From: a virus
Reading direction: 5' to 3' (one strand)
Length of the DNA: 59,110 nt
IMG/VR virus record: IMGVR_UViG_3300027600_000049
Coordinates: 1-59,110 of that record
Shown here: piece after piece, positions 1 through 59,110 of the stretch
Layout: each line of letters starts with the position of its first letter
Position numbering within the stretch: position 1 is the stretch's first letter
Made by a program: the position numbers and the translations under genes
The notes under the pieces: generated by a model
What the model was told of the DNA's origin: nothing
Databases searched by the model: none
The model's input: the letters and a program-made list of their open reading frames with translations, nothing else

Positions 1-160
1 CTTGGTAAAGAGCCTTGGTTCTCCAAGCCCCCAGCAGGGGAGGGAGGGTCAACGGGTTAGGTATGCTTAACTCATCATCCTGTCTGGTAGGTGAAAGCCC
101 TATCTAACTGGTAGATGAATAATGTTGTATAGTAGTGCAACATTGTGAAGGAGAGTACAG
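1..160. promoter_or_regulatory. Left-edge non-coding region with direct and inverted repeats
   Basis: No gene is visible before 161. Two 12-base near-identical direct repeats, CTGGTAGGTGAA (84-95) and CTGGTAGATGAA (108-119), lie 24 bases apart, the spacing of operators on one DNA face. AATGTTG (121-127) and CAACATT (138-144) form a perfect 7-base inverted repeat around a TATAGT box (128-133). GC-rich hairpins near 14-42 lack a T run. It is probably the control region of the rightward early genes, but no good -35 box was found. Confidence 0.35.
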
Positions 161-286
161 ATGATGGAGGCAGTGGTAACGTTTTTTTTGCTGGGTGCGC
201 TGTGCGTAGCGGTGGCTGGGATGGTGTTGTACGCACTCGCAGAGGTTTGGTTTTGGATGGATGAACAAGATTGGAGGGATAGATGA
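161..286 (+). CDS. Small single-pass membrane protein, 41 aa
   Basis: ATG at 161 follows a GAAGGAG ribosome site at 147-153. Residues 5-28 are hydrophobic (start MMEAVVTFFLLGALCVAVAG), giving one membrane segment, and the tail is short and acidic (MDEQDWRDR). The stop overlaps the next ATG as ATGA, so the two are translationally coupled. It is the first gene of a run of tiny early genes. Function unknown. A degenerate copy of the recurrent window motif (GTGGTAACGTTT) lies at its codons 5-8. Confidence 0.6.
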   Translation: MMEAVVTFFLLGALCVAVAGMVLYALAEVWFWMDEQDWRDR

Positions 287-537
287 ACAACATATCAGAT
301 TGGCTTAACCGAGCCGACTACACGGCAGAGGAACGCCGCAACATATGCGCTCAACTCCTGTCGGAAGCGCAGTATTGGGATGTGCATCAATACCTGAAGA
401 TGATGCACGACAGCACCAAGCGCCCTTGGGTTGGGCTGACGGAAGAGGACTTGGATTACCTGTGTCATTTGGCATACACAGGTGACGAAGAATTTGCGTT
501 AGCAGTGCAAGCAAAGCTGAAGGAGAAGAACACATGA
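283..537 (+). CDS. Hypothetical early protein, 84 aa
   Basis: Not recognised. A soluble, charged 84-residue protein, probably helical. Its last codons encode AKLKEKNT, and the same DNA (AAGGAGAAGAACAC) is the ribosome site for the next gene, whose ATG overlaps the stop. The same ending, protein and ribosome site together, recurs at the end of the gene at 1134-1496. Coupled on both sides by ATGA-type overlaps. Confidence 0.7.
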   Translation: MNNISDWLNRADYTAEERRNICAQLLSEAQYWDVHQYLKMMHDSTKRPWVGLTEEDLDYLCHLAYTGDEEFALAVQAKLKEKNT

Positions 538-800
538 ACGAAGAAGACGAAGCATTTGAGCAGTTGGCCTTAAAGCAGGGCCAATGGGAGCACACATCAG
601 GATGGAGAAAGAAACAAATCATGGACAAAATAGAACAAGCATTTCCTAACCCACACAGGACTGATATGACGGGCATGACCCTGCGGGATTACTTTGCGGC
701 CAAGGCTATGTTAAGAACAAGCGTGGGTTCATCCTACGAACAGCTTGCAAAGAACGCCTACGAAATTGCAGACGCAATGCTGAAAGCGAGGGAAGCATGA
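534..800 (+). CDS. Phage DYFAAKAM-family protein, 88 aa
   Basis: Conserved small phage protein of unknown role. The C-terminal half reads TLRDYFAAKAM, then AYEIADAMLKARE, a pattern frequent in tailed phages. Two further members of the family lie far away on the other strand at 55266-55484 and 55481-55678. The start overlaps the upstream stop as ATGA, with AAGGAG about 8 bases ahead. The next gene begins inside its stop codon. Confidence 0.75.
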   Translation: MNEEDEAFEQLALKQGQWEHTSGWRKKQIMDKIEQAFPNPHRTDMTGMTLRDYFAAKAMLRTSVGSSYEQLAKNAYEIADAMLKAREA

Positions 801-940
801 AAGCACCACCAGGAAAAGGCGCTTGCCTGATGATGGCAAAGATAACCTATCCCCGCAATCAGGAACTCAGTTGGAAATGGTTGCTGGCATGGGGCTTCTA
901 TGAAATGTATGTTGATGGATGGTATGAAGGCAAAGCATGA
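797..940 (+). CDS. Hypothetical early protein, 47 aa
   Basis: Not recognised. ATG at 797 overlaps the upstream stop and the TGA at 938-940 overlaps the next ATG, so it sits inside the coupled early chain. The sequence is rich in Trp and Tyr (SWKWLLAWGFYEMYVDGWYE). Supported mainly by exact coupling at both ends and by an uninterrupted frame. Confidence 0.6.
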   Translation: MKAPPGKGACLMMAKITYPRNQELSWKWLLAWGFYEMYVDGWYEGKA

Positions 941-1137
941 ACAAACCGATTACATCCAATAAGTTTGCAACAGACACTTGGAAAATGGTGCAAATGCTGA
1001 TTGAAGAAGCAGTGCTGGCAGAGCGTGAGGAGTGCGCCAAGATATTGGATGCCAATGCTATGGCTTGTGAAAGTCTCATCATGCGGAGTCTGTTGCAGTC
1101 AAACGCCCAAGCAATTCGGGTGAGGGGACAAGCATGA
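937..1137 (+). CDS. Hypothetical early protein, 66 aa
   Basis: Contains EEAVLAEREECAKILDANA, a helical pattern (AVLAERE-CAK) common in small phage proteins of unknown function. Coupled by ATGA-type overlap to both neighbours. No catalytic motif seen. Confidence 0.65.
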   Translation: MNKPITSNKFATDTWKMVQMLIEEAVLAEREECAKILDANAMACESLIMRSLLQSNAQAIRVRGQA

Positions 1138-1496
1138 TTAAGGACGTACTGAAGTATCTTCAACCCAACGCAGTTATTCCCATTGATATGGAGACCACAA
1201 TTATGCTGGTCAACGCACTCAAAGAAGCCTTGGCACAGCCAGAGCAAGAGCCTGTGCAATACAAATGCACGGTGATCGATGACCAACATCCAAACGGGAT
1301 ACCTTTGGAACAGTGGGTGAAACCACCACAGCCAGAGCAAGAGCCAAGGATTGGTTGTGTGAATCACGATTGTGACCAATGCAAAGCACAGCGCACAGAG
1401 CCAGCACAGCAAAAAAAGGTTTGGACGTTTTGGGACTTATCGGGCGGGGATATTGCTGATGCCATCAAAGCCAAACTCAAGGAGAAGAACACATGA
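1134..1496 (+). CDS. Hypothetical early protein with PEQEP repeats, 120 aa
   Basis: The N-terminal about 35 residues are helical (MLVNALKEALAQ). A Pro/Glu/Gln linker follows with PEQEP twice, then a Cys-containing stretch (CVNHDCDQCK, possible metal site), then a C-terminus ending AKLKEKNT. The modular build, with interchangeable linkers and tails, recalls Ea22-like phage early proteins, but the function is unknown. The last codons double as the ribosome site (AAGGAGAAGAACAC) for the next gene. Confidence 0.65.
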   Translation: MIKDVLKYLQPNAVIPIDMETTIMLVNALKEALAQPEQEPVQYKCTVIDDQHPNGIPLEQWVKPPQPEQEPRIGCVNHDCDQCKAQRTEPAQQKKVWTFWDLSGGDIADAIKAKLKEKNT

Positions 1497-1645
1497 GACC
1501 AGAAAAAATATTTCACGCAGTGATGCGAAGCAGAGGCTACATCGACACTGACTTCAAGATGGAGAAGGGTAGGTATGTAAACGCCGCCATGCAGACCCGA
1601 TGGAACTATTTCCTTTTGGGCTGGGAAATGCGGGGCGCTGCATGA
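1493..1645 (+). CDS. Hypothetical early protein, 50 aa
   Basis: ATG at 1493 follows AAGGAGAAGAACAC and overlaps the upstream stop. The frame runs 50 codons to TGA at 1643-1645, which overlaps the next ATG at 1642. The C-terminal end (TRWNYFLLGWEMR) resembles the Trp-rich end of the gene at 2287-2451. Unrecognised; supported by coupling and the strong ribosome site. Confidence 0.6.
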   Translation: MRPEKIFHAVMRSRGYIDTDFKMEKGRYVNAAMQTRWNYFLLGWEMRGAA

Positions 1646-1803
1646 TTGAGCTTGTCCGCACATGGCAGGTCAGGGAATCTGGTAACACTACCAAGGTATC
1701 CAGCGGTCAGGCATGGCGGTGTACCAGATGCAGTCAACATTTTCAATTCAAAACCCAGGCGGATGCACACAAGTGTGAGGGGGCAAAAGAAAATGATGAA
1801 TAA
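1642..1803 (+). CDS. Zinc-finger microprotein, 53 aa
   Basis: Residues about 25-45 read WRCTRCSQHFQF, then ADAHKC, a CX2C plus HXC arrangement suited to one zinc ion. The same spacing occurs in the microprotein at 2005-2166, so the two look like paralogues. Start chosen at 1642 because it overlaps the upstream TGA. It could bind nucleic acid or a host protein; the role is inferred only from the finger. Confidence 0.65.
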   Translation: MIELVRTWQVRESGNTTKVSSGQAWRCTRCSQHFQFKTQADAHKCEGAKENDE

Positions 1804-2008
1804 ATTTTCTAAATACTTTGTAGATTTTGTGAGGCCCAGAACCCTGCATGAAATCATTGCTAAGGAACTGCGGGAGGCGCAACTGCGAAAGCTGGAGGCC
1901 GAAAGCGGAGTTGAATACGCCAAATCTGTGGTGTCTTACAACGAACAGCGGATTGTGCGCTTATCAAAAAGATTGAATGAACATTCAGAGGAGACACAAG
2001 AACCATGA
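1793..2008 (+). CDS. Conserved phage hypothetical, 71 aa
   Basis: Begins MMNKFSKYF and carries PRTLHEIIAKELREAQLRK, then EYAKSVVSYNEQRI. This amphipathic helical family, with a leading PRT/ELxEA signature, is widespread in phage early regions. Its function is unknown and a coiled coil is likely. GAGGGGG lies upstream of the ATG at 1793. It overlaps the previous gene by 11 bases in another frame. Confidence 0.7.
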   Translation: MMNKFSKYFVDFVRPRTLHEIIAKELREAQLRKLEAESGVEYAKSVVSYNEQRIVRLSKRLNEHSEETQEP

Positions 2009-2166
2009 TCGCTGAACAGATACGCAATTTCTTTGGCAGAATCCACCTCCCCCCGGCTGGCATCCAGCCCAAAGGTAGGCTGTGGCAATGCAGCCAATGC
2101 CACTTGTTGTTTTTAAATAAGGCAGAAGGAGACAGACACAAATGCCAAGACCAAAGAGTGATCTGA
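2005..2166 (+). CDS. Zinc-finger microprotein, 53 aa
   Basis: Residues 27-47 read WQCSQCHLLFLN, then GDRHKC, the same W-X-C-X2-C and H-K-C spacing as the protein at 1642-1803. The flanking sequence is unrelated. Start overlaps the upstream stop (ATGA). The next gene starts inside it in another frame. Function unknown. Confidence 0.6.
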   Translation: MIAEQIRNFFGRIHLPPAGIQPKGRLWQCSQCHLLFLNKAEGDRHKCQDQRVI

Positions 2167-2321
2167 CGCAATCAGGTCGAGCAGTCGGTGTGCGATTGCG
2201 TGAATGGGAGTATCAAGAATGGCTGAATCTAGGAGGAACAAAATGGTTCCGCAAGCTATTGATGGACAGTTACAAAAGGAGGGTACATGAGCAATATAAA
2301 CAGAACAAGAGCGGCGTTTGA
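2142..2321 (+). CDS. Small phage protein with possible ribbon-helix-helix start, 59 aa
   Basis: MPRPKSDLTQSGRAVGVRL, followed by LGGTKWFRKLL, matches a recurrent small phage family with a basic N-terminus and a LGGxKWLRKLL helix. This is compatible with a CopG-like DNA-binding fold, though not proven. GAAGGAG lies about 10 bases ahead of the ATG at 2142. It overlaps both neighbours out of frame. Confidence 0.6.
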   Translation: MPRPKSDLTQSGRAVGVRLREWEYQEWLNLGGTKWFRKLLMDSYKRRVHEQYKQNKSGV

Positions 2322-2451
2322 GGGCTGGGCCGCAGCAAGGGGCAGGTCAGGACAATTGAATTGGACTGGCAGCAAGTATGAACATCCAAGAATTCAATCT
2401 CAATGGATTGCTTTTTTGATGGGCTGGACAATGTGCAACAACCAAAGGTAA
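2287..2451 (+). CDS. Hypothetical early protein, 54 aa
   Basis: ATG at 2287 is preceded by a strong AAAGGAGGG site. The pattern RAAFEGWAAARG, YEHP, QWIAFLMGW is typical of small phage proteins with an FEGW start and a QW...GW end. Function unknown. It ends 3 bases before the ParB-like gene. Confidence 0.65.
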   Translation: MSNINRTRAAFEGWAAARGRSGQLNWTGSKYEHPRIQSQWIAFLMGWTMCNNQR

Positions 2452-2454
2452 AAA

Positions 2455-3249
2455 ATGTTTAACATAGAACTAATTAGCATCGACAAGGGAACACAGTCAC
2501 GGGTAGCCATCAGCCAGGAAACTGTTGATGATTACTCAAGGCAGATGGAAGATGGGGCCAAATTTCCCCCGGTCATAGTCTTCCATGATGGAGTGGAATA
2601 CTACCTAGCGGATGGTTTCCACCGCTACTTTGCCAATCGCAAGCTTAAGAATGACAGCATTGACGTAGACATTGTTAAGGGTACGCTGCGGGAAGCTATT
2701 TTCTATAGCTTGAAGGCCAACAAGGCGCACGGCTTACGTCCAAGCAACGCCGATAAGCGCAAATCCGTAATCATCATGCTCAAAGATCACGAGTGGGTAA
2801 AGTGGGCTGATCGTCAAATCGCTACGCATTGCGGTGTTTCCCATGTGTTTGTAGCCAAAGTGCGCAAAGAAGTGTCGGGCGGTAAGGCCCAGACAACCCG
2901 CAAGTACAAGGGTAAGGGTGGTAACGTTTCCACCTTCACCAACCGCCAACCCCAGGAGCCGGAGCCGGATGCCCCTGTCTATGACCAAAAGCAGGAGATG
3001 ATGGAGGCTTTGGTGGCTGAGAACGAGAAGCTATCAGAGCAGCTAGCCATAGCCACCATCGATGGTACGGCTGAAGAAAAGGACTTGGCAACCACCATGA
3101 TCGGTGAGTTGAAGGAAGAAATCCGTCTGCTCCAGATCGAATTGGTATCAGTCAAGAAGAGTCGGGATATGTTTCAGTCTGAGAATGCCCAGCTAAAGAA
3201 GCAGGTGGCAATGATGCAAAAGAAGTTGAAGGCAGTGGAAAATGCTTGA
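2455..3249 (+). CDS. ParB/Spo0J-like protein, 264 aa
   Basis: Residues 1-105 look like a ParB N-terminal nucleotide-binding domain: conserved ADGFHRY at 52-58 and KANKAHGLRPSNADKRKSV near 87-105. A helix-turn-helix follows (WADRQIATHCGVSHVFVAKV, about 117-136), then a low-complexity linker, and a long charged coiled coil fills about 180-264. Chromosomal ParB works with ParA; no ParA is visible here, so partitioning cannot be assumed. It could bind the window-wide dyad, one copy of which lies inside its own linker (residues 155-160, GGNVST). It overlaps the helicase start by 8 bases. Confidence 0.75.
   Translation: MFNIELISIDKGTQSRVAISQETVDDYSRQMEDGAKFPPVIVFHDGVEYYLADGFHRYFANRKLKNDSIDVDIVKGTLREAIFYSLKANKAHGLRPSNADKRKSVIIMLKDHEWVKWADRQIATHCGVSHVFVAKVRKEVSGGKAQTTRKYKGKGGNVSTFTNRQPQEPEPDAPVYDQKQEMMEALVAENEKLSEQLAIATIDGTAEEKDLATTMIGELKEEIRLLQIELVSVKKSRDMFQSENAQLKKQVAMMQKKLKAVENA
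2918..2933. repeat. Window-wide dyad, exact copy (GTGGTAACGTTTCCAC)
   Basis: Exact 16-base copy inside the ParB-like gene, extending to GG...CC on both sides. It falls in the linker between the helix-turn-helix and the coiled coil and is read as GGNVST. Confidence 0.8.
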
Positions 3250-4714
3250 GCTACGAGGCTACCAGACCGATACGCTGGAGGCTTTGCGCCAGGGGTTTGC
3301 AGCAGGTGCCAATGCTCAGATACTCTACGCCCCCACGGGGGCGGGCAAAACAGAAATGGCTATAGCTTTGCTAGAAGCCACCCGAGCGAAGGGCAACAGG
3401 GCAGCAATGCTACTGGACAGGATCATTCTGTGCGATCAAACCAGTCAGCGGCTGGAGAAGTACCACATTGACCACGGCGTGATGCAGTCAGGTCATTGGA
3501 GATACAGGCCGCATGAAAAGATCCAGGTCTGTTCGGCGCAAACCCTTGAAAGAAAGGGTGAATTTCCAGGTCTAAACCTTTTGATCGTTGACGAGGCGCA
3601 TCAAACCCGGCAGCAGACAATGGAGTTCATCAAGAACAACCCTGAAATCCGTGTGATCGGGCTGACCGCTACGCCATTCACCAAAGGTTTGGGCAAGACA
3701 TACACCAATGTTGTCTCAACAGTCACGACCAAGCAGTTAGTTGAGCAGAATGTGCTTGTGCCTTTGAAGGTGTTCATCTCCAAAGAGATCGACATGACCG
3801 ATGCCAAGAAGGTAGCGGGCGAGTGGAGTCAGAAGGAAGCCACCACCAGGGGCATGAAGATCACTGGCGACATTGTTGCTGAGTGGATTAAGAAGACCCA
3901 TGAGATATTTAAAAAGCCGGTAAAGACCATCGTGTTCTGCTCGGGCGTGAATCATGGCGCTGACCTAGCGAGGAAGTTTGCAGAGCAGGGGTATAACTTC
4001 ATAGCTGTAAGCTACAGGGACGATGACACATTCAAGCGGGATGTGATTGAGGACTTCTCCAAGCCTGACACAGAGATTCATGGGCTGATCGCCACGGACA
4101 TACTGACCAAAGGCTTTGATGTGCCGGATGTTCTGATCGGTATATCAGCTAGGCCGTTCAGTAAATCCCTGTCCTCCCACATCCAGCAGATGGGTCGCAT
4201 CATGCGCGGCTGCGAGGGGAAAGAGTTTGCCGTTTGGCTGGATCACAGCGGCAATTACCTGCGGTTCCGGCAGGATTGGGAAGATGTTTTTGAGCATGGC
4301 GTAGACAAGTTGGATGATGGCAAGGAGAAAACCAAGCCAGAACCCACCGACAAAGAGAAGGAAGCGGCAAAGTGTCCGGCTTGTGGATCGTTGTGGCCCT
4401 CCAGTTCGGATGCTTGCAGTAACTGCGGTCATGTTCGGGAACGAAAGAACAAGGTAGTCGAGTTGCCTGGGGAGTTGGAGGAGTTAACCGGAACCATGTC
4501 CAAGGCAGATAAGCAGGAGTGGTGGTCAATGCTGCAATGGTATGTTCAGACCCAGGGCTGGTCGCATGGTCGGGCGGCTCATGTCTACAAAGAGAAGTTT
4601 GGGGTGTGGCCCAGGGCTTTGTACGACAAGCCTGTCTATCCAAGCCAGGAGATTGTCAAGTTCATCGACAAAGGTATCAGGGCGTACATCCGGCAGATGA
4701 AGAAGGGAAGATGA
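3242..4714 (+). CDS. SF2 DEAH-box helicase with zinc ribbon, 490 aa
   Basis: ATP-dependent DNA helicase/translocase for phage replication or recombination. Motifs in order: Q-like LRGYQ at 4-8; Walker A PTGAGKT at 31-37; DEAH at 117-120; TATP at 142-145; second RecA domain with ATDILTKGFDVP near 284-295; motif VI QQMGRIMRG near 315-323. A CX2C...CX2C zinc ribbon (C378, C381, C392, C395) follows. Size and order fit phage helicases of the UvsW/RecG-like SF2 group. It overlaps the ParB-like gene by 8 bases and the primase-like gene by 4 (ATGA), so they form one replication operon. Confidence 0.93.
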   Translation: MLELRGYQTDTLEALRQGFAAGANAQILYAPTGAGKTEMAIALLEATRAKGNRAAMLLDRIILCDQTSQRLEKYHIDHGVMQSGHWRYRPHEKIQVCSAQTLERKGEFPGLNLLIVDEAHQTRQQTMEFIKNNPEIRVIGLTATPFTKGLGKTYTNVVSTVTTKQLVEQNVLVPLKVFISKEIDMTDAKKVAGEWSQKEATTRGMKITGDIVAEWIKKTHEIFKKPVKTIVFCSGVNHGADLARKFAEQGYNFIAVSYRDDDTFKRDVIEDFSKPDTEIHGLIATDILTKGFDVPDVLIGISARPFSKSLSSHIQQMGRIMRGCEGKEFAVWLDHSGNYLRFRQDWEDVFEHGVDKLDDGKEKTKPEPTDKEKEAAKCPACGSLWPSSSDACSNCGHVRERKNKVVELPGELEELTGTMSKADKQEWWSMLQWYVQTQGWSHGRAAHVYKEKFGVWPRALYDKPVYPSQEIVKFIDKGIRAYIRQMKKGR

Positions 4715-5523
4715 TGGAGTTGGTAGATTATTGTCGGGCGCATGGGATCGTCATTGATTTCCCACCACCCATCGGATACTGGAAACGTTACCACACAGTC
4801 GATCATCCAAAGAAGCGCAATGGTGCTGTGAAATTCATGGGCGACCATGCTTTTGTGCAGAACCATGCTACCGACACAGAGGTTTCCATATGGAAGCCTG
4901 ACTCAATCAGTGAAGGTGCCCGCAGGGATTACGCCCAGCTTGTGCAAAAAGCAGAGCAGGACAAGATTCGGATGCAGGAAAAGGCAGCGATCAAGGCAAA
5001 GGATCTGCTGCAAGGTTCGTTGTTGGGTAGGCATCCATACTTCAAAGCCAAGGGTTTTCCCGATGAAGAGGGGTGGGTCAATGACAAAAGGCTAATCATT
5101 CCGATGCGAGTGGATGGGGTGCTGGTCGGATGCCAAGTGATCGATGCGGATGGCGAAAAGAAGTTTCTGTCAGGGCAGAAGAGTTCGGGCGCATCGTTTG
5201 ACTTCGACAACAAGGGCAAGCATTTTCTGTGTGAGGGGTACGCTACAGGGTTGTCGTTGCGTCATGCGCTGCGGTGCTTGAAGCGCAATTATGTGATCCA
5301 TGTGTGCTTTTCGGCTGGAAATATGCTCAAGCTGGCGCAGAAATTCGGAGGGTATGTCATTGCCGACAACGATGAGAGCGGGACGGGGGAGAGGGTAGCA
5401 AAGCAAACAGGGCTACCTTATTGGATGAGTGATGTGGTGGGAGAGGATGCGAATGATGCACATCAAAGGCTTGGGCTATTTAAATTTACCCAAAGCCTGA
5501 CCCGATCATTGCCTATACGATGA
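4711..5523 (+). CDS. Toprim-domain primase-like protein, 270 aa
   Basis: Likely DNA primase or primase/helicase partner. The Toprim fold shows in FLCEGYATGLSL (Glu175), VIADNDESG (Asp219, Asp221) and GEDANDAHQRLG near 244-255, which supply metal-binding acidic residues. No N-terminal CHC2 zinc finger is seen, so primer synthesis may be reduced or rely on the helicase's zinc ribbon. ATG at 4711 overlaps the helicase stop and follows AAGGGAAG. One copy of the recurrent dyad lies at codons 24-28 (WKRYH). Its 3' end overlaps the leftward operon's last gene by 18 bases. Confidence 0.85.
   Translation: MMELVDYCRAHGIVIDFPPPIGYWKRYHTVDHPKKRNGAVKFMGDHAFVQNHATDTEVSIWKPDSISEGARRDYAQLVQKAEQDKIRMQEKAAIKAKDLLQGSLLGRHPYFKAKGFPDEEGWVNDKRLIIPMRVDGVLVGCQVIDADGEKKFLSGQKSSGASFDFDNKGKHFLCEGYATGLSLRHALRCLKRNYVIHVCFSAGNMLKLAQKFGGYVIADNDESGTGERVAKQTGLPYWMSDVVGEDANDAHQRLGLFKFTQSLTRSLPIR
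4780..4793. repeat. Window-wide dyad, exact 14-base core (TGGAAACGTTACCA)
   Basis: Core copy inside the primase-like gene. Extended to 16 bases it differs from the consensus only at its first base. It is read as WKRYH, a different frame from the copy at 2918. Confidence 0.8.
5467..5498. terminator. Hairpin at the convergent operon junction
   Basis: AGGCTTGGG (5467-5475) can pair with CCCAAAGCCT (5489-5498) with one bulge around an AT-rich loop. It sits where the rightward replication operon meets the leftward operon. There is no long T run on either side, so it is only a possible bidirectional terminator. Confidence 0.35.
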
Positions 5524-5712
5524 CATGGTGCAAGGCTCGACATACAGGGTTTCAGAGAATTTCTCCAGTATGGTCAAGCCTTGCAGTATCTCCATGCCCA
5601 GGTGAAAAGAATGTACGCCTTGCCCTATGTATTCGGTTCGGACGGTAACAATACCTTCCTCATCCTCCATTAGGAACACGGCGAACAAAGTCTTTGCTGG
5701 TTTTTGTTTCAT
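5506..5712 (-). CDS. Hypothetical protein, 68 aa
   Basis: Last gene of the leftward operon; start MKQKPAKTLFAVFLM. Not recognised; probably a small alpha/beta protein. It converges on and overlaps the primase-like gene by 18 bases. The GGAAGG site lies rather far upstream, so the start is tentative. Confidence 0.55.
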   Translation of the reverse strand: MKQKPAKTLFAVFLMEDEEGIVTVRTEYIGQGVHSFHLGMEILQGLTILEKFSETLYVEPCTMSSYRQ

Positions 5713-5721
5713 TGACACAGT

Positions 5722-5904
5722 TTACATACCTTCCGCTATCTGGGCAGCGGCTGCTTTGGATGCTTTAATTTGTTCTTCGGTCATGCCTCGGGCGATCATC
5801 ACGGCAAGCAAAATTGCCAGATCGCTTTTCTCCTCTGTTTCGGCAGTCAATCCAAGGATCAAAGCTTGGGTCAAAGCTTGCGTTCGGCTGGTGATTTCTA
5901 TCAT
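5722..5904 (-). CDS. Hypothetical helical protein, 60 aa
   Basis: A 60-residue all-helical protein (TAETEEKSDLAILLAVMIA, then MTEEQIKASKAAAAQIAEG). Its ATG overlaps the stop of the upstream DUF2591-like gene. Not recognised. Confidence 0.6.
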   Translation of the reverse strand: MIEITSRTQALTQALILGLTAETEEKSDLAILLAVMIARGMTEEQIKASKAAAAQIAEGM

Positions 5905-6242
5905 GCTGTTAACTCCTCCGGTACATCCACTTCATCGCCCAGCTTGCTTGCCACATAGCACCGCATAGCGGCGATGAGGGGTGTGGTTCCAGACTCAGTG
6001 TGTTCAATGTAGCCACCCACCGAATCAGCGATGTCGGCAGTCCAAGCGCCGCCTATACGATCTACACTGATACCCTCCCGCTCAATGATCGGACCACCTT
6101 GTGACCAATTTCGGGTCGGGTTCCACTCATCTCCATCCAGCAGGTAGAAGACCCCACTAAAGTGTTTGATGGTTATGTTCTCTGCCCATGCCACCGCCCA
6201 ATCAAGGGCGGCACCTGTTAATTCATTTGTTTTGATCTTCAT
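5901..6242 (-). CDS. DUF2591-like phage protein, 113 aa
   Basis: MKIKTNELTGAALDWAVAWAE is the hallmark start of the phage/prophage DUF2591 family. GYIEHTESGTTPLIAAMRCYVASKLGDEVDVP near the end also fits. These are accessory proteins of lambdoid and related phages with no established biochemistry. Coupled to the next gene by a 4-base overlap. Confidence 0.8.
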   Translation of the reverse strand: MKIKTNELTGAALDWAVAWAENITIKHFSGVFYLLDGDEWNPTRNWSQGGPIIEREGISVDRIGGAWTADIADSVGGYIEHTESGTTPLIAAMRCYVASKLGDEVDVPEELTA

Positions 6243-6250
6243 GGTGTACC

Positions 6251-6742
6251 TTAAAACAAGCAGACAGTGCAGCTAGAGAAGTTTGCACGATAGGTTATGG
6301 TGGCATCGTCCTCACGGATTTTCTTGCCCGCAGCCTTGGTCATGTTTACATTCTGTTCTTTGATCGGGCGCAGCTTTGAATCGGTATAGTCAAAGTCCAA
6401 CACCTTGCGGGTTTTCTTATCGATGGTAACGATTCCATTGCCGCATCCCTTGTACTTTGCCTCCAGCAAAGGCTTGGGGATTGAGAATGTATCTTTCAGT
6501 GCTGCTCTGTTCTGGATGCTTTGGGCAATGGCTTTGTCCACATATTTTTGAAGCACATCGTCCGGTTGCTCTGCTGATAGACCATCATCGTACAGATACA
6601 TTGCCAGAAGGCGGGGGAAATTGGTAACTTCCAATCCCTCCAGAACAAACCCACCCATCATCGACATGATGCGCTCGGCATCATTCATCAAAACGATGCT
6701 CATTACATCGATTGCATTCCATTTTTTGCGAAAATCTTCCAT
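6251..6742 (-). CDS. Hypothetical protein, 163 aa
   Basis: The start MEDFRKKWNAI at 6742 is preceded by TAGGAG at good spacing, which fixes it over upstream alternatives. Contains DAERIMSMMGGFV and a Lys-rich second half; no catalytic motif recognised. Starts 2 bases after the upstream gene ends. Confidence 0.65.
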   Translation of the reverse strand: MEDFRKKWNAIDVMSIVLMNDAERIMSMMGGFVLEGLEVTNFPRLLAMYLYDDGLSAEQPDDVLQKYVDKAIAQSIQNRAALKDTFSIPKPLLEAKYKGCGNGIVTIDKKTRKVLDFDYTDSKLRPIKEQNVNMTKAAGKKIREDDATITYRANFSSCTVCLF

Positions 6743-6743
6743 T

Positions 6744-7232
6744 TTAAAAACTCCTAAAGGTTTGAAGTGCCTCGTCAAAAGGCAAAAGGTTAAGGATCAC
6801 ATCAGCTTTTAGCTGCTGCTTAAGGTCTGATTTAGCTAGGGCGGTTTTCAATTCGGCTGCACTCTTAGCATTCGTTGCATAAAGCTTGCCGTCACTTGTG
6901 TAGAGAATCTTGCTGGCAAGAAATCTTTTTAGGTCTTTCTTCATCAAATGATCGTTCATCAGTTCACCAAAAATAATTTCATGGTTCTGGTGAATTTCCC
7001 CTGGTTTACCTGTCGCTGGGTCGATCCATTCGCAGGTAAATGTGGGCAGCGTTTTGGCGTACTCGTCTATTCTTTCTGCCACCTCCCAGGGGTGTACATT
7101 GTCAGAACCACCTCGTCCATCGTTGTCCACAGTCCCGACACGAACCCCATCGATGTAGATGGATGCCTCGTAGCAGATCGTTTCTTGCGATGCGAAAGCT
7201 GAATACTTGACGCCTCTCAATTCAATTTTCAT
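6744..7232 (-). CDS. Conserved phage hypothetical, 162 aa
   Basis: Begins MKIELRGVKYSAFASQETICYEASIYIDGVR, then a Gly/Asp-rich turn (DNDGRGGSDNVHPW) and a charged helical C-terminal half. Phage proteins with this layout (an edge beta sheet, then helices) are common in accessory operons, with no known function. Overlaps the upstream gene by 4 bases. Confidence 0.65.
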   Translation of the reverse strand: MKIELRGVKYSAFASQETICYEASIYIDGVRVGTVDNDGRGGSDNVHPWEVAERIDEYAKTLPTFTCEWIDPATGKPGEIHQNHEIIFGELMNDHLMKKDLKRFLASKILYTSDGKLYATNAKSAAELKTALAKSDLKQQLKADVILNLLPFDEALQTFRSF

Positions 7233-7492
7233 GCTTCCATCTCATTCTCGGCATCGGTGCCGTGTTCCATCAATTCAATGTTCCTGCGCTCGGTGTATTC
7301 CTCACGCAATTCGGCATCGGTTTGGTTGTCATAGCCAACAAATCCACAACGCAGAATTTCGCAAATCCAACCTTTCATGTAATTTCTATCCAAGTCTTCC
7401 AAATCATCGTCCAGCAAAATGCTGATGATTTCATCGCTGGTTAATTCGTCTGCTGGCAAAGAAAAAATTGTGTCAAATGATTCGATTTTCAT
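7229..7492 (-). CDS. Hypothetical acidic protein, 87 aa
   Basis: Very acidic (ILLDDDLEDLD, EREE and ENEMEA patches). Such acidic small phage proteins can mimic DNA or bind host proteins, but nothing specific is recognised. ATGA-type overlaps on both sides. Confidence 0.6.
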   Translation of the reverse strand: MKIESFDTIFSLPADELTSDEIISILLDDDLEDLDRNYMKGWICEILRCGFVGYDNQTDAELREEYTERRNIELMEHGTDAENEMEA

Positions 7493-7674
7493 GGCTTGCT
7501 TTCTGGGTAAAGTTCATGGGCTACTGTTCGGATGGTTGCATCGGTAACACCATTTTTGTAGTCGTGCGATGCCTTGAGGTAGACAAGCACCGACAGTGCT
7601 TGCTCGTCTGTCAAGTCCTGGCGTACATATTGAATGTCAAAGATGCCCCACTTGAGATCAATTAGTTCGCTCAT
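7489..7674 (-). CDS. Hypothetical protein, 61 aa
   Basis: Not recognised; LTDEQALSVLVYLKASHDYK suggests two helices. Coupled by 4-base overlaps to the genes before and after. Confidence 0.6.
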   Translation of the reverse strand: MSELIDLKWGIFDIQYVRQDLTDEQALSVLVYLKASHDYKNGVTDATIRTVAHELYPESKP

Positions 7675-8189
7675 TCGTCACACTCCTCTATTCCCATTTC
7701 GTCAGAAATGTCGTGCGGCACACCATCTTTTGATATGTCATAGCAGTCATCTTGACCATCGATCCATCGACCACAAAAATCCATTCCAGGCTCGTAGTAA
7801 TAAGCTGTGATCGTGTAGCCCAAGGCTTTCAGCTTGGCGTATGCGGCGCAGGGCGGCGACCATGCGCTATCAAAGCCAACAGAAAAAGATTTGTTTGTGA
7901 CTATGGCATCATCACCATAGGATGGATCACGACCCACATCCCACTTCGTACCCCATTCAGCGACCCGATAGTCGTACCAATGGGCATAACCATACTTTTC
8001 TAAGTTGGCTGCGACCTTGGCTTTGTTCTCATCATCTCCTGCGTTGCTTGCTTCTGTTTCAATCAGTTCGGAGGGACAGGGGATCATGGTCTGTAAAAAC
8101 TTGCCAGAGTTCCAAGCTTTTGCTGCTTTTTTAATCTTGGCAGCATTGGGGTGGCTGATCGTCATTGTGTTGTTGCACCAGTTCGGCAT
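7671..8189 (-). CDS. YubB/DUF1281-like ferredoxin-fold protein, 172 aa
   Basis: MPNWCNNTMTISHP at the start, EWGTKWDV in the middle and FDSAWSPP are the marks of the DUF1281/YubB family found on plasmids and phages, thought to adopt a ferredoxin-like fold. The role is unknown; the family is often carried with antirestriction or other early accessory genes. GGAAA upstream of the ATG at 8189. Confidence 0.85.
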   Translation of the reverse strand: MPNWCNNTMTISHPNAAKIKKAAKAWNSGKFLQTMIPCPSELIETEASNAGDDENKAKVAANLEKYGYAHWYDYRVAEWGTKWDVGRDPSYGDDAIVTNKSFSVGFDSAWSPPCAAYAKLKALGYTITAYYYEPGMDFCGRWIDGQDDCYDISKDGVPHDISDEMGIEECDE

Positions 8190-8201
8190 GATATTTTTCC
8201 T

Positions 8202-8375
8202 TTAAATGATAATTTCGGATGAACCACTAACCTCACGCACATAGGTCACACCTTCGCTGTGTTCGGTGTAGTCTGTGAGGTTTTCGTTTACGGCTATTTC
8301 GTAAGCTGCATGAATGTCTGCGGCTTCGACTTCATACTCTCGGATGAATGTCTCGTGTATCAGGAATGAGGGCAT
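8202..8375 (-). CDS. Hypothetical protein, 57 aa
   Basis: MPSFLIHETFIREYEVEAADIHAAYEIA is compatible with a small beta-alpha-beta fold. The start at 8375 is set by AAGGAACACATC immediately upstream, a leader shared nearly word for word with the genes starting at 8758, 9071, 9301 and 11334. Confidence 0.65.
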   Translation of the reverse strand: MPSFLIHETFIREYEVEAADIHAAYEIAVNENLTDYTEHSEGVTYVREVSGSSEIII

Positions 8376-8386
8376 GATGTGTTCCT

Positions 8387-8758
8387 TCAATATTCGGATG
8401 GCAGCATATGAGTCCAAGCGATGCCGTTGTAAACGGCAAAGGTCTTGAATTCATCCATTGGGAAATCTGTGAATGGGATGTACTGGGTCATCCAGATCGT
8501 GCCGTTGCCATCGTCTAGCGTCAGTTCGGCATCGTCTGCACCACTCACTTTTTTCAGTTTGGCGCACACAAATTCGGTGTTTTCATTTAGTCCCTGAGTG
8601 GTCAGATGTGAATCGATGGCATCGAATAACCAAAAAGCCCCAGCGGTTTCGGCTACATATTGGGTGCCATCGGTCAAAACTGATCGGGTCAGGGGCGACC
8701 ATCTATAAAATTTGTCCGAACCTGTGAAGTGGGAGAGGTCGAGTTCTGTTTTTTGCAT
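8387..8758 (-). CDS. DUF6876-like phage protein, 123 aa
   Basis: LDLSHFTGSDKFYRW, then LTDGTQYVAETAGAFWLFDAI, LTLDDGNG and YIPFTDFPMDEF match a family (DUF6876) common in phages and integrative elements. The function is unknown. Start at 8758 chosen because AAGGAACACATC precedes it. Confidence 0.8.
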   Translation of the reverse strand: MQKTELDLSHFTGSDKFYRWSPLTRSVLTDGTQYVAETAGAFWLFDAIDSHLTTQGLNENTEFVCAKLKKVSGADDAELTLDDGNGTIWMTQYIPFTDFPMDEFKTFAVYNGIAWTHMLPSEY

Positions 8759-8768
8759 GATGTGTTCC

Positions 8769-9071
8769 TTAGTTGTGGTGGGCAAGGGCTGCGGGTCGGA
8801 TGCTGTCAAGCATGGCAAGGGCTGAGGTGTGCTGCCGTTCGACTGCGGGCTTGGTGCATCGTGCGGATTCGGAAATAAGCTGCTGGCTGAAATCTTTGAA
8901 TGGTTCGTACACAAAGAAAATGCCATCTCGTTTGCCGACCTTGGCAGTGGTGGTAATGTTTCCATCATGCCGTTTCATGGTGGTCAGGCAGATGTGCAAG
9001 TTATCGGCTAGCGGGGTCATGGTTTCTGCCATCCAGGTGCCGTAATGTGATTTTTTAATCGTGGTGTTCAT
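8769..9071 (-). CDS. Hypothetical protein, 100 aa
   Basis: Starts MNTTIKKSHYGTWMAETMT after GAGGAACACC. The N-terminal half looks like a beta sheet and the C-terminal half like a helix with several Ser/His residues. Not recognised. A one-mismatch copy of the recurrent dyad lies at 8951-8964. Confidence 0.65.
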   Translation of the reverse strand: MNTTIKKSHYGTWMAETMTPLADNLHICLTTMKRHDGNITTTAKVGKRDGIFFVYEPFKDFSQQLISESARCTKPAVERQHTSALAMLDSIRPAALAHHN

Positions 9072-9133
9072 GGTGTTCCTCTGTTTAGGCGAAATTGCCT
9101 CCCAAACCCTGCACGCAGGGCTTGAAAAGTCTT

Positions 9134-9301
9134 TCACAAATCCAGGGCGTAATCCTCTAAGCTTGTCACTAGCCCATCGAAATCTTCGGATGATCCGAGT
9201 AGGCTGGCGAGGGTGTACACAATGGTTCTGTCGTATTCTTCGCATAGGCTTTCGAGGTATTCCCTGCGGTTTGCAAAGCCATTAATTTGGTATTCGTTCA
9301 T
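9134..9301 (-). CDS. Conserved small phage protein, 55 aa
   Basis: MNEYQINGFANRREYLESL, then YTLASLLGSSEDFDGLVTSLEDY, is a recurrent small phage family with an SEDFDGLV signature. Function unknown. AAGGAACACC lies just ahead of the ATG. It is the first gene after a 98-base non-coding gap, so a promoter may lie there. Confidence 0.7.
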   Translation of the reverse strand: MNEYQINGFANRREYLESLCEEYDRTIVYTLASLLGSSEDFDGLVTSLEDYALDL

Positions 9302-9399
9302 GGTGTTCCTTTCAATTGTTCGGATGGTATCAGGTAGGTTATGGGCTAACCTGTCAGGCAGTATCGGGGTTGTGTTGCTGCCTGTCTAATGAATTTTTT
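9302..9399. promoter_or_regulatory. Intergenic gap with inverted repeat in the leftward operon
   Basis: The only sizeable gap in the operon. AGGTTA (9336-9341) and TAACCT (9347-9352) form an inverted repeat, possibly an operator. A TGTTGCTGCCTGT block (9373-9385) repeats the one at 12062-12074 upstream of the operon, so both may be related control sequences. No clear -35/-10 pair was found. Confidence 0.35.
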
Positions 9400-9579
9400 C
9401 TATTGGTTTTGGGTTTCTGATAGTCGGGCTTCGGTTCGTCCCTGCTCAATCAGGCGGCGGGCTTCGATCTTAAAATCGATGTGTTCTGATTCGATCATGT
9501 GGCGCAGGGTCTGGGCTGGGGTCTTTCCTTTTTCAAAGGAAAACCCAGCGTTAATGTATTCTGCTGGGGTGTAGTTCAT
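9400..9579 (-). CDS. Hypothetical protein, 59 aa
   Basis: MNYTPAEYINAGFSFEKGKTPAQT begins the protein; the rest is a charged helix (HMIESEHIDFKIEARRLIEQ). Its ATG overlaps the upstream stop. Not recognised. Confidence 0.6.
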   Translation of the reverse strand: MNYTPAEYINAGFSFEKGKTPAQTLRHMIESEHIDFKIEARRLIEQGRTEARLSETQNQ

Positions 9580-9827
9580 GGGGTGCCTTTGATCTGGTTA
9601 ATGAGTTTTCTGGCGTGGGCGTGGGTCGGGTGGTTGTGGTGGGCGATATGAAGGGTCAGCAAATCATGGGCGACTGCTAATAACTCAGCGGCTTGTTTTT
9701 CTAGTCGTTCCGCATCGCTTTCGAATTGGTGCATTGAGTGGACAGAATGCCGGAGAAAATTTTTAGATTCTTCTCTGTTTATTTTTGCCAGTGCCAAAAG
9801 GCTAGCGGCTTGGGCTTGGGGTGTCAT
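9576..9827 (-). CDS. Hypothetical helical protein, 83 aa
   Basis: All-helical, His-rich near the end (LHIAHHNHPTHAHARK). The ATG at 9827 follows GAAAGGT. Coiled coil likely; His clusters could bind metal but no known motif is present. Overlaps the next gene by 4 bases. Confidence 0.55.
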   Translation of the reverse strand: MTPQAQAASLLALAKINREESKNFLRHSVHSMHQFESDAERLEKQAAELLAVAHDLLTLHIAHHNHPTHAHARKLINQIKGTP

Positions 9828-9838
9828 GGGTCTACCTT

Positions 9839-10129
9839 TCAAAATAGAGGGCGGGTGGTGTCGGCTGCTGGGGCTGCGGGCGAGTGTTGCAGGGTGTAGG
9901 CTGCGGCTTCCTCGGGCTGGTGGTGATCGGCATCGGCTCGGGGCTCAAAATCCCCTGTTGTGCCGTTCCAATAGTGCGTTTTGTGCGGTTCCACTTTGAA
10001 GTGATGCGCTACCTGCAAAACCTCGGCGGCGGTTCGTTTGTAGTCGCAAAGGGGGGATTCTCTGAAAATCAGGCACCAGCCATGGGGTGAGTGGGACAGA
10101 TAGCATTGGGGGGTGTCGGTGGGTTTCAT
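9839..10129 (-). CDS. Hypothetical protein, 96 aa
   Basis: Starts MKPTDTPQCYLSHSPHGWCL. The ATG at 10129 overlaps the upstream stop, and GGAAG in the upstream gene's last codons serves as its ribosome site. The C-terminal 35 residues are Ala/Pro-rich and probably disordered. Function unknown. Confidence 0.6.
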   Translation of the reverse strand: MKPTDTPQCYLSHSPHGWCLIFRESPLCDYKRTAAEVLQVAHHFKVEPHKTHYWNGTTGDFEPRADADHHQPEEAAAYTLQHSPAAPAADTTRPLF

Positions 10130-10293
10130 TGGCTTTGCTTCCATTCATTGCAGGGTCTGCGGCTCATGTAATAGGTCGCAGAGGGGTCGGCTATGCGGTA
10201 TTCGATTAGCATGGCTCGGGCTTCCTTGATTGTGTCGAATTGATCGACTGTTTCAAGCTGGCGGCTGCTGTCTCGGCGTTGGATATAAATCAT
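10126..10293 (-). CDS. Conserved small phage protein, 55 aa
   Basis: MIYIQRRDSSRQLETVDQF, then EARAMLIEYRIADPSATYYMSRRPC, belongs to a widespread small phage family with a YxxSxRPCxxW end. It is probably a compact beta-alpha protein of unknown role. ATGA overlaps on both sides. Confidence 0.7.
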   Translation of the reverse strand: MIYIQRRDSSRQLETVDQFDTIKEARAMLIEYRIADPSATYYMSRRPCNEWKQSQ

Positions 10294-10745
10294 GCGGGCA
10301 CCTGTTCAAGCGTGGCGGCGGCTTCCGTCATGGCTGCTGCCTGGGCTGCAAGGCGGGCGGCTCGGGTCTTTAATTCGGCTCGGTAATGTTTCCAGGTGTC
10401 GGTGTCGTAGTGCTTTGAATAGTATTTTTCAGCGGCTGCGCTGGTGCTGGTGCATTCGTCAAAGCTGGGGCGAAATACGGCGCACCCGAATAAATCAAAA
10501 ATGACAACCCGAAAACCTCGGCGGCTTTTGTCGTGTTCGGTTGCTACACTTTCGACAATCTTAAAAAATAGTCCGTCATCGGTGGGGCGGGCTGAAATAA
10601 TCCTAGAACCGAAAAAGCGGAGGGTGTCATCGTTCACATAATGGGTGCGTCCGTTTAGGTTCTGCTGTGCGTTGCGTTTTGGGTCGCTGGATTTGTGTCC
10701 AAATAATTCGACATTGGCGGCGGTGCTGATAGTCTTGGGGCTCAT
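10290..10745 (-). CDS. Conserved phage hypothetical, 151 aa
   Basis: Contains THYVNDDTLRFFGSRI and an Ala-rich C-terminal helix (RAARLAAQAAAMTEAAATL). Phage proteins beginning this way (THYVNDDTLRFF) are common in early accessory operons without assigned function. Confidence 0.65.
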   Translation of the reverse strand: MSPKTISTAANVELFGHKSSDPKRNAQQNLNGRTHYVNDDTLRFFGSRIISARPTDDGLFFKIVESVATEHDKSRRGFRVVIFDLFGCAVFRPSFDECTSTSAAAEKYYSKHYDTDTWKHYRAELKTRAARLAAQAAAMTEAAATLEQVPA

Positions 10746-10747
10746 GG

Positions 10748-11071
10748 TTATCCTTTGATGATGTTGGCGGCTTTGAATGCTGCCGTCCAGTATTTGGCGG
10801 CTCGGGGTGCATTGCGGTGGGAATAGTGCAAGCTGTAGATGGTTTCTTCCCCTGTTTGGTAGTCGGGCTCACTTTCCCCTGATAACCACTCATCGGGGCT
10901 GCCAGAGGCGGGCGAACAACTAGCGGCGGTGAAACCTTCCATTCGTATCAGGCGCAACAGTTCGCGGAAAGTGTAGGGTTCATCTTCGAAAATAAAACCC
11001 TGCTCTTCTGCCTCTCCGTTTTCTATGCTTTCGGGCGTGTAGGTTTCGAATGTTTTGGATATGAGAATCAT
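10748..11071 (-). CDS. Conserved phage hypothetical, 107 aa
   Basis: The pattern YTFRELLRLIRMEGFTAASCSP, then PDEWLSGE and YSLHYSHRNAPRAAKYW, matches a frequent small phage family (the SPDEWL signature) of unknown function. Coupled upstream by a 4-base overlap. Confidence 0.7.
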   Translation of the reverse strand: MILISKTFETYTPESIENGEAEEQGFIFEDEPYTFRELLRLIRMEGFTAASCSPASGSPDEWLSGESEPDYQTGEETIYSLHYSHRNAPRAAKYWTAAFKAANIIKG

Positions 11072-11334
11072 TCTGTTGTCCCTTCAAAGCGTGGCAAGCG
11101 GCGGACAAAGCTATCACTATTGGTGAATTTTTCGGTAATGTTTACAGTCCATCCCTGCCCCTTGGCTGCGTCCAGGTATAACCCTGCATCGCAGTCTTCT
11201 TCTAAAAATGCACGGCTGCCGGAGTGGTAGCTATAGCGGCTCGGGGTAATGTGCAAAGCGTCCAGGTCGGCGAAATCAACCTCTAACCAGCCGTGGCTGG
11301 GGTCGGCGTGAAATATTAATTTTTTGGTGCTCAT
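11068..11334 (-). CDS. Conserved phage hypothetical, 88 aa
   Basis: HADPSHGWLEV...ITPSRYSYHSG...LEEDCDAGLYLDAAK is typical of a short phage family tied to early operons, probably a single beta-rich domain. AAGGAACACC precedes the ATG. No function known. Confidence 0.7.
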   Translation of the reverse strand: MSTKKLIFHADPSHGWLEVDFADLDALHITPSRYSYHSGSRAFLEEDCDAGLYLDAAKGQGWTVNITEKFTNSDSFVRRLPRFEGTTE

Positions 11335-11738
11335 GGTGTTCCTTTGAGTTGTTTAAGCTTGCGGAGTTGTTGACCGATCCCTAAACCTGCAAGCGGGCGG
11401 CTAAGGGTGGGGAATAGGTGGGCGATGGGGTCGGCGTAATGCTTACCCGCTAGGATGGTTGCGGGCTCAGCGTCCAGGCGTGCGGCTTTGATCTGTTCGC
11501 AAACCATTTGCCCCCAGGTTTTACGCTGGGCGGGTTTCATGCTGGCGAGATATTCATCATAGGGGTCGGTGATTGTGTTGGGGTGAATAAGTCCGTGCTT
11601 TGCGGAGAGAATCCAAAAGGCGCAGCCTTGCAGCCTTGCTATTTCTCGGGCGGCTTTGAATGCTTGCCCCTGGTACAAATCAGCGGCTGGGGCAGCGTGG
11701 GGCAGTTTGGTCATGCTGCAAGCTATAAAGTAATTCAT
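11331..11738 (-). CDS. DUF6884-like protein, 135 aa
   Basis: ACSMTKLPHAAPAADLYQGQAF, then AFWILSAKHGLIHPNT and DPYDEYL, fit the DUF6884 family. Its members occur in phages and mobile elements and share an SAKxGL plus PYD signature. The activity is not established. Coupled to neighbours by 4-base overlaps. Confidence 0.75.
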   Translation of the reverse strand: MNYFIACSMTKLPHAAPAADLYQGQAFKAAREIARLQGCAFWILSAKHGLIHPNTITDPYDEYLASMKPAQRKTWGQMVCEQIKAARLDAEPATILAGKHYADPIAHLFPTLSRPLAGLGIGQQLRKLKQLKGTP

Positions 11739-11911
11739 GCGAACAAATCCGTTTGGGTGGTTTCTTCTGTGGGCGGTGCTTGGTTGCGCTCGTGGGCGAT
11801 TAGCAGCAAGCGGCGTTTTAACTGTGCGGGTGTTAATTCACGGCTCGGGTGCTGTTCCGATTCGGCTAGTTCTTTATATGCTTGTTTTAGTAGTGCGGCT
11901 GTGTTCGTCAT
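11735..11911 (-). CDS. Hypothetical protein, 58 aa
   Basis: MTNTAALLKQAYKELAESEQ, then helix LTPAQLKRRLLLIAHERN and a disordered Thr-rich tail. Not recognised. Its TGA overlaps the next ATG. Confidence 0.6.
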   Translation of the reverse strand: MTNTAALLKQAYKELAESEQHPSRELTPAQLKRRLLLIAHERNQAPPTEETTQTDLFA

Positions 11912-11921
11912 GGTTTGCCCT

Positions 11922-12044
11922 TTAAATTAATTCGGCGTGGGCGTGGATGCCTTGGCTGCGGAGGTGGTAAACCATCGCAATAGCTTCAGCGTATGGCATG
12001 GGCTCGGATGGTTTGCGATAGCTTGCAATTACTCTATACATCAT
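11922..12044 (-). CDS. First gene of the leftward operon, 40 aa
   Basis: MMYRVIASYRKPSEPMPYAE, then AIAMVYHLRSQGIHAHAELI. AAAGGAC precedes the ATG at 12044. Being promoter-proximal, it may be expressed very early. It is probably a single beta-alpha-beta unit; not recognised. Confidence 0.55.
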   Translation of the reverse strand: MMYRVIASYRKPSEPMPYAEAIAMVYHLRSQGIHAHAELI

Positions 12045-12170
12045 GGCGTTGTCCTTTCGTTTGTTGCTGCCTGTTATATTCACTCACTACCTCACAGGTA
12101 GAACGCTGATTGTCAATGGGGTGTTGACAATGCGTCCAATGATATGTTTTTATCGGTTTAGCGGGGGTGA
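12045..12170. promoter_or_regulatory. Divergent control region between leftward and rightward operons
   Basis: CTACCT CAC AGGTAG (12087-12101) is a perfect palindrome with a 3-base centre, likely an operator. TTGTCAA (12110-12116) and TTGACAA (12124-12130) form an inverted repeat that places a TTGACA -35-like box on each strand. No matching -10 box was found for either at 16-18 bases, so the leftward promoter's exact place is unsure. Confidence 0.5.
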
Positions 12171-12199
12171 TTGATTTTCCCTATCTGTTCCCATATACT
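12171..12199 (+). promoter_or_regulatory. Sigma-70-type promoter for the head operon
   Basis: TTGATT (12171-12176), a 17-base spacer and TATACT (12194-12199). This predicts a start near 12206, giving a leader of about 27 bases before the terminase small subunit. Confidence 0.6.
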
Positions 12200-12232
12200 G
12201 CGGGCATCTAAACAAAGCGAAGCGGAGCAGCC

Positions 12233-12958
12233 GTGCATAAGTTATCCAGGAAAGCTATCAATGAAGGATTAGACCAAGTACCAATGGCTGAGATACTTGG
12301 TGTAAGCGTTTCCAAGGGATTAACACACAAGCAAAAGACATTCGCTAAAGAGCTTGCCAGGGGAACCACGAAGGCGGAAGCATATCGCAGGACATATAGC
12401 AGCACAGCTAAACCCAAGACTGCCGGAGACGCAGGTTATAGGCTCTCAACCGATCCCCGAATATCTCAGGAAGTAGATGCCTATAAGTTAGCGTTAGAGG
12501 CTGCGAAACATAGAACACCAGAAGCTTTGCGACAGTTAGTTATCAAAACCTTGGTTGATGTAGCTATATCCCCTGACACAAAAGACAGCGTTAAGGTTCA
12601 AGCGGTTAAGGTGCTCGGCACTGTGGTCGAGGTCGGTGCCTTCCTGGAGAGGCGTGAGGTTATCAATACCAATAGCAGCACTCAGGCAAAGGCTCAGCTA
12701 CTAGAACAACTCAGGGCAATAATGAAGGGCAACGCAGTGGATGCAATAGAGGTAGACGCTGACAGCTTGCTAGCAGAACTGACCCCTGAACCGCTGGAAA
12801 CGCTGCCAGCCGACACCCACCCAGAGCCCACCACCCGAACTGACGAAGCGGAGTCCCAAGTCCTCAAACATACTATTCCACTCAAACGAACTCAAAAATT
12901 TGCCAGTGATAAACAAACCCCCATACAGGAAGACCCCCCCCATGAAAAGTTTGAATAA
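12233..12958 (+). CDS. terS: Terminase small subunit, 241 aa
   Basis: DNA-recognition subunit of the packaging motor. Residues about 24-75 form a helix-turn-helix region of the terminase small-subunit type (GLTHKQKTFAKELARGTTKA, then EAYRRTY). A long helical oligomerisation region follows, then a Pro/Thr-rich tail. Its place just before the large subunit supports the call. Start GTG at 12233 with GGAG 6 bases ahead; an ATG at 12284 is the alternative. Its end overlaps the winged-helix gene by 17 bases. Confidence 0.85.
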   Translation: MHKLSRKAINEGLDQVPMAEILGVSVSKGLTHKQKTFAKELARGTTKAEAYRRTYSSTAKPKTAGDAGYRLSTDPRISQEVDAYKLALEAAKHRTPEALRQLVIKTLVDVAISPDTKDSVKVQAVKVLGTVVEVGAFLERREVINTNSSTQAKAQLLEQLRAIMKGNAVDAIEVDADSLLAELTPEPLETLPADTHPEPTTRTDEAESQVLKHTIPLKRTQKFASDKQTPIQEDPPHEKFE

Positions 12959-13271
12959 GGGGGTGGGGGGTACCAAAAAAATTTTTAACAAGCGGATGAT
13001 TCCACGGCCTAGTGATATGACGTATGAGGAGTGTATGGAGATAGAGATGAGTCCTATGCAGAACGAAGTTTTTTTAGTGATTGATGAGTGGTGGAAGAAG
13101 TACCACTATGCACCCACGTTGAGGGATATTGCGTATATACGTGGAAAGATGGGTCTGGCAAATACGAAAAGGTTAGTAGACAGGTTAGTAGACCTTGGTG
13201 TTGTGAAGAAGATAGAGAAGAGAGGTAGGACGGTCAGGCCTGTGTATATTAGGTTCAGGGACTTGGAATGA
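12942..13271 (+). CDS. LexA-like winged-helix DNA-binding protein, 109 aa
   Basis: FLVIDEWWKKYHYAPTLRDIA, then GLANTKRLVDRLVDLGVVKKI, closely follows the winged-helix pattern of the LexA N-terminal domain (helix, PT-hinge, recognition helix, wing). There is no S24 peptidase half, so it would not self-cleave on DNA damage. It may regulate head genes or aid packaging. Start uncertain: ATGs at 12942, 12996 and 13017 are all possible and none has a strong ribosome site. It lies between the two terminase genes and directly before a dense dyad array (13276-13366), its most likely target. Confidence 0.7.
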   Translation: MKSLNKGVGGTKKIFNKRMIPRPSDMTYEECMEIEMSPMQNEVFLVIDEWWKKYHYAPTLRDIAYIRGKMGLANTKRLVDRLVDLGVVKKIEKRGRTVRPVYIRFRDLE

Positions 13272-13275
13272 TGCG

Positions 13276-13366
13276 TTGTAAGAATACTGTAAGGTGGAAA
13301 CGTTACCACCTTACGCAAAACTTACGTAAGGATGTTGTAAGGTGGTAACGTTTCCACCGAAACTTA
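13276..13366. promoter_or_regulatory. Dense dyad array upstream of the large terminase gene
   Basis: Holds two exact 16-base copies of the window-wide dyad in opposite orientation, GTGGAAACGTTACCAC (13294-13309) and GTGGTAACGTTTCCAC (13342-13357), with centres 48 bases apart. Seven GTAAG/CTTAC elements surround them, including the palindrome CTTACGTAAG (13321-13330) midway. The first copy extends to a 26-base dyad flanked by GTAAG and CTTAC. It is likely a protein-binding site; operator or packaging-initiation site are both possible. Confidence 0.75.
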
Positions 13367-13376
13367 CAAGGAAGAT

Positions 13377-14867
13377 ATGAAGCTTGAGCAGTTGATTGAT
13401 AAATTGGAGCCGCATGAGTATGAGAAGTTCATGGCTCAGGTGATGGAGTATCGCGGTGCTGTGGAAAGAGAAAAGGCTCAAGATGGGTTTATGAATTATG
13501 TGAAGATGATGTGGCCTGGATTTGTGAGTGGGAGACATCATGCTTTGATGGCTAAGAAATTTGAAGACATTGCCAGCGGGAAAATTAAGCGGGCTATTAT
13601 TAATATGCCGCCTCGGCACACTAAGTCGGAGTTTGCTTCTTATCTACTACCGTCTTGGTTCCTGGGGAAGTTCCCTAATAAGAAGGTCATTCAGTGTTCT
13701 AACACGGCGGATCTAGCTGTTGGCTTTGGCCGTAAGGTTAGAAACCTTGTCGGCTCAGAACAGTATGCAAAAGTGTTTCCGAACGTAGCATTGAGACAAG
13801 ACAGTAAAGCAGCAGGTAGGTGGGCCACCAATGGAGGAGGTGAGTATTTCGCTATTGGCGTTGGGGGAACGGTAACGGGTAAGGGCGCGGATCTATTGAT
13901 TATTGATGATCCGCACTCGGAACAAGAGGCTGCTTTAGCGGCTGGGGATCCGTCTGTTTACGATAAGGTATATGAGTGGTACACCTCTGGCCCTCGGCAA
14001 CGTTTACAACCTGGGGGGTCTATTGTAATAGTGATGACCCGCTGGGGGGATAGAGATCTAACTGGTAGAGTCATTAAGGATGCAGCAGGTAGAGATAAGG
14101 GTGAGGAGTGGGAGATCATTGAGTTGCCTGCTATCATGCCGTCAGGAAAACCTCTGTGGCCTGAGTTCTGGAGTTTTGAAGAGCTGTCTGCTCTAAGGGA
14201 GGAACTTCCGGCTGCTAAGTGGAACGCCCAGTATCAGCAGAACCCAACGGGCGAAGAGGGTGCAATTGTTAAACGGGAATGGTGGAAGAGATGGACAAAA
14301 GAGGATCCACCTGTTTGTCAATTTATTATTCAGAGTTGGGACACGGCGTTTACGAAGAATGAGCGAAGTGACTATTCGGCGTGTACGACTTGGGGTGTGT
14401 TTTATTTGAATGAGAATTCTGACGATGCGAACATTATTTTGCTGGATGCGTTTAAGAAGCGAATGGAGTTTCCTGAGTTGAAGGAAAAGGCCCATCAGAA
14501 TTACACGTACTGGGAGCCAGATGCGTTTGTAATTGAAGCGAAAGCAGCGGGTAGCCCGTTGATATTTGAGTTGAGACAGATGGGGATTGTGGTCAGTGAA
14601 TACACGCCCAGTAGAGGTAACGACAAGTTTGTGCGGATCAATTCAGTTGCTGATTTATTTAGTTCGGGTAAAGTGTGGGCACCTGAGACAAGATGGGCTG
14701 ACGAATTGATTGAAGAGATGGCGGCGTTTCCAAATGCGCCCAATGATGACTTGGTGGATTCTTCTACTCAAGCATTGATCAGGTTCCGCCAAGGTGGGTT
14801 TTTAAGGCTGGCTTCCGATGAACGGGAAGAGCTTAGAAGCTTTCGCAGAAAACACGCTTACTATTGA
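13377..14867 (+). CDS. terL: Terminase large subunit, 496 aa
   Basis: ATPase and nuclease of the DNA packaging motor. ATPase domain: Walker A-like PPRHTKSE at 78-85 (a Thr where most have Gly), then Walker B LLIIDD at 173-178. RNase H-type nuclease: SWDTAF (Asp322), VIEAKA (Glu387) and NDDLVD (Asp457/458). The length is normal for the family. AAGGAAG lies upstream of the ATG at 13377. Confidence 0.95.
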   Translation: MKLEQLIDKLEPHEYEKFMAQVMEYRGAVEREKAQDGFMNYVKMMWPGFVSGRHHALMAKKFEDIASGKIKRAIINMPPRHTKSEFASYLLPSWFLGKFPNKKVIQCSNTADLAVGFGRKVRNLVGSEQYAKVFPNVALRQDSKAAGRWATNGGGEYFAIGVGGTVTGKGADLLIIDDPHSEQEAALAAGDPSVYDKVYEWYTSGPRQRLQPGGSIVIVMTRWGDRDLTGRVIKDAAGRDKGEEWEIIELPAIMPSGKPLWPEFWSFEELSALREELPAAKWNAQYQQNPTGEEGAIVKREWWKRWTKEDPPVCQFIIQSWDTAFTKNERSDYSACTTWGVFYLNENSDDANIILLDAFKKRMEFPELKEKAHQNYTYWEPDAFVIEAKAAGSPLIFELRQMGIVVSEYTPSRGNDKFVRINSVADLFSSGKVWAPETRWADELIEEMAAFPNAPNDDLVDSSTQALIRFRQGGFLRLASDEREELRSFRRKHAYY

Positions 14868-14874
14868 GGTTTAA

Positions 14875-17268
14875 ATGGACATTGCAAAATCACTCTATGC
14901 TGCTCCCCAGGGTCTTGAGGCATTAGATATGCCGGACATGGAGATTGAAATTGAAAACCCAGATGCTGTTACCGTAGGTATTGATGGGATTGAAATTTCT
15001 TTGGAGCCCGAACGTGAGGAAAAAGAGGGTGAGGAATTTGACTCTAATCTGGCTGAATTCATGGATGAGGGTGAGCTAGAAAAAGTCGGGGCAGATATTG
15101 TAGATATGGTCGAGGCGGACATTAACTCCCGAAAAGATTGGGTGGAGATGCTTGTCAAGGGCTTGGAAGTTTTGGGCATGAAGTATGAAGAAAGAACAGA
15201 GCCTTGGAATGGGGCTTGTGGTGTTTTCTCTACTATCCTGACCGAAGCGGCTGTAAGGTTCCAGAGTGAAACAATCATTGAAACGTTTCCAGCACAGGGG
15301 CCGGTCAAGACAGAAATTATCGGAGCAATCAGTAAGCTAAAAGAAGATGCTGCCGAGCGCGTGCGCACTGATATGAATTATCAGTTGACTGAGGCGATGC
15401 CTGAGTACCGCCCTGAACATGAAAGAATGTTGTTTAACTTAGGGCTAAGTGGATCGGCTTTTAAGAAAGTCTACTTTGATCCGGCCCTGGGAAGACAGAC
15501 CTCTATATATATACCTGCGGAAGATGTGATCATTCCTTACGGGTCTAGTGGAGCTAGAACGGCTGAGCGTGTGACGCACGTTATGCGCAAGACAAAGAAC
15601 GATATACGCAAATTACAAGCGGCAGGATTCTATAGAGATGTGGATCTAGGGGATCCTGTTGCTATACATACTGACGTAGAGAAAAAGAAAGCCGAGGAGC
15701 AAGGCTACTCTTTGACTGACGATGATCGGTATCAGATTTATGAAGTGCAGATCGATTACGAAATGCCTGGGTATGAAGATGAAGATGAAATCGCATTACC
15801 TTACATTGTGTCGATAGATGCCGGGACGGGTAAGGTTTTGTCGATCTATCGTAACTACGATGAAGAAGACGTAATGCGTTTGAAGCGTCAGCACATGGTT
15901 CAGTATGACTACGTTCCTGGGTTTGGTGCTTATGGATTTGGCTACATACATTTGATTGGCGGATATGCACGGGCTGGTACATCGCTGATTCGTCAGTTGA
16001 TCGATGCTGGTACGTTGAGCAATCTACCCGGCGGATTGAAGTCGCGTGGTTTACGAGTGAAAGGTGACGATACACCGATCTCTCCTGGCGAGTTCAGGGA
16101 TGTAGACGTTCCTAGCGGGTCGATTAAAGATAACATCATGGCTCTTCCTTATAAGGAACCGAGTCAAGTATTGGCTGGTTTGTTAGAGCGCATTACTGAT
16201 GAGGGTCGTAGATTGGGATCTATTGCTGACATGAAGGTCAGTGATATGAGCGCAAATGCTCCTGTGGGTACTACGCTGGCTTTGCTTGAGAGGCAGTTAA
16301 AAACGATGTCTGCTGTGCAGGCCCGTGTGCATTTCTCAATGAAGCAGGAATTCAAAATCCTGAAGAGCATTATCCGTGACTATGCTCCGAAAGAGTATGA
16401 GTACGATCCTGAGAGCGGGAACCGTAAAGCCAAGCAAGAAGACTATGACATGGTGGAAGTAATTCCAGTGTCAGACCCTAACTCTGCAACGATGGCCCAG
16501 CGGATCATGCAGTATCAGGCGATCATTCAGTTGTCGCAGCAGGCTCCACAGATTTATAACTTGCCCCAGTTGCACCGTCAAATGATTGAAGTGCTGGGAG
16601 TGAAGAATGCAGACAAGCTAGTTCCCACTAAGGATGATCAGAAGCCACGAGATCCGATCAGTGAAAACATGGCTTTCTTGAGAGGCGAACCCACCAAGGC
16701 GTTTATCTATCAAGACCAAGATGCTCACATCATGGCGCATCAATCATTTATGCAAGATCCAATGATTGCAGCGACTATTGGTCAGAACCCAATGGCCCAG
16801 CAGATGCAAGCTGCGATCATGGCGCACATAGCAGAACACTTGGCATTCAAATATCGCAAGGATGTTGAAGAACAAGTTGGCGTTCCTCTGCCTAATCCAG
16901 ATGCTGATTTGCCGGAAGATGTTGAAGTGCAGTTGTCCCGTTTGGTGGCTCAAGGCTCACAGCAGCTTATGCAGGCCAACCAAGCCAAGGGTCAGCAGCA
17001 GCAAGCTGAGCAAGCTGCACAAGATCCTTTGATTCAAATTCAACAAGCCGAGTTGGAGATTAAGAAGGCCGATGTGCAACGCAAGACGCAGAAGGATCAG
17101 ATTGATTCACAGATCTCTATGGAGAAGTTGCAGCTTGAGAAGCAGAGAATTGATGGCGACATTGCCAAAGAGATGAAACGTATCCAATCCCAGGAATTGC
17201 AAGCCAAGGCACGCATTGAATCAGACATGGTTATTCGGCAATTGGAGTCAATGAAGGGTAAAGAGTAA
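14875..17268 (+). CDS. Portal protein, P22-like, 797 aa
   Basis: Forms the dodecameric DNA entry ring at one capsid vertex. The size, an acidic N-terminus, a central YRPEHERMLFNLGLSGSAFKKVYFDP and a long helical Gln-rich C-terminus (about 660-797, coiled-coil barrel) fit the P22-type portal family rather than the HK97 type. Position directly after terL supports it. The last base overlaps the next ATG (TAATG). Confidence 0.88.
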   Translation: MDIAKSLYAAPQGLEALDMPDMEIEIENPDAVTVGIDGIEISLEPEREEKEGEEFDSNLAEFMDEGELEKVGADIVDMVEADINSRKDWVEMLVKGLEVLGMKYEERTEPWNGACGVFSTILTEAAVRFQSETIIETFPAQGPVKTEIIGAISKLKEDAAERVRTDMNYQLTEAMPEYRPEHERMLFNLGLSGSAFKKVYFDPALGRQTSIYIPAEDVIIPYGSSGARTAERVTHVMRKTKNDIRKLQAAGFYRDVDLGDPVAIHTDVEKKKAEEQGYSLTDDDRYQIYEVQIDYEMPGYEDEDEIALPYIVSIDAGTGKVLSIYRNYDEEDVMRLKRQHMVQYDYVPGFGAYGFGYIHLIGGYARAGTSLIRQLIDAGTLSNLPGGLKSRGLRVKGDDTPISPGEFRDVDVPSGSIKDNIMALPYKEPSQVLAGLLERITDEGRRLGSIADMKVSDMSANAPVGTTLALLERQLKTMSAVQARVHFSMKQEFKILKSIIRDYAPKEYEYDPESGNRKAKQEDYDMVEVIPVSDPNSATMAQRIMQYQAIIQLSQQAPQIYNLPQLHRQMIEVLGVKNADKLVPTKDDQKPRDPISENMAFLRGEPTKAFIYQDQDAHIMAHQSFMQDPMIAATIGQNPMAQQMQAAIMAHIAEHLAFKYRKDVEEQVGVPLPNPDADLPEDVEVQLSRLVAQGSQQLMQANQAKGQQQQAEQAAQDPLIQIQQAELEIKKADVQRKTQKDQIDSQISMEKLQLEKQRIDGDIAKEMKRIQSQELQAKARIESDMVIRQLESMKGKE

Positions 17269-17465
17269 TGGATGTAAAACTGGCAGATGTTTTGAACAAG
17301 AAGATTCAAGAACACATAAATCAACATCTAGGAGTGCTGAGTGATGGCGTAGCTAAAGACTACGCTCATTACAAAGAGCTGTGCGGAGCAATCCGAGGTC
17401 TGCAAACCGCACAGATGGAAATCAATGACCTTGTGCGGAAACTAAAGGATGATGATGATGACTGA
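17268..17465 (+). CDS. Hypothetical head-operon protein, 65 aa
   Basis: MDVKLADVLNKKIQEHINQ, then LCGAIRGLQTAQMEINDLVRK and a KDDDDD tail. All-helical with a likely coiled coil; small proteins of this form often follow the portal gene in phages. Role unknown. Coupled upstream (TAATG) and overlapping the co-chaperonin gene. Confidence 0.65.
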   Translation: MDVKLADVLNKKIQEHINQHLGVLSDGVAKDYAHYKELCGAIRGLQTAQMEINDLVRKLKDDDDD

Positions 17466-17856
17466 GTTTGATGTTCAAGCCGTAGATTTGTCGGGCATTT
17501 TGAATGCTTCGGCGGATGAAAAGGCGAAACAGGTGCCAGATCCAGCTACATACCACTTGTTATGTGTCCTACCTGACATTGATGATGAGTATGAAAGCGG
17601 TTTGGTGAAGGCAAACACGACCATGCACTTTGAAGAGTTACTGTCACCAGTGCTTTTTGTCGTGAAAATGGGGCCAGATGCCTTCAAAGACGATAAAAGG
17701 TTCCCTTCTGGGCCTTCCTGCAAGGTGGGAGACTTTGTGTTGGTTAGACCCAACACTGGTACTCGCATCAAAATCCACGGAAAAGAGTTCCGAATCATCA
17801 ATGATGACTCTGTTGAGGCCGTTGTGCAAGATCCCCGTGGCGTAACACGGGTGTAA
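17449..17856 (+). CDS. GroES-like co-chaperonin, about 135 aa
   Basis: Predicted lid protein for a GroEL-type chaperonin, helping capsid subunits fold. HLLCVLPDIDDEYESGLVKAN at 36-56 corresponds to the GroES start and mobile-loop region. CKVGDFVLVRPNTGTRIKI, then KEFRIINDDSVEAVVQ (91-127), closely follows the GroES beta-barrel end (vGD.Vl..ya.te.k..g.e...l...dilav). Phage co-chaperonins such as T4 gp31 are known. Four ATGs in a row (17449-17460) sit after AAAGG; the third or fourth has the best spacing. No GroEL partner is in the window, so the host one would be used. Confidence 0.75.
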   Translation: MMMMTEFDVQAVDLSGILNASADEKAKQVPDPATYHLLCVLPDIDDEYESGLVKANTTMHFEELLSPVLFVVKMGPDAFKDDKRFPSGPSCKVGDFVLVRPNTGTRIKIHGKEFRIINDDSVEAVVQDPRGVTRV

Positions 17857-17865
17857 GGAGCAAAA

Positions 17866-18816
17866 ATGGAAAAAACTGAGTACAAATTCCCCGATGAGAT
17901 GGATAAAAAGGCCAAAAAGGGTGATGAAGAGCAGGAAATTAAGATCGAAATTGAAGCCGAGGGTGAAGCCGAGGTAGAAATTGTCGATGACACGCCCAAA
18001 AACAGCAAAAAGATGGAGGAACCTCCTAAAGATGCTGATGAAGAGGAGCTTTCGCAGTACGGCGAGAAGGTCAGACGGCGGATACAGCACCTACAAAAGG
18101 GCTATCACGAGGAAAAACGCCGTACCGAACAGGCTCTGAAGGAGAGAGAAGAGGCTATTCGGGTGGCTCAAACCATCGTAGAAGAGAACAAAAAGCTCAA
18201 AGGATCCCTTAATCAAGGGCAGAATGCTCTGCTGGAGCAGGCCAAAAAGTCTGTTGCTGCGGAGATGGAGGAAGCCCGGCGCAAGTACAAAGAGGCGTAT
18301 GAAGCTGGAGATTCTCAGGCTTTAGTAGAGGCGCAGGAAGATTTGACATCCACCAAGATAAAACTTGACCGGGTGAACAATTTTAAGCCCGCCTCTTTAC
18401 AAGAAGAAGAAACTTCGGTAACAATACCGCAAAGTTCGCCTCCCACGGATCCCAAAGCGGAAAAGTGGAGAGAAACGAATCTTTGGTTTGGGTCGGACGA
18501 TGAGATGACTGGCTTTGCGCTTGTACTCCACAACAAGCTAGTCAAAAATGGAGTGGATCCGACTTCAGATGATTACTACGAGAAGGTAAATTCTCGTATG
18601 CGCCAAGTGTTCCCAGATGCCTTCGAATCTGAGGATCCCGCTGAGAAGCCTGAAAAGGAAGAACGGCGAACAAAATCGAATGTGGTTGCGCCAGCAACGA
18701 GAAGCTCTGCCCCTAAAAAGGTTGTGCTAACTCAAACCCAAGTAAATATCGCCAAACGTCTGGGCGTTCCTTTGGAACTCTATGCGCGTAAGGTTGCGGA
18801 ACAAATGAGGACTTAA
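17866..18816 (+). CDS. Capsid scaffolding protein, 316 aa
   Basis: Assembly scaffold that leaves before DNA packaging. Features: a very acidic disordered N-terminus, a long coiled coil about 60-160, and a basic C-terminal helix (VNIAKRLGVPLELYARKVAEQM) that in this family contacts the capsid protein. Place between portal and capsid genes is as expected. AAGGAGCAAAA precedes the ATG. Confidence 0.85.
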   Translation: MEKTEYKFPDEMDKKAKKGDEEQEIKIEIEAEGEAEVEIVDDTPKNSKKMEEPPKDADEEELSQYGEKVRRRIQHLQKGYHEEKRRTEQALKEREEAIRVAQTIVEENKKLKGSLNQGQNALLEQAKKSVAAEMEEARRKYKEAYEAGDSQALVEAQEDLTSTKIKLDRVNNFKPASLQEEETSVTIPQSSPPTDPKAEKWRETNLWFGSDDEMTGFALVLHNKLVKNGVDPTSDDYYEKVNSRMRQVFPDAFESEDPAEKPEKEERRTKSNVVAPATRSSAPKKVVLTQTQVNIAKRLGVPLELYARKVAEQMRT

Positions 18817-18818
18817 AA

Positions 18819-19277
18819 ATGACAGATGCAGTACAAACTCGCGCTAAGCGGGAAACCGAAAGCCGTGCAGGAGCAGAGCGTCCCCGTAAATGGGCACCTC
18901 CCCAACTTCTACCTGACCCTCATCCAGAGGATGGGTATGCGTTCCGTTGGATCCGCTTAAGCACACTTGGTACTTCAGATGCTCTGAATATTTCCTCGAA
19001 ACTCCGTGAAGGATGGGAGCCAGTAAAAGCATCAGAACACCCCGAAATTCGTTTGATGGGCGGACAAGCTAACCGCTTCCCAGACAGTATTGAGATCGGT
19101 GGATTGTTGCTTTGCAAAACCCCAGTGGAATTTACTATAGACCGTGATGCGTATTTTGCTAATCAGGCAGATGCACAGATGGCCTCGGTGGATAACACCT
19201 TCATGCGAGAAAGTGATCCTCGGATGCCTATGTTCAAAGAACGTAGCACCAAGGTCGTTTTTGGTAAAGGTCTTTAA
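18819..19277 (+). CDS. Conserved virion-region protein, 152 aa
   Basis: Lies between scaffold and capsid genes. Conserved-looking segments include FRWIRLSTLGTSDALNISSK, GWEPVKASEHPE and ERSTKVVFGKG. Similar short proteins occur at this place in podovirus-like environmental phages; the role is unknown, perhaps capsid assembly. Start is two bases after the scaffold stop. Confidence 0.65.
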   Translation: MTDAVQTRAKRETESRAGAERPRKWAPPQLLPDPHPEDGYAFRWIRLSTLGTSDALNISSKLREGWEPVKASEHPEIRLMGGQANRFPDSIEIGGLLLCKTPVEFTIDRDAYFANQADAQMASVDNTFMRESDPRMPMFKERSTKVVFGKGL

Positions 19278-19296
19278 CTTTTTTGGAGCTTAAAAC

Positions 19297-19893
19297 ATGG
19301 CTTATCCCACTGTCTCAGCACCTTATGGCCTAAAGCCCATCAATTCAATTGATGGCAAGCCATACGCTGGTGCTTTCCGACAGATTCCCGTTGCCGCTTC
19401 TTTTGGCACTGCTATCTTCTCTGGAGATACGGTTCAAATCGACAGCACCGGCTATCTGATTCTCTCAACTACCACTAACTCTGGCACTATTGTCGGCGTG
19501 TGTGTCGGCGGTCAATATGTGAACTCCAGCGGTCAAACCGTTGAAGGTCAGTATTTGCCTGCTTCCATTAGCACCTCGGCTAACCCCGCTTATGCGTATG
19601 TTGTTGATGACCAGCAAGCACTTTTCAAAGTGGCTGTTGTGTCTTCTGGCACTACCATGAGCTCCGCAGGTCGTACCGTTGTCGGCACAAACTTGGCTTT
19701 GGTTCTCAACGCTGGAAGCACTACCACTGGTAACTCTGCTTTCGCTGTGACCTTGACCGGTGCAGGCACTACCGCCACTATCCCAATCCGTGTGATCGAT
19801 GTTGTGCCTGAGACTGCTACCGCAGCTGACACTTACACCGAATTGTTGGTGAAAATCAACACTCACCAATATAACAACACCACTGGTGTTTAA
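19297..19893 (+). CDS. Putative capsid decoration/head protein, 198 aa
   Basis: MAYPTVSAPYGLKPINSIDGKPYAG is a start seen in small head proteins of environmental podoviruses. The rest is beta-rich and Thr/Ser/Gly-rich, as in capsid surface proteins. Upstream of the major capsid gene and spaced like it. Assigned by composition and place. Confidence 0.65.
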   Translation: MAYPTVSAPYGLKPINSIDGKPYAGAFRQIPVAASFGTAIFSGDTVQIDSTGYLILSTTTNSGTIVGVCVGGQYVNSSGQTVEGQYLPASISTSANPAYAYVVDDQQALFKVAVVSSGTTMSSAGRTVVGTNLALVLNAGSTTTGNSAFAVTLTGAGTTATIPIRVIDVVPETATAADTYTELLVKINTHQYNNTTGV

Positions 19894-19903
19894 GGAGTAA
19901 GAA

Positions 19904-20815
19904 ATGGCAATTTCACGCGCACAACTGCTCAAGGAACTGCTCCCCGGCCTAAACGCTTTGTTTGGTTTGGAGTACGCTAAATACGGCGAAGAGCATAAAG
20001 AGATCTACGAAACCGAAACCTCGGAACGTAGCTTTGAAGAAGAAACGAAACTGTCTGGTTTCTCTGCTGCACCTGTCAAGAACGAAGGCTCTGCCATCGC
20101 TTATGACAATGCTCAGGAAGCGTGGACGGCTCGTTACAACCACGAAACCATCGCTATGGGCTTCTCCATCACGGAAGAAGCAGTGGAAGACAACTTGTAT
20201 GACTCGTTGTCCAGCCGCTACACCAAAGCTCTGGCCCGTGGTATGGCTTACACCAAGCAGGTCAAGGCCGCTTATGTGTTGAACAATGCGTTCACCACTA
20301 CAGTGACCTACGGTGACGGCGTTACCTTGTGTAGCACCGCCCACCCCTTGATCTCTGGTGGCGTTAACAGCAATCGCCCCTCCACTGGCGCTGACTTGAA
20401 TGAGACTTCTCTTGAGAATGCCGTCATTCAAATCGCAGGCTGGACGGATGAGCGTGGTTTGTTGATTGCAGCCAAGCCCAAGAAGTTGGTCGTTCCTCCT
20501 TCTTTGATGTTCGTTGCTACTCGTCTGTTGGAAACCGAACTCCGTGTCGGCACCACTGACAACGATGTCAACGCATTGAAGAACAATGGCTCGATTCCAG
20601 AAGGTTACTGCGTTAACCACTATCTGACCGACACCAACGCTTGGTTCCTGATGACTGACGTACCTAACGGTCTGAAGCACTTCATCCGTACCCCGCTGCA
20701 AAACAGCATGGACGGTGACTTCGACACTGGTAACGTTCGTTACAAGGCCCGTGAGCGTTACAGCTTCGGCGTGTCTGACCCTCTGGGCATCTTCGGATCA
20801 CCCGGTTCGTCTTGA
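19904..20815 (+). CDS. Major capsid protein, 303 aa
   Basis: Forms the capsid shell. Matches the Mu gpT-like branch of the HK97 fold: N-arm, CSTAHPLISGG near 142-152, a helix with TSLENAVIQIAGW, PKKLVVPPSLMFVATRLLETE, and NAWFLMTDV. GGAGTAAGAA precedes the ATG. A strong terminator follows it, separating the head operon from the next one. A Mu-type capsid beside a P22-type portal is a mosaic combination. Confidence 0.88.
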   Translation: MAISRAQLLKELLPGLNALFGLEYAKYGEEHKEIYETETSERSFEEETKLSGFSAAPVKNEGSAIAYDNAQEAWTARYNHETIAMGFSITEEAVEDNLYDSLSSRYTKALARGMAYTKQVKAAYVLNNAFTTTVTYGDGVTLCSTAHPLISGGVNSNRPSTGADLNETSLENAVIQIAGWTDERGLLIAAKPKKLVVPPSLMFVATRLLETELRVGTTDNDVNALKNNGSIPEGYCVNHYLTDTNAWFLMTDVPNGLKHFIRTPLQNSMDGDFDTGNVRYKARERYSFGVSDPLGIFGSPGSS

Positions 20816-20853
20816 TAAATCCCAGTACGGTAGAGGTGACTGGCCTGCCACTA

Positions 20854-20877
20854 GGGCTCCTTCGGGAGCCCTTTTTA
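20854..20877 (+). terminator. Intrinsic terminator after the capsid gene
   Basis: GGGCTCC, loop TTCG, GGAGCCC (20854-20871), then a TTTTTATTT run. Perfect 7-base GC-rich stem with a stable tetraloop. Confidence 0.9.
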
Positions 20878-20881
20878 TTTG

Positions 20882-20910
20882 TTGCACACCATTTAAAAGC
20901 ATGATATATT
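20882..20910 (+). promoter_or_regulatory. Sigma-70-type promoter after the capsid terminator
   Basis: TTGCAC (20882-20887), exactly 17 bases, TATATT (20905-20910). Placed right after the terminator, it restarts transcription for the tail and virion genes. Confidence 0.75.
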
Positions 20911-20919
20911 GCTTCTAAA

Positions 20920-20976
20920 CCGGGAATCCCGGCGTATCAAACAGTCCCGGCTGACTGTCATGCAAGATTGATACGC
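20920..20976 (+). promoter_or_regulatory. Structured 5' leader of the second virion operon
   Basis: Within the predicted transcript: a hairpin CCGGG-AAT-CCCGG (20920-20932), then a 9-base stem GCGTATCAA (20932-20940) / TTGATACGC (20968-20976). The longer stem encloses an adjacent 6-base hairpin ACAGTC/GACTGT (20941-20958) and nine unpaired bases. The first hairpin and long stem share one base, so they may be alternatives. It ends 10 bases before the ribosome site. Role unknown: translation control or transcript stability. Confidence 0.55.
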
Positions 20977-20998
20977 TTTAACGCATGGAGAATTGAAT

Positions 20999-21523
20999 AT
21001 GGGTTTCGCTACTCACCTTGGCCCCTGGCTGTTGGGCACTGTTCGTAACACTACCGGCACCACTGTCGGCACGATTGAAAACTGCGGTGCAACCGTTGTT
21101 TCTCAAACCTTCAAAAAGAACTACACCGGTCAGGCCGCATCGGCTACCACCGACACCATTTGTGTTTTGCCTGCTGGCGCACAAATCGTTGACATCCTGA
21201 TTGATACCACTGTTGCGTTTACCGGCTCAACCGCCGCCAACGTCAGCATTGGTGACGGCACAACCGCCGCCTTGTACTGGGCCGCTACTGACGTAACTTC
21301 CGCTGGCCGTGCGGCTATCAGCAACGCAGCCGCCAAATTGGGCGCATGGTGTGGCGTGACTTCAACTGCTTCGCCTAACGGGATTGGTATTGGCGCAACG
21401 GACGTTAAAGTGATTGCCACCATGACTCCTACCGTGGCCGCAGTGACCGCAGGTACTGTGCAGTACACCATCATGTACGTTGTTGCCGACTCTAACGGTT
21501 CGCAGTTCCCAGCATCCGCTTAA
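20999..21523 (+). CDS. Putative virion surface protein, 174 aa
   Basis: Beta-rich, Ala/Thr/Gly-rich (TGTTVGTIENCGATVV, GAQIVDILIDTTVAFTG), like capsid decoration or head-fibre proteins. It has its own promoter and terminator, so probably a high-copy virion part. ATG at 20999 has GGAG 8 bases ahead. No family named with confidence. Confidence 0.65.
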   Translation: MGFATHLGPWLLGTVRNTTGTTVGTIENCGATVVSQTFKKNYTGQAASATTDTICVLPAGAQIVDILIDTTVAFTGSTAANVSIGDGTTAALYWAATDVTSAGRAAISNAAAKLGAWCGVTSTASPNGIGIGATDVKVIATMTPTVAAVTAGTVQYTIMYVVADSNGSQFPASA

Positions 21524-21531
21524 TTGATCCA

Positions 21532-21554
21532 GGGGGCTTCGGCCCCCACTTTTT
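21532..21554 (+). terminator. Intrinsic terminator
   Basis: GGGGGC-TTCG-GCCCCC (21532-21547) followed by ACTTTTT. Perfect 6-base GC stem with a stable tetraloop and a short T run; likely partial termination since no new promoter was seen before the next gene. Confidence 0.75.
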
Positions 21555-21566
21555 AGGAGATTGATT

Positions 21567-22073
21567 ATGGGAATGCAAACTGACGTTAAATCAGGACACC
21601 TTAACAACTCAGGGTTTGTTGTTTTAGGGCGAAACAGGCTCAAAGCTGTTTCTATGGTTGGCACAGCCACGGCTGGAACACTGGACATCTTTGACACCGC
21701 CACAGCACCCGTTTCTGCGACATATGAGAGGGCGGCTACGCTTATCACTGTTACCAAGACCGCTCACGGATTGGTTACTGGGGATGTAGTTGGGCTTGCC
21801 TTTGCAACAGCCAGTGGGTCTTCAGGCACGAACGGCAACTACTCGATTACACGCACAGGCGCAAACACGTTTACCGTCACAGACATTAACTCTGGGACTA
21901 TTGTTGCTGGAACGGCGGCTGTATACGCATCACTGTGGCTTGCCAGCTACGATACTGGTGCGGCTGACTTGTTTGGTAATTTTGCGTTGATTCCCGGCGA
22001 AGGAATACTGGTTAAAAACGGTATTTACTTGAGCATGAGCAACCTACTTTCCGCTAATATTTACTATGGCTGA
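21567..22073 (+). CDS. Putative virion protein, 168 aa
   Basis: Beta-rich structural-type protein; TLITVTKTAHGLVTGDVVGL, then NGNYSITRTGANTFTVTD, is a small module common in phage tail and head proteins. AGGAGA lies upstream of the ATG at 21567. Its end overlaps the glycosyltransferase start by 8 bases. Confidence 0.65.
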   Translation: MGMQTDVKSGHLNNSGFVVLGRNRLKAVSMVGTATAGTLDIFDTATAPVSATYERAATLITVTKTAHGLVTGDVVGLAFATASGSSGTNGNYSITRTGANTFTVTDINSGTIVAGTAAVYASLWLASYDTGAADLFGNFALIPGEGILVKNGIYLSMSNLLSANIYYG

Positions 22074-22809
22074 TAAAAGCTTCAACTTGGTGGGGCGCAA
22101 GCTTATGATTGCGATCCCTTGCTATGACGGCAAGGTCAACATCAAGACCGCTTTTGCCATAGCGCAACTCGTTCCCAAGTTGGACAAGATGGGTGTTGTC
22201 ATTCATTTGGTACACCTGTCTGGATGCTCAATCATCACCAAAGCACGGAACAAGCTGGTATCCAACTTCATGGATTCAGACTGTACCGATCTGCTGTTTG
22301 TGGATGCCGATGTCGTCATCAATGTGGATGCAGTAACACGGCTGTTAGCCTTGGCTACTGACCGGGACGTTGTGGCTGGAACGTATCCCCGCAGGGCAGC
22401 AGATGCCAAATTCTTCTTAGACTTTTACCTGGATGAACACAACCAGTTAGAGTTTGATGAGAACGGCCTGATGCGTGTGGAGAGCGTAGCGACAGGCTTT
22501 ATGCTGATTCGCCGCCATGTGATTGAATCCATGATCGCAGCCCATCCTGAGTGGAAGTACAAGGGTGACGGAGATGGATCAGATGAGTATGCCGTCTTTG
22601 ACTTTGCCATCATTGATGGCGAATACATTGGCGAGGATTACCTGTTCTGCCGCAGGGCCAGGGAGCATGGATTCAAGATCTATCTGGATCCGATGATCAG
22701 CCTGCCACACATTGGCACACAAGAATTCACCCGTAACTTTGAGCAAGATGCTTTGCAGCCGTTGCTCAAAGAACACGCAAAACTGCACTTGAAAGTGGCA
22801 AATGGCTAG
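22066..22809 (+). CDS. Glycosyltransferase, GT-A fold, 247 aa
   Basis: Transfers sugar from a nucleotide sugar. KLMIAIPCYDGKVN at the start, ARNKLVSNFMDSDCTDLLFVDADVVI near 70-95 (DAD metal site) and a late GEDYLFCRRAREHGFKIYLDP with H...G fit a GT2-like enzyme. In phages such enzymes modify host surface sugars, phage DNA or virion proteins; lying among virion genes suggests virion or receptor modification, but this is a guess. Confidence 0.82.
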   Translation: MADKSFNLVGRKLMIAIPCYDGKVNIKTAFAIAQLVPKLDKMGVVIHLVHLSGCSIITKARNKLVSNFMDSDCTDLLFVDADVVINVDAVTRLLALATDRDVVAGTYPRRAADAKFFLDFYLDEHNQLEFDENGLMRVESVATGFMLIRRHVIESMIAAHPEWKYKGDGDGSDEYAVFDFAIIDGEYIGEDYLFCRRAREHGFKIYLDPMISLPHIGTQEFTRNFEQDALQPLLKEHAKLHLKVANG

Positions 22810-23044
22810 CCCAGCATGGCAACGCAAAGAAGGCAAGAACCCAAGTGGTGGTTTAAACGCCAAGGGTCGGGCCTCTGCGAAAAAACAGGGTATGAATCTG
22901 AAGCCTCCTCAACCAGAGGGCGGCAGCAGGCGAGACTCTTTCTGTGCAAGGATGACTGGGATGAAAAAGAAGCTCACATCCGAGAAGACGGCCAAAGATC
23001 CAAACAGTCGGATTAATAAAGCATTGCACGCTTGGAATTGTTAA
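22802..23044 (+). CDS. DUF6321-like phage protein, 80 aa
   Basis: KEGKNPSGGLNAKGRASA, then LKPPQPEGGSRRDSFCARM, TGMKKKLTSEKTA and DPNSRINKALHAWNC, closely match the DUF6321 family of small basic phage proteins. Very basic; may bind DNA in the virion. Overlaps the previous gene by 8 bases. Confidence 0.8.
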   Translation: MASPAWQRKEGKNPSGGLNAKGRASAKKQGMNLKPPQPEGGSRRDSFCARMTGMKKKLTSEKTAKDPNSRINKALHAWNC

Positions 23045-23063
23045 AACCTATCAAGGAGTAATT

Positions 23064-23732
23064 ATGAAGAAGATGAAACGTTTCGCTGGTCCAGAGGGAA
23101 GCATGATCGGTGGCGCAGAAGATGAGCGCCCTGCGCCTACTGGTATGTCTGAAGCAACGCAACTTGCGCCGGAAGTTACTGTAATTAACGAAAAGACGGG
23201 CGTAAAAGGCGACAAAGGAAATCGCATCGTGACAAAAGAAGAATTAAAAGCTTCTGGTTTGTCATTGCGTGACTTTTTAAACAAAGAGCGTGGCTTAACT
23301 CGCCGTGGTGAATCTGCTCCGGCAAAACCTGCCGCCAAAACTGAAAAAGCTCCTGCAAAACCTGCTCCCAAAGCGGAGGAACCAGTCAAATCTGCACCTA
23401 AAACATCGGAAACTAAGCGTGGGTTTGGCCCATACGGCGTATTTGCTGGGCCTAGCGATGAAGAAAAAGCGGCAACATATGCTCGTTATGAAGAGAATCG
23501 CAAGAAAATGGGTGCCACGGCTGCGCCAAGTGGTTCAGGCAAAATAGCGGATTCTGATTATGCAAAGTCTGTGCGATCTTCACAGGCTGCTAGTGCTGAT
23601 AGCGGGCCGCTTGGTAAGCGTATTCGTGAAGCTCTGGGCTCATCCTACAAAACTGGTGGAAGCGTTTCCAAGGCATCTAGTCGTGCCGATGGTATTGCTC
23701 AGCGTGGTAAAACTCGCGGAAAGATGTGCTAA
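23064..23732 (+). CDS. Hypothetical virion-associated protein with RADGIAQRGKTRGK tail, 222 aa
   Basis: A Lys/Ala/Pro-rich, mostly disordered protein (KPAAKTEKAPAKPAPK) that ends ASSRADGIAQRGKTRGKMC. The same C-terminal tail ends the next gene and is near the end of the one at 24338. AAGGAG at 23050 before the ATG. Function unknown; the conserved tail may be a docking or packaging signal. Confidence 0.65.
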   Translation: MKKMKRFAGPEGSMIGGAEDERPAPTGMSEATQLAPEVTVINEKTGVKGDKGNRIVTKEELKASGLSLRDFLNKERGLTRRGESAPAKPAAKTEKAPAKPAPKAEEPVKSAPKTSETKRGFGPYGVFAGPSDEEKAATYARYEENRKKMGATAAPSGSGKIADSDYAKSVRSSQAASADSGPLGKRIREALGSSYKTGGSVSKASSRADGIAQRGKTRGKMC

Positions 23733-23734
23733 TC

Positions 23735-24103
23735 ATGGCCGACACAAGTAAACGCAAAACCATGACCGTTGATGAGTATGAGCGCATGACAAATCGCCCA
23801 TATAAAAGCAAATTTAATTTTGCTGATTATCCAAAGCCTAGCTCTGGGGGTTATACCTACACGGGCGAAGGCGCTTCTGATAAAGCGGGCGCTGGGCGTG
23901 GTGGTCAGGGTGGCCCAACTGCTCAAGAGTTCAAAGAAGCCAACATGAGCGCGGCTGAGAAGAACGCCCGGCAAGATATTCTGGAAGAAAAGTACACCAG
24001 AAAAACCAAAGAGCAAGACTATGCAAAGGGTGGTAAGGTGTCAGCCTCATCCCGTGCTGACGGCATTGCACAACGGGGCAAGACTCGCGGGAAGATGTGC
24101 TGA
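23735..24103 (+). CDS. Hypothetical virion-associated protein with RADGIAQRGKTRGK tail, 122 aa
   Basis: Gly-rich disordered centre (GAGRGGQGGPTAQE), then KGGKVSASSRADGIA and the same QRGKTRGKMC end as its neighbour. Codon choice differs between the two tails, so they are not a recent copy. Start ATG at 23735, three bases after the upstream stop. Confidence 0.65.
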   Translation: MADTSKRKTMTVDEYERMTNRPYKSKFNFADYPKPSSGGYTYTGEGASDKAGAGRGGQGGPTAQEFKEANMSAAEKNARQDILEEKYTRKTKEQDYAKGGKVSASSRADGIAQRGKTRGKMC

Positions 24104-24351
24104 TGGAAATGGCTATCTGGAATGCTATTTTGACGGCCTTTCTGGGGCTACTTGGTTGGAATCTGAAAGAGAAGTCCGATGAGATCAAACGACTTCAGAT
24201 TTTGATCAACAAAACCCGAGAAGAAATGCCAAAAGAATACGTTACCAAGGTAGACTTGCATACAGACATTGATCGGATAATGGATAGATTAGACAGGTTT
24301 GAGAATAAACTTGACCTGTTTATGAAGGAGCAGCGAAGTGCCCTCTCATAG
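24103..24351 (+). CDS. Membrane-anchored coiled-coil protein, 82 aa
   Basis: N-terminal hydrophobic segment (AIWNAILTAFLGLLGWNL), then a charged coiled coil (KSDEIKRLQILINKTREE, then DRIMDRLDRFENKLDLFMKEQ). Small proteins of this form are common in environmental phages and could be virion or membrane-associated. ATG at 24103 overlaps the upstream TGA by one base. Confidence 0.65.
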   Translation: MEMAIWNAILTAFLGLLGWNLKEKSDEIKRLQILINKTREEMPKEYVTKVDLHTDIDRIMDRLDRFENKLDLFMKEQRSALS

Positions 24352-24820
24352 CGCCAAACAGCACAGATTCATGGAGGCGGTGGCCCACAATCCATCGTTC
24401 GCCAAGAAAGCAGGAGTCCCACAATCCGTGGGAAAAGAGTTTGCAAAAGCCGATAAAGGCAAAACATTTTCACGAGGTGGTGACATGAAAGAATCTAAAG
24501 CAATGGTTAAGAAAGAAATTGGCTTTATGAAAGCCAAGGGCGCTCCTAAATCCATGATGAAACATGAAATGTCCGAGATGATGGGCATGAAAAAGATGGC
24601 TGGCGGCGGTATGCCTATGGCTATGAAAGACGGAAAAAAAGTTCCTGCTTTTGCTGCTGACGGCGTAGGCAAGATGAAACATGGCGGCATGGCAAAGAAA
24701 ATGATGGGTGGCGGTATGTCTTATGCCAAGGGTGGTTCTGCATCTAGTCGTGCTGATGGCATTGCTCAAAAAGGCAAGACCAAAGGCAAGATGCTTGCAA
24801 AAGGCGGCAAAGCCTGCTAA
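24338..24820 (+). CDS. Met/Gly/Lys-rich virion-associated protein, 160 aa
   Basis: MPSHSAKQHRFMEAVAHNP, then FAKKAGVPQSVGKEFAKAD, is a widespread start of small phage proteins. A Met/Gly/Lys-rich middle (KMAGGGMPMAMKDGKKV) follows, then the ASSRADGIAQKGKTKGK tail. Highly basic. GTG start at 24338, supported by AAGGAG 9 bases upstream; it overlaps the previous gene by 14 bases. Confidence 0.7.
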   Translation: MPSHSAKQHRFMEAVAHNPSFAKKAGVPQSVGKEFAKADKGKTFSRGGDMKESKAMVKKEIGFMKAKGAPKSMMKHEMSEMMGMKKMAGGGMPMAMKDGKKVPAFAADGVGKMKHGGMAKKMMGGGMSYAKGGSASSRADGIAQKGKTKGKMLAKGGKAC

Positions 24821-24824
24821 TGCT

Positions 24825-25007
24825 ATGGCAACCTCAAAAACTGAAGCCGGAGTAGCTAGATCTTTAAAAAAAGCTGGGTTTTACGACCCAGGTAAAGATG
24901 CGTCCAAACGGCTAAGTATTATCAACAAAGTTACAACCAAGCCTCAACGGGTAAAGATGGTTGATAAATTGTTTTTAGCCAAAAAAGTTAAAGGTGCTAA
25001 AAAATGA
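24825..25007 (+). CDS. Hypothetical basic protein, 60 aa
   Basis: MATSKTEAGVARSLKKAGFYDP, then RLSIINKVTTKPQRVKMVD. Basic and helical. ATG at 24825, four bases after the upstream stop. Four-base overlap with the next gene. Not assigned. Confidence 0.6.
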   Translation: MATSKTEAGVARSLKKAGFYDPGKDASKRLSIINKVTTKPQRVKMVDKLFLAKKVKGAKK

Positions 25008-25279
25008 GAGCAAGCCGTGGTATGGGATCAATAAACCCTTCCAAAATGCCCAAGGGGGTGAGGAAGGCTAGGCGTGATGACACTGACTTCACTCAGTACG
25101 CTGAGGGGGGTAAGGTCAACGCTGCTGGAAACTATACCAAGCCCAGCTTGCGCAAGAAGATTGTGTCGCAGGTCAAGGCAGCGGCAACTCATGGCACGGG
25201 CGCAGGCCAATGGTCAGCCCGTAAGGCGCAGCTTGTGGCTAAGAAGTACAAAGCGGCTGGAGGAGGTTATCGTGATTAA
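25004..25279 (+). CDS. Conserved basic phage protein, 91 aa
   Basis: GMGSINPSKMPKG at the start, YAEGGKVNAAGNYTKPSLRKKI, then GTGAGQWSARKAQLVAKKYKAAGGGYRD form a signature seen widely in environmental podovirus structural operons. Basic, probably DNA- or virion-associated; no known function. Confidence 0.75.
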   Translation: MRASRGMGSINPSKMPKGVRKARRDDTDFTQYAEGGKVNAAGNYTKPSLRKKIVSQVKAAATHGTGAGQWSARKAQLVAKKYKAAGGGYRD

Positions 25280-25397
25280 AGGACATATGGACGATTGCGC
25301 CGTGATGCAAGATGGCCCTTGCACTTGTGGCACGGATGAAATTTTAGAAGAGTTGGCACTTGAAGATGCTGGCTTGACCGCTGAAGACTTTGAATGA
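25272..25397 (+). CDS. Hypothetical small protein, 41 aa
   Basis: GTG start at 25272 preceded by a strong GGAGGAGG site inside the upstream gene's end. MIKGHMDDCAVMQDGPCTCG, then an acidic helix (DEILEELALEDAGL). Cys spacing CX7CXC may bind metal. Four-base overlap with the next gene. Confidence 0.6.
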   Translation: MIKGHMDDCAVMQDGPCTCGTDEILEELALEDAGLTAEDFE

Positions 25398-25627
25398 AAG
25401 CACCGCAGACTTCCCTTAAAAACTGGGGCGACCAGAAATGGCGCACTAAGTCGGGGAAGCCTTCGTCAAAAACAGGTGAGAGGTATCTCCCTGAAGCCGC
25501 TATTAAGTCTTTGTCCCCTGCTGAGTACGCTGCAACAACCAAAGCTAAGCGCAAAGGTAAGGCGGCAGGTAAGCAGTTTGTGGCCCAGCCTAAAGTCATA
25601 GCAAAGAAAACAGCAGGTTTTAGATAA
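25394..25627 (+). CDS. DUF5872-like basic phage protein, 77 aa
   Basis: SLKNWGDQKWRTKSGKPSSKTGERYLP, then IKSLSPAEYAATTKAKRKGKA and the end QFVAQPKVIAKKTAGFR, fit DUF5872, a small Lys-rich family common in phages. Possibly binds DNA. Coupled to neighbours by overlaps. Confidence 0.75.
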   Translation: MKAPQTSLKNWGDQKWRTKSGKPSSKTGERYLPEAAIKSLSPAEYAATTKAKRKGKAAGKQFVAQPKVIAKKTAGFR

Positions 25628-26562
25628 TGGCATACAGCACTGGCACTTCAGCGTTCAACATGGAGTTTACGGAGATCGCCGAGGAGGCGTGGGAACGTGC
25701 TGGGCGTGAAATGCGTAGTGGCTATGACTTGCGAACAGCCCGCAGGTCAATGAATTTGATGACCATTGAATGGGCAAATCGTGGTCTAAATATGTGGACT
25801 ATCGAGGCTGGATCATTCCCTTTGACGCCAGGATTGAACACCTATGCGCTGCCATCGGACACCATTGATCTGCTGGATCATGTGATTCGAACGGGTGCAA
25901 ATAGCTCTTCAACCCAGGCAGACCTGACTATTTCCCGCATTAGTGTTTCTACTTATGCAACCATTCCCAACAAATTGCAGCAAGCTAGGCCAATCCAGGT
26001 CTGGATTCAGCGTTTGTCTGGTGAAACAAACCCCACTACTTTGCTGACAAGTGGAAGCGTTACCACCACGGCAACCACGATTACGTTGACTTCCACTGTT
26101 GGATTAGCGTCTTCTGGGTTTATCAAGCTGGACAATGAAATCATTTACTACGGCTACATCTCTGGGAACGAGATAGGTTCATGCTTCCGTGGGCAAGCTA
26201 ACACTACCGCAGCTACGCACACGACTGCTACGGCGGTATTTGTGCCCCAGCTACCAGCGGTAACAGTGTGGCCTACGCCAGATAACTCTACATCGTATGA
26301 GTTTGTGTATTACCGTATGCGCCGGATCCAAGATGCCGGGTCTGGTATCCAGGTTGCAGACATGAATTTCCGTTTCTTGCCCTGTGTAGTATCGGGTTTG
26401 GCTTACTACATTGCCATGAAGGTACCTGAATTGCAGGGCCGCATGGATATGCTGAAGATGGCATATGACGAGCAATTTACTTTGGCGGCTGGTGAAGATC
26501 ACGAGAAAGCGCCGATCAGGTTTGTGCCGAGACAGATGTTCATAGGTGGGAGTACGCCCTAA
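25627..26562 (+). CDS. Head-tail adaptor / tail accessory protein (P22 gp4-like), 311 aa
   Basis: FTEIAEEAWERAGREMRSGYDLRTARRSMNL is the helical start of tail accessory/connector proteins, and the beta-rich centre with TLTSTVGLASSGFIKLDNE is an inserted surface module. It ends with helices near 240-300. Such proteins extend the portal ring. A one-mismatch dyad copy lies at 26052-26065. Start and end use TAATG junctions. Confidence 0.65.
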   Translation: MAYSTGTSAFNMEFTEIAEEAWERAGREMRSGYDLRTARRSMNLMTIEWANRGLNMWTIEAGSFPLTPGLNTYALPSDTIDLLDHVIRTGANSSSTQADLTISRISVSTYATIPNKLQQARPIQVWIQRLSGETNPTTLLTSGSVTTTATTITLTSTVGLASSGFIKLDNEIIYYGYISGNEIGSCFRGQANTTAATHTTATAVFVPQLPAVTVWPTPDNSTSYEFVYYRMRRIQDAGSGIQVADMNFRFLPCVVSGLAYYIAMKVPELQGRMDMLKMAYDEQFTLAAGEDHEKAPIRFVPRQMFIGGSTP

Positions 26563-26975
26563 TGGGTAATGCATACTCATCAGGCAAGTTTGCAATTGCT
26601 GAGTGTGACCGATGCGGGCAGCAGTTCAAACTTAAGAAGCTCAAGACCGAGGTTGTAAAGACCAAGCGGTATGAGATCAAAGTTTGTCCTGAGTGCTGGG
26701 ATCCTGATCATCCTCAATTGTTGCTGGGTATGTATCCAGTGGAGGATCCGCAGGCTCTGAGAGCGCCCAGGCGGGACACAACGTATGTCACGGCAGGGCC
26801 GAATGGCTTGCAGATTGACAATACTGGATTTGGTGGATACCCAACTGGAGGTTCCAGGGATATACAGTGGGGCTGGAGTCCGGTTGGCGGATCTAGCTTT
26901 TTTGATGTAGCACTGACGCCAAACTACTTGGTGGCAACGGCAAGTGTTGGTACAGTAACGGTTAGCACAACTTAG
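26562..26975 (+). CDS. Zinc-ribbon phage protein, 137 aa
   Basis: CDRCGQQFKLKKLKTE (15-30), then KVCPECWDPDHPQ, form a CX2C...CX2C zinc ribbon, followed by a Gly-rich tail. The family is common in environmental phage structural operons; role unknown. Confidence 0.7.
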   Translation: MGNAYSSGKFAIAECDRCGQQFKLKKLKTEVVKTKRYEIKVCPECWDPDHPQLLLGMYPVEDPQALRAPRRDTTYVTAGPNGLQIDNTGFGGYPTGGSRDIQWGWSPVGGSSFFDVALTPNYLVATASVGTVTVSTT

Positions 26976-26983
26976 GAGCAGAT

Positions 26984-27160
26984 ATGGACAAGAAGCAAGT
27001 TAAGGCAATTGCCGACACCGAAGCCAAGAAAATGGTCAAAGGCCATGAATCTCGTATGCACACCAAGGGCATGAAAGCCGGTGGCCCTACCAGCATGGAT
27101 CGCAAGATGTACGGGAAGAATCTTTCCCGCGCAATGAACCAGAAATCTGGGAGCAAATAA
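26984..27160 (+). CDS. Conserved basic phage protein, 58 aa
   Basis: MDKKQVKAIADTEAKKMVKG, then HESRMHTKGMKAGGPTSMDR and MYGKNLSRAMNQK: a recurrent short phage family (KAGGPTS, NxARAxNQ signature), unknown function. Strong AGGAG before ATG 26984. The last base is shared with the next ATG. Confidence 0.7.
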   Translation: MDKKQVKAIADTEAKKMVKGHESRMHTKGMKAGGPTSMDRKMYGKNLSRAMNQKSGSK

Positions 27161-27423
27161 TGGCTAAATTTAGCAACAAGATGATGGGCAAGGAAGTTGG
27201 CGATGCGGCAACGTATGCTGTTCCTCATACTATGAAGGGTAAAGCTGCTCCTATGCAGACAAACCCTGGCAAAGAGCCGAATGGTAGTGCAGCCGCAAAT
27301 GTGAATATGTCTGTTGGCAACATCAATCGCAATGGTTACTCTGCACCTAAGACTGACGGCATCAAAATCCGTGGTACTGGCGCAGCCACCAAGGGCGTGA
27401 TGGCAAGAGGCCCGATGGCATGA
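27160..27423 (+). CDS. Hypothetical virion-associated protein, 87 aa
   Basis: Starts MAKFSNKMMGKEVGDAATYA. The end, DGIKIRGTGAATKGVMARGPM, is a signature tail found in small structural-operon proteins of many phages. Gly/Ala/Met-rich, flexible. Overlaps the next gene by 4 bases. Confidence 0.7.
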   Translation: MAKFSNKMMGKEVGDAATYAVPHTMKGKAAPMQTNPGKEPNGSAAANVNMSVGNINRNGYSAPKTDGIKIRGTGAATKGVMARGPMA

Positions 27424-28079
27424 CTTACAACGAATTGGTCATTGCTGTTTCTGACTACTGTGAGAACACGTTTCCCACGGTAGACATGAACATAATGATT
27501 AAGCAGGCTGAGCAGCGTATCTATAACACTGTTCAGTTGTCTAACTTGCGCAAGAACGTGACGGGGACAATCACGGCAGGCAATCAATACTTGTCAGCCC
27601 CTGATGATCCAAGTTTTCTCTCTGCTTATTCGTTGGCTGTGATTGACGGAAGCGACTATCTTTATTTGCTAAATAAAGATGTTAACTTCATGCGTGAGGC
27701 GTACCCAAATACGTCAGTGGCGTACCGTGGCAAGCCCAAGCACTATGCTATTTTTGGCCCGCAATCAACGGCTGCAACAGAGTTGTCTTTCATCCTTGGC
27801 CCTACGCCAGATGCAACGTATTCAGTTGAGTTGCACTACTACTACTATCCAGAGTCCATTGTGACTGCTGGAACAACATGGCTGGGCGAACACTTTGATT
27901 CTGCTCTGCTCAATGGCACGTTGGTAGAGGCAATTCGATACATGAAGGGTGAGCCAGATCTGGTCAAGTTTTACCAAGATATGTATTTGCAGTCTATTGC
28001 GCTGCTCAAGAATTTGGGCGATGGCAAACAGCGTATGGATGCTTATCGTGATGGTCAGGTCAGAACGGCAGTCCAATGA
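27420..28079 (+). CDS. Phage adaptor protein (connector), 219 aa
   Basis: MTYNELVIAVSDYCENTFPTVD, then IKQAEQRIYNTVQLSNLRKN, matches the phage adaptor family (gp6/tail-tube-A-like). In podoviruses this forms a ring between portal and tail hub. The C-terminal part has helices with AIRYMKGEPDLVKFYQDMY. Confidence 0.78.
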   Translation: MTYNELVIAVSDYCENTFPTVDMNIMIKQAEQRIYNTVQLSNLRKNVTGTITAGNQYLSAPDDPSFLSAYSLAVIDGSDYLYLLNKDVNFMREAYPNTSVAYRGKPKHYAIFGPQSTAATELSFILGPTPDATYSVELHYYYYPESIVTAGTTWLGEHFDSALLNGTLVEAIRYMKGEPDLVKFYQDMYLQSIALLKNLGDGKQRMDAYRDGQVRTAVQ

Positions 28080-28504
28080 GCATTGTTCAAACACAAACTA
28101 CCAGCTTCAAAGCTGAGCTTTATCAGGGCATCCATGACTTGACCACGGATGTGATCAAGATTGCCCTGTATACAGCGAATGCTAATTTGAATGAAGGCAC
28201 AACCGTTTACTCCACTAGCAATGAGGCAAGTGGGGGAAACTATGCGCCTGGGGGTTTGCAGTTAACACCGATCACGGTGAGCAGTTCTGGATACACAGCC
28301 TATGTAGGCTTTCCAAATGTGTCATGGACAGGTGTAATCACAGCCCGGTGTGCTTTGATCTACAACTCAAGCGTGAAGGAAGGGTTGAGTGGCAGGTCAA
28401 TAGCCGTGTTGGACTTTGGTTCTGACAAGACATCAGTCACCACGTTCTTAATCACGATGCCAGCCAACACATCAACCACAGCACTGATCAGGAGTTCAAA
28501 TTGA
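28076..28504 (+). CDS. Putative tail/virion protein, 142 aa
   Basis: Opens with TSFKAELYQGIHDLTTDVIKI, then ALYTANANLNEGTTVYS. A paralogue at 28706-29182 shares TTSF, ALY, TTAYSASGE, ALIYNS and TFLITMP positions, so the pair arose by duplication. Beta-rich. Similar proteins are common in podovirus tails; exact place unknown. Confidence 0.68.
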   Translation: MSIVQTQTTSFKAELYQGIHDLTTDVIKIALYTANANLNEGTTVYSTSNEASGGNYAPGGLQLTPITVSSSGYTAYVGFPNVSWTGVITARCALIYNSSVKEGLSGRSIAVLDFGSDKTSVTTFLITMPANTSTTALIRSSN

Positions 28505-28695
28505 TAGTCACGACCACCAAGGGCGAAATGGATGATTCTTTGCTTGAGAAGCGGGAAGGAACCGTGGACAATGACAATGAGTTGACCACCTGGGTTGAGT
28601 ATTGGCTGGAGGGCGAACTTGTACATCGTTCTGCCCATGTCCAGTTGAAGAAAATGCCGGTTTTTGCCGGTGCTGAAGCCGCATCATTAGGTTAA
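28501..28695 (+). CDS. Hypothetical protein, 64 aa
   Basis: TTG start at 28501, overlapping the upstream stop and preceded by CAGGAG 7 bases ahead, which supports this start over ATG 28528. Sequence MIVTTTKGEMDDSLLEKREG, then ELTTWVEYWLEGELVHRSAHV, a small beta protein. Sits between the two duplicated virion genes. Confidence 0.6.
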   Translation: MIVTTTKGEMDDSLLEKREGTVDNDNELTTWVEYWLEGELVHRSAHVQLKKMPVFAGAEAASLG

Positions 28696-28705
28696 AGGAA
28701 ACATC

Positions 28706-29182
28706 ATGGCAAACACACAAGCAATGACCACTTCGTTCTTGGGCGAGGTTTTGACAGCAACTCACAACTTTGGCACTGCACCGATCCGTGCAGCCACCAC
28801 TGCTGACACGTTTAAAGCGGCCTTGTATCTTGCGTCAGCAACGATCAATGCTTCTACCACGGCTTATTCGGCCTCTGGTGAAGTGTCTGGTACTGGGTAC
28901 TCTGCTGGTGGCGTGACGGTGACCAATGCAACGGCTCCGCTATCTTCAAACACCTCGACAACCGCAGGCACAGCGTACTGGACGCCTTCGGCTTCGATCA
29001 GCTACACCACGGTGACGTTGACCACGGCGTTTGATGCAGTGTTGATCTATAACTCAACACAGAGTAACAAGGCCGTTAGTGTTCACACCTTTGGTTCGCA
29101 GACGATCACGGCTGGAACCTTCACCTTGACGATGCCTTCCAACACGACTTCGACTGCTCTGTTGCGCTTGGCTACCACCTAA
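28706..29182 (+). CDS. Putative tail/virion protein, paralogue of 28076-28504, 158 aa
   Basis: TTSFLGEVLTATHNFGTAP, then AALYLASATINASTTAYSASG and AVLIYNSTQSNKAVSVHTF, line up with the gene at 28076. It is longer by a Thr/Ser-rich loop. AAAGGAAACATC before the ATG. Confidence 0.68.
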   Translation: MANTQAMTTSFLGEVLTATHNFGTAPIRAATTADTFKAALYLASATINASTTAYSASGEVSGTGYSAGGVTVTNATAPLSSNTSTTAGTAYWTPSASISYTTVTLTTAFDAVLIYNSTQSNKAVSVHTFGSQTITAGTFTLTMPSNTTSTALLRLATT

Positions 29183-29193
29183 AGGGGTAAGCC

Positions 29194-30015
29194 GTGTCTC
29201 TCGGGTGGGGTGATGGCACATGGGGGAGTAACGGATGGGGCGGTACTCTTGACCTCACAGGTAATACCGCCACAGGCGCGGTAGGATCTGCCACACCAAA
29301 CCTTATCATTGCGCTCACGGGGGTATCAGCCTCTGGTGCGGTTGGGACGATGGCTCCCAGCACCTCAGAGGGTGAAGACGGCGATATAGCGAATGGATTT
29401 GTTGGTAATGTAGGGGTAACCCTAGAGGTTGCGCTGACGGGTGTTTCTGCGGCGGGATCAGTTGGTAACGTTACCAGCGGTCAAGATGCAGCAATTACCA
29501 GCGTATTGGCATCTGGTGCAGTTGGGTCTATCACGACATCAAGATTGGTGGCGCTGACGGGCGTTGAAGCATCTGGAGCTACTGGTAACGTTACCGGTGA
29601 CAAGAGCAGTGCTTTGACGGGTGTTGAGGCGTCTGGGGCCGTAGGAACGGTTGTTCAGAGCGCAGCGGTCAGTTTGACGGGTAATCTAGCAACAGGATCC
29701 CCAGGCGGAGTAATTGTCCCTCTGCCATCGTTGCAGGCAGATGGTTCCGTGGGAACGGTTGTCAGTGGAATATCCATTGCTTTGTCTGGAGTGTTGGCAT
29801 CAGGATCCGTTGGAACGGTGTCAGTGGCTGCAAGGTCACTGGCTTTGACAGGCGTAAGCGCAGCAGGTGCGGTTGGTGATGTTATTGCGGTTTATTGGAA
29901 ACCTATAGATGACACGCAGGTCGCATCGTGGCAAAATATCAGCAACCCGCAGACTCCTAATTGGTCAAATGTTTCAGACGAACAGACCGCCAATTGGGAA
30001 GAAGTCGTAACTTGA
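29194..30015 (+). CDS. Repeat-rich virion protein, 273 aa
   Basis: About ten tandem repeats of a 17-25 residue unit like ALTGVSASGAVGTV (examples ALTGVEASGATGNV, ALSGVLASGSVGTV), forming a probable beta-solenoid. An N-terminal GWGDGTWGSNGWGG segment and a C-terminal QVASWQNISNPQTPNWSN segment cap it. Such proteins decorate phage tails or heads. GTG start 29194 after AAAGGGGTAA. Two dyad copies (29463, 29583) sit at the equivalent repeat step. Confidence 0.7.
   Translation: MSLGWGDGTWGSNGWGGTLDLTGNTATGAVGSATPNLIIALTGVSASGAVGTMAPSTSEGEDGDIANGFVGNVGVTLEVALTGVSAAGSVGNVTSGQDAAITSVLASGAVGSITTSRLVALTGVEASGATGNVTGDKSSALTGVEASGAVGTVVQSAAVSLTGNLATGSPGGVIVPLPSLQADGSVGTVVSGISIALSGVLASGSVGTVSVAARSLALTGVSAAGAVGDVIAVYWKPIDDTQVASWQNISNPQTPNWSNVSDEQTANWEEVVT
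29463..29476. repeat. Window-wide dyad, exact copy (TGGTAACGTTACCA)
   Basis: Perfect 14-base palindrome inside the repeat-rich virion gene, read GNVTS. A one-mismatch copy follows at 29583-29596, one to two protein repeats later. Confidence 0.7.
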
Positions 30016-30023
30016 AAGTGAAA

Positions 30024-30818
30024 ATGCTGGTTTATAAGATCACGAATAACGTAAACGGCCACGGCTACATTGGGATCACTCAATGTGCCTTGGCAAAGCG
30101 TTGGCGTGAACACTTGTGTGCGGCACGAACGGGAAGCGGTAAACGCCTGTACAGGGCCATGCGTAAATATGGCACAGACAACTTCAGCATTGCCGTGTTG
30201 TATGAGGCAAAATCATTTGAAGAGCTTCAAAGGGTTGAGTGTCAACTTATCATTGAACACAACACTCACGCCAAGAATGGCGAGGGGTATAACTTGACGG
30301 CTGGCGGTGAAGGCAAAGACCGCATGGATCAGTTGTTTGGCGAAGCCATTCCAAGCTCACTGCTTACCGAAGAGATTGTGGCATTTGCCAGGGATCCGCA
30401 ACACTGGAACATTTCCAATGCAGATGTGTTGGGCATGATTGCCAAGAAATTTGATCTTGATTGTGCAATTGATACAGTCAAGGATGCCCGTAACGGCAGT
30501 TCATGGACTCATTTAAACGCAAAATACCCGCCAATTAAGCGTGGGCGTGGTGTGCGGCATGATGTAGTCTCTGAAGAAGTGCAATCGGCAAGAAAAGAAA
30601 CACTTGCAAAACACCGTTCTGAAGCTGTTGCGGCATCAGCAAAAACACGTACAGGAAAACGTAGCTGCACCGCTAAGTTGTCTGAGCAGGCGGTATGCGA
30701 TATATTCTTCCATAATGAATCATTGAACAAAACTGCGGCTAAATTTGGCATCAGTAAAAAAATGGTTGTTTTAATTAAACAACGTAAAGCGCATACATAT
30801 TTGACTCAAGGACTTTGA
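30024..30818 (+). CDS. GIY-YIG homing endonuclease, 264 aa
   Basis: Free-standing homing nuclease between two virion genes. YKITNNVNGHGYIGITQ carries the YIG half of GIY-YIG (the GIY half reads YKI). LAKRWREHL follows with the catalytic Arg-type position, and VECQLIIEHNT supplies a Glu. The C-terminal DNA-binding end has helix-turn-helix character (LNKTAAKFGISKKMVVLIKQR). Start at ATG 30024 or GTG 30018. It ends one base before the tail fibre ATG. Confidence 0.85.
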   Translation: MLVYKITNNVNGHGYIGITQCALAKRWREHLCAARTGSGKRLYRAMRKYGTDNFSIAVLYEAKSFEELQRVECQLIIEHNTHAKNGEGYNLTAGGEGKDRMDQLFGEAIPSSLLTEEIVAFARDPQHWNISNADVLGMIAKKFDLDCAIDTVKDARNGSSWTHLNAKYPPIKRGRGVRHDVVSEEVQSARKETLAKHRSEAVAASAKTRTGKRSCTAKLSEQAVCDIFFHNESLNKTAAKFGISKKMVVLIKQRKAHTYLTQGL

Positions 30819-30819
30819 A

Positions 30820-33177
30820 ATGACCACAGCATATACATCTCTTTTGGGTTTGGCGTTGCCAGTTACGGGCGAATTATCAGGCACGTGGGGTGACACTGTA
30901 AACAATAGTATTACATCCCTATTGGACTCTGCAATTTCCGGTACAACCACTCTTTCGGCAGACTCAGATGTAACGTTGACCACCACTCAAGGATCGTCTA
31001 ATACGGCACGAGAAGCTATTCTTTTGTGGACGGCAGGCGGTTCTGCTACGCGCACTATCACTGCACCGGCACAGTCAAAGATCTATACGGTCATCAATGC
31101 AAGCTCGGGCACACAATCTATTATTCTTGCGGGCGTAGGCCCAACTACAGGCGTAACGATTGCAAAGGGTGAATCAGCCCTGTGCGCTTGGAACGGATCA
31201 GACTTTATCAAGATCAGTAACACTGCTGGCCCAGGCACGTTCACCGATTTGACCGTTACTGGTAACACTACCCTTGGTAACGCTGTTTCAGACACCATCA
31301 CCGTAAATAGCCAATTTGTAACTGGCACGGTACTTAGATCTGCCCAAGCGCTTACCAACACTTTGGCTCTTGCCGCCTACGATGTGGATGGAGCAGCATA
31401 TACCAATCTAATCACTCTTACGGCAGCCAATGCGCCGACTTTGGCTCTTACATCTACGGGTGTGGGAACAATTAACAATATGTCGATTGGTGCCACCACA
31501 GCTTCTACGGGTGCGTTTACTACCTTAACAAGCAATGGAGCAACAACTTTCACCGCAGGTACTGCTTCAACTACTACCGGGACAGGAACACTTGTAATCA
31601 CAGGTGGTTTAGGGGTAAGCGGAAGAATTAACGCAGCCAACTTTGATGGAATTATTGGTGCTAATACTGCGGCTGCTGGGGCGTTTACTACCGTTCAAAT
31701 CGGAACAAATCCTGCTGGTGTTTCAATTGGTGTTTTAGGTATACCAAATCAAAAGCGTGTTTATGGGCGTAATGCGGCAAATAGTGCTGATGTAAACATA
31801 CTGTATGTTGATGGCAGCAATGGTCTTGTTTTTGGCCCTTCTGACTCCGCCGTGATCAACTCCAGCGGTAATGTGGGCGTGGGGACAACTTTAAGCACAA
31901 GCGATGGAACATTAACATTTCAACAAATAGGCCAAACTGCTATTTTTGCTGGTCAACCATCTGCTGAAGCAATGTGGATAGGCAGTAACTATTATTACGA
32001 TGGTGGATGGAAATATAAAACAGCCAATTTTGCATCACAGTTTTATACATCTGGCGGGGCTTTTTATTGGAAAAACATTACATCTGGTTCGGCAAATGCT
32101 GGAATTACTTGGAATAGTCCAATGACCCTTGATGCCAGCGGTAACTTGGGTATTGGGACTACAAGTCCTAGTTCTAGACTTCATGTCAAAGGAGCGGATG
32201 TAAAACTGAATTTTGAAACAGACACTGGCGCTACAGCTTATATTCAGCAACTATCTGCGTCCCCATACGATGTCAGCTTTTTCAATCAAAACGCTGGTTC
32301 ATTGATATTTGGAACCAACAATACCGGTGTCGGCAGGTTTGATGCCAGCGGTAACTTGCTAGTGGGAATTACAACTAACGCATCAGCAGGCAAACTTACG
32401 GTTCAAGGTGGCGCAACTGACCCATTTTCTGGGACTGGATATAGGTTGGCAAGTTTCCATTCAACTTCTGCCGCAAACGCTGACCAGCCGGGAATTGTTC
32501 TTGGCTTTGATACCGCAGGAGCGGGAATTGTTGCCGCCAGAACAAACGCAACTGGGCAACCAATTGCTTTTTGGACATACAACGGGTCTGCTTGGGGTGA
32601 GCGTGCCCGTATCGACTCCAGCGGTAACTTGCTGGTGGGGGTTACTAGCGGAACATCTTATAAGCTGAATTTAAAAACAAGTTCTGCATCACAAAGCGCA
32701 ATTGGTACGGCGGGAACATCTGGCGATACGGCATTTCAAGCAATTCTCATAACCAAGTTTGATAACGATTCAACTACATCGCAAAACTTTATTCAATTTC
32801 AAATTAACAATGGTGGGGCAAACTGCGGCAAAATTACAGCCAACGGCGCAAACACGGCGGCATTTGGTTCAACATCTGACCAACGGGTAAAAGAAAACAT
32901 TGTTGAGTTGCCTTCACAGCTTGACAACATTATGGCCTTGCGCCCTGTTGAGTTTGATTACCTTGAGTCTTACGGCGGTGGGCATCAAATTGGTTTTATT
33001 GCACAAGAAATTCAACAGGTCTACCCAGATGTAATTTCTACAGATGATTCGTCTGAAAAAATCATGTCTATTACTGGATGGAGCAAAACAGAGGCCCGTC
33101 TGGTAAAAGCCATCCAAGAGCAACAAGCCCTCATCACCCAACTCACCGCCCGTATAACTGCTTTAGAAGGAGCATAA
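30820..33177 (+). CDS. Tail fibre/spike with S74 autoprocessing chaperone end, 785 aa
   Basis: Receptor-binding protein. The N-terminal about 130 residues (YTSLLGLALPVTGELSGTWG) are the virion-anchoring type common in podovirus-like phages. The centre has beta-helical repeats (DASGNLGIGTTSP-like at several places). The C-terminal about 100 residues form a peptidase S74 domain: TSDQRVKENI near 685 (Ser-Lys pair), then GFIAQEIQQVYPDVI and a final coiled coil. S74 domains trimerise fibres and cut themselves off. Follows the homing gene by one base. Confidence 0.9.
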   Translation: MTTAYTSLLGLALPVTGELSGTWGDTVNNSITSLLDSAISGTTTLSADSDVTLTTTQGSSNTAREAILLWTAGGSATRTITAPAQSKIYTVINASSGTQSIILAGVGPTTGVTIAKGESALCAWNGSDFIKISNTAGPGTFTDLTVTGNTTLGNAVSDTITVNSQFVTGTVLRSAQALTNTLALAAYDVDGAAYTNLITLTAANAPTLALTSTGVGTINNMSIGATTASTGAFTTLTSNGATTFTAGTASTTTGTGTLVITGGLGVSGRINAANFDGIIGANTAAAGAFTTVQIGTNPAGVSIGVLGIPNQKRVYGRNAANSADVNILYVDGSNGLVFGPSDSAVINSSGNVGVGTTLSTSDGTLTFQQIGQTAIFAGQPSAEAMWIGSNYYYDGGWKYKTANFASQFYTSGGAFYWKNITSGSANAGITWNSPMTLDASGNLGIGTTSPSSRLHVKGADVKLNFETDTGATAYIQQLSASPYDVSFFNQNAGSLIFGTNNTGVGRFDASGNLLVGITTNASAGKLTVQGGATDPFSGTGYRLASFHSTSAANADQPGIVLGFDTAGAGIVAARTNATGQPIAFWTYNGSAWGERARIDSSGNLLVGVTSGTSYKLNLKTSSASQSAIGTAGTSGDTAFQAILITKFDNDSTTSQNFIQFQINNGGANCGKITANGANTAAFGSTSDQRVKENIVELPSQLDNIMALRPVEFDYLESYGGGHQIGFIAQEIQQVYPDVISTDDSSEKIMSITGWSKTEARLVKAIQEQQALITQLTARITALEGA

Positions 33178-33180
33178 ACC

Positions 33181-33474
33181 ATGACTATCGTTTGGAACAT
33201 CAGTCAAACCAACTACGAAACCGCAAATGGTTTCATCACCACAGCCCACTGGCAAGCAAATGCAACAGATGGGGATTACTCTGCATCTGTGTACAGCACT
33301 TGTTCATGGCAACCCGGCACACCCACCATCCCCTATGACAGCGTGACCATGCAAGAAGTTTTGGATTGGTGCTGGGCAGGTGGTGTGGACAAGGATGCCA
33401 CGGAAGCCTCCCTGCTGGCTCAGATTGAGTTGCAAAAGAACCCTGTGACCGCCACTGGAGTGCCTTGGGCATAA
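33181..33474 (+). CDS. Conserved small tail-region protein, 97 aa
   Basis: TIVWNISQTNYETANGFITTAHW, then TLQEV-like TMQEVLDWCWAGGVDKDATEASL. Widespread next to tail fibre genes in environmental phages; might be a fibre chaperone, though unproven. Starts 3 bases after the fibre stop. Confidence 0.72.
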   Translation: MTIVWNISQTNYETANGFITTAHWQANATDGDYSASVYSTCSWQPGTPTIPYDSVTMQEVLDWCWAGGVDKDATEASLLAQIELQKNPVTATGVPWA

Positions 33475-33525
33475 AGGATAAGGGCAACCCGCTGGCCCAA
33501 ACAGCGGCTTTTTATGGAGAAACGC

Positions 33526-33702
33526 ATGAACGACAAGAAAATTGAATTGACATTGGGCCTTGTGAACGCCGTCATGCAGTATTTGGGTACACGCCCCTAT
33601 GCTGAAGTGGCTGACATGATCCAGGCTATTCGTGAGCAAGCCATCCCCCAGGTTCCAATGCCTGAAGAGGCCAAGCCTGCGGAGCAGCCATTGATCCAGT
33701 AA
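33526..33702 (+). CDS. Hypothetical protein, 58 aa
   Basis: MNDKKIELTLGLVNAVMQYLG, then YAEVADMIQAIREQAIPQV: two helices and a Pro-rich tail, a small family common near phage tail genes. ATG 33526 has GGAG 9 bases upstream. Confidence 0.65.
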   Translation: MNDKKIELTLGLVNAVMQYLGTRPYAEVADMIQAIREQAIPQVPMPEEAKPAEQPLIQ

Positions 33703-34259
33703 CAGCATTTGCCCTGTGTAAAGGGGCATATGAAGGCATAAAGGGCTGCATCAGCGTTTACCAAGACCTGAAGAAAACCGGGTCTGATCTAACAAAGATC
33801 ACAGGTGAGGTTGGTACAGCCCTTTCAAGTTTTTTCAAGGGCCACGCAGAGTTAGAAACCAGCCATGAGAAGGCTGAGTACCAGCGTGAAGAGAATCTGA
33901 AAAAGGGAATAAAAGACGACCTTGCCACACAAGCCATAGACAATGTGATGTATCTGCGGCAGACCAAGCAGTTTTACGCCGATCTTGAGAAAATGGTGCG
34001 CTGGGAGATGGGACAACCCGATCTCTGGCGGGAAATCGTTGAAGAGTATCAACGGCTGTTGGATCAAAAATCGGAGCAAGCGGCACGGGAGTTGCACGAA
34101 AAGCGGGTGAAAGCATGGCGGCGACAAAAGTTAAAAAATCAGATTCTGGACAGGGTGCTGGAAACGGTGCTGGTGGTTTTCGTAGTCGCTTACCTGATAT
34201 GCCTAATGTGGATAATCAGTCTTCATCATCGGGGTCGATTGGATACCTTCTGGTCTTGA
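33690..34259 (+). CDS. Membrane-anchored phage protein with probable ATT start, 189 aa
   Basis: The frame is open from 33666 with no ATG, GTG or TTG until GTG at 33945. The segment read from ATT at 33690, IDPVTAFALCKGAYEGIKG, matches the usual start of a phage TM-protein family ((M)DPxTAFATAxxA..GIK). GCGGAG lies 5 bases ahead of the ATT. The middle is a charged coiled coil. A C-terminal transmembrane helix (TVLVVFVVAYLICLMWIISL) precedes a basic tail. Possibly part of the lysis or membrane region. Overlaps the previous gene by 13 bases and the next by 145. Confidence 0.6.
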   Translation: MDPVTAFALCKGAYEGIKGCISVYQDLKKTGSDLTKITGEVGTALSSFFKGHAELETSHEKAEYQREENLKKGIKDDLATQAIDNVMYLRQTKQFYADLEKMVRWEMGQPDLWREIVEEYQRLLDQKSEQAARELHEKRVKAWRRQKLKNQILDRVLETVLVVFVVAYLICLMWIISLHHRGRLDTFWS

Positions 34260-34411
34260 TCCTGTTCGCACTGGTCTTTGTGTTGATGATTCCCTTGGTT
34301 GGGATGCTGTATGTGGACACGATGGTAGTGAAGCGAGAGGCCAAGGCCCAGATGGAAAAAGTTGAAAAGCTGCGTAAGCAGGTTGAAGAGGAAAAGAAAA
34401 AAGATGATTGA
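34115..34411 (+). CDS. Small membrane protein overlapping its upstream neighbour, 98 aa
   Basis: Gly/Ser-rich start, one membrane helix (IGYLLVLILFALVFVLMIPLVG), then a Lys/Glu coiled coil. Its first 145 bases overlap the previous gene's C-terminal end in another frame, and both frames encode a hydrophobic helix. An internal ATG at 34199 would shorten the overlap. No ribosome site is strong. Could be a holin or spanin part; unproven. Confidence 0.5.
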   Translation: MAATKVKKSDSGQGAGNGAGGFRSRLPDMPNVDNQSSSSGSIGYLLVLILFALVFVLMIPLVGMLYVDTMVVKREAKAQMEKVEKLRKQVEEEKKKDD

Positions 34412-34859
34412 CCTTACCAAAGCCATTGGAGCAGTTGCCGCAAGCGTTGCCGCACTGGGTGGCAGTTATACACTGGCTGACAAGTTTGGCTGGTTTGACC
34501 GTGCAATCATTGAGTGGTCGCCTGAAAACTTCAAGATCGTGGCAGAAGCTGGACAGCCCATCAATGTCACCGTTGCAAGAATAAAGAAACGGGATGACTG
34601 CTCTGTTGAGAGTTTTACCCCAAGCATTCGGGACGCAAATGGTATGGTGCATGAAGCAACCACCACAGCAAGCAGATTCAGCGGCCCCGCAGGGCCAGAG
34701 ATTGATACGTTTACATATCAACTCACGATGGTGAGAAAAGAGAAGATTGCTGAAGGCAAGGCAACTTTACTGGCAACCATCATATACAAATGCCCCGAGG
34801 GGCAACGTGTTGTGCAGTATCCACGCCACCCCAACTTAAGTTTTGAACTGAAAGGTTAA
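34404..34859 (+). CDS. Membrane-anchored or exported protein near lysis genes, 151 aa
   Basis: ATG 34404 follows GAGGAAAAG. N-terminal TM or signal segment (AIGAVAASVAALGGSYTLA), then a beta-rich domain probably outside the membrane (QPINVTVARIKKRDDCSVES). Not assigned; the place just before the holin-like and lysozyme genes suggests a lysis-linked or envelope role. Confidence 0.6.
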   Translation: MIDLTKAIGAVAASVAALGGSYTLADKFGWFDRAIIEWSPENFKIVAEAGQPINVTVARIKKRDDCSVESFTPSIRDANGMVHEATTTASRFSGPAGPEIDTFTYQLTMVRKEKIAEGKATLLATIIYKCPEGQRVVQYPRHPNLSFELKG

Positions 34860-34861
34860 TC

Positions 34862-35365
34862 ATGCTCACCCTGTTCTCATCCCTCATCAGCTTCCTCATG
34901 GGTGGCTTGCCCAAAATCCTTGAGTTCTTCCAAGACCGGGCAGACAAAAAACATGAGCTTGCTTTGGCGGCAATGCAGACCGAGCGGGAACTGACCCTGA
35001 AAAAAGCTGGCCTGGAAGCGCAGGAGCGCATTGAACACATCCAGACTGAGCAAATTCAGATTAACGCCGAGGTCACCAATGCCCAGACTGCTATGCAGGA
35101 GCGACAAGCCCTGTACGCACACGATATTGCCTTGGGCCAAGGAGCCAGCACTTGGGTCATCAACATGAGAGCCGCCACCCGTAGCGTCATCACCTACGGC
35201 ATGTTTGCCATGTTTATGTTTGTTGAAATCTTTGGCTTCTACTACGCATGGCATACAAACGTGGAATTTACCGTGGCGCTGGACAACCTGTGGGACGATG
35301 AGACTCAGATCATCTGGGCTTGTATCGTGTCGTTCTGGTTTGGCGGTCAGGCGTTCAAGAAATGA
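34862..35365 (+). CDS. Holin-like membrane protein, 167 aa
   Basis: A short N-terminal hydrophobic segment (LTLFSSLISFLMGGLPKILE), a charged coiled coil (ERELTLKKAGLEAQERIEHI), then two C-terminal membrane helices (SVITYGMFAMFMFVEIFGFYY; IIWACIVSFWFGGQAF). This layout is common directly upstream of phage endolysins and is often taken as a holin. Overlaps the lysozyme start (ATGA). Confidence 0.65.
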   Translation: MLTLFSSLISFLMGGLPKILEFFQDRADKKHELALAAMQTERELTLKKAGLEAQERIEHIQTEQIQINAEVTNAQTAMQERQALYAHDIALGQGASTWVINMRAATRSVITYGMFAMFMFVEIFGFYYAWHTNVEFTVALDNLWDDETQIIWACIVSFWFGGQAFKK

Positions 35366-35838
35366 ATCTCAGCCCAGAGGCCATCAAGGTCATCTGCCAC
35401 CATGAGGGCATTCGGTACAAGCCGTATCGGTGCCCAGCCCTGCTTTGGACAATAGGAGTTGGACATGTACTTTACCCAGACCAAGCTAAGATACCAATGG
35501 ATCAAAGAGGCGCTTATCAGCTTCGGCCAGAAGATAGCCGCACGTTTTCAAAGGACGAAGTAGATGGGATTCTCAGAAGCGATCTTGCAAGGTTTGAGCG
35601 TGGAGTGGCTCAGTTCTGTCCCGTTCCCCTTACACAAGGTATGTATGATAGCCTTGTTAGCTTTAGTTTCAATGTCGGTCTTGGAACACTCCAGCGTTCA
35701 ACGCTTCGTCAAAAGCTGCTTCGGGGCGATAAAGCGGGTGCTGCGGAAGAACTCCTCAAATACTGTTTAGCTGGGGGCAAAATTTTAAAGGGTTTGCAGA
35801 ATCGGAGGATTGATGAACGAGCTATGTTTTTATCGTAG
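35362..35838 (+). CDS. Phage lysozyme (GH24 endolysin) with replaced 3' end, 158 aa
   Basis: Cuts bacterial cell wall glycan at the end of infection. The catalytic triad of the family shows as HHEGIRYKPYRCPALLWTIG (Glu15, Cys24, Thr30, spaced 9 and 6 as in T4 lysozyme's E-D-T). GVGH follows, then MYDSLVSFSFNVGLG. No signal peptide is seen, so it would need the holin. Codons 137-158 and the stop (35770-35838) come from an inserted element; the original 3' end is stranded at 36418-36486. Start overlaps the holin-like gene stop as ATGA. Confidence 0.92.
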   Translation: MNLSPEAIKVICHHEGIRYKPYRCPALLWTIGVGHVLYPDQAKIPMDQRGAYQLRPEDSRTFSKDEVDGILRSDLARFERGVAQFCPVPLTQGMYDSLVSFSFNVGLGTLQRSTLRQKLLRGDKAGAAEELLKYCLAGGKILKGLQNRRIDERAMFLS

Positions 35839-36417
35839 GCTTATTCCACTTTTCTTCCGGCCAGTTGGCGTTGATGCGGTATTTCAGCGTCATCCAATTA
35901 ACCCCAAGATGTCTGGCAAGCGTGGCAATAATAAATGGTTTGCCTTGGTAAGTAATGTGCACATTGCTAGATATGTTTGCCTGTTGCTCATGCCGTGTCG
36001 CCCATCTACAATTGAGCTTAAAGTACCCCTTAGAGTTGTCAATACGATCAAGGCTGGTGTTGTTTGGCTTTTCACCCATATCGGCAAGGAACGCTTCAAA
36101 TGTTTGCCATTCGCTTGATACCGTTATCCCCCTTCCTCCATACTGAGCATATGATGCGTGCTGGGGGTTTTCGCATCTTTGGCGCATTGCAACCCATGTG
36201 GAATACGTTTTTGTTGGGGTTGCATTTTTTGCGTGACCGTGTTTGGTGTGTTGTGTCGCCGTCCCGCACGACTTTGAACAAAACTTCCCACGGCCCTCTG
36301 CAACCCTGTTTTCAGATGTTTCAAACGGTGTTCCGCATCGTTGACATTGTGTTTGAATGCGCTTATAAATGGGCTTCATATTTGTCTCCAAAGATGCCTT
36401 ATTGTAATGCAAATATG
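35770..36417. mobile_element. Homing element in the lysozyme gene with recoded 3' end
   Basis: A 648 bp insertion lies between lysozyme codon 136 and the original codon 137. It brings a replacement 3' end (35770-35838) that restores the lysozyme reading frame, plus an HNH endonuclease on the other strand (35822-36379). The replacement and the displaced original encode the same 22 residues and stop but differ at 16 of 69 bases, all synonymous, in 14 of 22 codons. Such recoding keeps the lysozyme working while destroying the nuclease's target. Endonuclease elements that carry a substitute gene end are described in fungal mitochondria (atp6 of Allomyces); the phage version here is inferred from sequence alone. 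Confidence 0.85.
35822..36379 (-). CDS. HNH homing endonuclease antisense in lysozyme, 185 aa
   Basis: N-terminal zinc finger CQRCG...FCSKSC (C12, C15, C34, C38), then YAQYGGRGITVSSEWQTFEA and LDRIDNSKGYFKLNCRWAT (about 110-128), the signature of this HNH phage family. C-terminal ARHLGVNWMTLKYRIN is a DNA-binding repeat. ATG at 36379 with TTGGAG upstream. Its stop overlaps the replacement lysozyme end by 17 bases, so the two converge. Confidence 0.88.
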   Translation of the reverse strand: MKPIYKRIQTQCQRCGTPFETSENRVAEGRGKFCSKSCGTATQHTKHGHAKNATPTKTYSTWVAMRQRCENPQHASYAQYGGRGITVSSEWQTFEAFLADMGEKPNNTSLDRIDNSKGYFKLNCRWATRHEQQANISSNVHITYQGKPFIIATLARHLGVNWMTLKYRINANWPEEKWNKPTIKT

Positions 36418-36486
36418 GCTGGTGGGAAAATACTCAAAGGGCTGCAAAATCGGCGTATCGATGAACGAGCCATGTTCTTGTCATAG
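36418..36486 (+). pseudogene. Displaced original 3' end of the lysozyme gene
   Basis: Codes for AGGKILKGLQNRRIDERAM and FLS-stop, identical in protein to lysozyme residues 137-158 but with 16 synonymous base differences. It starts abruptly at the GCT that matches codon 137 and has no ribosome site of its own. It is the remnant left downstream when the homing element entered. Confidence 0.88.
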
Positions 36487-36494
36487 GGTTAAAA

Positions 36495-38984
36495 ATGCCA
36501 CTCAAAAAACTTCTGCTCAGGCCCGGTGTAAATAAGGAGAACACCCGTTACACCAGTGAGAATGGGTGGTATGACTGTGACAAGATCCGCTTTCGCCAGG
36601 GTACGCCAGAGAAGATTGGCGGTTGGCAACAAATCTCTGCACAAAAGTTTATTGGTGTGTGCCGCTCCCTGTGGGCATGGGTTACGCTTGGCGCACAAAA
36701 GCTCTTGGGCGTAGGAACCAATTTAAAGTTTTACATCGAAAGCGGTGGCTTTTACTACGATATAACCCCGATCAATCAAACCAACACGCTGACCAATCCA
36801 TTTGCTATGGTGAGTGGATCGTCCACGGTAACGGTCACTGATGCAAACGGCGGGTACTCAAACAATGGCTATGTAACCTTCACGGGCTCATCGTCCAATG
36901 GTGGCATTACTTTGTTAGGGGAATACCTTTTAACCTATACCACCACGGCCAACACTTACACCGTACCCGTTCAATCGGAAGCGTCAATCTCTATTGCTGG
37001 TAACGTTCCCATCGCTGCCGGATCTTTTGTGATTGGTAATTCGTACAGCATAACATTTGTAGGAACCACTGATTTCACGTTAATTGGAGCGTCAGCTAAC
37101 ACTGTTGGCGTAGCGTTTATCGCTACAGGCGCTGGGTCTGGTTCTGGTACGGCCAAAGCAAATACTGTTTTTGCAACGCAGTTTCAGCTTGCAAATGGTG
37201 TGCAAGTAACGTTAACTACCACGGGTGTGCTTCCTTCGCCGTATGTTGCTGGAACAACCTATTACGTAGTAAATACTTCCGGCTACACATTTAGTCTATC
37301 TTTGACTTCTGGTGGAGTTGTGATTGATTCCGCAGGATCAGTTCAATCAGGGATTTGCACGGTAACGGCTAAGGCATCCTCGACTTCTGCTGCTGGTGGG
37401 GGCACTGTTCGGGCTGCTTATCAGATAGCCACTGGTGCTTCATATGCTGCTGCCGTTGTTGGCTGGGGCGGGGGAACCTGGGGATCTGGACTATGGGGCA
37501 TAGGAACATCATCGCAGCAGCCATTCCGTATGTGGAGTCAAAGTAACTTTGGTGAGGATCTTATCTTTGGCCCAAGCGGTGGTGGCATTTACTATTGGGA
37601 TGCAACTTTTGGGTTGACGGGTACGACATTCACTGTGACGATTGCTACGCCAGCAGTTTTGTCTACATCCATTACATTGGCTAATGGCATGGCAATTGTG
37701 CTGACTACAACGGGGGCGCTGCCTACCGGGTTAAATGTTGGTCAGGTGTACTACGTTATAAATTCAACGGGTACAGACTGTAATTTATCGGCTACTTATA
37801 ACGGTGCAGCCATTAATACTACGGGATCTCAATCAGGGGTTCATAAGATTGCCTCCAGGGCCATAGCTGCGGAAGATTACGGTGGCGCAACAGATGTGCC
37901 AATTGCCCAAAACTACATATTGGTATCTGATTCCAGCCGGTTTGTGTTTGCTTTTGGGGCCACGGAGTACGGATCAGCGACATTCAATCCAATGCTCATC
38001 CGCTGGTCAGACCAGGGAGATCCTTTCAATTGGACGCCAAGCCCCACTGTCGATGCTGGATTTACTTACCTTTCTCACGGGTCACAGATTATTACAGCCA
38101 TGCAGGCCCGTCAAGAAATCTTGGTGTGGACTGATTCATCTCTTTATTCTCTACAGTATGTGGGAGCCCCTAATGTATGGGCTCCACAAATTGTTGGCGA
38201 TAACATTTCTATTGCATCAGAAAACGCTGTTGCTTACGCTAACGGCGTGGCGTACTGGATGGGCGTGGATAAGTTCTACAAATACGATGGTAGAACCCAG
38301 ACACAGAATTGCGATCTGCGCCAATACGTGTTTTCAACCATCAATAAATCTCAATTTACCCAGGTTCTTGCAGGAACAAACGAGGGGTTTAATGAGATTT
38401 GGTGGTTCTATTGCTCTGGCACAAGCACCAATATTGACAGCTATGTGGTCTTTAACTACGCAGAAAACCAGGGCCAAGGCTGCTGGTACTACGGCTCAAT
38501 GGCTAGAACGGCTTGGCTGGATAGCGGTCTGCGAGACTATCCCCTTGCTGCCACCTACGACTACAACATCGTTAACCATGAGCAGGGCGTAGACGATAAC
38601 ACTACGGCGGTAACGTTACCAATTGAAGCTTTCATCACATCTGCTGAGATTGACTTGGAAGATGGGGATAGGTTTGGGTTTATTTGGCGTGTGCTGCCTG
38701 ACATTACGTTCAGGGGATCGACTGCGACCAGCCCTCAAGTGACGATGTATCTCAAGCCCATGCAAAACTCAGGCTCTGGGTATAACAGCCCAGCATCTGT
38801 TGGCGGAGAAAACAATGCTACTGTCACCAGAACGGCCATTCTCCCTATAGAGGAATTTACTGGTCAGATCTATACTCGGGTGAGAGGGAGGCAGATAGCT
38901 ATGGAGGTTAGATCTACGGCGGCAGGTGTGACTTGGCAGCTTGGCTCTCCACGTATCGACATCCGCCAGGACGGCAGACGCTGA
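36495..38984 (+). CDS. Tail hub protein (P22 gp10-like), 829 aa
   Basis: Forms the tail tube/hub below the connector and helps hold packaged DNA. The start LLLRPGVNKENTRYTSENGW, then YDCDKIRFRQGTPEKIGGWQ, and the propeller-like second half (ITAMQARQEILVWTDSSLYS, then ENAVAYANGVAYWMGVDKFY) match gp10-like stabilisation proteins. Two inserted beta modules (about 100-330 and 375-450) add length. It contains one-mismatch dyad copies at 36998 and 38608. Confidence 0.82.
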   Translation: MPLKKLLLRPGVNKENTRYTSENGWYDCDKIRFRQGTPEKIGGWQQISAQKFIGVCRSLWAWVTLGAQKLLGVGTNLKFYIESGGFYYDITPINQTNTLTNPFAMVSGSSTVTVTDANGGYSNNGYVTFTGSSSNGGITLLGEYLLTYTTTANTYTVPVQSEASISIAGNVPIAAGSFVIGNSYSITFVGTTDFTLIGASANTVGVAFIATGAGSGSGTAKANTVFATQFQLANGVQVTLTTTGVLPSPYVAGTTYYVVNTSGYTFSLSLTSGGVVIDSAGSVQSGICTVTAKASSTSAAGGGTVRAAYQIATGASYAAAVVGWGGGTWGSGLWGIGTSSQQPFRMWSQSNFGEDLIFGPSGGGIYYWDATFGLTGTTFTVTIATPAVLSTSITLANGMAIVLTTTGALPTGLNVGQVYYVINSTGTDCNLSATYNGAAINTTGSQSGVHKIASRAIAAEDYGGATDVPIAQNYILVSDSSRFVFAFGATEYGSATFNPMLIRWSDQGDPFNWTPSPTVDAGFTYLSHGSQIITAMQARQEILVWTDSSLYSLQYVGAPNVWAPQIVGDNISIASENAVAYANGVAYWMGVDKFYKYDGRTQTQNCDLRQYVFSTINKSQFTQVLAGTNEGFNEIWWFYCSGTSTNIDSYVVFNYAENQGQGCWYYGSMARTAWLDSGLRDYPLAATYDYNIVNHEQGVDDNTTAVTLPIEAFITSAEIDLEDGDRFGFIWRVLPDITFRGSTATSPQVTMYLKPMQNSGSGYNSPASVGGENNATVTRTAILPIEEFTGQIYTRVRGRQIAMEVRSTAAGVTWQLGSPRIDIRQDGRR

Positions 38985-39652
38985 TGGCAACTATTGTCAC
39001 CCGGTTCCTTCGCAAGTTCAGAGCGCCTGCGTTACCCGCATCACCCCTTGAATACATCCGCACGGACGAGGATCAGTTTCGCAACATCCTGCGTTTGTAT
39101 TTCAACCAGATTGATAGCGCATTTGGGGGTCTTCTGGACACAACCGGGGGAAAGTACGTTAACTTTCCCTACGGGGCATTTTCCTCTAACGCAGATCAAA
39201 CCGCCACGATCAATACAGCTACCCTGATGACGTTGAACACAACGGACTTCTCTAACCAAGTGTCCATGGGCACTGTAGCTGTTCCGTCCAACAGTAAGAT
39301 CACGGTGGCAAATGCCGGTATATACAACCTCCAATTCTCTGCTCAGTTCCAAAACACCGACACTGCTTTTCAAGATGTTTACATCTGGTTGCGGCAAAAC
39401 GGCGTGGACATTCCCGGGTCAACAGGATTTGTATCTATCCCCAACAGACACGCTGGAACAGATGGACACACAATAGTTGGATGGAATTATTTCTTGAGCA
39501 TGGCCGAAAATGATTACATTGAAATATATTGGTCTATACCCAATGCTGCTGTGAGCATCCAACACCTTGCTGCATCGGGTACTCCTACCAAGCCATCAAC
39601 CCAATCGGTTGTGGCTACCCTTTCATTTGTTTCAGCTTTACCGGTGACTTGA
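38984..39652 (+). CDS. Virion protein with C1q/TNF-like jelly-roll end, 222 aa
   Basis: Positions about 60-222 (PYGAFSSNADQTATI, TVANAGIYNLQFSAQFQNT, then DVYIWLRQNGVDIPGS and WNYFLSMAENDYIEIYW) match a jelly-roll beta sandwich common on phage virions. The first 55 residues are helical and may dock to the hub. ATG at 38984 overlaps the upstream stop. Confidence 0.75.
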   Translation: MATIVTRFLRKFRAPALPASPLEYIRTDEDQFRNILRLYFNQIDSAFGGLLDTTGGKYVNFPYGAFSSNADQTATINTATLMTLNTTDFSNQVSMGTVAVPSNSKITVANAGIYNLQFSAQFQNTDTAFQDVYIWLRQNGVDIPGSTGFVSIPNRHAGTDGHTIVGWNYFLSMAENDYIEIYWSIPNAAVSIQHLAASGTPTKPSTQSVVATLSFVSALPVT

Positions 39653-39653
39653 T

Positions 39654-42600
39654 ATGGCAACACCAGAAGAACTAGCCGCCCAAAGCGCAAATTATTTAAA
39701 TACCAACGTGACGCCCAACACGGGCGGTGATCCAAACGTTTATTTTAATGATGTTTCCGGTCAAGCAATGATTGGCGCAGACGGAAACCAGTATTATTTT
39801 GCTTCACGAGATTATGTAAACAGGGGTTTCATATCTCAAATGAATGGGAAAGATTATCAATTTTACAATGCAAGATTTTTAAATAAAGATGTCTTTGACA
39901 AAGCGCAACAATTTACTGCGCCAGATGGAACTCCTGGTTTTGTTTGGAAAGCGCAAGATGCTATTAATTTAAAAATAGCAAATAGTGAAGGTTTACCTAC
40001 ATATGGCGGCTACGACTTATCTAGTGGGCGTCCGCCAATTGTTGGAATTGGATACCCAAACGCCACGGGAAATGAACACTTAAACACTTTGTCATATGTG
40101 TCCATGCCTCAAAAGGTAAGCGATAAGAGGGTAGAGCAAAACTATATCACCAATGACGGGACGGTATCGGGGGCAAATTTCAGCGGACACCGAGGCTACG
40201 AGTATTATGTAAATGGATGGCTTGCGGACAGATTGAGGGCGGGGCTTCCCACTGTCAATGCAATCATGCCAATTGTGTTGGAGGTGATTTCTCCAGGCAT
40301 GGGATTGGGGGCAATTTATGCCACATACTCTGCCTCCACAGCTGCCACTATTCAAGCGTTAACCACCGGGAATATTGAAAAAGGTGTTGTTGATCTTGCA
40401 AAGATATATGCCGCAGGACAGGTTTCGGATCTTGTATCAAAAGGGGTAAGTGCTTATATGCCCGTTGCTGAGTTGGGCAAAGTGGCAACAGCCATTTTAG
40501 GTAACGCAGGAACAAGCGCTATTGTTGCGGGCATATACGGCAAAGATGTCGGCAAAGCTTTCATTGATGGCGGCATTGCAGCTGGTATTGGTTCCGTTGC
40601 CGGGTCAATATCTGGCTTTTCACAGCTTCCCGTACCAATTCAACGAGTCTTTGCCGCCGCAGTCACAACGAGCTTGCAGGGCAAGTCCCAAAAAGAAATG
40701 GATGCCGCCACATTGCAAGCGGCAATCACTGCTGGCCTGGGTGCTATTGCAAACGGCCTGGAAGCAAACTCCAAGATCCAAAAAGAACTTGGCCGGGAGG
40801 CTACGGCTGATGAATTAAATAAGTTTATCTGGTATACAAACAGAGATTCAAACTTTGACGCAAAAGTTTATAACTATATGGGAGAAGTCAAAAAAAACTT
40901 CTCGCTACAGAATGGCTTTGACACATACACCCTGGACGGTGTTGATTACAAGATCTCCGCTACAGAGCTTAACAATTACGCAATAGGCGAAGACTGGAAA
41001 AATTGGACTGAGAAGCAAAACGCTGCAAAGCAGGGCATAACAGACCCATATGAGTATCGTGATGTTTTGGCACGCAACGAAGGGTGGGGCGGCGATGCGC
41101 AAAAGGCTACAGCAAAGTTAAGCGGCTTTGAAACTCCCGGTGAATACGCAACGGCAAGTACATTGGGCCTTGACTCAATGGCTGAGTATCAAGAATTTCA
41201 AAGCAAAGCCGCTCTGTTTAAAGAAATTACTAGAAGAGATGCCACGCCTAATGACATCAAACCGTTTCTTGCAAACATCCCGACAATCGCAGATGCCCAA
41301 GAGGTGTTGCGTGAAGTCACCAATGACAAAAAACCAAAAGATAAAGATAAAAAATACGACTACGATGGCAATGGCTTAGTTGAGTTGGCCGATGCCCTTG
41401 AGATGCTTAAGGCGGAAAAGGGATTATCTAAGGTCACGCCAAACCCAGACACAATTTGGGGGAAATCTGGCTTAACTGATGCTGATTTCAAAACAAAAGT
41501 AACTGACAGCACAGAACAAGAAAAGATTATTTCTTTTCTTAAAGACAGTGGAATGCAATCCAGCCCTGAGTTGGTTGATGCAATTAAGAAAGATTGGTCA
41601 TTTGATCCTAGTAAACCCACTTCTGGTCTATCTGATGCTGTTGCCAAGTCTGATTCTTTGTACACAGATGCCGATGAGGTAAGGGCGCAATTTAAAGCTG
41701 TGTACAACAGGGATCCGAGCGCAGATGATCTTAAGTCATTGCAGAAGTTTGTTGGCCCACGGGATGAGGAATCGACCTTTGCGGCAATAAATGCTCAGTT
41801 AGATCCTTTGGTAACAGATTCCAGCGAGGCCAAAGACTTTTTGAAGGGTGTGCTTGGTAGAGATCCTACTGATGCCGAGGTACAAAAGTTTATTGGCGAA
41901 CGGCCAGAGTCTCAAACTCTTACAGCCCAGAATGCATATGACACGTTGATTGGGTTTATGGATGCAAACGTGCCTATTGGCAGCTATAACAAAGACATTA
42001 CCTCTGTTGACTTTGATGAAGATTTAGTTGCTGGGCCTGCTGGTGCGCCTAAGCCATTGAGAGCAAATCAAATAGTTGTGGATGCTAATGGTTTGCCCAA
42101 GACCATTGGCATTATGGACTTTGCAACCGGGAAGATTGTTCCTGCTCCTCTTTCACTCAATGCAAATGGTGGCTACTACTACATTGCCGATGGAAGAATA
42201 ATAGGTGTTGATGCAACTGTTTTTGAGCGTGAGTTTGCTAAAAGCAATCCATCAAAATATCTTGAGTTGATGAGTCGGATTTACCCGAAAGATGGCGACA
42301 TAAACGTTACCAATGAGGCGCTGCGCCGCCAAGGATTTTCCTATGGGCCAAATAGAGAAATAACTACTATAAATGTAGATGCAAAAGACTTGACGGCTGA
42401 GTTGGCAAGACAGGGAAGGCCCACTAAACCACTTGATATTGTGCGAATATACGGAGGACTTGACGCCGCCGAAACGGCTATGGGTCTTGAGGTATTGAGA
42501 CAAATCCCAGGAATGTCCTCATTCCTTGCTGGTGGGGATTCATATGCCAGAGAGCTTGTAAAAGCTATTAATGATGCAAAGAATGATCCCAATTCAGCCC

Positions 42601-43691
42601 CTGGATCTTCTCAAGTTTTTAAAGACGAACTTCAAAAGATATTTGATAGAAATCCAGGAATTGTTGACAATCCAATTTTTAACGACATAAATGCCATTCT
42701 CAATCCACCTCTTAAGCCCCTAACGCCGGTTACCTTAACTCCTGAACCGCCTATTCCAACTATAAACGTAGGCGGCGATGAGTTTCTAACTGGCTTTGAA
42801 GACTTTGTAATCATATCCTATGACCCTGCAACAAAGAAAGCTGTAATTGCGCATGACGATGGCAAAGAGGAGACGGTAATACTTCCATATGATGTCAATC
42901 CCAATGAAATCATTAAGATGGATTTGGATACCAAAACAATTGAGCCAAAACCTACGCCTACGCCTACGCCTACAGCCGTGCGTCCGCCTGTAGTAATCGT
43001 AGGGCCAACTCCTACGCCTGATCGTCCGACTGAGCCAACGCCTACTCCAACGCCAACTCCTACAACTTCTCCCACAACTTCACCTACAACTGCGCCCACA
43101 GCTACACCTACAACTTCTCCTACGACTTTACCTACAACTACACCGGAGCCAACACCTAGTCCTAGTCCGACTCCAGTTTCGCCAACACCCACGCCTGTTA
43201 CGCCCACCCCTACACCAGCGGAGCCCACTCCAACGCCGGTTACGCCTACGCCTACGCCGACTGAACCAACGCCTACACCCGTAGTAACTCCTACTCCCGT
43301 TGTAACGCCGGAGCCGTCAGCTACCCCTACACCGACTCCTACGCCCACCCCTACACCGACACCCACGCCGACCCCTGCGCCATCGGTAAAAGTACCAACG
43401 CCTAAAACTAGGCAACAAACGGCTGCGGATAAACTGATCGCTGCAATGACGGCTGGATCGCCTGCTGCGATGACTGCGCCAACAACGCCGCCCTTAGTTG
43501 AGGCGTCAAACATACTTGACTTTAGAGATCCCCTAAATGTGGGCTTCTTTAGCCAACCAACGCCCGAGAAAAAAGATACCCAAGATCAACCGAGGGTAGT
43601 TAAAATTGCCCAGGGCGGCTATATGAATGCGCTTTTTCCCCAGGAAGAAGTTACTATGGACGAAATCCTGCGAATCCTAGAAGGAAGATGA
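39654..43691 (+). CDS. Large virion protein with Pro-Thr repeats, 1345 aa
   Basis: Likely a large internal or tail-associated virion protein. The N-terminal about 210 residues are beta-rich. Hydrophobic Ala/Gly helices follow (about 210-360), then EF-hand-like DYDGNGLVELADALEML near 565-581 and repeated domains with NRDPSADDLKSL and GRDPTDAEVQKF (FxxxRDPxxxE). Next comes a Pro/Thr linker (1097-1242), then a conserved end VVKIAQGGYMNALFPQEEVT. Similar giant proteins occur in environmental podoviruses; no enzyme domain recognised. Confidence 0.6.
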   Translation: MATPEELAAQSANYLNTNVTPNTGGDPNVYFNDVSGQAMIGADGNQYYFASRDYVNRGFISQMNGKDYQFYNARFLNKDVFDKAQQFTAPDGTPGFVWKAQDAINLKIANSEGLPTYGGYDLSSGRPPIVGIGYPNATGNEHLNTLSYVSMPQKVSDKRVEQNYITNDGTVSGANFSGHRGYEYYVNGWLADRLRAGLPTVNAIMPIVLEVISPGMGLGAIYATYSASTAATIQALTTGNIEKGVVDLAKIYAAGQVSDLVSKGVSAYMPVAELGKVATAILGNAGTSAIVAGIYGKDVGKAFIDGGIAAGIGSVAGSISGFSQLPVPIQRVFAAAVTTSLQGKSQKEMDAATLQAAITAGLGAIANGLEANSKIQKELGREATADELNKFIWYTNRDSNFDAKVYNYMGEVKKNFSLQNGFDTYTLDGVDYKISATELNNYAIGEDWKNWTEKQNAAKQGITDPYEYRDVLARNEGWGGDAQKATAKLSGFETPGEYATASTLGLDSMAEYQEFQSKAALFKEITRRDATPNDIKPFLANIPTIADAQEVLREVTNDKKPKDKDKKYDYDGNGLVELADALEMLKAEKGLSKVTPNPDTIWGKSGLTDADFKTKVTDSTEQEKIISFLKDSGMQSSPELVDAIKKDWSFDPSKPTSGLSDAVAKSDSLYTDADEVRAQFKAVYNRDPSADDLKSLQKFVGPRDEESTFAAINAQLDPLVTDSSEAKDFLKGVLGRDPTDAEVQKFIGERPESQTLTAQNAYDTLIGFMDANVPIGSYNKDITSVDFDEDLVAGPAGAPKPLRANQIVVDANGLPKTIGIMDFATGKIVPAPLSLNANGGYYYIADGRIIGVDATVFEREFAKSNPSKYLELMSRIYPKDGDINVTNEALRRQGFSYGPNREITTINVDAKDLTAELARQGRPTKPLDIVRIYGGLDAAETAMGLEVLRQIPGMSSFLAGGDSYARELVKAINDAKNDPNSAPGSSQVFKDELQKIFDRNPGIVDNPIFNDINAILNPPLKPLTPVTLTPEPPIPTINVGGDEFLTGFEDFVIISYDPATKKAVIAHDDGKEETVILPYDVNPNEIIKMDLDTKTIEPKPTPTPTPTAVRPPVVIVGPTPTPDRPTEPTPTPTPTPTTSPTTSPTTAPTATPTTSPTTLPTTTPEPTPSPSPTPVSPTPTPVTPTPTPAEPTPTPVTPTPTPTEPTPTPVVTPTPVVTPEPSATPTPTPTPTPTPTPTPTPAPSVKVPTPKTRQQTAADKLIAAMTAGSPAAMTAPTTPPLVEASNILDFRDPLNVGFFSQPTPEKKDTQDQPRVVKIAQGGYMNALFPQEEVTMDEILRILEGR
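42942..43383 (+). repeat. Pro-Thr repeat region in virion gene
   Basis: About 440 bases of near-repetitive CCTACG/CCTACA/CCAACT codon pairs encode PTPTPT-like repeats, a stiff, extended linker. Prone to slippage, so its length probably varies. Its other strand reads GVGVGV and is not a gene. Confidence 0.8.
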
Positions 43692-43692
43692 T

Positions 43693-45615
43693 ATGACTGA
43701 TACAGTTGATGACGGCACTTCAATGGGCGACTTTACCTTCGGTGACGGCACCGCAATGGGCGACTTCAACTTTGATTGGTCTGGTGGTGTAGACACATCA
43801 GCATCAGACAAGGTGACGCAATACCAAAATTACCTGGATTTTTACAACAATCCTGCTAACTTGGATCTTATTAACGAGGCTCAAGCTGTTGTTCAAAATC
43901 CAACAGGCAGGCAAGTTATTGAAGATGCCATCAATACTCTGGGTAATGCTGCCGGGTCGTTCATTAAAAACTACCTGTATGACTCAAAGACAAAGCAGTT
44001 TAACGTAGCCGGTATTGCTACGGCTGCTATGGCCCTTAAGGCTTTGCAGGGAGGCGATAAACCACAGTCAAACTCATATCAGGGCAGTATTCCCAACTAC
44101 ACCGCTGTCAGGAAACAGGTTGAATACAACGATCCCAATCGTGTCCCTGGCTCTGCTGGGCGGAGTTACTTTACTGATACTCAGTATGTAACCCCAGGTG
44201 GTGTAGATGCCGCAAATACTGCTGCCGCCACCCAAGCGCAAGGCATTTTGTCAGGGTACAGACCTGCTCCGTCCCCATCGGTTAATCCATACGCGGGCAA
44301 GTTTAGGATGGCATATGAACCTACACCGACTACCACCCCAACTGGTAACGTTACCACTGATGACGCTTCCGGCGTGGCTGCACTGATGCCAGCACAGTTT
44401 GCCCGTGGTGGCGTAGCTAGGTATTTGCAAGGCCAAACAGACGGAATGGCTGACAAGATCCCGTCTTCTATTGATGGGAAGCAAAAGGCCGCCTTGAGTC
44501 ACGGCGAGTTTGTTATCCCTGCTGATGTTGTCTCTCACCTTGGCAATGGAAACTCTGATGCCGGAGCCAAAAAGCTGTATGAGATGATGTCTCGTGTACG
44601 TAAAGCGCGCACTGGAAACCCCGAACAGGGCAAGAAAATCAACCCTGACAAGTTCATGCCAGGGGGGCAGGTTGGCTTTGCTGCTGGTGGTATAGCCAAG
44701 TTTCAAGGCGGCGGGCCAGCAGGCACGGGTGTGGTAACTCCCACCATAACTTCACAAGGCACATCTACTGCTCAAGGTCTTTCTACCTGGGCTGGGCCAA
44801 TGGTGTCTGACTACCTTGGTAAAGGTATGGCTGTAGCCAATACTCCATATCAGGCGTACAAAGGGCCGCTGACCGCTGGTGCCTCAGACCTTCAACAACA
44901 GCAATTTGCCGGTCTGTCTGATGTGGCTAAGACGGGATATACGCCTACGCAATTTAAAGGCGGTATCTTTGACACAAATGCTGCCCAGGCGTACATGAAT
45001 CCATTTCTTGATGTTGCACTCAATCCGCAATTGGAAGAGTTGCGCCGTCAGGGACAGATTACCAACCGGGCAAATCAAGCTCAAGCTACCAAGATGGGAG
45101 CATTTGGCAGTTCCGGCTCGGCACTATCCAAAACAGAAGGTGAGCGTAACGTCCTGGATAAGATGCAATCGGCTCTGGGCCAGGGATACAGTACAGCCTA
45201 CGATAAGGCTATGGCCCAGTTTAACGCCGACCAAACCCGGCAGGCAACAGCAGACCAGAACACAGAAGCATCACGACAGTACGGTGCTAATTTTGGTCTT
45301 ACCACCCTTGATAAGCTGGGTGCGGCTGGCACGGTTCAGCGTGATATTGAGCAGCAAGGTCTTACGGCGGACAAGAAACAGTTTGAAGAAGAGCGGGAAG
45401 ATCCGGCGCAAAAAGTTCAGTTCCAGAAAAACTTGCTTGCTGGTTTGCCTATTACAACGACTGAATCAACAAATATGCAGGGCGAGATTGCAAAGATTAG
45501 CGATCAGATTGCCGGTCTGACTTCGCTGTATCGATCTTTGCAAGGTCTGGGTCAGGCTTCACCAACACCCACCCCCACTCCAACGACAGTTGCTACACCC
45601 ACTCCAACCCGTTAA
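43693..45615 (+). CDS. Putative internal virion protein, 640 aa
   Basis: The central conserved block ARGGVARYLQGQTDGMADKI, then KAALSHGEFVIPADVVSHLG, DAGAKKLYEMM, is widespread in podovirus-like aquatic phages. An Ala/Gln-rich helix and a PTPTPT end follow. Probably ejected or internal. A dyad copy sits at 44343, read GNVTT. Confidence 0.65.
   Translation: MTDTVDDGTSMGDFTFGDGTAMGDFNFDWSGGVDTSASDKVTQYQNYLDFYNNPANLDLINEAQAVVQNPTGRQVIEDAINTLGNAAGSFIKNYLYDSKTKQFNVAGIATAAMALKALQGGDKPQSNSYQGSIPNYTAVRKQVEYNDPNRVPGSAGRSYFTDTQYVTPGGVDAANTAAATQAQGILSGYRPAPSPSVNPYAGKFRMAYEPTPTTTPTGNVTTDDASGVAALMPAQFARGGVARYLQGQTDGMADKIPSSIDGKQKAALSHGEFVIPADVVSHLGNGNSDAGAKKLYEMMSRVRKARTGNPEQGKKINPDKFMPGGQVGFAAGGIAKFQGGGPAGTGVVTPTITSQGTSTAQGLSTWAGPMVSDYLGKGMAVANTPYQAYKGPLTAGASDLQQQQFAGLSDVAKTGYTPTQFKGGIFDTNAAQAYMNPFLDVALNPQLEELRRQGQITNRANQAQATKMGAFGSSGSALSKTEGERNVLDKMQSALGQGYSTAYDKAMAQFNADQTRQATADQNTEASRQYGANFGLTTLDKLGAAGTVQRDIEQQGLTADKKQFEEEREDPAQKVQFQKNLLAGLPITTTESTNMQGEIAKISDQIAGLTSLYRSLQGLGQASPTPTPTPTTVATPTPTR
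44343..44356. repeat. Window-wide dyad, exact copy (TGGTAACGTTACCA)
   Basis: Perfect 14-base palindrome within the virion gene, in a low-complexity Thr/Pro stretch (PTPTGNVTTDD). Confidence 0.75.
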
Positions 45616-45632
45616 GTTTCTAAGGGAAAGAT

Positions 45633-47147
45633 ATGAATCTCGTACAAATCAATGAGCATTTAAAAGACGTTCCCATTCAGAAGCTGATGGAGTATGCCAA
45701 CGGCAAAGATCCAATGGTTCCTGCTTATATGGCTACGGGTGAGATGCAACGCAGGGAGGTCATGCAGCAAAGAATGGCCGCAAGCCAACAAGCTGCACAA
45801 GGCAAACAGCCCACTGTTAAAGAGCAAGTTGAGCAGAAGGCTGGACTGATGGCCCTTCAGGCTAAGCAGCAGGAAATGGCTCAGCAACAGCAAGCTCAGC
45901 AGCCTCCGCAGCAGCCCATGCCCGTGCCTCCCGGCATACCCCAGCCTCCCATGCAGGAAGAAGAACAACCTCAGTTTGAGGCCGCAAGTGGTGGTATTGC
46001 CCGTCTACCAGTGCGAGATGATATGTTTCGGTTTGGCAGCGGTGGAATCATTGCCTTTGCTGGGGGCAATCAAGTGCCGGTGGTTGAAGAAACAGAAGAG
46101 GAAAAACGGCGCAAAGCACAATTCGATGAATCTTATGAACATCGGTATGAATTGCCTACGCAAAAGCCAGAACCTGCTGCCGAGAAGCCGCTGAATCTGC
46201 AAGAGATCCTTTCCGATCCATCGGCTAGAAAAGCTGCAATGTCGGTGCTGACTCCTCAACAGTTATCTCAAATCAATGCAGAACGATTGCAAGCCCGTGA
46301 ATTGGCTGGTGTGAAGGGTGAGTACGGAGAAGAGCAGCGGAGACGTTTAGCCCAAGAGGAAGAGCAATACAAAGCAATGCTCAAGGATCGTGAATTTAAC
46401 AGGGCGCTTGCTGTGTTAAGTGGCATGGGTCGTGGCGGTCTGGGTGGTGCAGCCCCTGCTTATTTGCAGTCACAAGCGGCTGAGCAATCTGCGGACATTG
46501 CGCAGAAGCGCCGTATGAATGAGTTGTATGGTGGCCTTGACAAAGCGCAGCGTGAAGAGGCAATGGGTGCTGCTACCGGCATGACAACTGAGCAAGCTCG
46601 GCAAAGGAATTTGGCTGGTACTGTTGGCGGTACGATGTACTCCGCACAAACGCAAGGTCTTGCCGCCTTGGAGGCTGAAGATCGCAGAACAAAGAGCGAG
46701 GCTGAACGTCAAAGACTTTTGCTTGCATCTAACGAGAGAATTGCGCAGCTAAGCAAAGACACGCAAGAAAGAATTGCGCGTCTTGATCGTGATTTACGCG
46801 CAAGGCTGCACAGCACACCATCGGCAACGCTTGAGTCAGAGATGATTGGTTCTTATATGACAGAAGGCTTAAGCAGGACTGAAGCTTACGAAAGAATTCA
46901 GGCTCTTAGGGGCGGATCTAGAGGTGCTTTAACGCAAGATCAAGCTGTTGACAATGTGCAAAAGTTCCTTGAAAGCCCGCTTGGTATGCAGCAAATGACG
47001 CAGGAGAAAAAGAAAGCAGAGCAAGCCGGTGTTCCCTTTGATGCCAAAGCCTTCAGAGATAAATTGATTCAAGAGGAAATGGGTAAATCTAGCCGTCCAG
47101 GCGGTGCTGCTGGTAAAGTAGACACATCCAATCCCTTGCTGAAGTAA
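45633..47147 (+). CDS. Putative internal virion protein, Gln-rich, 504 aa
   Basis: MNLVQINEHLKDVPIQKLMEYAN, then a Gln/Pro-rich region (QQQQAQQPPQQPMPVPPG), Gly-rich GGIARLPVR, and long helices to the end. The block order (helical, Q-rich, SGGIA, helical) is typical of internal virion proteins in environmental podoviruses. GGGAAAG precedes the ATG. Confidence 0.65.
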   Translation: MNLVQINEHLKDVPIQKLMEYANGKDPMVPAYMATGEMQRREVMQQRMAASQQAAQGKQPTVKEQVEQKAGLMALQAKQQEMAQQQQAQQPPQQPMPVPPGIPQPPMQEEEQPQFEAASGGIARLPVRDDMFRFGSGGIIAFAGGNQVPVVEETEEEKRRKAQFDESYEHRYELPTQKPEPAAEKPLNLQEILSDPSARKAAMSVLTPQQLSQINAERLQARELAGVKGEYGEEQRRRLAQEEEQYKAMLKDREFNRALAVLSGMGRGGLGGAAPAYLQSQAAEQSADIAQKRRMNELYGGLDKAQREEAMGAATGMTTEQARQRNLAGTVGGTMYSAQTQGLAALEAEDRRTKSEAERQRLLLASNERIAQLSKDTQERIARLDRDLRARLHSTPSATLESEMIGSYMTEGLSRTEAYERIQALRGGSRGALTQDQAVDNVQKFLESPLGMQQMTQEKKKAEQAGVPFDAKAFRDKLIQEEMGKSSRPGGAAGKVDTSNPLLK

Positions 47148-47150
47148 GCC

Positions 47151-50100
47151 ATGCCCACTTTACAAGAAGTCCTTGCTGACCCAAACTATGTAAATGCAAA
47201 CTTTGCTACCAAGCAAGCCATTTTCAATAAGTATGCGTCACAGGACACCAACTACTCCCAGGCCAATGATGCAACCCGCTTTGCCATCCGGCAAAAGTAT
47301 GGGGTAGAAACACCCGTAGCCCAGGAAACGCCTACGGCCAAACCTATTCCTCAAAGGACATACGGCGAAGCTGCCAAGGACGTAGGCGGCAAGTTTGTTT
47401 CTGGCATTGGGTCGTTGGTACAGTTACCGGGCCAGTTGTATGGCTTGGCTACTGGAGACTTCTCTAAAACTGGTCTGTTAGGGGCCGGTGAGGACATTAA
47501 GAAGTACGGAGAAGAGATGCTGTCTCCGGCGCTTAAGGCTAAAGAAGAAGCCAGGGCGCAGAAAGTACAAGAAGCTGAGAAGACTGGGCAGATTGCTGCT
47601 GGTGCTACAGCGTTTGGTGAGACTATCAAAGACCCAGCCTTGCTCGTTGGGTTCTTGGTGGAACAAATTCCACAGATTATCCCTGCCTTATTAACAGGTG
47701 GCGGTACTGCTGCACTTACTGCAGCCGGTATTACTGCACGGGAGGCCGCTGCATTGGTGGCAAGTGGCGCTGCCAAAGAGGCGGCTCAGACTGCGGCTAA
47801 GCAGATCGCTGCCAAGAAGGCTGGTGAGCTTGGTGTTAAGGCTGCTGTTGGTACCGGTGCTGTGCAGCAAGGCGCTGATATAGGTGCCGGTGCATATGAA
47901 AACATCTACAAAGAAGCGATAGCTCAGGGTATGTCTGAGCCTGAAGCTGCTCAGAAAGCTTTGGGATTAGCGCGGGCTGCTGGTGCATCTGGTGCTTTGA
48001 TCTCACTGTTGGCCCAGAGACTTCCCGGCGCACGCACCTTGGAAGAAGCATTTGCTGGCGTACCTGGGAAAACTGGTCGCATTCTGGGTGCTGGTAAGGG
48101 TGCTTTGGGTGAGTCCGTAAGCGAGATGGCTGAAGAGGGTGGCGGTAAATTCACCCAGAATTTAGCTATGCGTGAGGTCAATCCTGAGCAGGATCTGCTT
48201 GCTGGTGTTGGTCAAGCTGCTGGTATGGCTGCTATTGGTGGCGGTGGCATGGGTGCCATTGCTGGTGCAGCACGGCGTCCCGGCACCAAGGTGGAAACGT
48301 TACCACCCGTTACGGGAACGGGGAACCCTCCTACAGACAGTCCAGTTGTAGGCACAACCACGGTAAATGTTGGCGGCAAAGATAGCGTAAAAGTTAATAA
48401 AGCGGATGGAAGTAGCGATATTGATGGCGTCCAAGTCACGCCGCCCACAGAAACGGCACCGGGCGAACCTGCTGCCGTGGAAACGTTACCACCTGCCGAT
48501 CAAGGTGTACCCCCTCCAGCCGAGATCCCTGGTGCGCCTACCGGTGTGGAAACGTTACCACCTGCGGAAGCACCTCCTGCCGCTACACCTCCTGCGCCGG
48601 AGGCTGTTGCGCCTATGGAGCCAGAAGCGCCTGAGTTTGTTCCCATTGAAACTGAGCAAACCAAGCCCAGGGGCGTGGCAAAGGTTGAATTTACCCCTGA
48701 AGAAAAGCAAGAAATAAAAGAGGTGGAAGCCTCGCTGGTTCAGATTAACAAAGAAATAAGAGAAGCTCAGGCTGAAAATGGAAGCCTGTTTAGTATGCTC
48801 AAAGGGAAGCTGGTAGAGCGGCCCGGTGCATTTTCACTTTCCGACATTGACAAAAACAAAAAGAGTTTAAAGCAGCTGTATAGCGCAAGTGGGCAGGGTG
48901 TTCTATTAGAGGACATGGTGGCCGATGGCGAATTGGATGCGTTTTTGCCGGGTGAAAATCGTGCAGTTATTAACGGGGAACAAAATGAAAACTTTGATGC
49001 CCAAGCGGCAATAGAGCATATTGCCGAAAAACTGCGAAACGGCGATTACAGAACCGAATATGCTGCCGCAAAGCTGAAGACTGCTCAAAATCAAAAAGCA
49101 GAGATACAGGCGCAGCTTGAAAAATTGAAATCTGTTCCAAGCACAAACTTAGAACTTAGTGAGATCGCTGAGCAGCCAAAAGGTGAGGCCACAGAAGTAA
49201 GCTTAAAAGATCTTGAGGATGAAGCTCTTTCTGCTGGCGTAGATGTTGATCGCTTGAGAGAAGAATTAAGCGACAGTATGCCCAGTGCATCTATTGAAGA
49301 ATTTAAGGGTGCATATCGCAATGCTTTGTTTGCTGCGACAAGCGGTTCGCAGTCATACACCATTGATAACAGCGAATACACCATAGACGAAATTGCAACA
49401 TACATCAGCGAAGGATTTACCGAAGATGAAATCAACGAACTTATCGCCCAAGCCGAGGCCGACCAAGCAGCAATTGCAAAAGCTGCTCCAATCGCTAAGC
49501 CCAGAACAAAGGGTGGCGGTACTAAAAAAATCCCTCCAGAAGAAAAGCCAACAGTAGGCGCAGGTCTTCCCGCAGACTTGCCAGAGCCAAAAGACTTTAT
49601 AGCAAAGAAATCCTTAGAACAGATTGCCAAAGAAATAAATGGCATGACCGCCACCCAGCTTGCGCAGTGGGCTATTGATAATGCTCCCAACAGTGCAGCC
49701 AAAGCAATTGCTGAAAAAGTTTTTGCGCGGGTTAAAGAGTTGGATGAAAGAGGATTCTTTAAAAAACCTGTAAATGTAATGAACAGGGACGATCTTAAAT
49801 TCAGAGGAAAATTTAGCTACAACATTGGAAAAGACTACCGTTTCGGATATTTCACATTTGCCGGTTTAAAGAATGGCAAAGAACATAGAGGTACAGGCAC
49901 AAGATATATAACCATATTGCATGAGCTGTTGCATTCGGTTACTTCCGCAACATTAGACCCATCATTCTTGGGTAAAAAAAGCAAAGAAGCTAATGATTTG
50001 CAAGTTGTTCTTGATAAAGTCAAGAAACAAATGAAGGCAGATCAAGCTGCTGGTAGAATACATCCCATTCTTGATCGCATCAAGGTTAACAAAACCAATA

Positions 50101-53100
50101 CCGTAAAAGACATTATGGAATTGGTGTCGTGGGGTTTAACAGACCCAGACTTCCAAGACTACTTGTCCAAGGTAAAGGTAGGCAATACCAATGCTTTGAC
50201 TCGCATGGTTGAGATATTCAGGAAGCTATTGGGCTTGGATGCCCAGTATGAAACTGCTTTGGATACGGTTGTCAGAACTGCCGACACTATTCTTGACACT
50301 CCCTTTGAGCAGATTGAAAAAGAGCTTGGCCCCATTGGTACTAAGAAGCCTGCTGCGCCACCCGCCACAACAAAGCCTGCTGCAAATGCTCCTCCCAAGT
50401 TGACTGCGCCTAAAGGGTTCAAGTTAAAAGAAGGCCGCAATGAGCAGGTTGTGCTTGCTGCACGAGAGCTAAAGGCTGGAAACATTACCAAGCAACAGTA
50501 TGATGAGTATGTAAATTACTACACCCCCGTCAGAGAAATACTTGGCGACAAACTAGAAAAGCCAATTAATGATGACTTGATGCGGTTAATTTTGGTAAAC
50601 AAGATTCCGCAGAAGAAAGATCCTAAGCTTGTTAATGCCTCTATTGCAGACGGCACAAAAGTTGGCTTGCGAATGGACATTCCTGCGCTGGAGTGGGGAA
50701 GAGCCAATGGAGTTAATGGCAGCGTAGTGTCTATCCACGAAGGCAAGCCCGCAACCAATGCGGCGGCTGGAAAGAATATCAGCTACAAGTCGGCTGGATT
50801 TTTGAAGAATGCTGTGTTTGCCATCCGCTCTGAAGAGAAGGCGTTTGGTATTGCTCAAATGCAAGAGGGGCGTGCGGGACAAAAAGCACCGCAACAGACT
50901 ATTGAAGGTACTTGGGTCAACATGACGCCAGATGAAATCTTCAAGATGGTCAAAGAAAAGCTGAACGATCCTGCGTGGTCACAGGTCAGCCTTGATCCAT
51001 TGCGTCATTCATTCTTTTACGATAGATCGAACACCAAGCCTGTTGTGTCAGCCGATGAGGTGTTGCAAGTGGGTCGTTTTGTCTTGGCTAAGAACGTCAA
51101 GTATGCGCCTAGAGAAAAGTTTCTTTACGAAGAAGAAAAATCTTCTGAAGAAAGCGTAGGCGACAAAGTAAAAGCCACGGTTTCTACTGCTTTGCAAAGG
51201 CGTGAGCCACTGAATCCAGCAGACTTTAAAGGTGTTCCGCAAGAATTCCTTGACAAAGCAAATCCTGTCTATGCGCCTCAGCATAAGACAATCATTCAGC
51301 GCCTTGAGGAAATGAAAGACCGCTTCTGGCAGCGGCTTTCGCAAGGTATTGCTGACCAGTTCCGCACCATCAAAGAGTACAGCGAAGACGCCTACATTCT
51401 TGCGCGTATGTCCAAGACTGTGGACGGCGCACTTGAAGGTCTGATGTTCTTTGGTCAAGTATTCAATGACGGTGGCGCACTGAATATTAAACAAGGCACC
51501 AAGGGGATGATTGACATTCTCAAGCCGTTAGGTAGCGAAGTTGGCCGCTATCAGATGTGGATTGCCCTGAACCGCGAGGCAGATTTACCGCCAGAAAAAC
51601 GTACTGTATTTATTGACAAGAAGACGGGCGAAGATGTAATGCCCTATTTGGTTACAAATAGGAACACTCTTATTGATGGGGATCTTGACGGCAAGCCCCG
51701 TGAGCAGGTCTATAAAGCTGTGCGCATAGAGATGAACAAGCTGAACCGTTCTGTGCTGAAGGTTGCGCTGGACTCTGGGTTAATTGACTCCACGGCCAAT
51801 GCAATTGACCGGCTGCGTGAGCGCATCAATGTTGCTCAGAACAATGAAAACTTGTCTGACGCCAAGAGAGAAAAAGAGATTGAAGAGCTTGAAGGCCAGA
51901 TTGAGGAGTTGAAGAATAACCCAATCGGCTATGAGCGGTTCATTGAGGACATTAACTACATCCCGTTCTATCGTGAAATGGAAGATGGTGACGTTTCCAA
52001 GGTAATGACCGCTACCGGCTTGTCAAACCAGCACTTCTCCAAGGCTTTGGAAGGTGGTGTTAGCCCGTTTGCCGATCTGATGGAAAACACTCTGCGTAAT
52101 TGGAGTCACATCCTGTCTGCTTCTATGAAGAATCAGGCTGCAGCCGCTACGCTGAATGCTGCCGAGAAGCTAGGCGGTGCAGAGCCAAACCTCAAAGTGC
52201 CGTACTACATGATTGACGGCAAGGTGTACTACCGCAGCAATGATGAGATGGTTGGCGATGGGTCTGTTCGGTCATGGATGACTGAATCCGGCAAGGGCAC
52301 AGTCAAGGCGATGGTCGATGGTCAGCCTGTGTATTACCAAGTGCTTGATCCTTTGCTGCTGGATTCAATTACTTCCATTGGGTACATGGGGCCAAAGTCT
52401 AAGTTCCTGGATGTGGCTAGGGGATTCAAGAATGTCCTCCAGTTTGGCGTGACTATCTCTCCTGCGTTCAAGATCCGCAACTTGTTCCGTGACTCTATCT
52501 CTGCGATGGCTGTCAGTGACCTAAAGAAGAATCCATTTGCTAACGTGGTCAACGGCTGGGCTTTGAGCAACAAGGACAATCCTGCCCATATGTCTGCCTT
52601 GGCTGGTGGTGCTTTGTTTAACTTTGGCTCCATTGTTGAGGGAGATCAGGCTGCGCTGGTGAAGCGGCTGATCAAGATGGGCGTCAAAGAAGAACACATT
52701 CTGGATACGCCCGCAAAGATTAAGAACCAACTTAAAAAGGCGTGGGACAAGTACCAAGAATTTGGTAACAAGTCTGAATCTGCAAACCGCATGGCGCTGT
52801 ATCAACAGATGAAAGACAAGGGCTACGGGCACTTGGAGGCTTCCTACTACGCCAGAGACTTGCTTGATTTCTCTATGCAAGGTTCATGGCCTGCCTTCCG
52901 CCTGCTGACCCAGGTAATTCCATTCTTGAATGCTCGTACACAAGGTCTGTATAAGCTGGGCAGGGATGGTATCAATCCTACTGTGCGGGTGTTCTATAAC
53001 TCCATTACTGGTAAGCCAATTGAGCAGACAGATAAGCAAAAAGCTGAGTCCTTTGGAATCGTTACCGGCGCTGTCTGCCTTGCTTCGCTTGCTCTGTACT

Positions 53101-54005
53101 TTGCATTCAAGGACGATGAAGAGTTTAAAAAGCGGGATGAGTGGGATCGGGATAACTTCTGGTGGTTCAAGCTGCCTGGGATGGAATATGCCCTGCGTAT
53201 CCCCAAGCCATTTGAGATTGGTGCATTTGGTACGTTGGTTGAGCGCACAGCAGAACAAATCTTTGACCAAGGCTCAGAGGGCAAGCAGTTTGAGCAATCA
53301 TTGAAGCGCATGATCACAGACACCTTTGCGGTTAACCTGCCGCAATTCTTCAAACCGCTGGTGGATCTGTATGCAAACAAAGATTCATTCACTGGTGCGC
53401 CGATTGAATCTGCTGGCATGGAGCGTCTGTCCAAGCAAGAGCGTGCCACTGACACGACAAGCCCCTTGGCTATTGCCCTGGGTGGTTTGACCAAGGTAAT
53501 GGTTCCAGGCGAGGGGCTATCCCCTGTGCAGGTGGACTACGCCATCAAGGCTTACTTTGGCTGGCTGGGCGGCACGATTGCTGAGACATCGCACTATGCG
53601 GTCATGCCGTTCAAAGATGGCGCATATCCTGATACCAAGTGGGTGGACAAGGTGAGTGTTGGATTTATCAAGTCATTGCCATCAAACCAATCCAAGTACG
53701 CCACTGCTTTCTATGAGAACAACAAAGAGATCAGTCAGGCGTATGCTGATATGCGGCACTATGCAGAGATCGGGGATTCCGCTAAGGTACTCAAGATTCT
53801 TGAAGAGAAGCAAGACAAGATTGGACTCGCCAAGTTCTATGACAAGACGGCAAAGAACATGGCTAAGGTCAGATTGCAGATCCGCATGATCACCAATGAC
53901 ACCTCTATGGACGGTGCCACCAAGCGTGAAGAGATTGACCGCTTGAAGTCGCTGATCTCAATGATGGCTGAGCAGGCAGAAGATACCCGCAAAGCAATGA
54001 AGTAG
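47151..54005 (+). CDS. Giant ejection/polyvalent virion protein, 2284 aa
   Basis: Likely ejected with DNA at infection. N-terminal repeat-like start (MPTLQEVLADPNYVNANFAT). Ala/Gly hydrophobic helices follow (about 160-290). A Pro-rich disordered linker (375-510) holds three VETLPP, each an exact dyad copy. Then come charged helices, a metalloprotease-like HELLH (924-928), a region with VSLDPLRHSFFYDRSNTKPVVSADE (polyvalent-type), and the LPD38-like end (ISPAFKIRNLFRD near 1768, then ARDLLDFSMQGSW and FLNARTQGLYKLGRDG). Polyvalent proteins of this kind travel with DNA into the host. Zinc protease activity is unproven. Confidence 0.72.
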   Translation: MPTLQEVLADPNYVNANFATKQAIFNKYASQDTNYSQANDATRFAIRQKYGVETPVAQETPTAKPIPQRTYGEAAKDVGGKFVSGIGSLVQLPGQLYGLATGDFSKTGLLGAGEDIKKYGEEMLSPALKAKEEARAQKVQEAEKTGQIAAGATAFGETIKDPALLVGFLVEQIPQIIPALLTGGGTAALTAAGITAREAAALVASGAAKEAAQTAAKQIAAKKAGELGVKAAVGTGAVQQGADIGAGAYENIYKEAIAQGMSEPEAAQKALGLARAAGASGALISLLAQRLPGARTLEEAFAGVPGKTGRILGAGKGALGESVSEMAEEGGGKFTQNLAMREVNPEQDLLAGVGQAAGMAAIGGGGMGAIAGAARRPGTKVETLPPVTGTGNPPTDSPVVGTTTVNVGGKDSVKVNKADGSSDIDGVQVTPPTETAPGEPAAVETLPPADQGVPPPAEIPGAPTGVETLPPAEAPPAATPPAPEAVAPMEPEAPEFVPIETEQTKPRGVAKVEFTPEEKQEIKEVEASLVQINKEIREAQAENGSLFSMLKGKLVERPGAFSLSDIDKNKKSLKQLYSASGQGVLLEDMVADGELDAFLPGENRAVINGEQNENFDAQAAIEHIAEKLRNGDYRTEYAAAKLKTAQNQKAEIQAQLEKLKSVPSTNLELSEIAEQPKGEATEVSLKDLEDEALSAGVDVDRLREELSDSMPSASIEEFKGAYRNALFAATSGSQSYTIDNSEYTIDEIATYISEGFTEDEINELIAQAEADQAAIAKAAPIAKPRTKGGGTKKIPPEEKPTVGAGLPADLPEPKDFIAKKSLEQIAKEINGMTATQLAQWAIDNAPNSAAKAIAEKVFARVKELDERGFFKKPVNVMNRDDLKFRGKFSYNIGKDYRFGYFTFAGLKNGKEHRGTGTRYITILHELLHSVTSATLDPSFLGKKSKEANDLQVVLDKVKKQMKADQAAGRIHPILDRIKVNKTNTVKDIMELVSWGLTDPDFQDYLSKVKVGNTNALTRMVEIFRKLLGLDAQYETALDTVVRTADTILDTPFEQIEKELGPIGTKKPAAPPATTKPAANAPPKLTAPKGFKLKEGRNEQVVLAARELKAGNITKQQYDEYVNYYTPVREILGDKLEKPINDDLMRLILVNKIPQKKDPKLVNASIADGTKVGLRMDIPALEWGRANGVNGSVVSIHEGKPATNAAAGKNISYKSAGFLKNAVFAIRSEEKAFGIAQMQEGRAGQKAPQQTIEGTWVNMTPDEIFKMVKEKLNDPAWSQVSLDPLRHSFFYDRSNTKPVVSADEVLQVGRFVLAKNVKYAPREKFLYEEEKSSEESVGDKVKATVSTALQRREPLNPADFKGVPQEFLDKANPVYAPQHKTIIQRLEEMKDRFWQRLSQGIADQFRTIKEYSEDAYILARMSKTVDGALEGLMFFGQVFNDGGALNIKQGTKGMIDILKPLGSEVGRYQMWIALNREADLPPEKRTVFIDKKTGEDVMPYLVTNRNTLIDGDLDGKPREQVYKAVRIEMNKLNRSVLKVALDSGLIDSTANAIDRLRERINVAQNNENLSDAKREKEIEELEGQIEELKNNPIGYERFIEDINYIPFYREMEDGDVSKVMTATGLSNQHFSKALEGGVSPFADLMENTLRNWSHILSASMKNQAAAATLNAAEKLGGAEPNLKVPYYMIDGKVYYRSNDEMVGDGSVRSWMTESGKGTVKAMVDGQPVYYQVLDPLLLDSITSIGYMGPKSKFLDVARGFKNVLQFGVTISPAFKIRNLFRDSISAMAVSDLKKNPFANVVNGWALSNKDNPAHMSALAGGALFNFGSIVEGDQAALVKRLIKMGVKEEHILDTPAKIKNQLKKAWDKYQEFGNKSESANRMALYQQMKDKGYGHLEASYYARDLLDFSMQGSWPAFRLLTQVIPFLNARTQGLYKLGRDGINPTVRVFYNSITGKPIEQTDKQKAESFGIVTGAVCLASLALYFAFKDDEEFKKRDEWDRDNFWWFKLPGMEYALRIPKPFEIGAFGTLVERTAEQIFDQGSEGKQFEQSLKRMITDTFAVNLPQFFKPLVDLYANKDSFTGAPIESAGMERLSKQERATDTTSPLAIALGGLTKVMVPGEGLSPVQVDYAIKAYFGWLGGTIAETSHYAVMPFKDGAYPDTKWVDKVSVGFIKSLPSNQSKYATAFYENNKEISQAYADMRHYAEIGDSAKVLKILEEKQDKIGLAKFYDKTAKNMAKVRLQIRMITNDTSMDGATKREEIDRLKSLISMMAEQAEDTRKAMK
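48291..48306. repeat. Window-wide dyad, exact copy (GTGGAAACGTTACCAC)
   Basis: First of three exact copies in the linker of the giant ejection protein, each read VETLPP (here from Val381). Confidence 0.8.
48477..48492. repeat. Window-wide dyad, exact copy (GTGGAAACGTTACCAC)
   Basis: Second of three exact linker copies (Val443), 186 bases after the first. Confidence 0.8.
48546..48561. repeat. Window-wide dyad, exact copy (GTGGAAACGTTACCAC)
   Basis: Third exact linker copy (Val466), 69 bases after the second. Confidence 0.8.
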
Positions 54006-54020
54006 TGGAAACGTTACCAC
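54005..54020. repeat. Window-wide dyad filling a convergent gene junction
   Basis: Exact GTGGAAACGTTACCAC. Its first G is the last base of the giant gene's TAG and its last C pairs with the G of the opposite gene's TAG. The junction therefore reads TAGTGGAAACGTTACCACTA, a symmetric 20-base unit. A role as terminator or roadblock is possible. Confidence 0.8.
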
Positions 54021-54859
54021 TAATCCCCGCAGAAGCAGGCAATGGCCTCCTCTGTGGGGTCGAATAGATTGCTTTGCGCCTTGGAGTAATCAAGCATGGC
54101 GGCGTATCCAGGGCGGTCAGTCCGAAACTTGTCGCCATCTCTAATCTTTGGCTCTGTAATTGACGCCTCTATGTTGGCCCACCACGTTGCCCTGCTTGGC
54201 TTTTCCGCAATCAATGAAAAGATTTGCGATGCGCCCTTGAGAAAGCACAGGTCGCAATTGCCGTGATAGGTAATGCCATTGATATTTGGAAGGCCAAGAT
54301 CAAACGGCTGCGCTTGCCAAAACTTGCTGATGTCTTCTTTGGTTATCCCGTCATCTGCTAGCGGCATATACCTTGTTACGCCCTTGCGTCCGTCAGATGG
54401 GTTGGCCCGTATCTTTGCAACCCGGCGCTGCTCATCGGCTCGGATGCCAATAAGGTTGTCCCATTCTGTCCAGCCGTTGGCCTTCAAGTATCTTTCAAAG
54501 GTCAGGATCTTGAGGTCAACCGTGCAGAACCGTGCTATTGGGTTTGGCAGGTAGCCCTTCTTCTTTACAAGCGCCTCAAACGGCTCCCCATTTCTGCTGG
54601 CGGTTTCGTATGTGACCACCTCAAACGGCGGATCAGCATCCCTGTACTCAAGCCATGTGATGGGTACATTCCAGTTTGTTTCTATGTCATGGCAGAAGCG
54701 TAACGTAGCGTCATCTTCCTTGCCAGTGTTGGCAAACAGGATCACCGCATCCTCTGGAAGACCATTGTTTTCTTGCAGAACACGCCACAACAAATACGCA
54801 GACGTTCTACCTCCGCTAAACGATATGCAGGTGGGAACATCTATTTTGTATGGGTTCAT
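54020..54859 (-). CDS. PAPS reductase-like protein, 279 aa
   Basis: ATP-pyrophosphatase fold: ISFSGGRTSAYLLWRVL holds the SGGxxS PP-loop at 15-20, then VILFANTGKED and CTVDLKILTFERYLK. Cys pairs CDLCFLKG near 206-209 and CFCGD at the end could bind a metal or Fe-S cluster. Phage copies of this family are common; sulfate reduction or a DndC-like DNA modification are both possible, and no Dnd partners are seen. Last gene of its operon. Confidence 0.8.
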   Translation of the reverse strand: MNPYKIDVPTCISFSGGRTSAYLLWRVLQENNGLPEDAVILFANTGKEDDATLRFCHDIETNWNVPITWLEYRDADPPFEVVTYETASRNGEPFEALVKKKGYLPNPIARFCTVDLKILTFERYLKANGWTEWDNLIGIRADEQRRVAKIRANPSDGRKGVTRYMPLADDGITKEDISKFWQAQPFDLGLPNINGITYHGNCDLCFLKGASQIFSLIAEKPSRATWWANIEASITEPKIRDGDKFRTDRPGYAAMLDYSKAQSNLFDPTEEAIACFCGD

Positions 54860-55119
54860 TGTGTTTCCAACAGCCTTTGAATGGTAACGTTTAGGGCGTC
54901 AAGCTCTTCCATTTTCTTGATCTTCCACATTCTTTTCTGCCCGTGCCACCCCATCATAGAACCCTGGTGGCAGTCTTTGCATAGGGCCACTACGCAATAC
55001 TGCAACGATTGTTCTATGTGGTGAGCATCGGAGGGTGCTGGCGCATCACAGACAGAGCAAGGAAGCATCTTCACTCTGCCTATGTGCGCCTTCTGCTTGG
55101 CGGTTAGATTGTTATTCAA
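54856..55119 (-). CDS. HNH nuclease, Ref/YbcO-like, 87 aa
   Basis: LTAKQKAHIGRVKMLPCSVCDAP with the CxxC pair, then DAHHIEQSLQYCVVALCKDC, HQGSMMGWHGQKRMWKI: the HHI and CX2CH pattern of phage Ref/YbcO-type endonucleases tied to recombination. Start TTG 55119, supported by an overlap with the upstream gene. The next gene starts inside its stop (ATGA). Confidence 0.75.
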   Translation of the reverse strand: MNNNLTAKQKAHIGRVKMLPCSVCDAPAPSDAHHIEQSLQYCVVALCKDCHQGSMMGWHGQKRMWKIKKMEELDALNVTIQRLLETQ

Positions 55120-55291
55120 TCTTGTTCTTCTCGTGCGCCGTCCATATCTTGGTCTTGACCAGATCATCGATGATGCTATCGACAAGCCGATCAATTCCCT
55201 CGTATTGCCTGTGCAGCAGTTTGTCATTGAGCATTCTCATGCTCATCTCTGCCCGCAGCAGGTAACTAGCCCAGTCGTTGAAGTCGTTCAT
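55112..55291 (-). CDS. Hypothetical helical protein, 59 aa
   Basis: MNDFNDWASYLLRAEMSMRML, then RQYEGIDRLVDSIIDDLVK. All-helical. Overlaps both neighbours, and AAAGGAAC precedes its ATG. Supported by fit within the packed operon; not recognised. Confidence 0.6.
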   Translation of the reverse strand: MNDFNDWASYLLRAEMSMRMLNDKLLHRQYEGIDRLVDSIIDDLVKTKIWTAHEKNKIE

Positions 55292-55484
55292 TTCGTTCCT
55301 TTATCATGTCTTCTGCCATGTCATAGGCGGTTGCTGCAAAGTCAGGCATGGTCATACCTGTCTCGCTGACCAAGGCTTGCATTACCTTGGCCGCAAAGTA
55401 ATCCATCAGCAACATACCCTCATCGTACCCCTCAGAGATGGGTGCCATCTGCCGCCAGTTGTTGGTGGGGAATGCACTCTTCAT
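55266..55484 (-). CDS. Phage DYFAAKAM-family protein, 72 aa
   Basis: MDYFAAKVMQALVSETGMTMPDF, then AYDMAEDMIKERNERL, a paralogue of the early protein at 534-800 on the other strand and of the next gene. Function unknown. Confidence 0.75.
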   Translation of the reverse strand: MKSAFPTNNWRQMAPISEGYDEGMLLMDYFAAKVMQALVSETGMTMPDFAATAYDMAEDMIKERNERLQRLG

Positions 55485-55678
55485 ATTCTCTTACCTCGTT
55501 CTTTCATCATGGCCTCGGCCCTATCAAAAGAATGCTTTGCTGCATCTTCATCTGCGGCAAACTCATTGTTTATTAGAGCAAAGGCTGCATACCAATCAAG
55601 CATTGTGATTTCTTGAATGGACACAGGCTCAACTTTGGAAACAAGGGACTCAATCCCTTCAGACTTTTTTCTTGCCAT
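55481..55678 (-). CDS. Phage DYFAAKAM-family protein, divergent, 65 aa
   Basis: MLDWYAAFALINNEFAADED, then FDRAEAMMKERGKR, aligned with the family pattern (D-Y/W-AA...A-AMxKER). A highly charged N-terminus precedes it. Overlaps the upstream gene by 20 bases. Confidence 0.68.
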   Translation of the reverse strand: MARKKSEGIESLVSKVEPVSIQEITMLDWYAAFALINNEFAADEDAAKHSFDRAEAMMKERGKRI

Positions 55679-55976
55679 TCTTGACTCCTACGGATTGATT
55701 AAGAATCATGGCCTCAATCTGCTTGGAAAGAATGTCAGCAATGGACTCTCCGTCTATGGAGATGCTGCTGGCTCTTTCGTTGTCTTTGATGACGGCGATG
55801 GCATCTCGCAGCCCCTTGTTATAGCCACCATTGAATACATCATCTCCTTCTACGATCAATGTGATGGCGTCCCGAACCAGTGCCGTTGCTTTGCGCTGCC
55901 CTGCTGCCGCTTTCAGTTTCAAATAGATGTCCTCTCTCAGATGCACTGAGTAAGGTACTAGCCGTTTCGTTTCCAT
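55659..55976 (-). CDS. Ribbon-helix-helix-like protein, 105 aa
   Basis: N-terminal LVPYSVHLREDIYLKLKAAA, then KATALVRDAITLIVEG, has the strand-helix-helix pattern of Arc/MetJ/CopG DNA binders. The rest is helical. May regulate the leftward recombination operon. Overlaps the next gene by 20 bases and the upstream one by 19. Confidence 0.68.
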   Translation of the reverse strand: METKRLVPYSVHLREDIYLKLKAAAGQRKATALVRDAITLIVEGDDVFNGGYNKGLRDAIAVIKDNERASSISIDGESIADILSKQIEAMILNQSVGVKNGKKKV

Positions 55977-56377
55977 GCTTTGAATTCCTCGTTGATATTT
56001 AATAAAGTCTTTGCGGCTTCTGGATTTGTTTTGAGTTCTGCGCGGGATTTAACGCCCAACTCAGATCTCAACCAATCCGTTGCCACTGTTGCATTGGGTA
56101 CTTCAATGAACCCCAGGCCAAATAACCAGTCGTGAAACCTCTGGTCGTTGCATAAGATTCCAGCAAGCTGCACCACATCTTTTGGCAGGTCTTGCTCCCT
56201 GTTCATAGGTTTCTCTTCGCCGTTCAAGCGAACCATTACCACCTGATACCTAGCCCCAACAAAGTCACGCATGACCTCATTAGGGATCTCATCTGGGTGA
56301 ATGGACAGGGTAAGTACATACCCAGTCTTGTCTTGTTTAATGGCTACCTTGACGGCCTCAAACTGACTTGTCTTCAT
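55958..56377 (-). CDS. Conserved phage hypothetical, 139 aa
   Basis: KQDKTGYVLTLSIHPDEIPNEV, then FVGARYQVVMVRLNGEEKPM, is a frequent phage family placed near recombination genes, with unknown function. The C-terminal part is helical (DWLRSELGVKSRAELKTN). Confidence 0.7.
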   Translation of the reverse strand: MKTSQFEAVKVAIKQDKTGYVLTLSIHPDEIPNEVMRDFVGARYQVVMVRLNGEEKPMNREQDLPKDVVQLAGILCNDQRFHDWLFGLGFIEVPNATVATDWLRSELGVKSRAELKTNPEAAKTLLNINEEFKAWKRNG

Positions 56378-56379
56378 GG

Positions 56380-56814
56380 TCAGAAGGCCTCTCTCAGTTC
56401 TTTGTGCCGTTGCTTATGGCACGGCTGGCAGAGCCACATAACTTCCAAAGGCTTGTCATAGTCCTCGTGATGAGCGACCGATTTTGTTTCTCCGCACCTG
56501 ATACATGAATCTCGTACCATTGTCCCGGCGCGTAAAGCCTGGGCAACGGCGCTATGAGCGGCGTACCTTCTTTTATCCTCAAGCCGCCAAATACGTGTGA
56601 CTTCCGCTGTCGCCTTAATGCGCTCTGGGATTTTTCCCCTCTCCCGGTCATAGGCACGGATCCTCTCAATATTCTTATTCCTGTTGGCTGTAACATCATT
56701 TTTGTTGCACTCCTTGCATTTGTTTACATGACCGTCAGCCATCATTGAATGTTTGTAAAACTCCTCTAATGGCTTAACGGCTTTGCACTTAAAACATTCT
56801 TTAGAACGAACCAT
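56380..56814 (-). CDS. HNH endonuclease with two zinc sites, 144 aa
   Basis: CFKCKAVKPLEEFYKH, then CKECNKNDV, form the first zinc site. CIRCGETKSVAHHEDYDKPL, then WLCQPCHKQRHKE, forms the HNH core with paired CX2C. Free-standing homing-type nuclease within the recombination operon. AGGAGT precedes ATG 56814. Confidence 0.82.
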   Translation of the reverse strand: MVRSKECFKCKAVKPLEEFYKHSMMADGHVNKCKECNKNDVTANRNKNIERIRAYDRERGKIPERIKATAEVTRIWRLEDKRRYAAHSAVAQALRAGTMVRDSCIRCGETKSVAHHEDYDKPLEVMWLCQPCHKQRHKELREAF

Positions 56815-56856
56815 GTTGTACTCCTGTGCTGGTAATACAACCATTATAGACCCGTT

Positions 56857-57162
56857 CTAATTAAAAGGTATGTCTTGGTCATCAATAACCTGCTGCCGTG
56901 GCTTCTCCTGGCGTGGCGGGACATATGGGTTGTCCTTTGGCTTGGGCTTGTAGTTGTTCCAAGACATACGAAACCATTCGCCGTATTGGCCGCTCATCTT
57001 CCACGCCCCCAGCTTGATCACGATGTCATCGGAATCTGTTTCTTCCAGCAGTGTGCGCAGCGCAGACCTGTCCATAGTCAACTCGCCCACCATGTCGGGC
57101 TTGTTGGGTGCGTCCTTGTACCTGTTTGCCGATAGTTTTCCAGAATTAGGGTACTGTGCCAT
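56857..57162 (-). CDS. Putative ssDNA-binding-type protein, 101 aa
   Basis: KLSANRYKDAPNKPDMVGEL, then AWKMSGQYGEWFRMSWNNYK and an end DDQDIPFN. The DDxDIPF end mirrors the acidic tip by which bacterial SSB recruits partners, and the middle is beta-rich. It neighbours an annealing protein and a nuclease, which fits ssDNA binding. The OB-fold is not proven. Overlaps ERF by 17 bases. Confidence 0.55.
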   Translation of the reverse strand: MAQYPNSGKLSANRYKDAPNKPDMVGELTMDRSALRTLLEETDSDDIVIKLGAWKMSGQYGEWFRMSWNNYKPKPKDNPYVPPRQEKPRQQVIDDQDIPFN

Positions 57163-57832
57163 TGCTTTCCTCCTTCAGTTCGTCTTTGCGTTTCTTGAAA
57201 TCGCCCAGGATGGCGACATGATCCTCTTCGGATTCTGCTTTCAGGCGATCAAAGATCACCCGATTAACCTTGAAGATGTCCAACACATCTTTCTCTGACT
57301 TGGCCTGACGCAGTGCCATGCGTGTAGCCTCGACAACAATGTTTAGCCAATCTTGCAGACCTGCTGATTCATCTGTTGTGATTGAAAGCTGCCAGGGGCT
57401 ATCCGCTCCGGCGATCTTTGCTGGTGGCTTGACCTTGACCTTCACCGGCTCTGGCTTTTCCTCTTGCTTCTCAGCGTCCACCGCATCAGACTCAACGATC
57501 TCCATCGCCATTAACCACAGGTAACGGCGCAAGTAGGTATGAGTGCTACCCAGCATTTGAATGGGCTGGCCCTTGGCGGCTTCTGCATACACGATGGGTG
57601 TAGAAAATTCAATCTTGCCATCACTCTCGGCGTCATAGATTGTTAGGGTTGCTGTCTCTCCAAACGTCACTACGCCACACAATCCAACTGCGTCAAACAG
57701 TTTGTGGACTGTAGGAATGAAGTCGCCCAGTTCGTAATAAAACCAGCCGCCATAGCTGTTGTGTCCCGTCTTCTTGAGGTTGGCTTTTGAAAGCTCATGT
57801 CTTGCTGCTTGCAGCTTTTTATACACTGTCAT
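57146..57832 (-). CDS. erf: ERF-family single-strand annealing protein, 228 aa
   Basis: Recombination protein that pairs complementary single strands. LKKTGHNSYGGWFYYELGDFI, then IYAEA-type IVYAEAAKGQPIQMLGSTHT, YLRRYLWLMAMEIVESDAVDA, matches ERF proteins (P22 Erf). The C-terminal part is charged and variable. AAGGAAAAAA precedes the ATG, and it overlaps the nuclease gene. Confidence 0.88.
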   Translation of the reverse strand: MTVYKKLQAARHELSKANLKKTGHNSYGGWFYYELGDFIPTVHKLFDAVGLCGVVTFGETATLTIYDAESDGKIEFSTPIVYAEAAKGQPIQMLGSTHTYLRRYLWLMAMEIVESDAVDAEKQEEKPEPVKVKVKPPAKIAGADSPWQLSITTDESAGLQDWLNIVVEATRMALRQAKSEKDVLDIFKVNRVIFDRLKAESEEDHVAILGDFKKRKDELKEESNGTVP

Positions 57833-58697
57833 TTTTTTCCTTCAGATATTTTTGGTATTGAGAACAGAAGCCGCTGACCTGACAATACTTCTCGCAGCGT
57901 GTGCGTTCGCCCGGTCTGACTTCAATTGCATAGCCCTTAAGCTGGCCCAGTGAAGCTTGTGCCTCCTCCAGTGTCTTGTGAACACTCTTGGCACGTACAC
58001 CATCAATCTTTTTGACGGCATAGGTTGTTTGCTTTTCCCACATCTCCTCTGGTGTGCAGTCGGTGATCTCGCCTTGAGTCTCGCTTTCAAAGTAAGCGTG
58101 GCTGTGCAGGTTGATCCTGTCTTTAACATACGCCTCTCGCTGCTCAAACGACCATAGAGGAATGTCAATCGTGGCGATGGGGGATGATGGGTAGTTTTCT
58201 TTAGCGGTGTCTCTAGCGACCCAATCACGCACGATGGCAATGATCTGGAGTTTCTTGACAGGCTTGTTCTTTACCTTCTCCACCAGCCATGCGTAAACGT
58301 TTAGCTGGTTGTGCCAATCTTGTTTCTCGTTCATCACTGACCATGCGCCTGTCACCTTGTAGTCGGAGATGATGATTCCATCGTCTTCAACTTCTTGTAG
58401 GTCAATCGCACCGCTCAGCTTCCATCCATCGAATTCAGTGAAGATGCGTTCTTCAACAACGTGGTGGGTGTCCTTACCATGCTCCAAGATGTTGTGAACG
58501 GCAGAGCCGAACAGTGACCAGACCATCTCACTGGCATCAGTCTCAATCTCATCCCAATGCTTGCGCTTGAGTTGAACGATACGAGGGCTGTTGAGCAATT
58601 CTGTCGCTGATATGTTTGCAGCCCCCTTGCTGTAGGTGGGCCGATGTATAACGTTAACGAACGTCTGTGGCAGTCCAAATTTGTTTGTGAGTTTCAT
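57819..58697 (-). CDS. PD-(D/E)XK nuclease, Cas4/RecB-like, 292 aa
   Basis: DNA exonuclease partner of the annealing protein. WKLSGAIDLQEVEDDGIIIS, then DYKVTGAW, carries the D...D-X-K catalytic core, and QLNVYAWLVE is the following helix. Terminal CEKYCQVSGFC suggests an Fe-S cluster as in Cas4. Start ATG 58697 has CAGGAGAAAC upstream; a longer start at 58754 is unlikely because it overlaps the promoter. Confidence 0.85.
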   Translation of the reverse strand: MKLTNKFGLPQTFVNVIHRPTYSKGAANISATELLNSPRIVQLKRKHWDEIETDASEMVWSLFGSAVHNILEHGKDTHHVVEERIFTEFDGWKLSGAIDLQEVEDDGIIISDYKVTGAWSVMNEKQDWHNQLNVYAWLVEKVKNKPVKKLQIIAIVRDWVARDTAKENYPSSPIATIDIPLWSFEQREAYVKDRINLHSHAYFESETQGEITDCTPEEMWEKQTTYAVKKIDGVRAKSVHKTLEEAQASLGQLKGYAIEVRPGERTRCEKYCQVSGFCSQYQKYLKEKNDSV

Positions 58698-58725
58698 GTT
58701 TCTCCTGTCTGTTGGTTGAGCGTGT

Positions 58726-58754
58726 AATGTACCTGATGAATTGTGTGGTGTCAA
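58726..58754 (-). promoter_or_regulatory. Promoter for the leftward recombination operon
   Basis: On the minus strand TTGACA (58754-58749), exactly 17 bases, TACATT (58731-58726). This puts the start near 58719, about 20 bases before the nuclease ATG. One of the best promoter matches in the window. Confidence 0.8.
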
Positions 58755-58787
58755 CAGGTGTGTTATAACTGGTATAAATTAACTTCC

Positions 58788-58803
58788 CTGGAAACGTTAC
58801 CAC
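58788..58803. repeat. Window-wide dyad abutting a start codon
   Basis: CTGGAAACGTTACCAC (15 of 16) ends immediately before ATG 58804. It lies where a ribosome site would be, and none is seen; an AT-rich TATAAA box (58773-58778) lies upstream. Confidence 0.75.
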
Positions 58804-59110
58804 ATGAATTTACCGCTAATTTCCGTGATGATGATTGCCTACAACAACGTGCAATTCATCAAAGCTGCCATCGAAAGTGTCCAGGCGCAGACCTATCCCA
58901 ACTGGGAATTGGTGATCAATGATGACTGCTCTACCGATGGCACCTATGAATTGGCCCAAAAGCTAGCAGAAAAAGATGAACGAATAAGGGTTTACCAGAA
59001 TGAACGGAACCTGAAGACCCCAGGGAACAGGGCTGCTGCGATGGCCCATATCAGGGGGGATTTCGTTGGGCACCTGGACACGGACGATATGCTGTACCCC
59101 CATGCCCTGG
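58804..59110 (+). CDS. Glycosyltransferase family 2, cut by the window end
   Basis: The first 102 residues and part of the next codon are present. SVMMIAYNNVQFIKAAIESV, then AQTYPNWELVINDDCSTDGT and GHLDTDDML (DxD metal site), are clear GT2 motifs. It lacks a normal ribosome site; the recurrent dyad occupies that place. Unrelated in detail to the glycosyltransferase at 22066. Probably for surface or DNA modification. Confidence 0.88.
   Translation, partial: MNLPLISVMMIAYNNVQFIKAAIESVQAQTYPNWELVINDDCSTDGTYELAQKLAEKDERIRVYQNERNLKTPGNRAAAMAHIRGDFVGHLDTDDMLYPHAL

Follow-up and report, generated by a model that had tools for sequence, protein, structure and literature searches.

Introduction

Several described systems pair a ParB-fold protein with palindromic or dispersed DNA sites: ParB with parS in ParABS partition (Spo0J, P1 ParB), Noc with its NBS sites in Bacillus nucleoid occlusion, and KorB of plasmid RK2, a clamp that regulates transcription from multiple dispersed operators, OB (PMC11790492). 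Four residues in and near the helix-turn-helix (HTH) redirect ParB/Noc specificity from parS to NBS (PMC7383237). Cluster A mycobacteriophages spread many sites, the stoperators, over their genomes for a phage-encoded DNA-binding protein (PMC9283540). Proteins with the ParB fold but without ParA are common in phages, apparently without known targets, according to the accessible part of a 2025 survey (PMC12704722), which treats nucleotide binding and domain fusions of phage ParB-CTPase-fold proteins and there gives no cognate DNA sites. It is the closest work from a literature search that turned up no account of dispersed sites belonging to phage ParB-like proteins that lack a ParA.

Here we analyze a freshwater phage contig of 59,110 nt (IMG/VR record IMGVR_UViG_3300027600_000049, positions 1 to 59,110; "the window" means this whole stretch), with emphasis on a repeat array between its terminase genes. 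We put the probability at roughly 0.78 that the phage's own ParB-like protein binds this array as a double site and that the array is one cluster of a genome-wide family of sites, as judged from sequence comparison.

Results

Architecture of the array

The array (13276-13373) lies downstream of the gene for the terminase small subunit (terS, phrog_51, 12233..12958, + strand) and of a gene for a winged-helix (wHTH) protein (phrog_3502, weak LexA_DNA_bind match, 12948..13271, +), and upstream of the gene for the large subunit (terL, phrog_38, 13377..14867, +). It is made of two tandem 48-bp palindromic units with one GGWAACGTTWCC site per unit. Unit 1 (13278..13325, +) is a nested palindrome, GTAAG-6-GTAAGGTGG-AAACGTTA-CCACCTTAC-6-CTTAC, of 48 bp, the consensus spelling of the unit core between GTAAGGTGG and CCACCTTAC being WAACGTTW; unit 2 (13326..13367, +) is the 48-bp unit minus 6 bp in the right arm. 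At base level, the paired opposed 18-mers of the preliminary description are confirmed: core site 1, GGTGGAAACGTTACCACC (13293..13310), and core site 2, GGTGGTAACGTTTCCACC (13341..13358), are exact reverse complements with centers 48 bp apart, and the palindrome CTTACGTAAG (13321-13330) has its center exactly midway. Its seven GTAAG/CTTAC elements (at 13278, 13289, 13310, 13321, 13326, 13337, and 13363) were also found; in 200 shuffled genomes no 91-bp stretch had more than 4, and the densest one averaged 2.6. The wording "two exact dyads" holds only for the 18-bp inverted repeat that the two copies form jointly, whereas the single dyad is inexact: in the 26-bp dyad at 13289-13314, 12/13 positions pair, with A.A at the W position.

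The double unit of 48/49 bp is retained in close relatives (terL 96-99% identical). Opposed orientation was rejected as a functional feature because relatives do not keep it; both sites have the same orientation in one close relative (L058) and both are self-symmetric in another (L055). In the same relatives CTTACGTAAG changes to CTTACAGTAAG or is lost, and it was rejected as an independent site, being the abutment of two 48-bp units, split by an inserted base in relatives. The array is limited to relatives with terL identity of at least about 95%, where it is present as two or three units; at 89% identity (G017, G048) one site upstream of the wHTH gene takes its place. By this comparison a 48-bp unit is duplicated at the terminase junction in the clade of the window. 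No sigma-70 promoter was found within the array, and the array has no Rfam family match. A separate feature lies where the end of terS overlaps the start of the wHTH gene (12933-12975): a hairpin of a C-run and a G-run, GACCCCCCCC...GGGGGTGGGGGGTA, with A/T-rich DNA after it. Similar GGGGGTRGGGGGGTAT elements occur at the same terS/wHTH place in five relatives (G043, G048, G024, G025, G027).

Dispersed sites in the window

The 12-mer GGWAACGTTWCC has 13 exact copies in the 59-kb contig vs. 0 in 30 order-2 Markov genomes, and its one-mismatch copies number 10 vs. 0.6 expected. The 18-mer of the array is also exact at 2917 and 48290, which the preliminary description had overlooked. Apart from the array, where core sites 1 and 2 lie, an 18-bp site encoding GGNVST (2917..2934) falls in the linker of the parB-like gene, and a core site (4781..4792) is directly downstream of the helicase gene. 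Four sites are spelled GGTAACGTTACC, one within a structural gene (29464..29475) and the others at 29584..29595, 38609..38620, and 44344..44355. Three encode VETLPP, namely the 18-bp site at 48290..48307 and the core sites at 48479..48490 and 48548..48559; the last two lie where two convergent genes meet (54007..54018) and upstream of an exonuclease/ERF recombination operon (58790..58801). No strand is assigned to any of these sites. On these counts the array is the densest cluster within a family of at least 13 sites across the genome.

The majority of the core sites are coding DNA. Since the coding copies fall in no fewer than two frames (GNV[ST], VETLP), selection would act on the DNA and not on the peptide. 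The W pair is A.A or T.T in 9/13 core sites, which favors a protein that reads an A/T position and speaks against a pure RNA hairpin.

Some genes of the window may be recorded here. The three VETLPP-encoding sites lie in the gene for a 2,284-aa protein (47151-54005); the first 660 residues of this protein align with phrog_2206 (virion RNA polymerase), but only with the N-terminal portion of that profile. A PAPS-reductase-like gene (phrog_424, 54020-54859) follows the convergent junction, which has a core site exactly on it. The head module includes a GroES-like co-chaperonin gene (phrog_3188, 17449-17856), and the structural module a GIY-YIG endonuclease-like gene (29961-30818), possibly a homing endonuclease.

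Distribution of the motif

IMG/VR was scanned for the 18-mer, and GGWAACGTTWCC was then counted over whole contigs; the contigs of the relatives are metagenomic and possibly partial. The core was found in many contigs, 5 to 23 copies each, and the reversed-pattern control gave 0 in nearly all contigs. The motif-bearing contigs span 40% to 69% GC. G001 (IMGVR_UViG_3300032287_002700) has 23 copies, all GGAAACGTTTCC, and a terL with only 27% identity; G007 (3300000271_000007; 69% GC) has 8 copies and no terL, portal, or MCP match. Despite their unlike structural genes, both have in common with the window a ParB-like gene adjoining a helicase gene, and phages of this kind that share the dispersed motif have the window's recognition helix in the ParB-like protein. 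The named phages MW574966 and OR003939 show DNA similarity only in terL (64%). The GGWAACGTTWCC motif is absent from the ten bacterial-bin (MAG) contigs with related terL, and since these terL relatives come from diverse bins and do not carry the motif, no host was identified.

The ParB-like protein

The proposed reader of the sites is an orphan ParB-like protein of 264 aa (2455..3249, +). Its predicted domain order is ParB N-domain, HTH, disordered linker, and long C-terminal helices or coiled coil, and its recognition helix is CGVSHVFVAKVRKE. The protein matches phrog_1033 (ParB-like) with an E value of 5e-16; its overall similarity to ParB is weak, and searched alone at 0.01 it has no Pfam match. 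Among the 15 members of the ParB-like family, PF02195 matches 6 and HTH Pfam families match 3, weakly; the A1 profile matches ParB in PDB. The AlphaFold model (pLDDT 82) has HTH helices at 119-126 and 130-140, then long C-terminal helices, and its best Foldseek matches are ParB-CDP, Noc bound to its DNA site, and KorB (up to 6e-7). All family members share residues Q14, R16, D53, G54, R57, and G93, at positions equivalent to boxes I-III, and the predicted nucleotide-binding motifs are derived (GTQxR, DGFHR, NxxHG). The adjacent gene encodes a DEAD/ResIII-type helicase (3242..4714, +), and a homologue of it is the neighbor of the parB-like gene in almost every relative. The contig, which is possibly incomplete, gave no PF13614 or PF01656 match to ParA, and the controls matched in all 14 genomes. 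No tyrosine integrase family was found in the window contig.

Co-variation of recognition helix and motif

Unbiased k-mer and dyad counts showed that several relatives which carry a ParB-like gene and lack the motif have a dispersed dyad of their own. Helix SH[VP][FY] pairs with GGWAACGTTWCC, SRVY with GAAACGTTTC (17 copies, G029), SAPF with TGTAAACGTTTACA (G040), STVF and SVTL with TAAACGTTTA (G027 and G031), SHMT with GGAACWWGTTCC (G024), and SQSF with TACTAGTCWGACTAGTA (8 copies in the complete genome MW202545.1); few sites underlie the motifs of G026, G018, G032, and G036. Among 31 dereplicated genomes, the SH[VP][FY] helix predicts at least two GGWAACGTTWCC sites (8/12 vs. 1/19, Fisher p = 0.0005); identity to the window protein over the remainder of the domain has no such predictive value (p = 0.81). 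These p-values are optimistic, since one set of genomes served both to choose the motif classes and the interval test and to carry out the tests. Four dereplicated proteins with an SHPF helix (G030, G037, G041, G046) come from genomes with no GGWAACGTTWCC and no clear substitute, and the dispersed dyad search was empty in about a dozen ParB-bearing genomes.

The helices of the wHTH protein do not behave in this way: near-identical wHTH helices occur with different motifs and different helices with one motif. The wHTH helix of G025 resembles those of G020 and G024, yet the motif of G025 is that of the window; G027, G029, and G031 have wHTH helices near that of the window and other motifs; and G018 and G019 have the wHTH protein, with GGWAACGTTWCC sites absent. 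On present sequences the motif is thus one that tracks the ParB-like recognition helix rather than the wHTH helix, and the wHTH protein is an unlikely reader of the core site.

Several repeats in these genomes are noted in their own right. In ctpbd312 (MW202545.1, complete) one TACTAGTCWGACTAGTA pair lies 27 bp apart in the parB-like gene and another, 29 bp apart, just after terL. G018 (L173-L175; terL 84% identical), which is without the core site, has 7 AGAAA-N10-TTTCT and 6 GAAAT-N8-ATTTC dyads, where about 0.1 would be expected, as well as a repeated 11-mer, ATCGGATGGTC. The ParB-like-bearing phage G030 (L295-L296) has 21 copies of AGATTGAAACA and 16 of AGTTACCGGAG in 40 kb, a dispersed or clustered repeat.

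Recurrent positions of the sites

Position tests used each genome's own motif. The terS-terL interval holds 12 sites vs. 0.84 expected, in 8/10 dereplicated genomes vs. 0.8 expected. The preliminary description had proposed a higher-order binding platform between the terminase genes, and the recurrence of the site in this interval supports such a platform; the winged-helix protein as its binder is not supported. The parB-like gene holds 11 sites vs. 1.77 expected, in 8/13 genomes vs. 1.6 expected; these sites are not all translated in one frame (GNV[ST], V[EV]T[LF]P, TSQTS), which suggests that selection acts on DNA here as well. At the junction, the usual place of a site is between terS and the wHTH gene; the clade of the window has its sites between the wHTH gene and terL. 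Junction sites have extended arms, with half-positions 9-13 pairing at about 0.5-0.8 vs. near 0.3 elsewhere (some rows come from the same clade), and their arm sequences differ between lineages.

Discussion

Proposed explanation

Sequence comparison supports a dispersed site family, co-variation of the motif with the ParB-like helix, and recurrent positions in the genome. We infer direct binding from these: a dimer of the ParB-like protein would read the palindrome GGWAACGTTWCC via its HTH recognition helix (S-H-V-F/Y-V). By analogy to ParB, Noc, and KorB, the sites would most likely be loading sites for a clamp of that kind; the protein probably closes as a nucleotide-gated (CTP) clamp and slides or bridges, and the dispersed sites would load it over the whole phage genome. 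At two places, within the parB-like gene and at the terS-wHTH-terL junction, selection appears to keep sites; their wording follows the helix and their place stays. The complex bound at the junction, where the sites lie in longer dyads that may form hairpins, would most likely be an operator or roadblock that sets terminase and late-gene expression, and it may also mark DNA for packaging. Sites within the gene for the protein itself and at the junction hint at feedback and at control of late genes. The GTAAG/CTTAC elements are restricted to one clade, and the ParB site does not account for them; with their one-helical-turn spacing they are possibly targets of another protein, perhaps the wHTH one.

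A broader picture is tentative, and we would not bet on it: in apparently ParA-less phages, which are widespread and of which many are freshwater phages, an orphan ParB-like clamp on dispersed, helix-matched sites would organize the phage genome, a "phage centromere" in the form of an obligatory site at the terminase genes would link this organization to packaging or late expression, and the protein and all its sites would switch specificity together.

Alternative explanations

A different use of the same binding is somewhat improbable: the ParB-like protein would bind, but the junction site would serve packaging, as a phage centromere that marks or bridges DNA for terminase, and not transcription. 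The position at the terminase genes is conserved while the motif changes, and an architectural role accounts better than simple repression does for the dispersed sites in late coding genes; regulation is suggested instead by the sites that lie within the parB-like gene and ahead of the recombination operon. We consider it quite unlikely that the array is a packaging start (pac/cos) for the small terminase with secondary dispersed copies. It does lie between terS and terL, sites turn up there in genomes of different motif classes, and the junction sites have extended dyad symmetry, but the motif is common to phages with very different terminases, is also found within the parB-like gene, and changes together with the helix of the ParB-like protein. 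The window contig is classed as linear and has no end repeats. The preliminary description had also offered the array as an operator for the LexA-like winged-helix protein encoded immediately upstream. That gene ends 6 bp before the array, the site is directly upstream of the wHTH gene in several relatives, and the GTAAG/CTTAC elements at 11-bp spacing could be wHTH targets. We rejected this operator, which now seems very unlikely, because the wHTH helix does not follow the motif; furthermore, G001, G006, G007, and the complete MW202545 all have dispersed sites and no detected wHTH homologue, and two wHTH-bearing relatives (G018, G019) are without GGWAACGTTWCC sites.

Much the same low weight is given to RNA hairpins or terminators in the terS-wHTH-terL transcript that act without a DNA-binding protein. 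The predicted fold is strong (-48.8 kcal/mol, z -8.7), the arms of the junction sites stay complementary even as their sequence differs between lineages, and there is one terminator-like match on the minus strand. On the other hand, a hairpin would avoid the A.A or T.T core mismatch of 9/13 sites, most sites are in coding DNA, the sense strand has no U-tract, and the motif follows a DNA-reading helix and has no Rfam match. Least probable of all is an oligonucleotide dictated by the host (restriction avoidance, a chi-like or an uptake sequence) in phages of one host; the motif occurs in phages with differing structural genes, but the close terL relatives G018 (84%) and G019 (80%) are without it and have a different ParB helix, the motif contigs range from 40% to 69% GC, and the ten bacterial-bin contigs with related terL lack it.

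Comparison with known systems

The putative system resembles ParB-parS in its predicted ParB N-domain, HTH, and C-terminal dimerization region, in its palindromic site, and in having a site within the parB-like gene itself. It is unlike ParB-parS in that the window contig is without a ParA family, the sites are genome-wide and not clustered at an origin, the window site differs from TGTTNCACGTGAAACA, and the phage protein is short with derived nucleotide motifs. With Noc-NBS it shares the ParB fold, palindromic sites spread over the whole genome, and the lack of a dedicated ParA; there, too, specificity switches when the helix changes (PMC7383237), and Foldseek matched the model to the Noc-DNA complex. 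The window protein, however, is phage-encoded, its site is another one, and no division role is to be expected. KorB-OB is similar in the ParB fold and in the Foldseek match, and would be so in clamp-mediated regulation from multiple dispersed operators (PMC11790492), but KorB is a plasmid protein with the partner KorA, whereas the sites of the window are mainly coding and no KorA-like partner is known. Like the Cluster A stoperators, the system would comprise a phage-encoded DNA-binding protein and many genome-spread sites (PMC9283540), binding in the window being deduced from sequence; stoperators are asymmetric sites of a temperate-phage immunity repressor, in contrast to palindromic sites, a ParB-like reader, and no integrase found here.

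The two selected positions indicated, own gene and terminase junction, and the predicted protein-site pairs that the sequence data yield, at least six with different specificities, offer a natural series of specificity switches and make the role of phage ParB-like proteins directly testable. The window protein has the fold that was surveyed as widespread and uncharacterized in phages (PMC12704722); compared with the accessible part of that survey, what the present analysis would add for the window family is cognate sites and their co-variation with the recognition helix.
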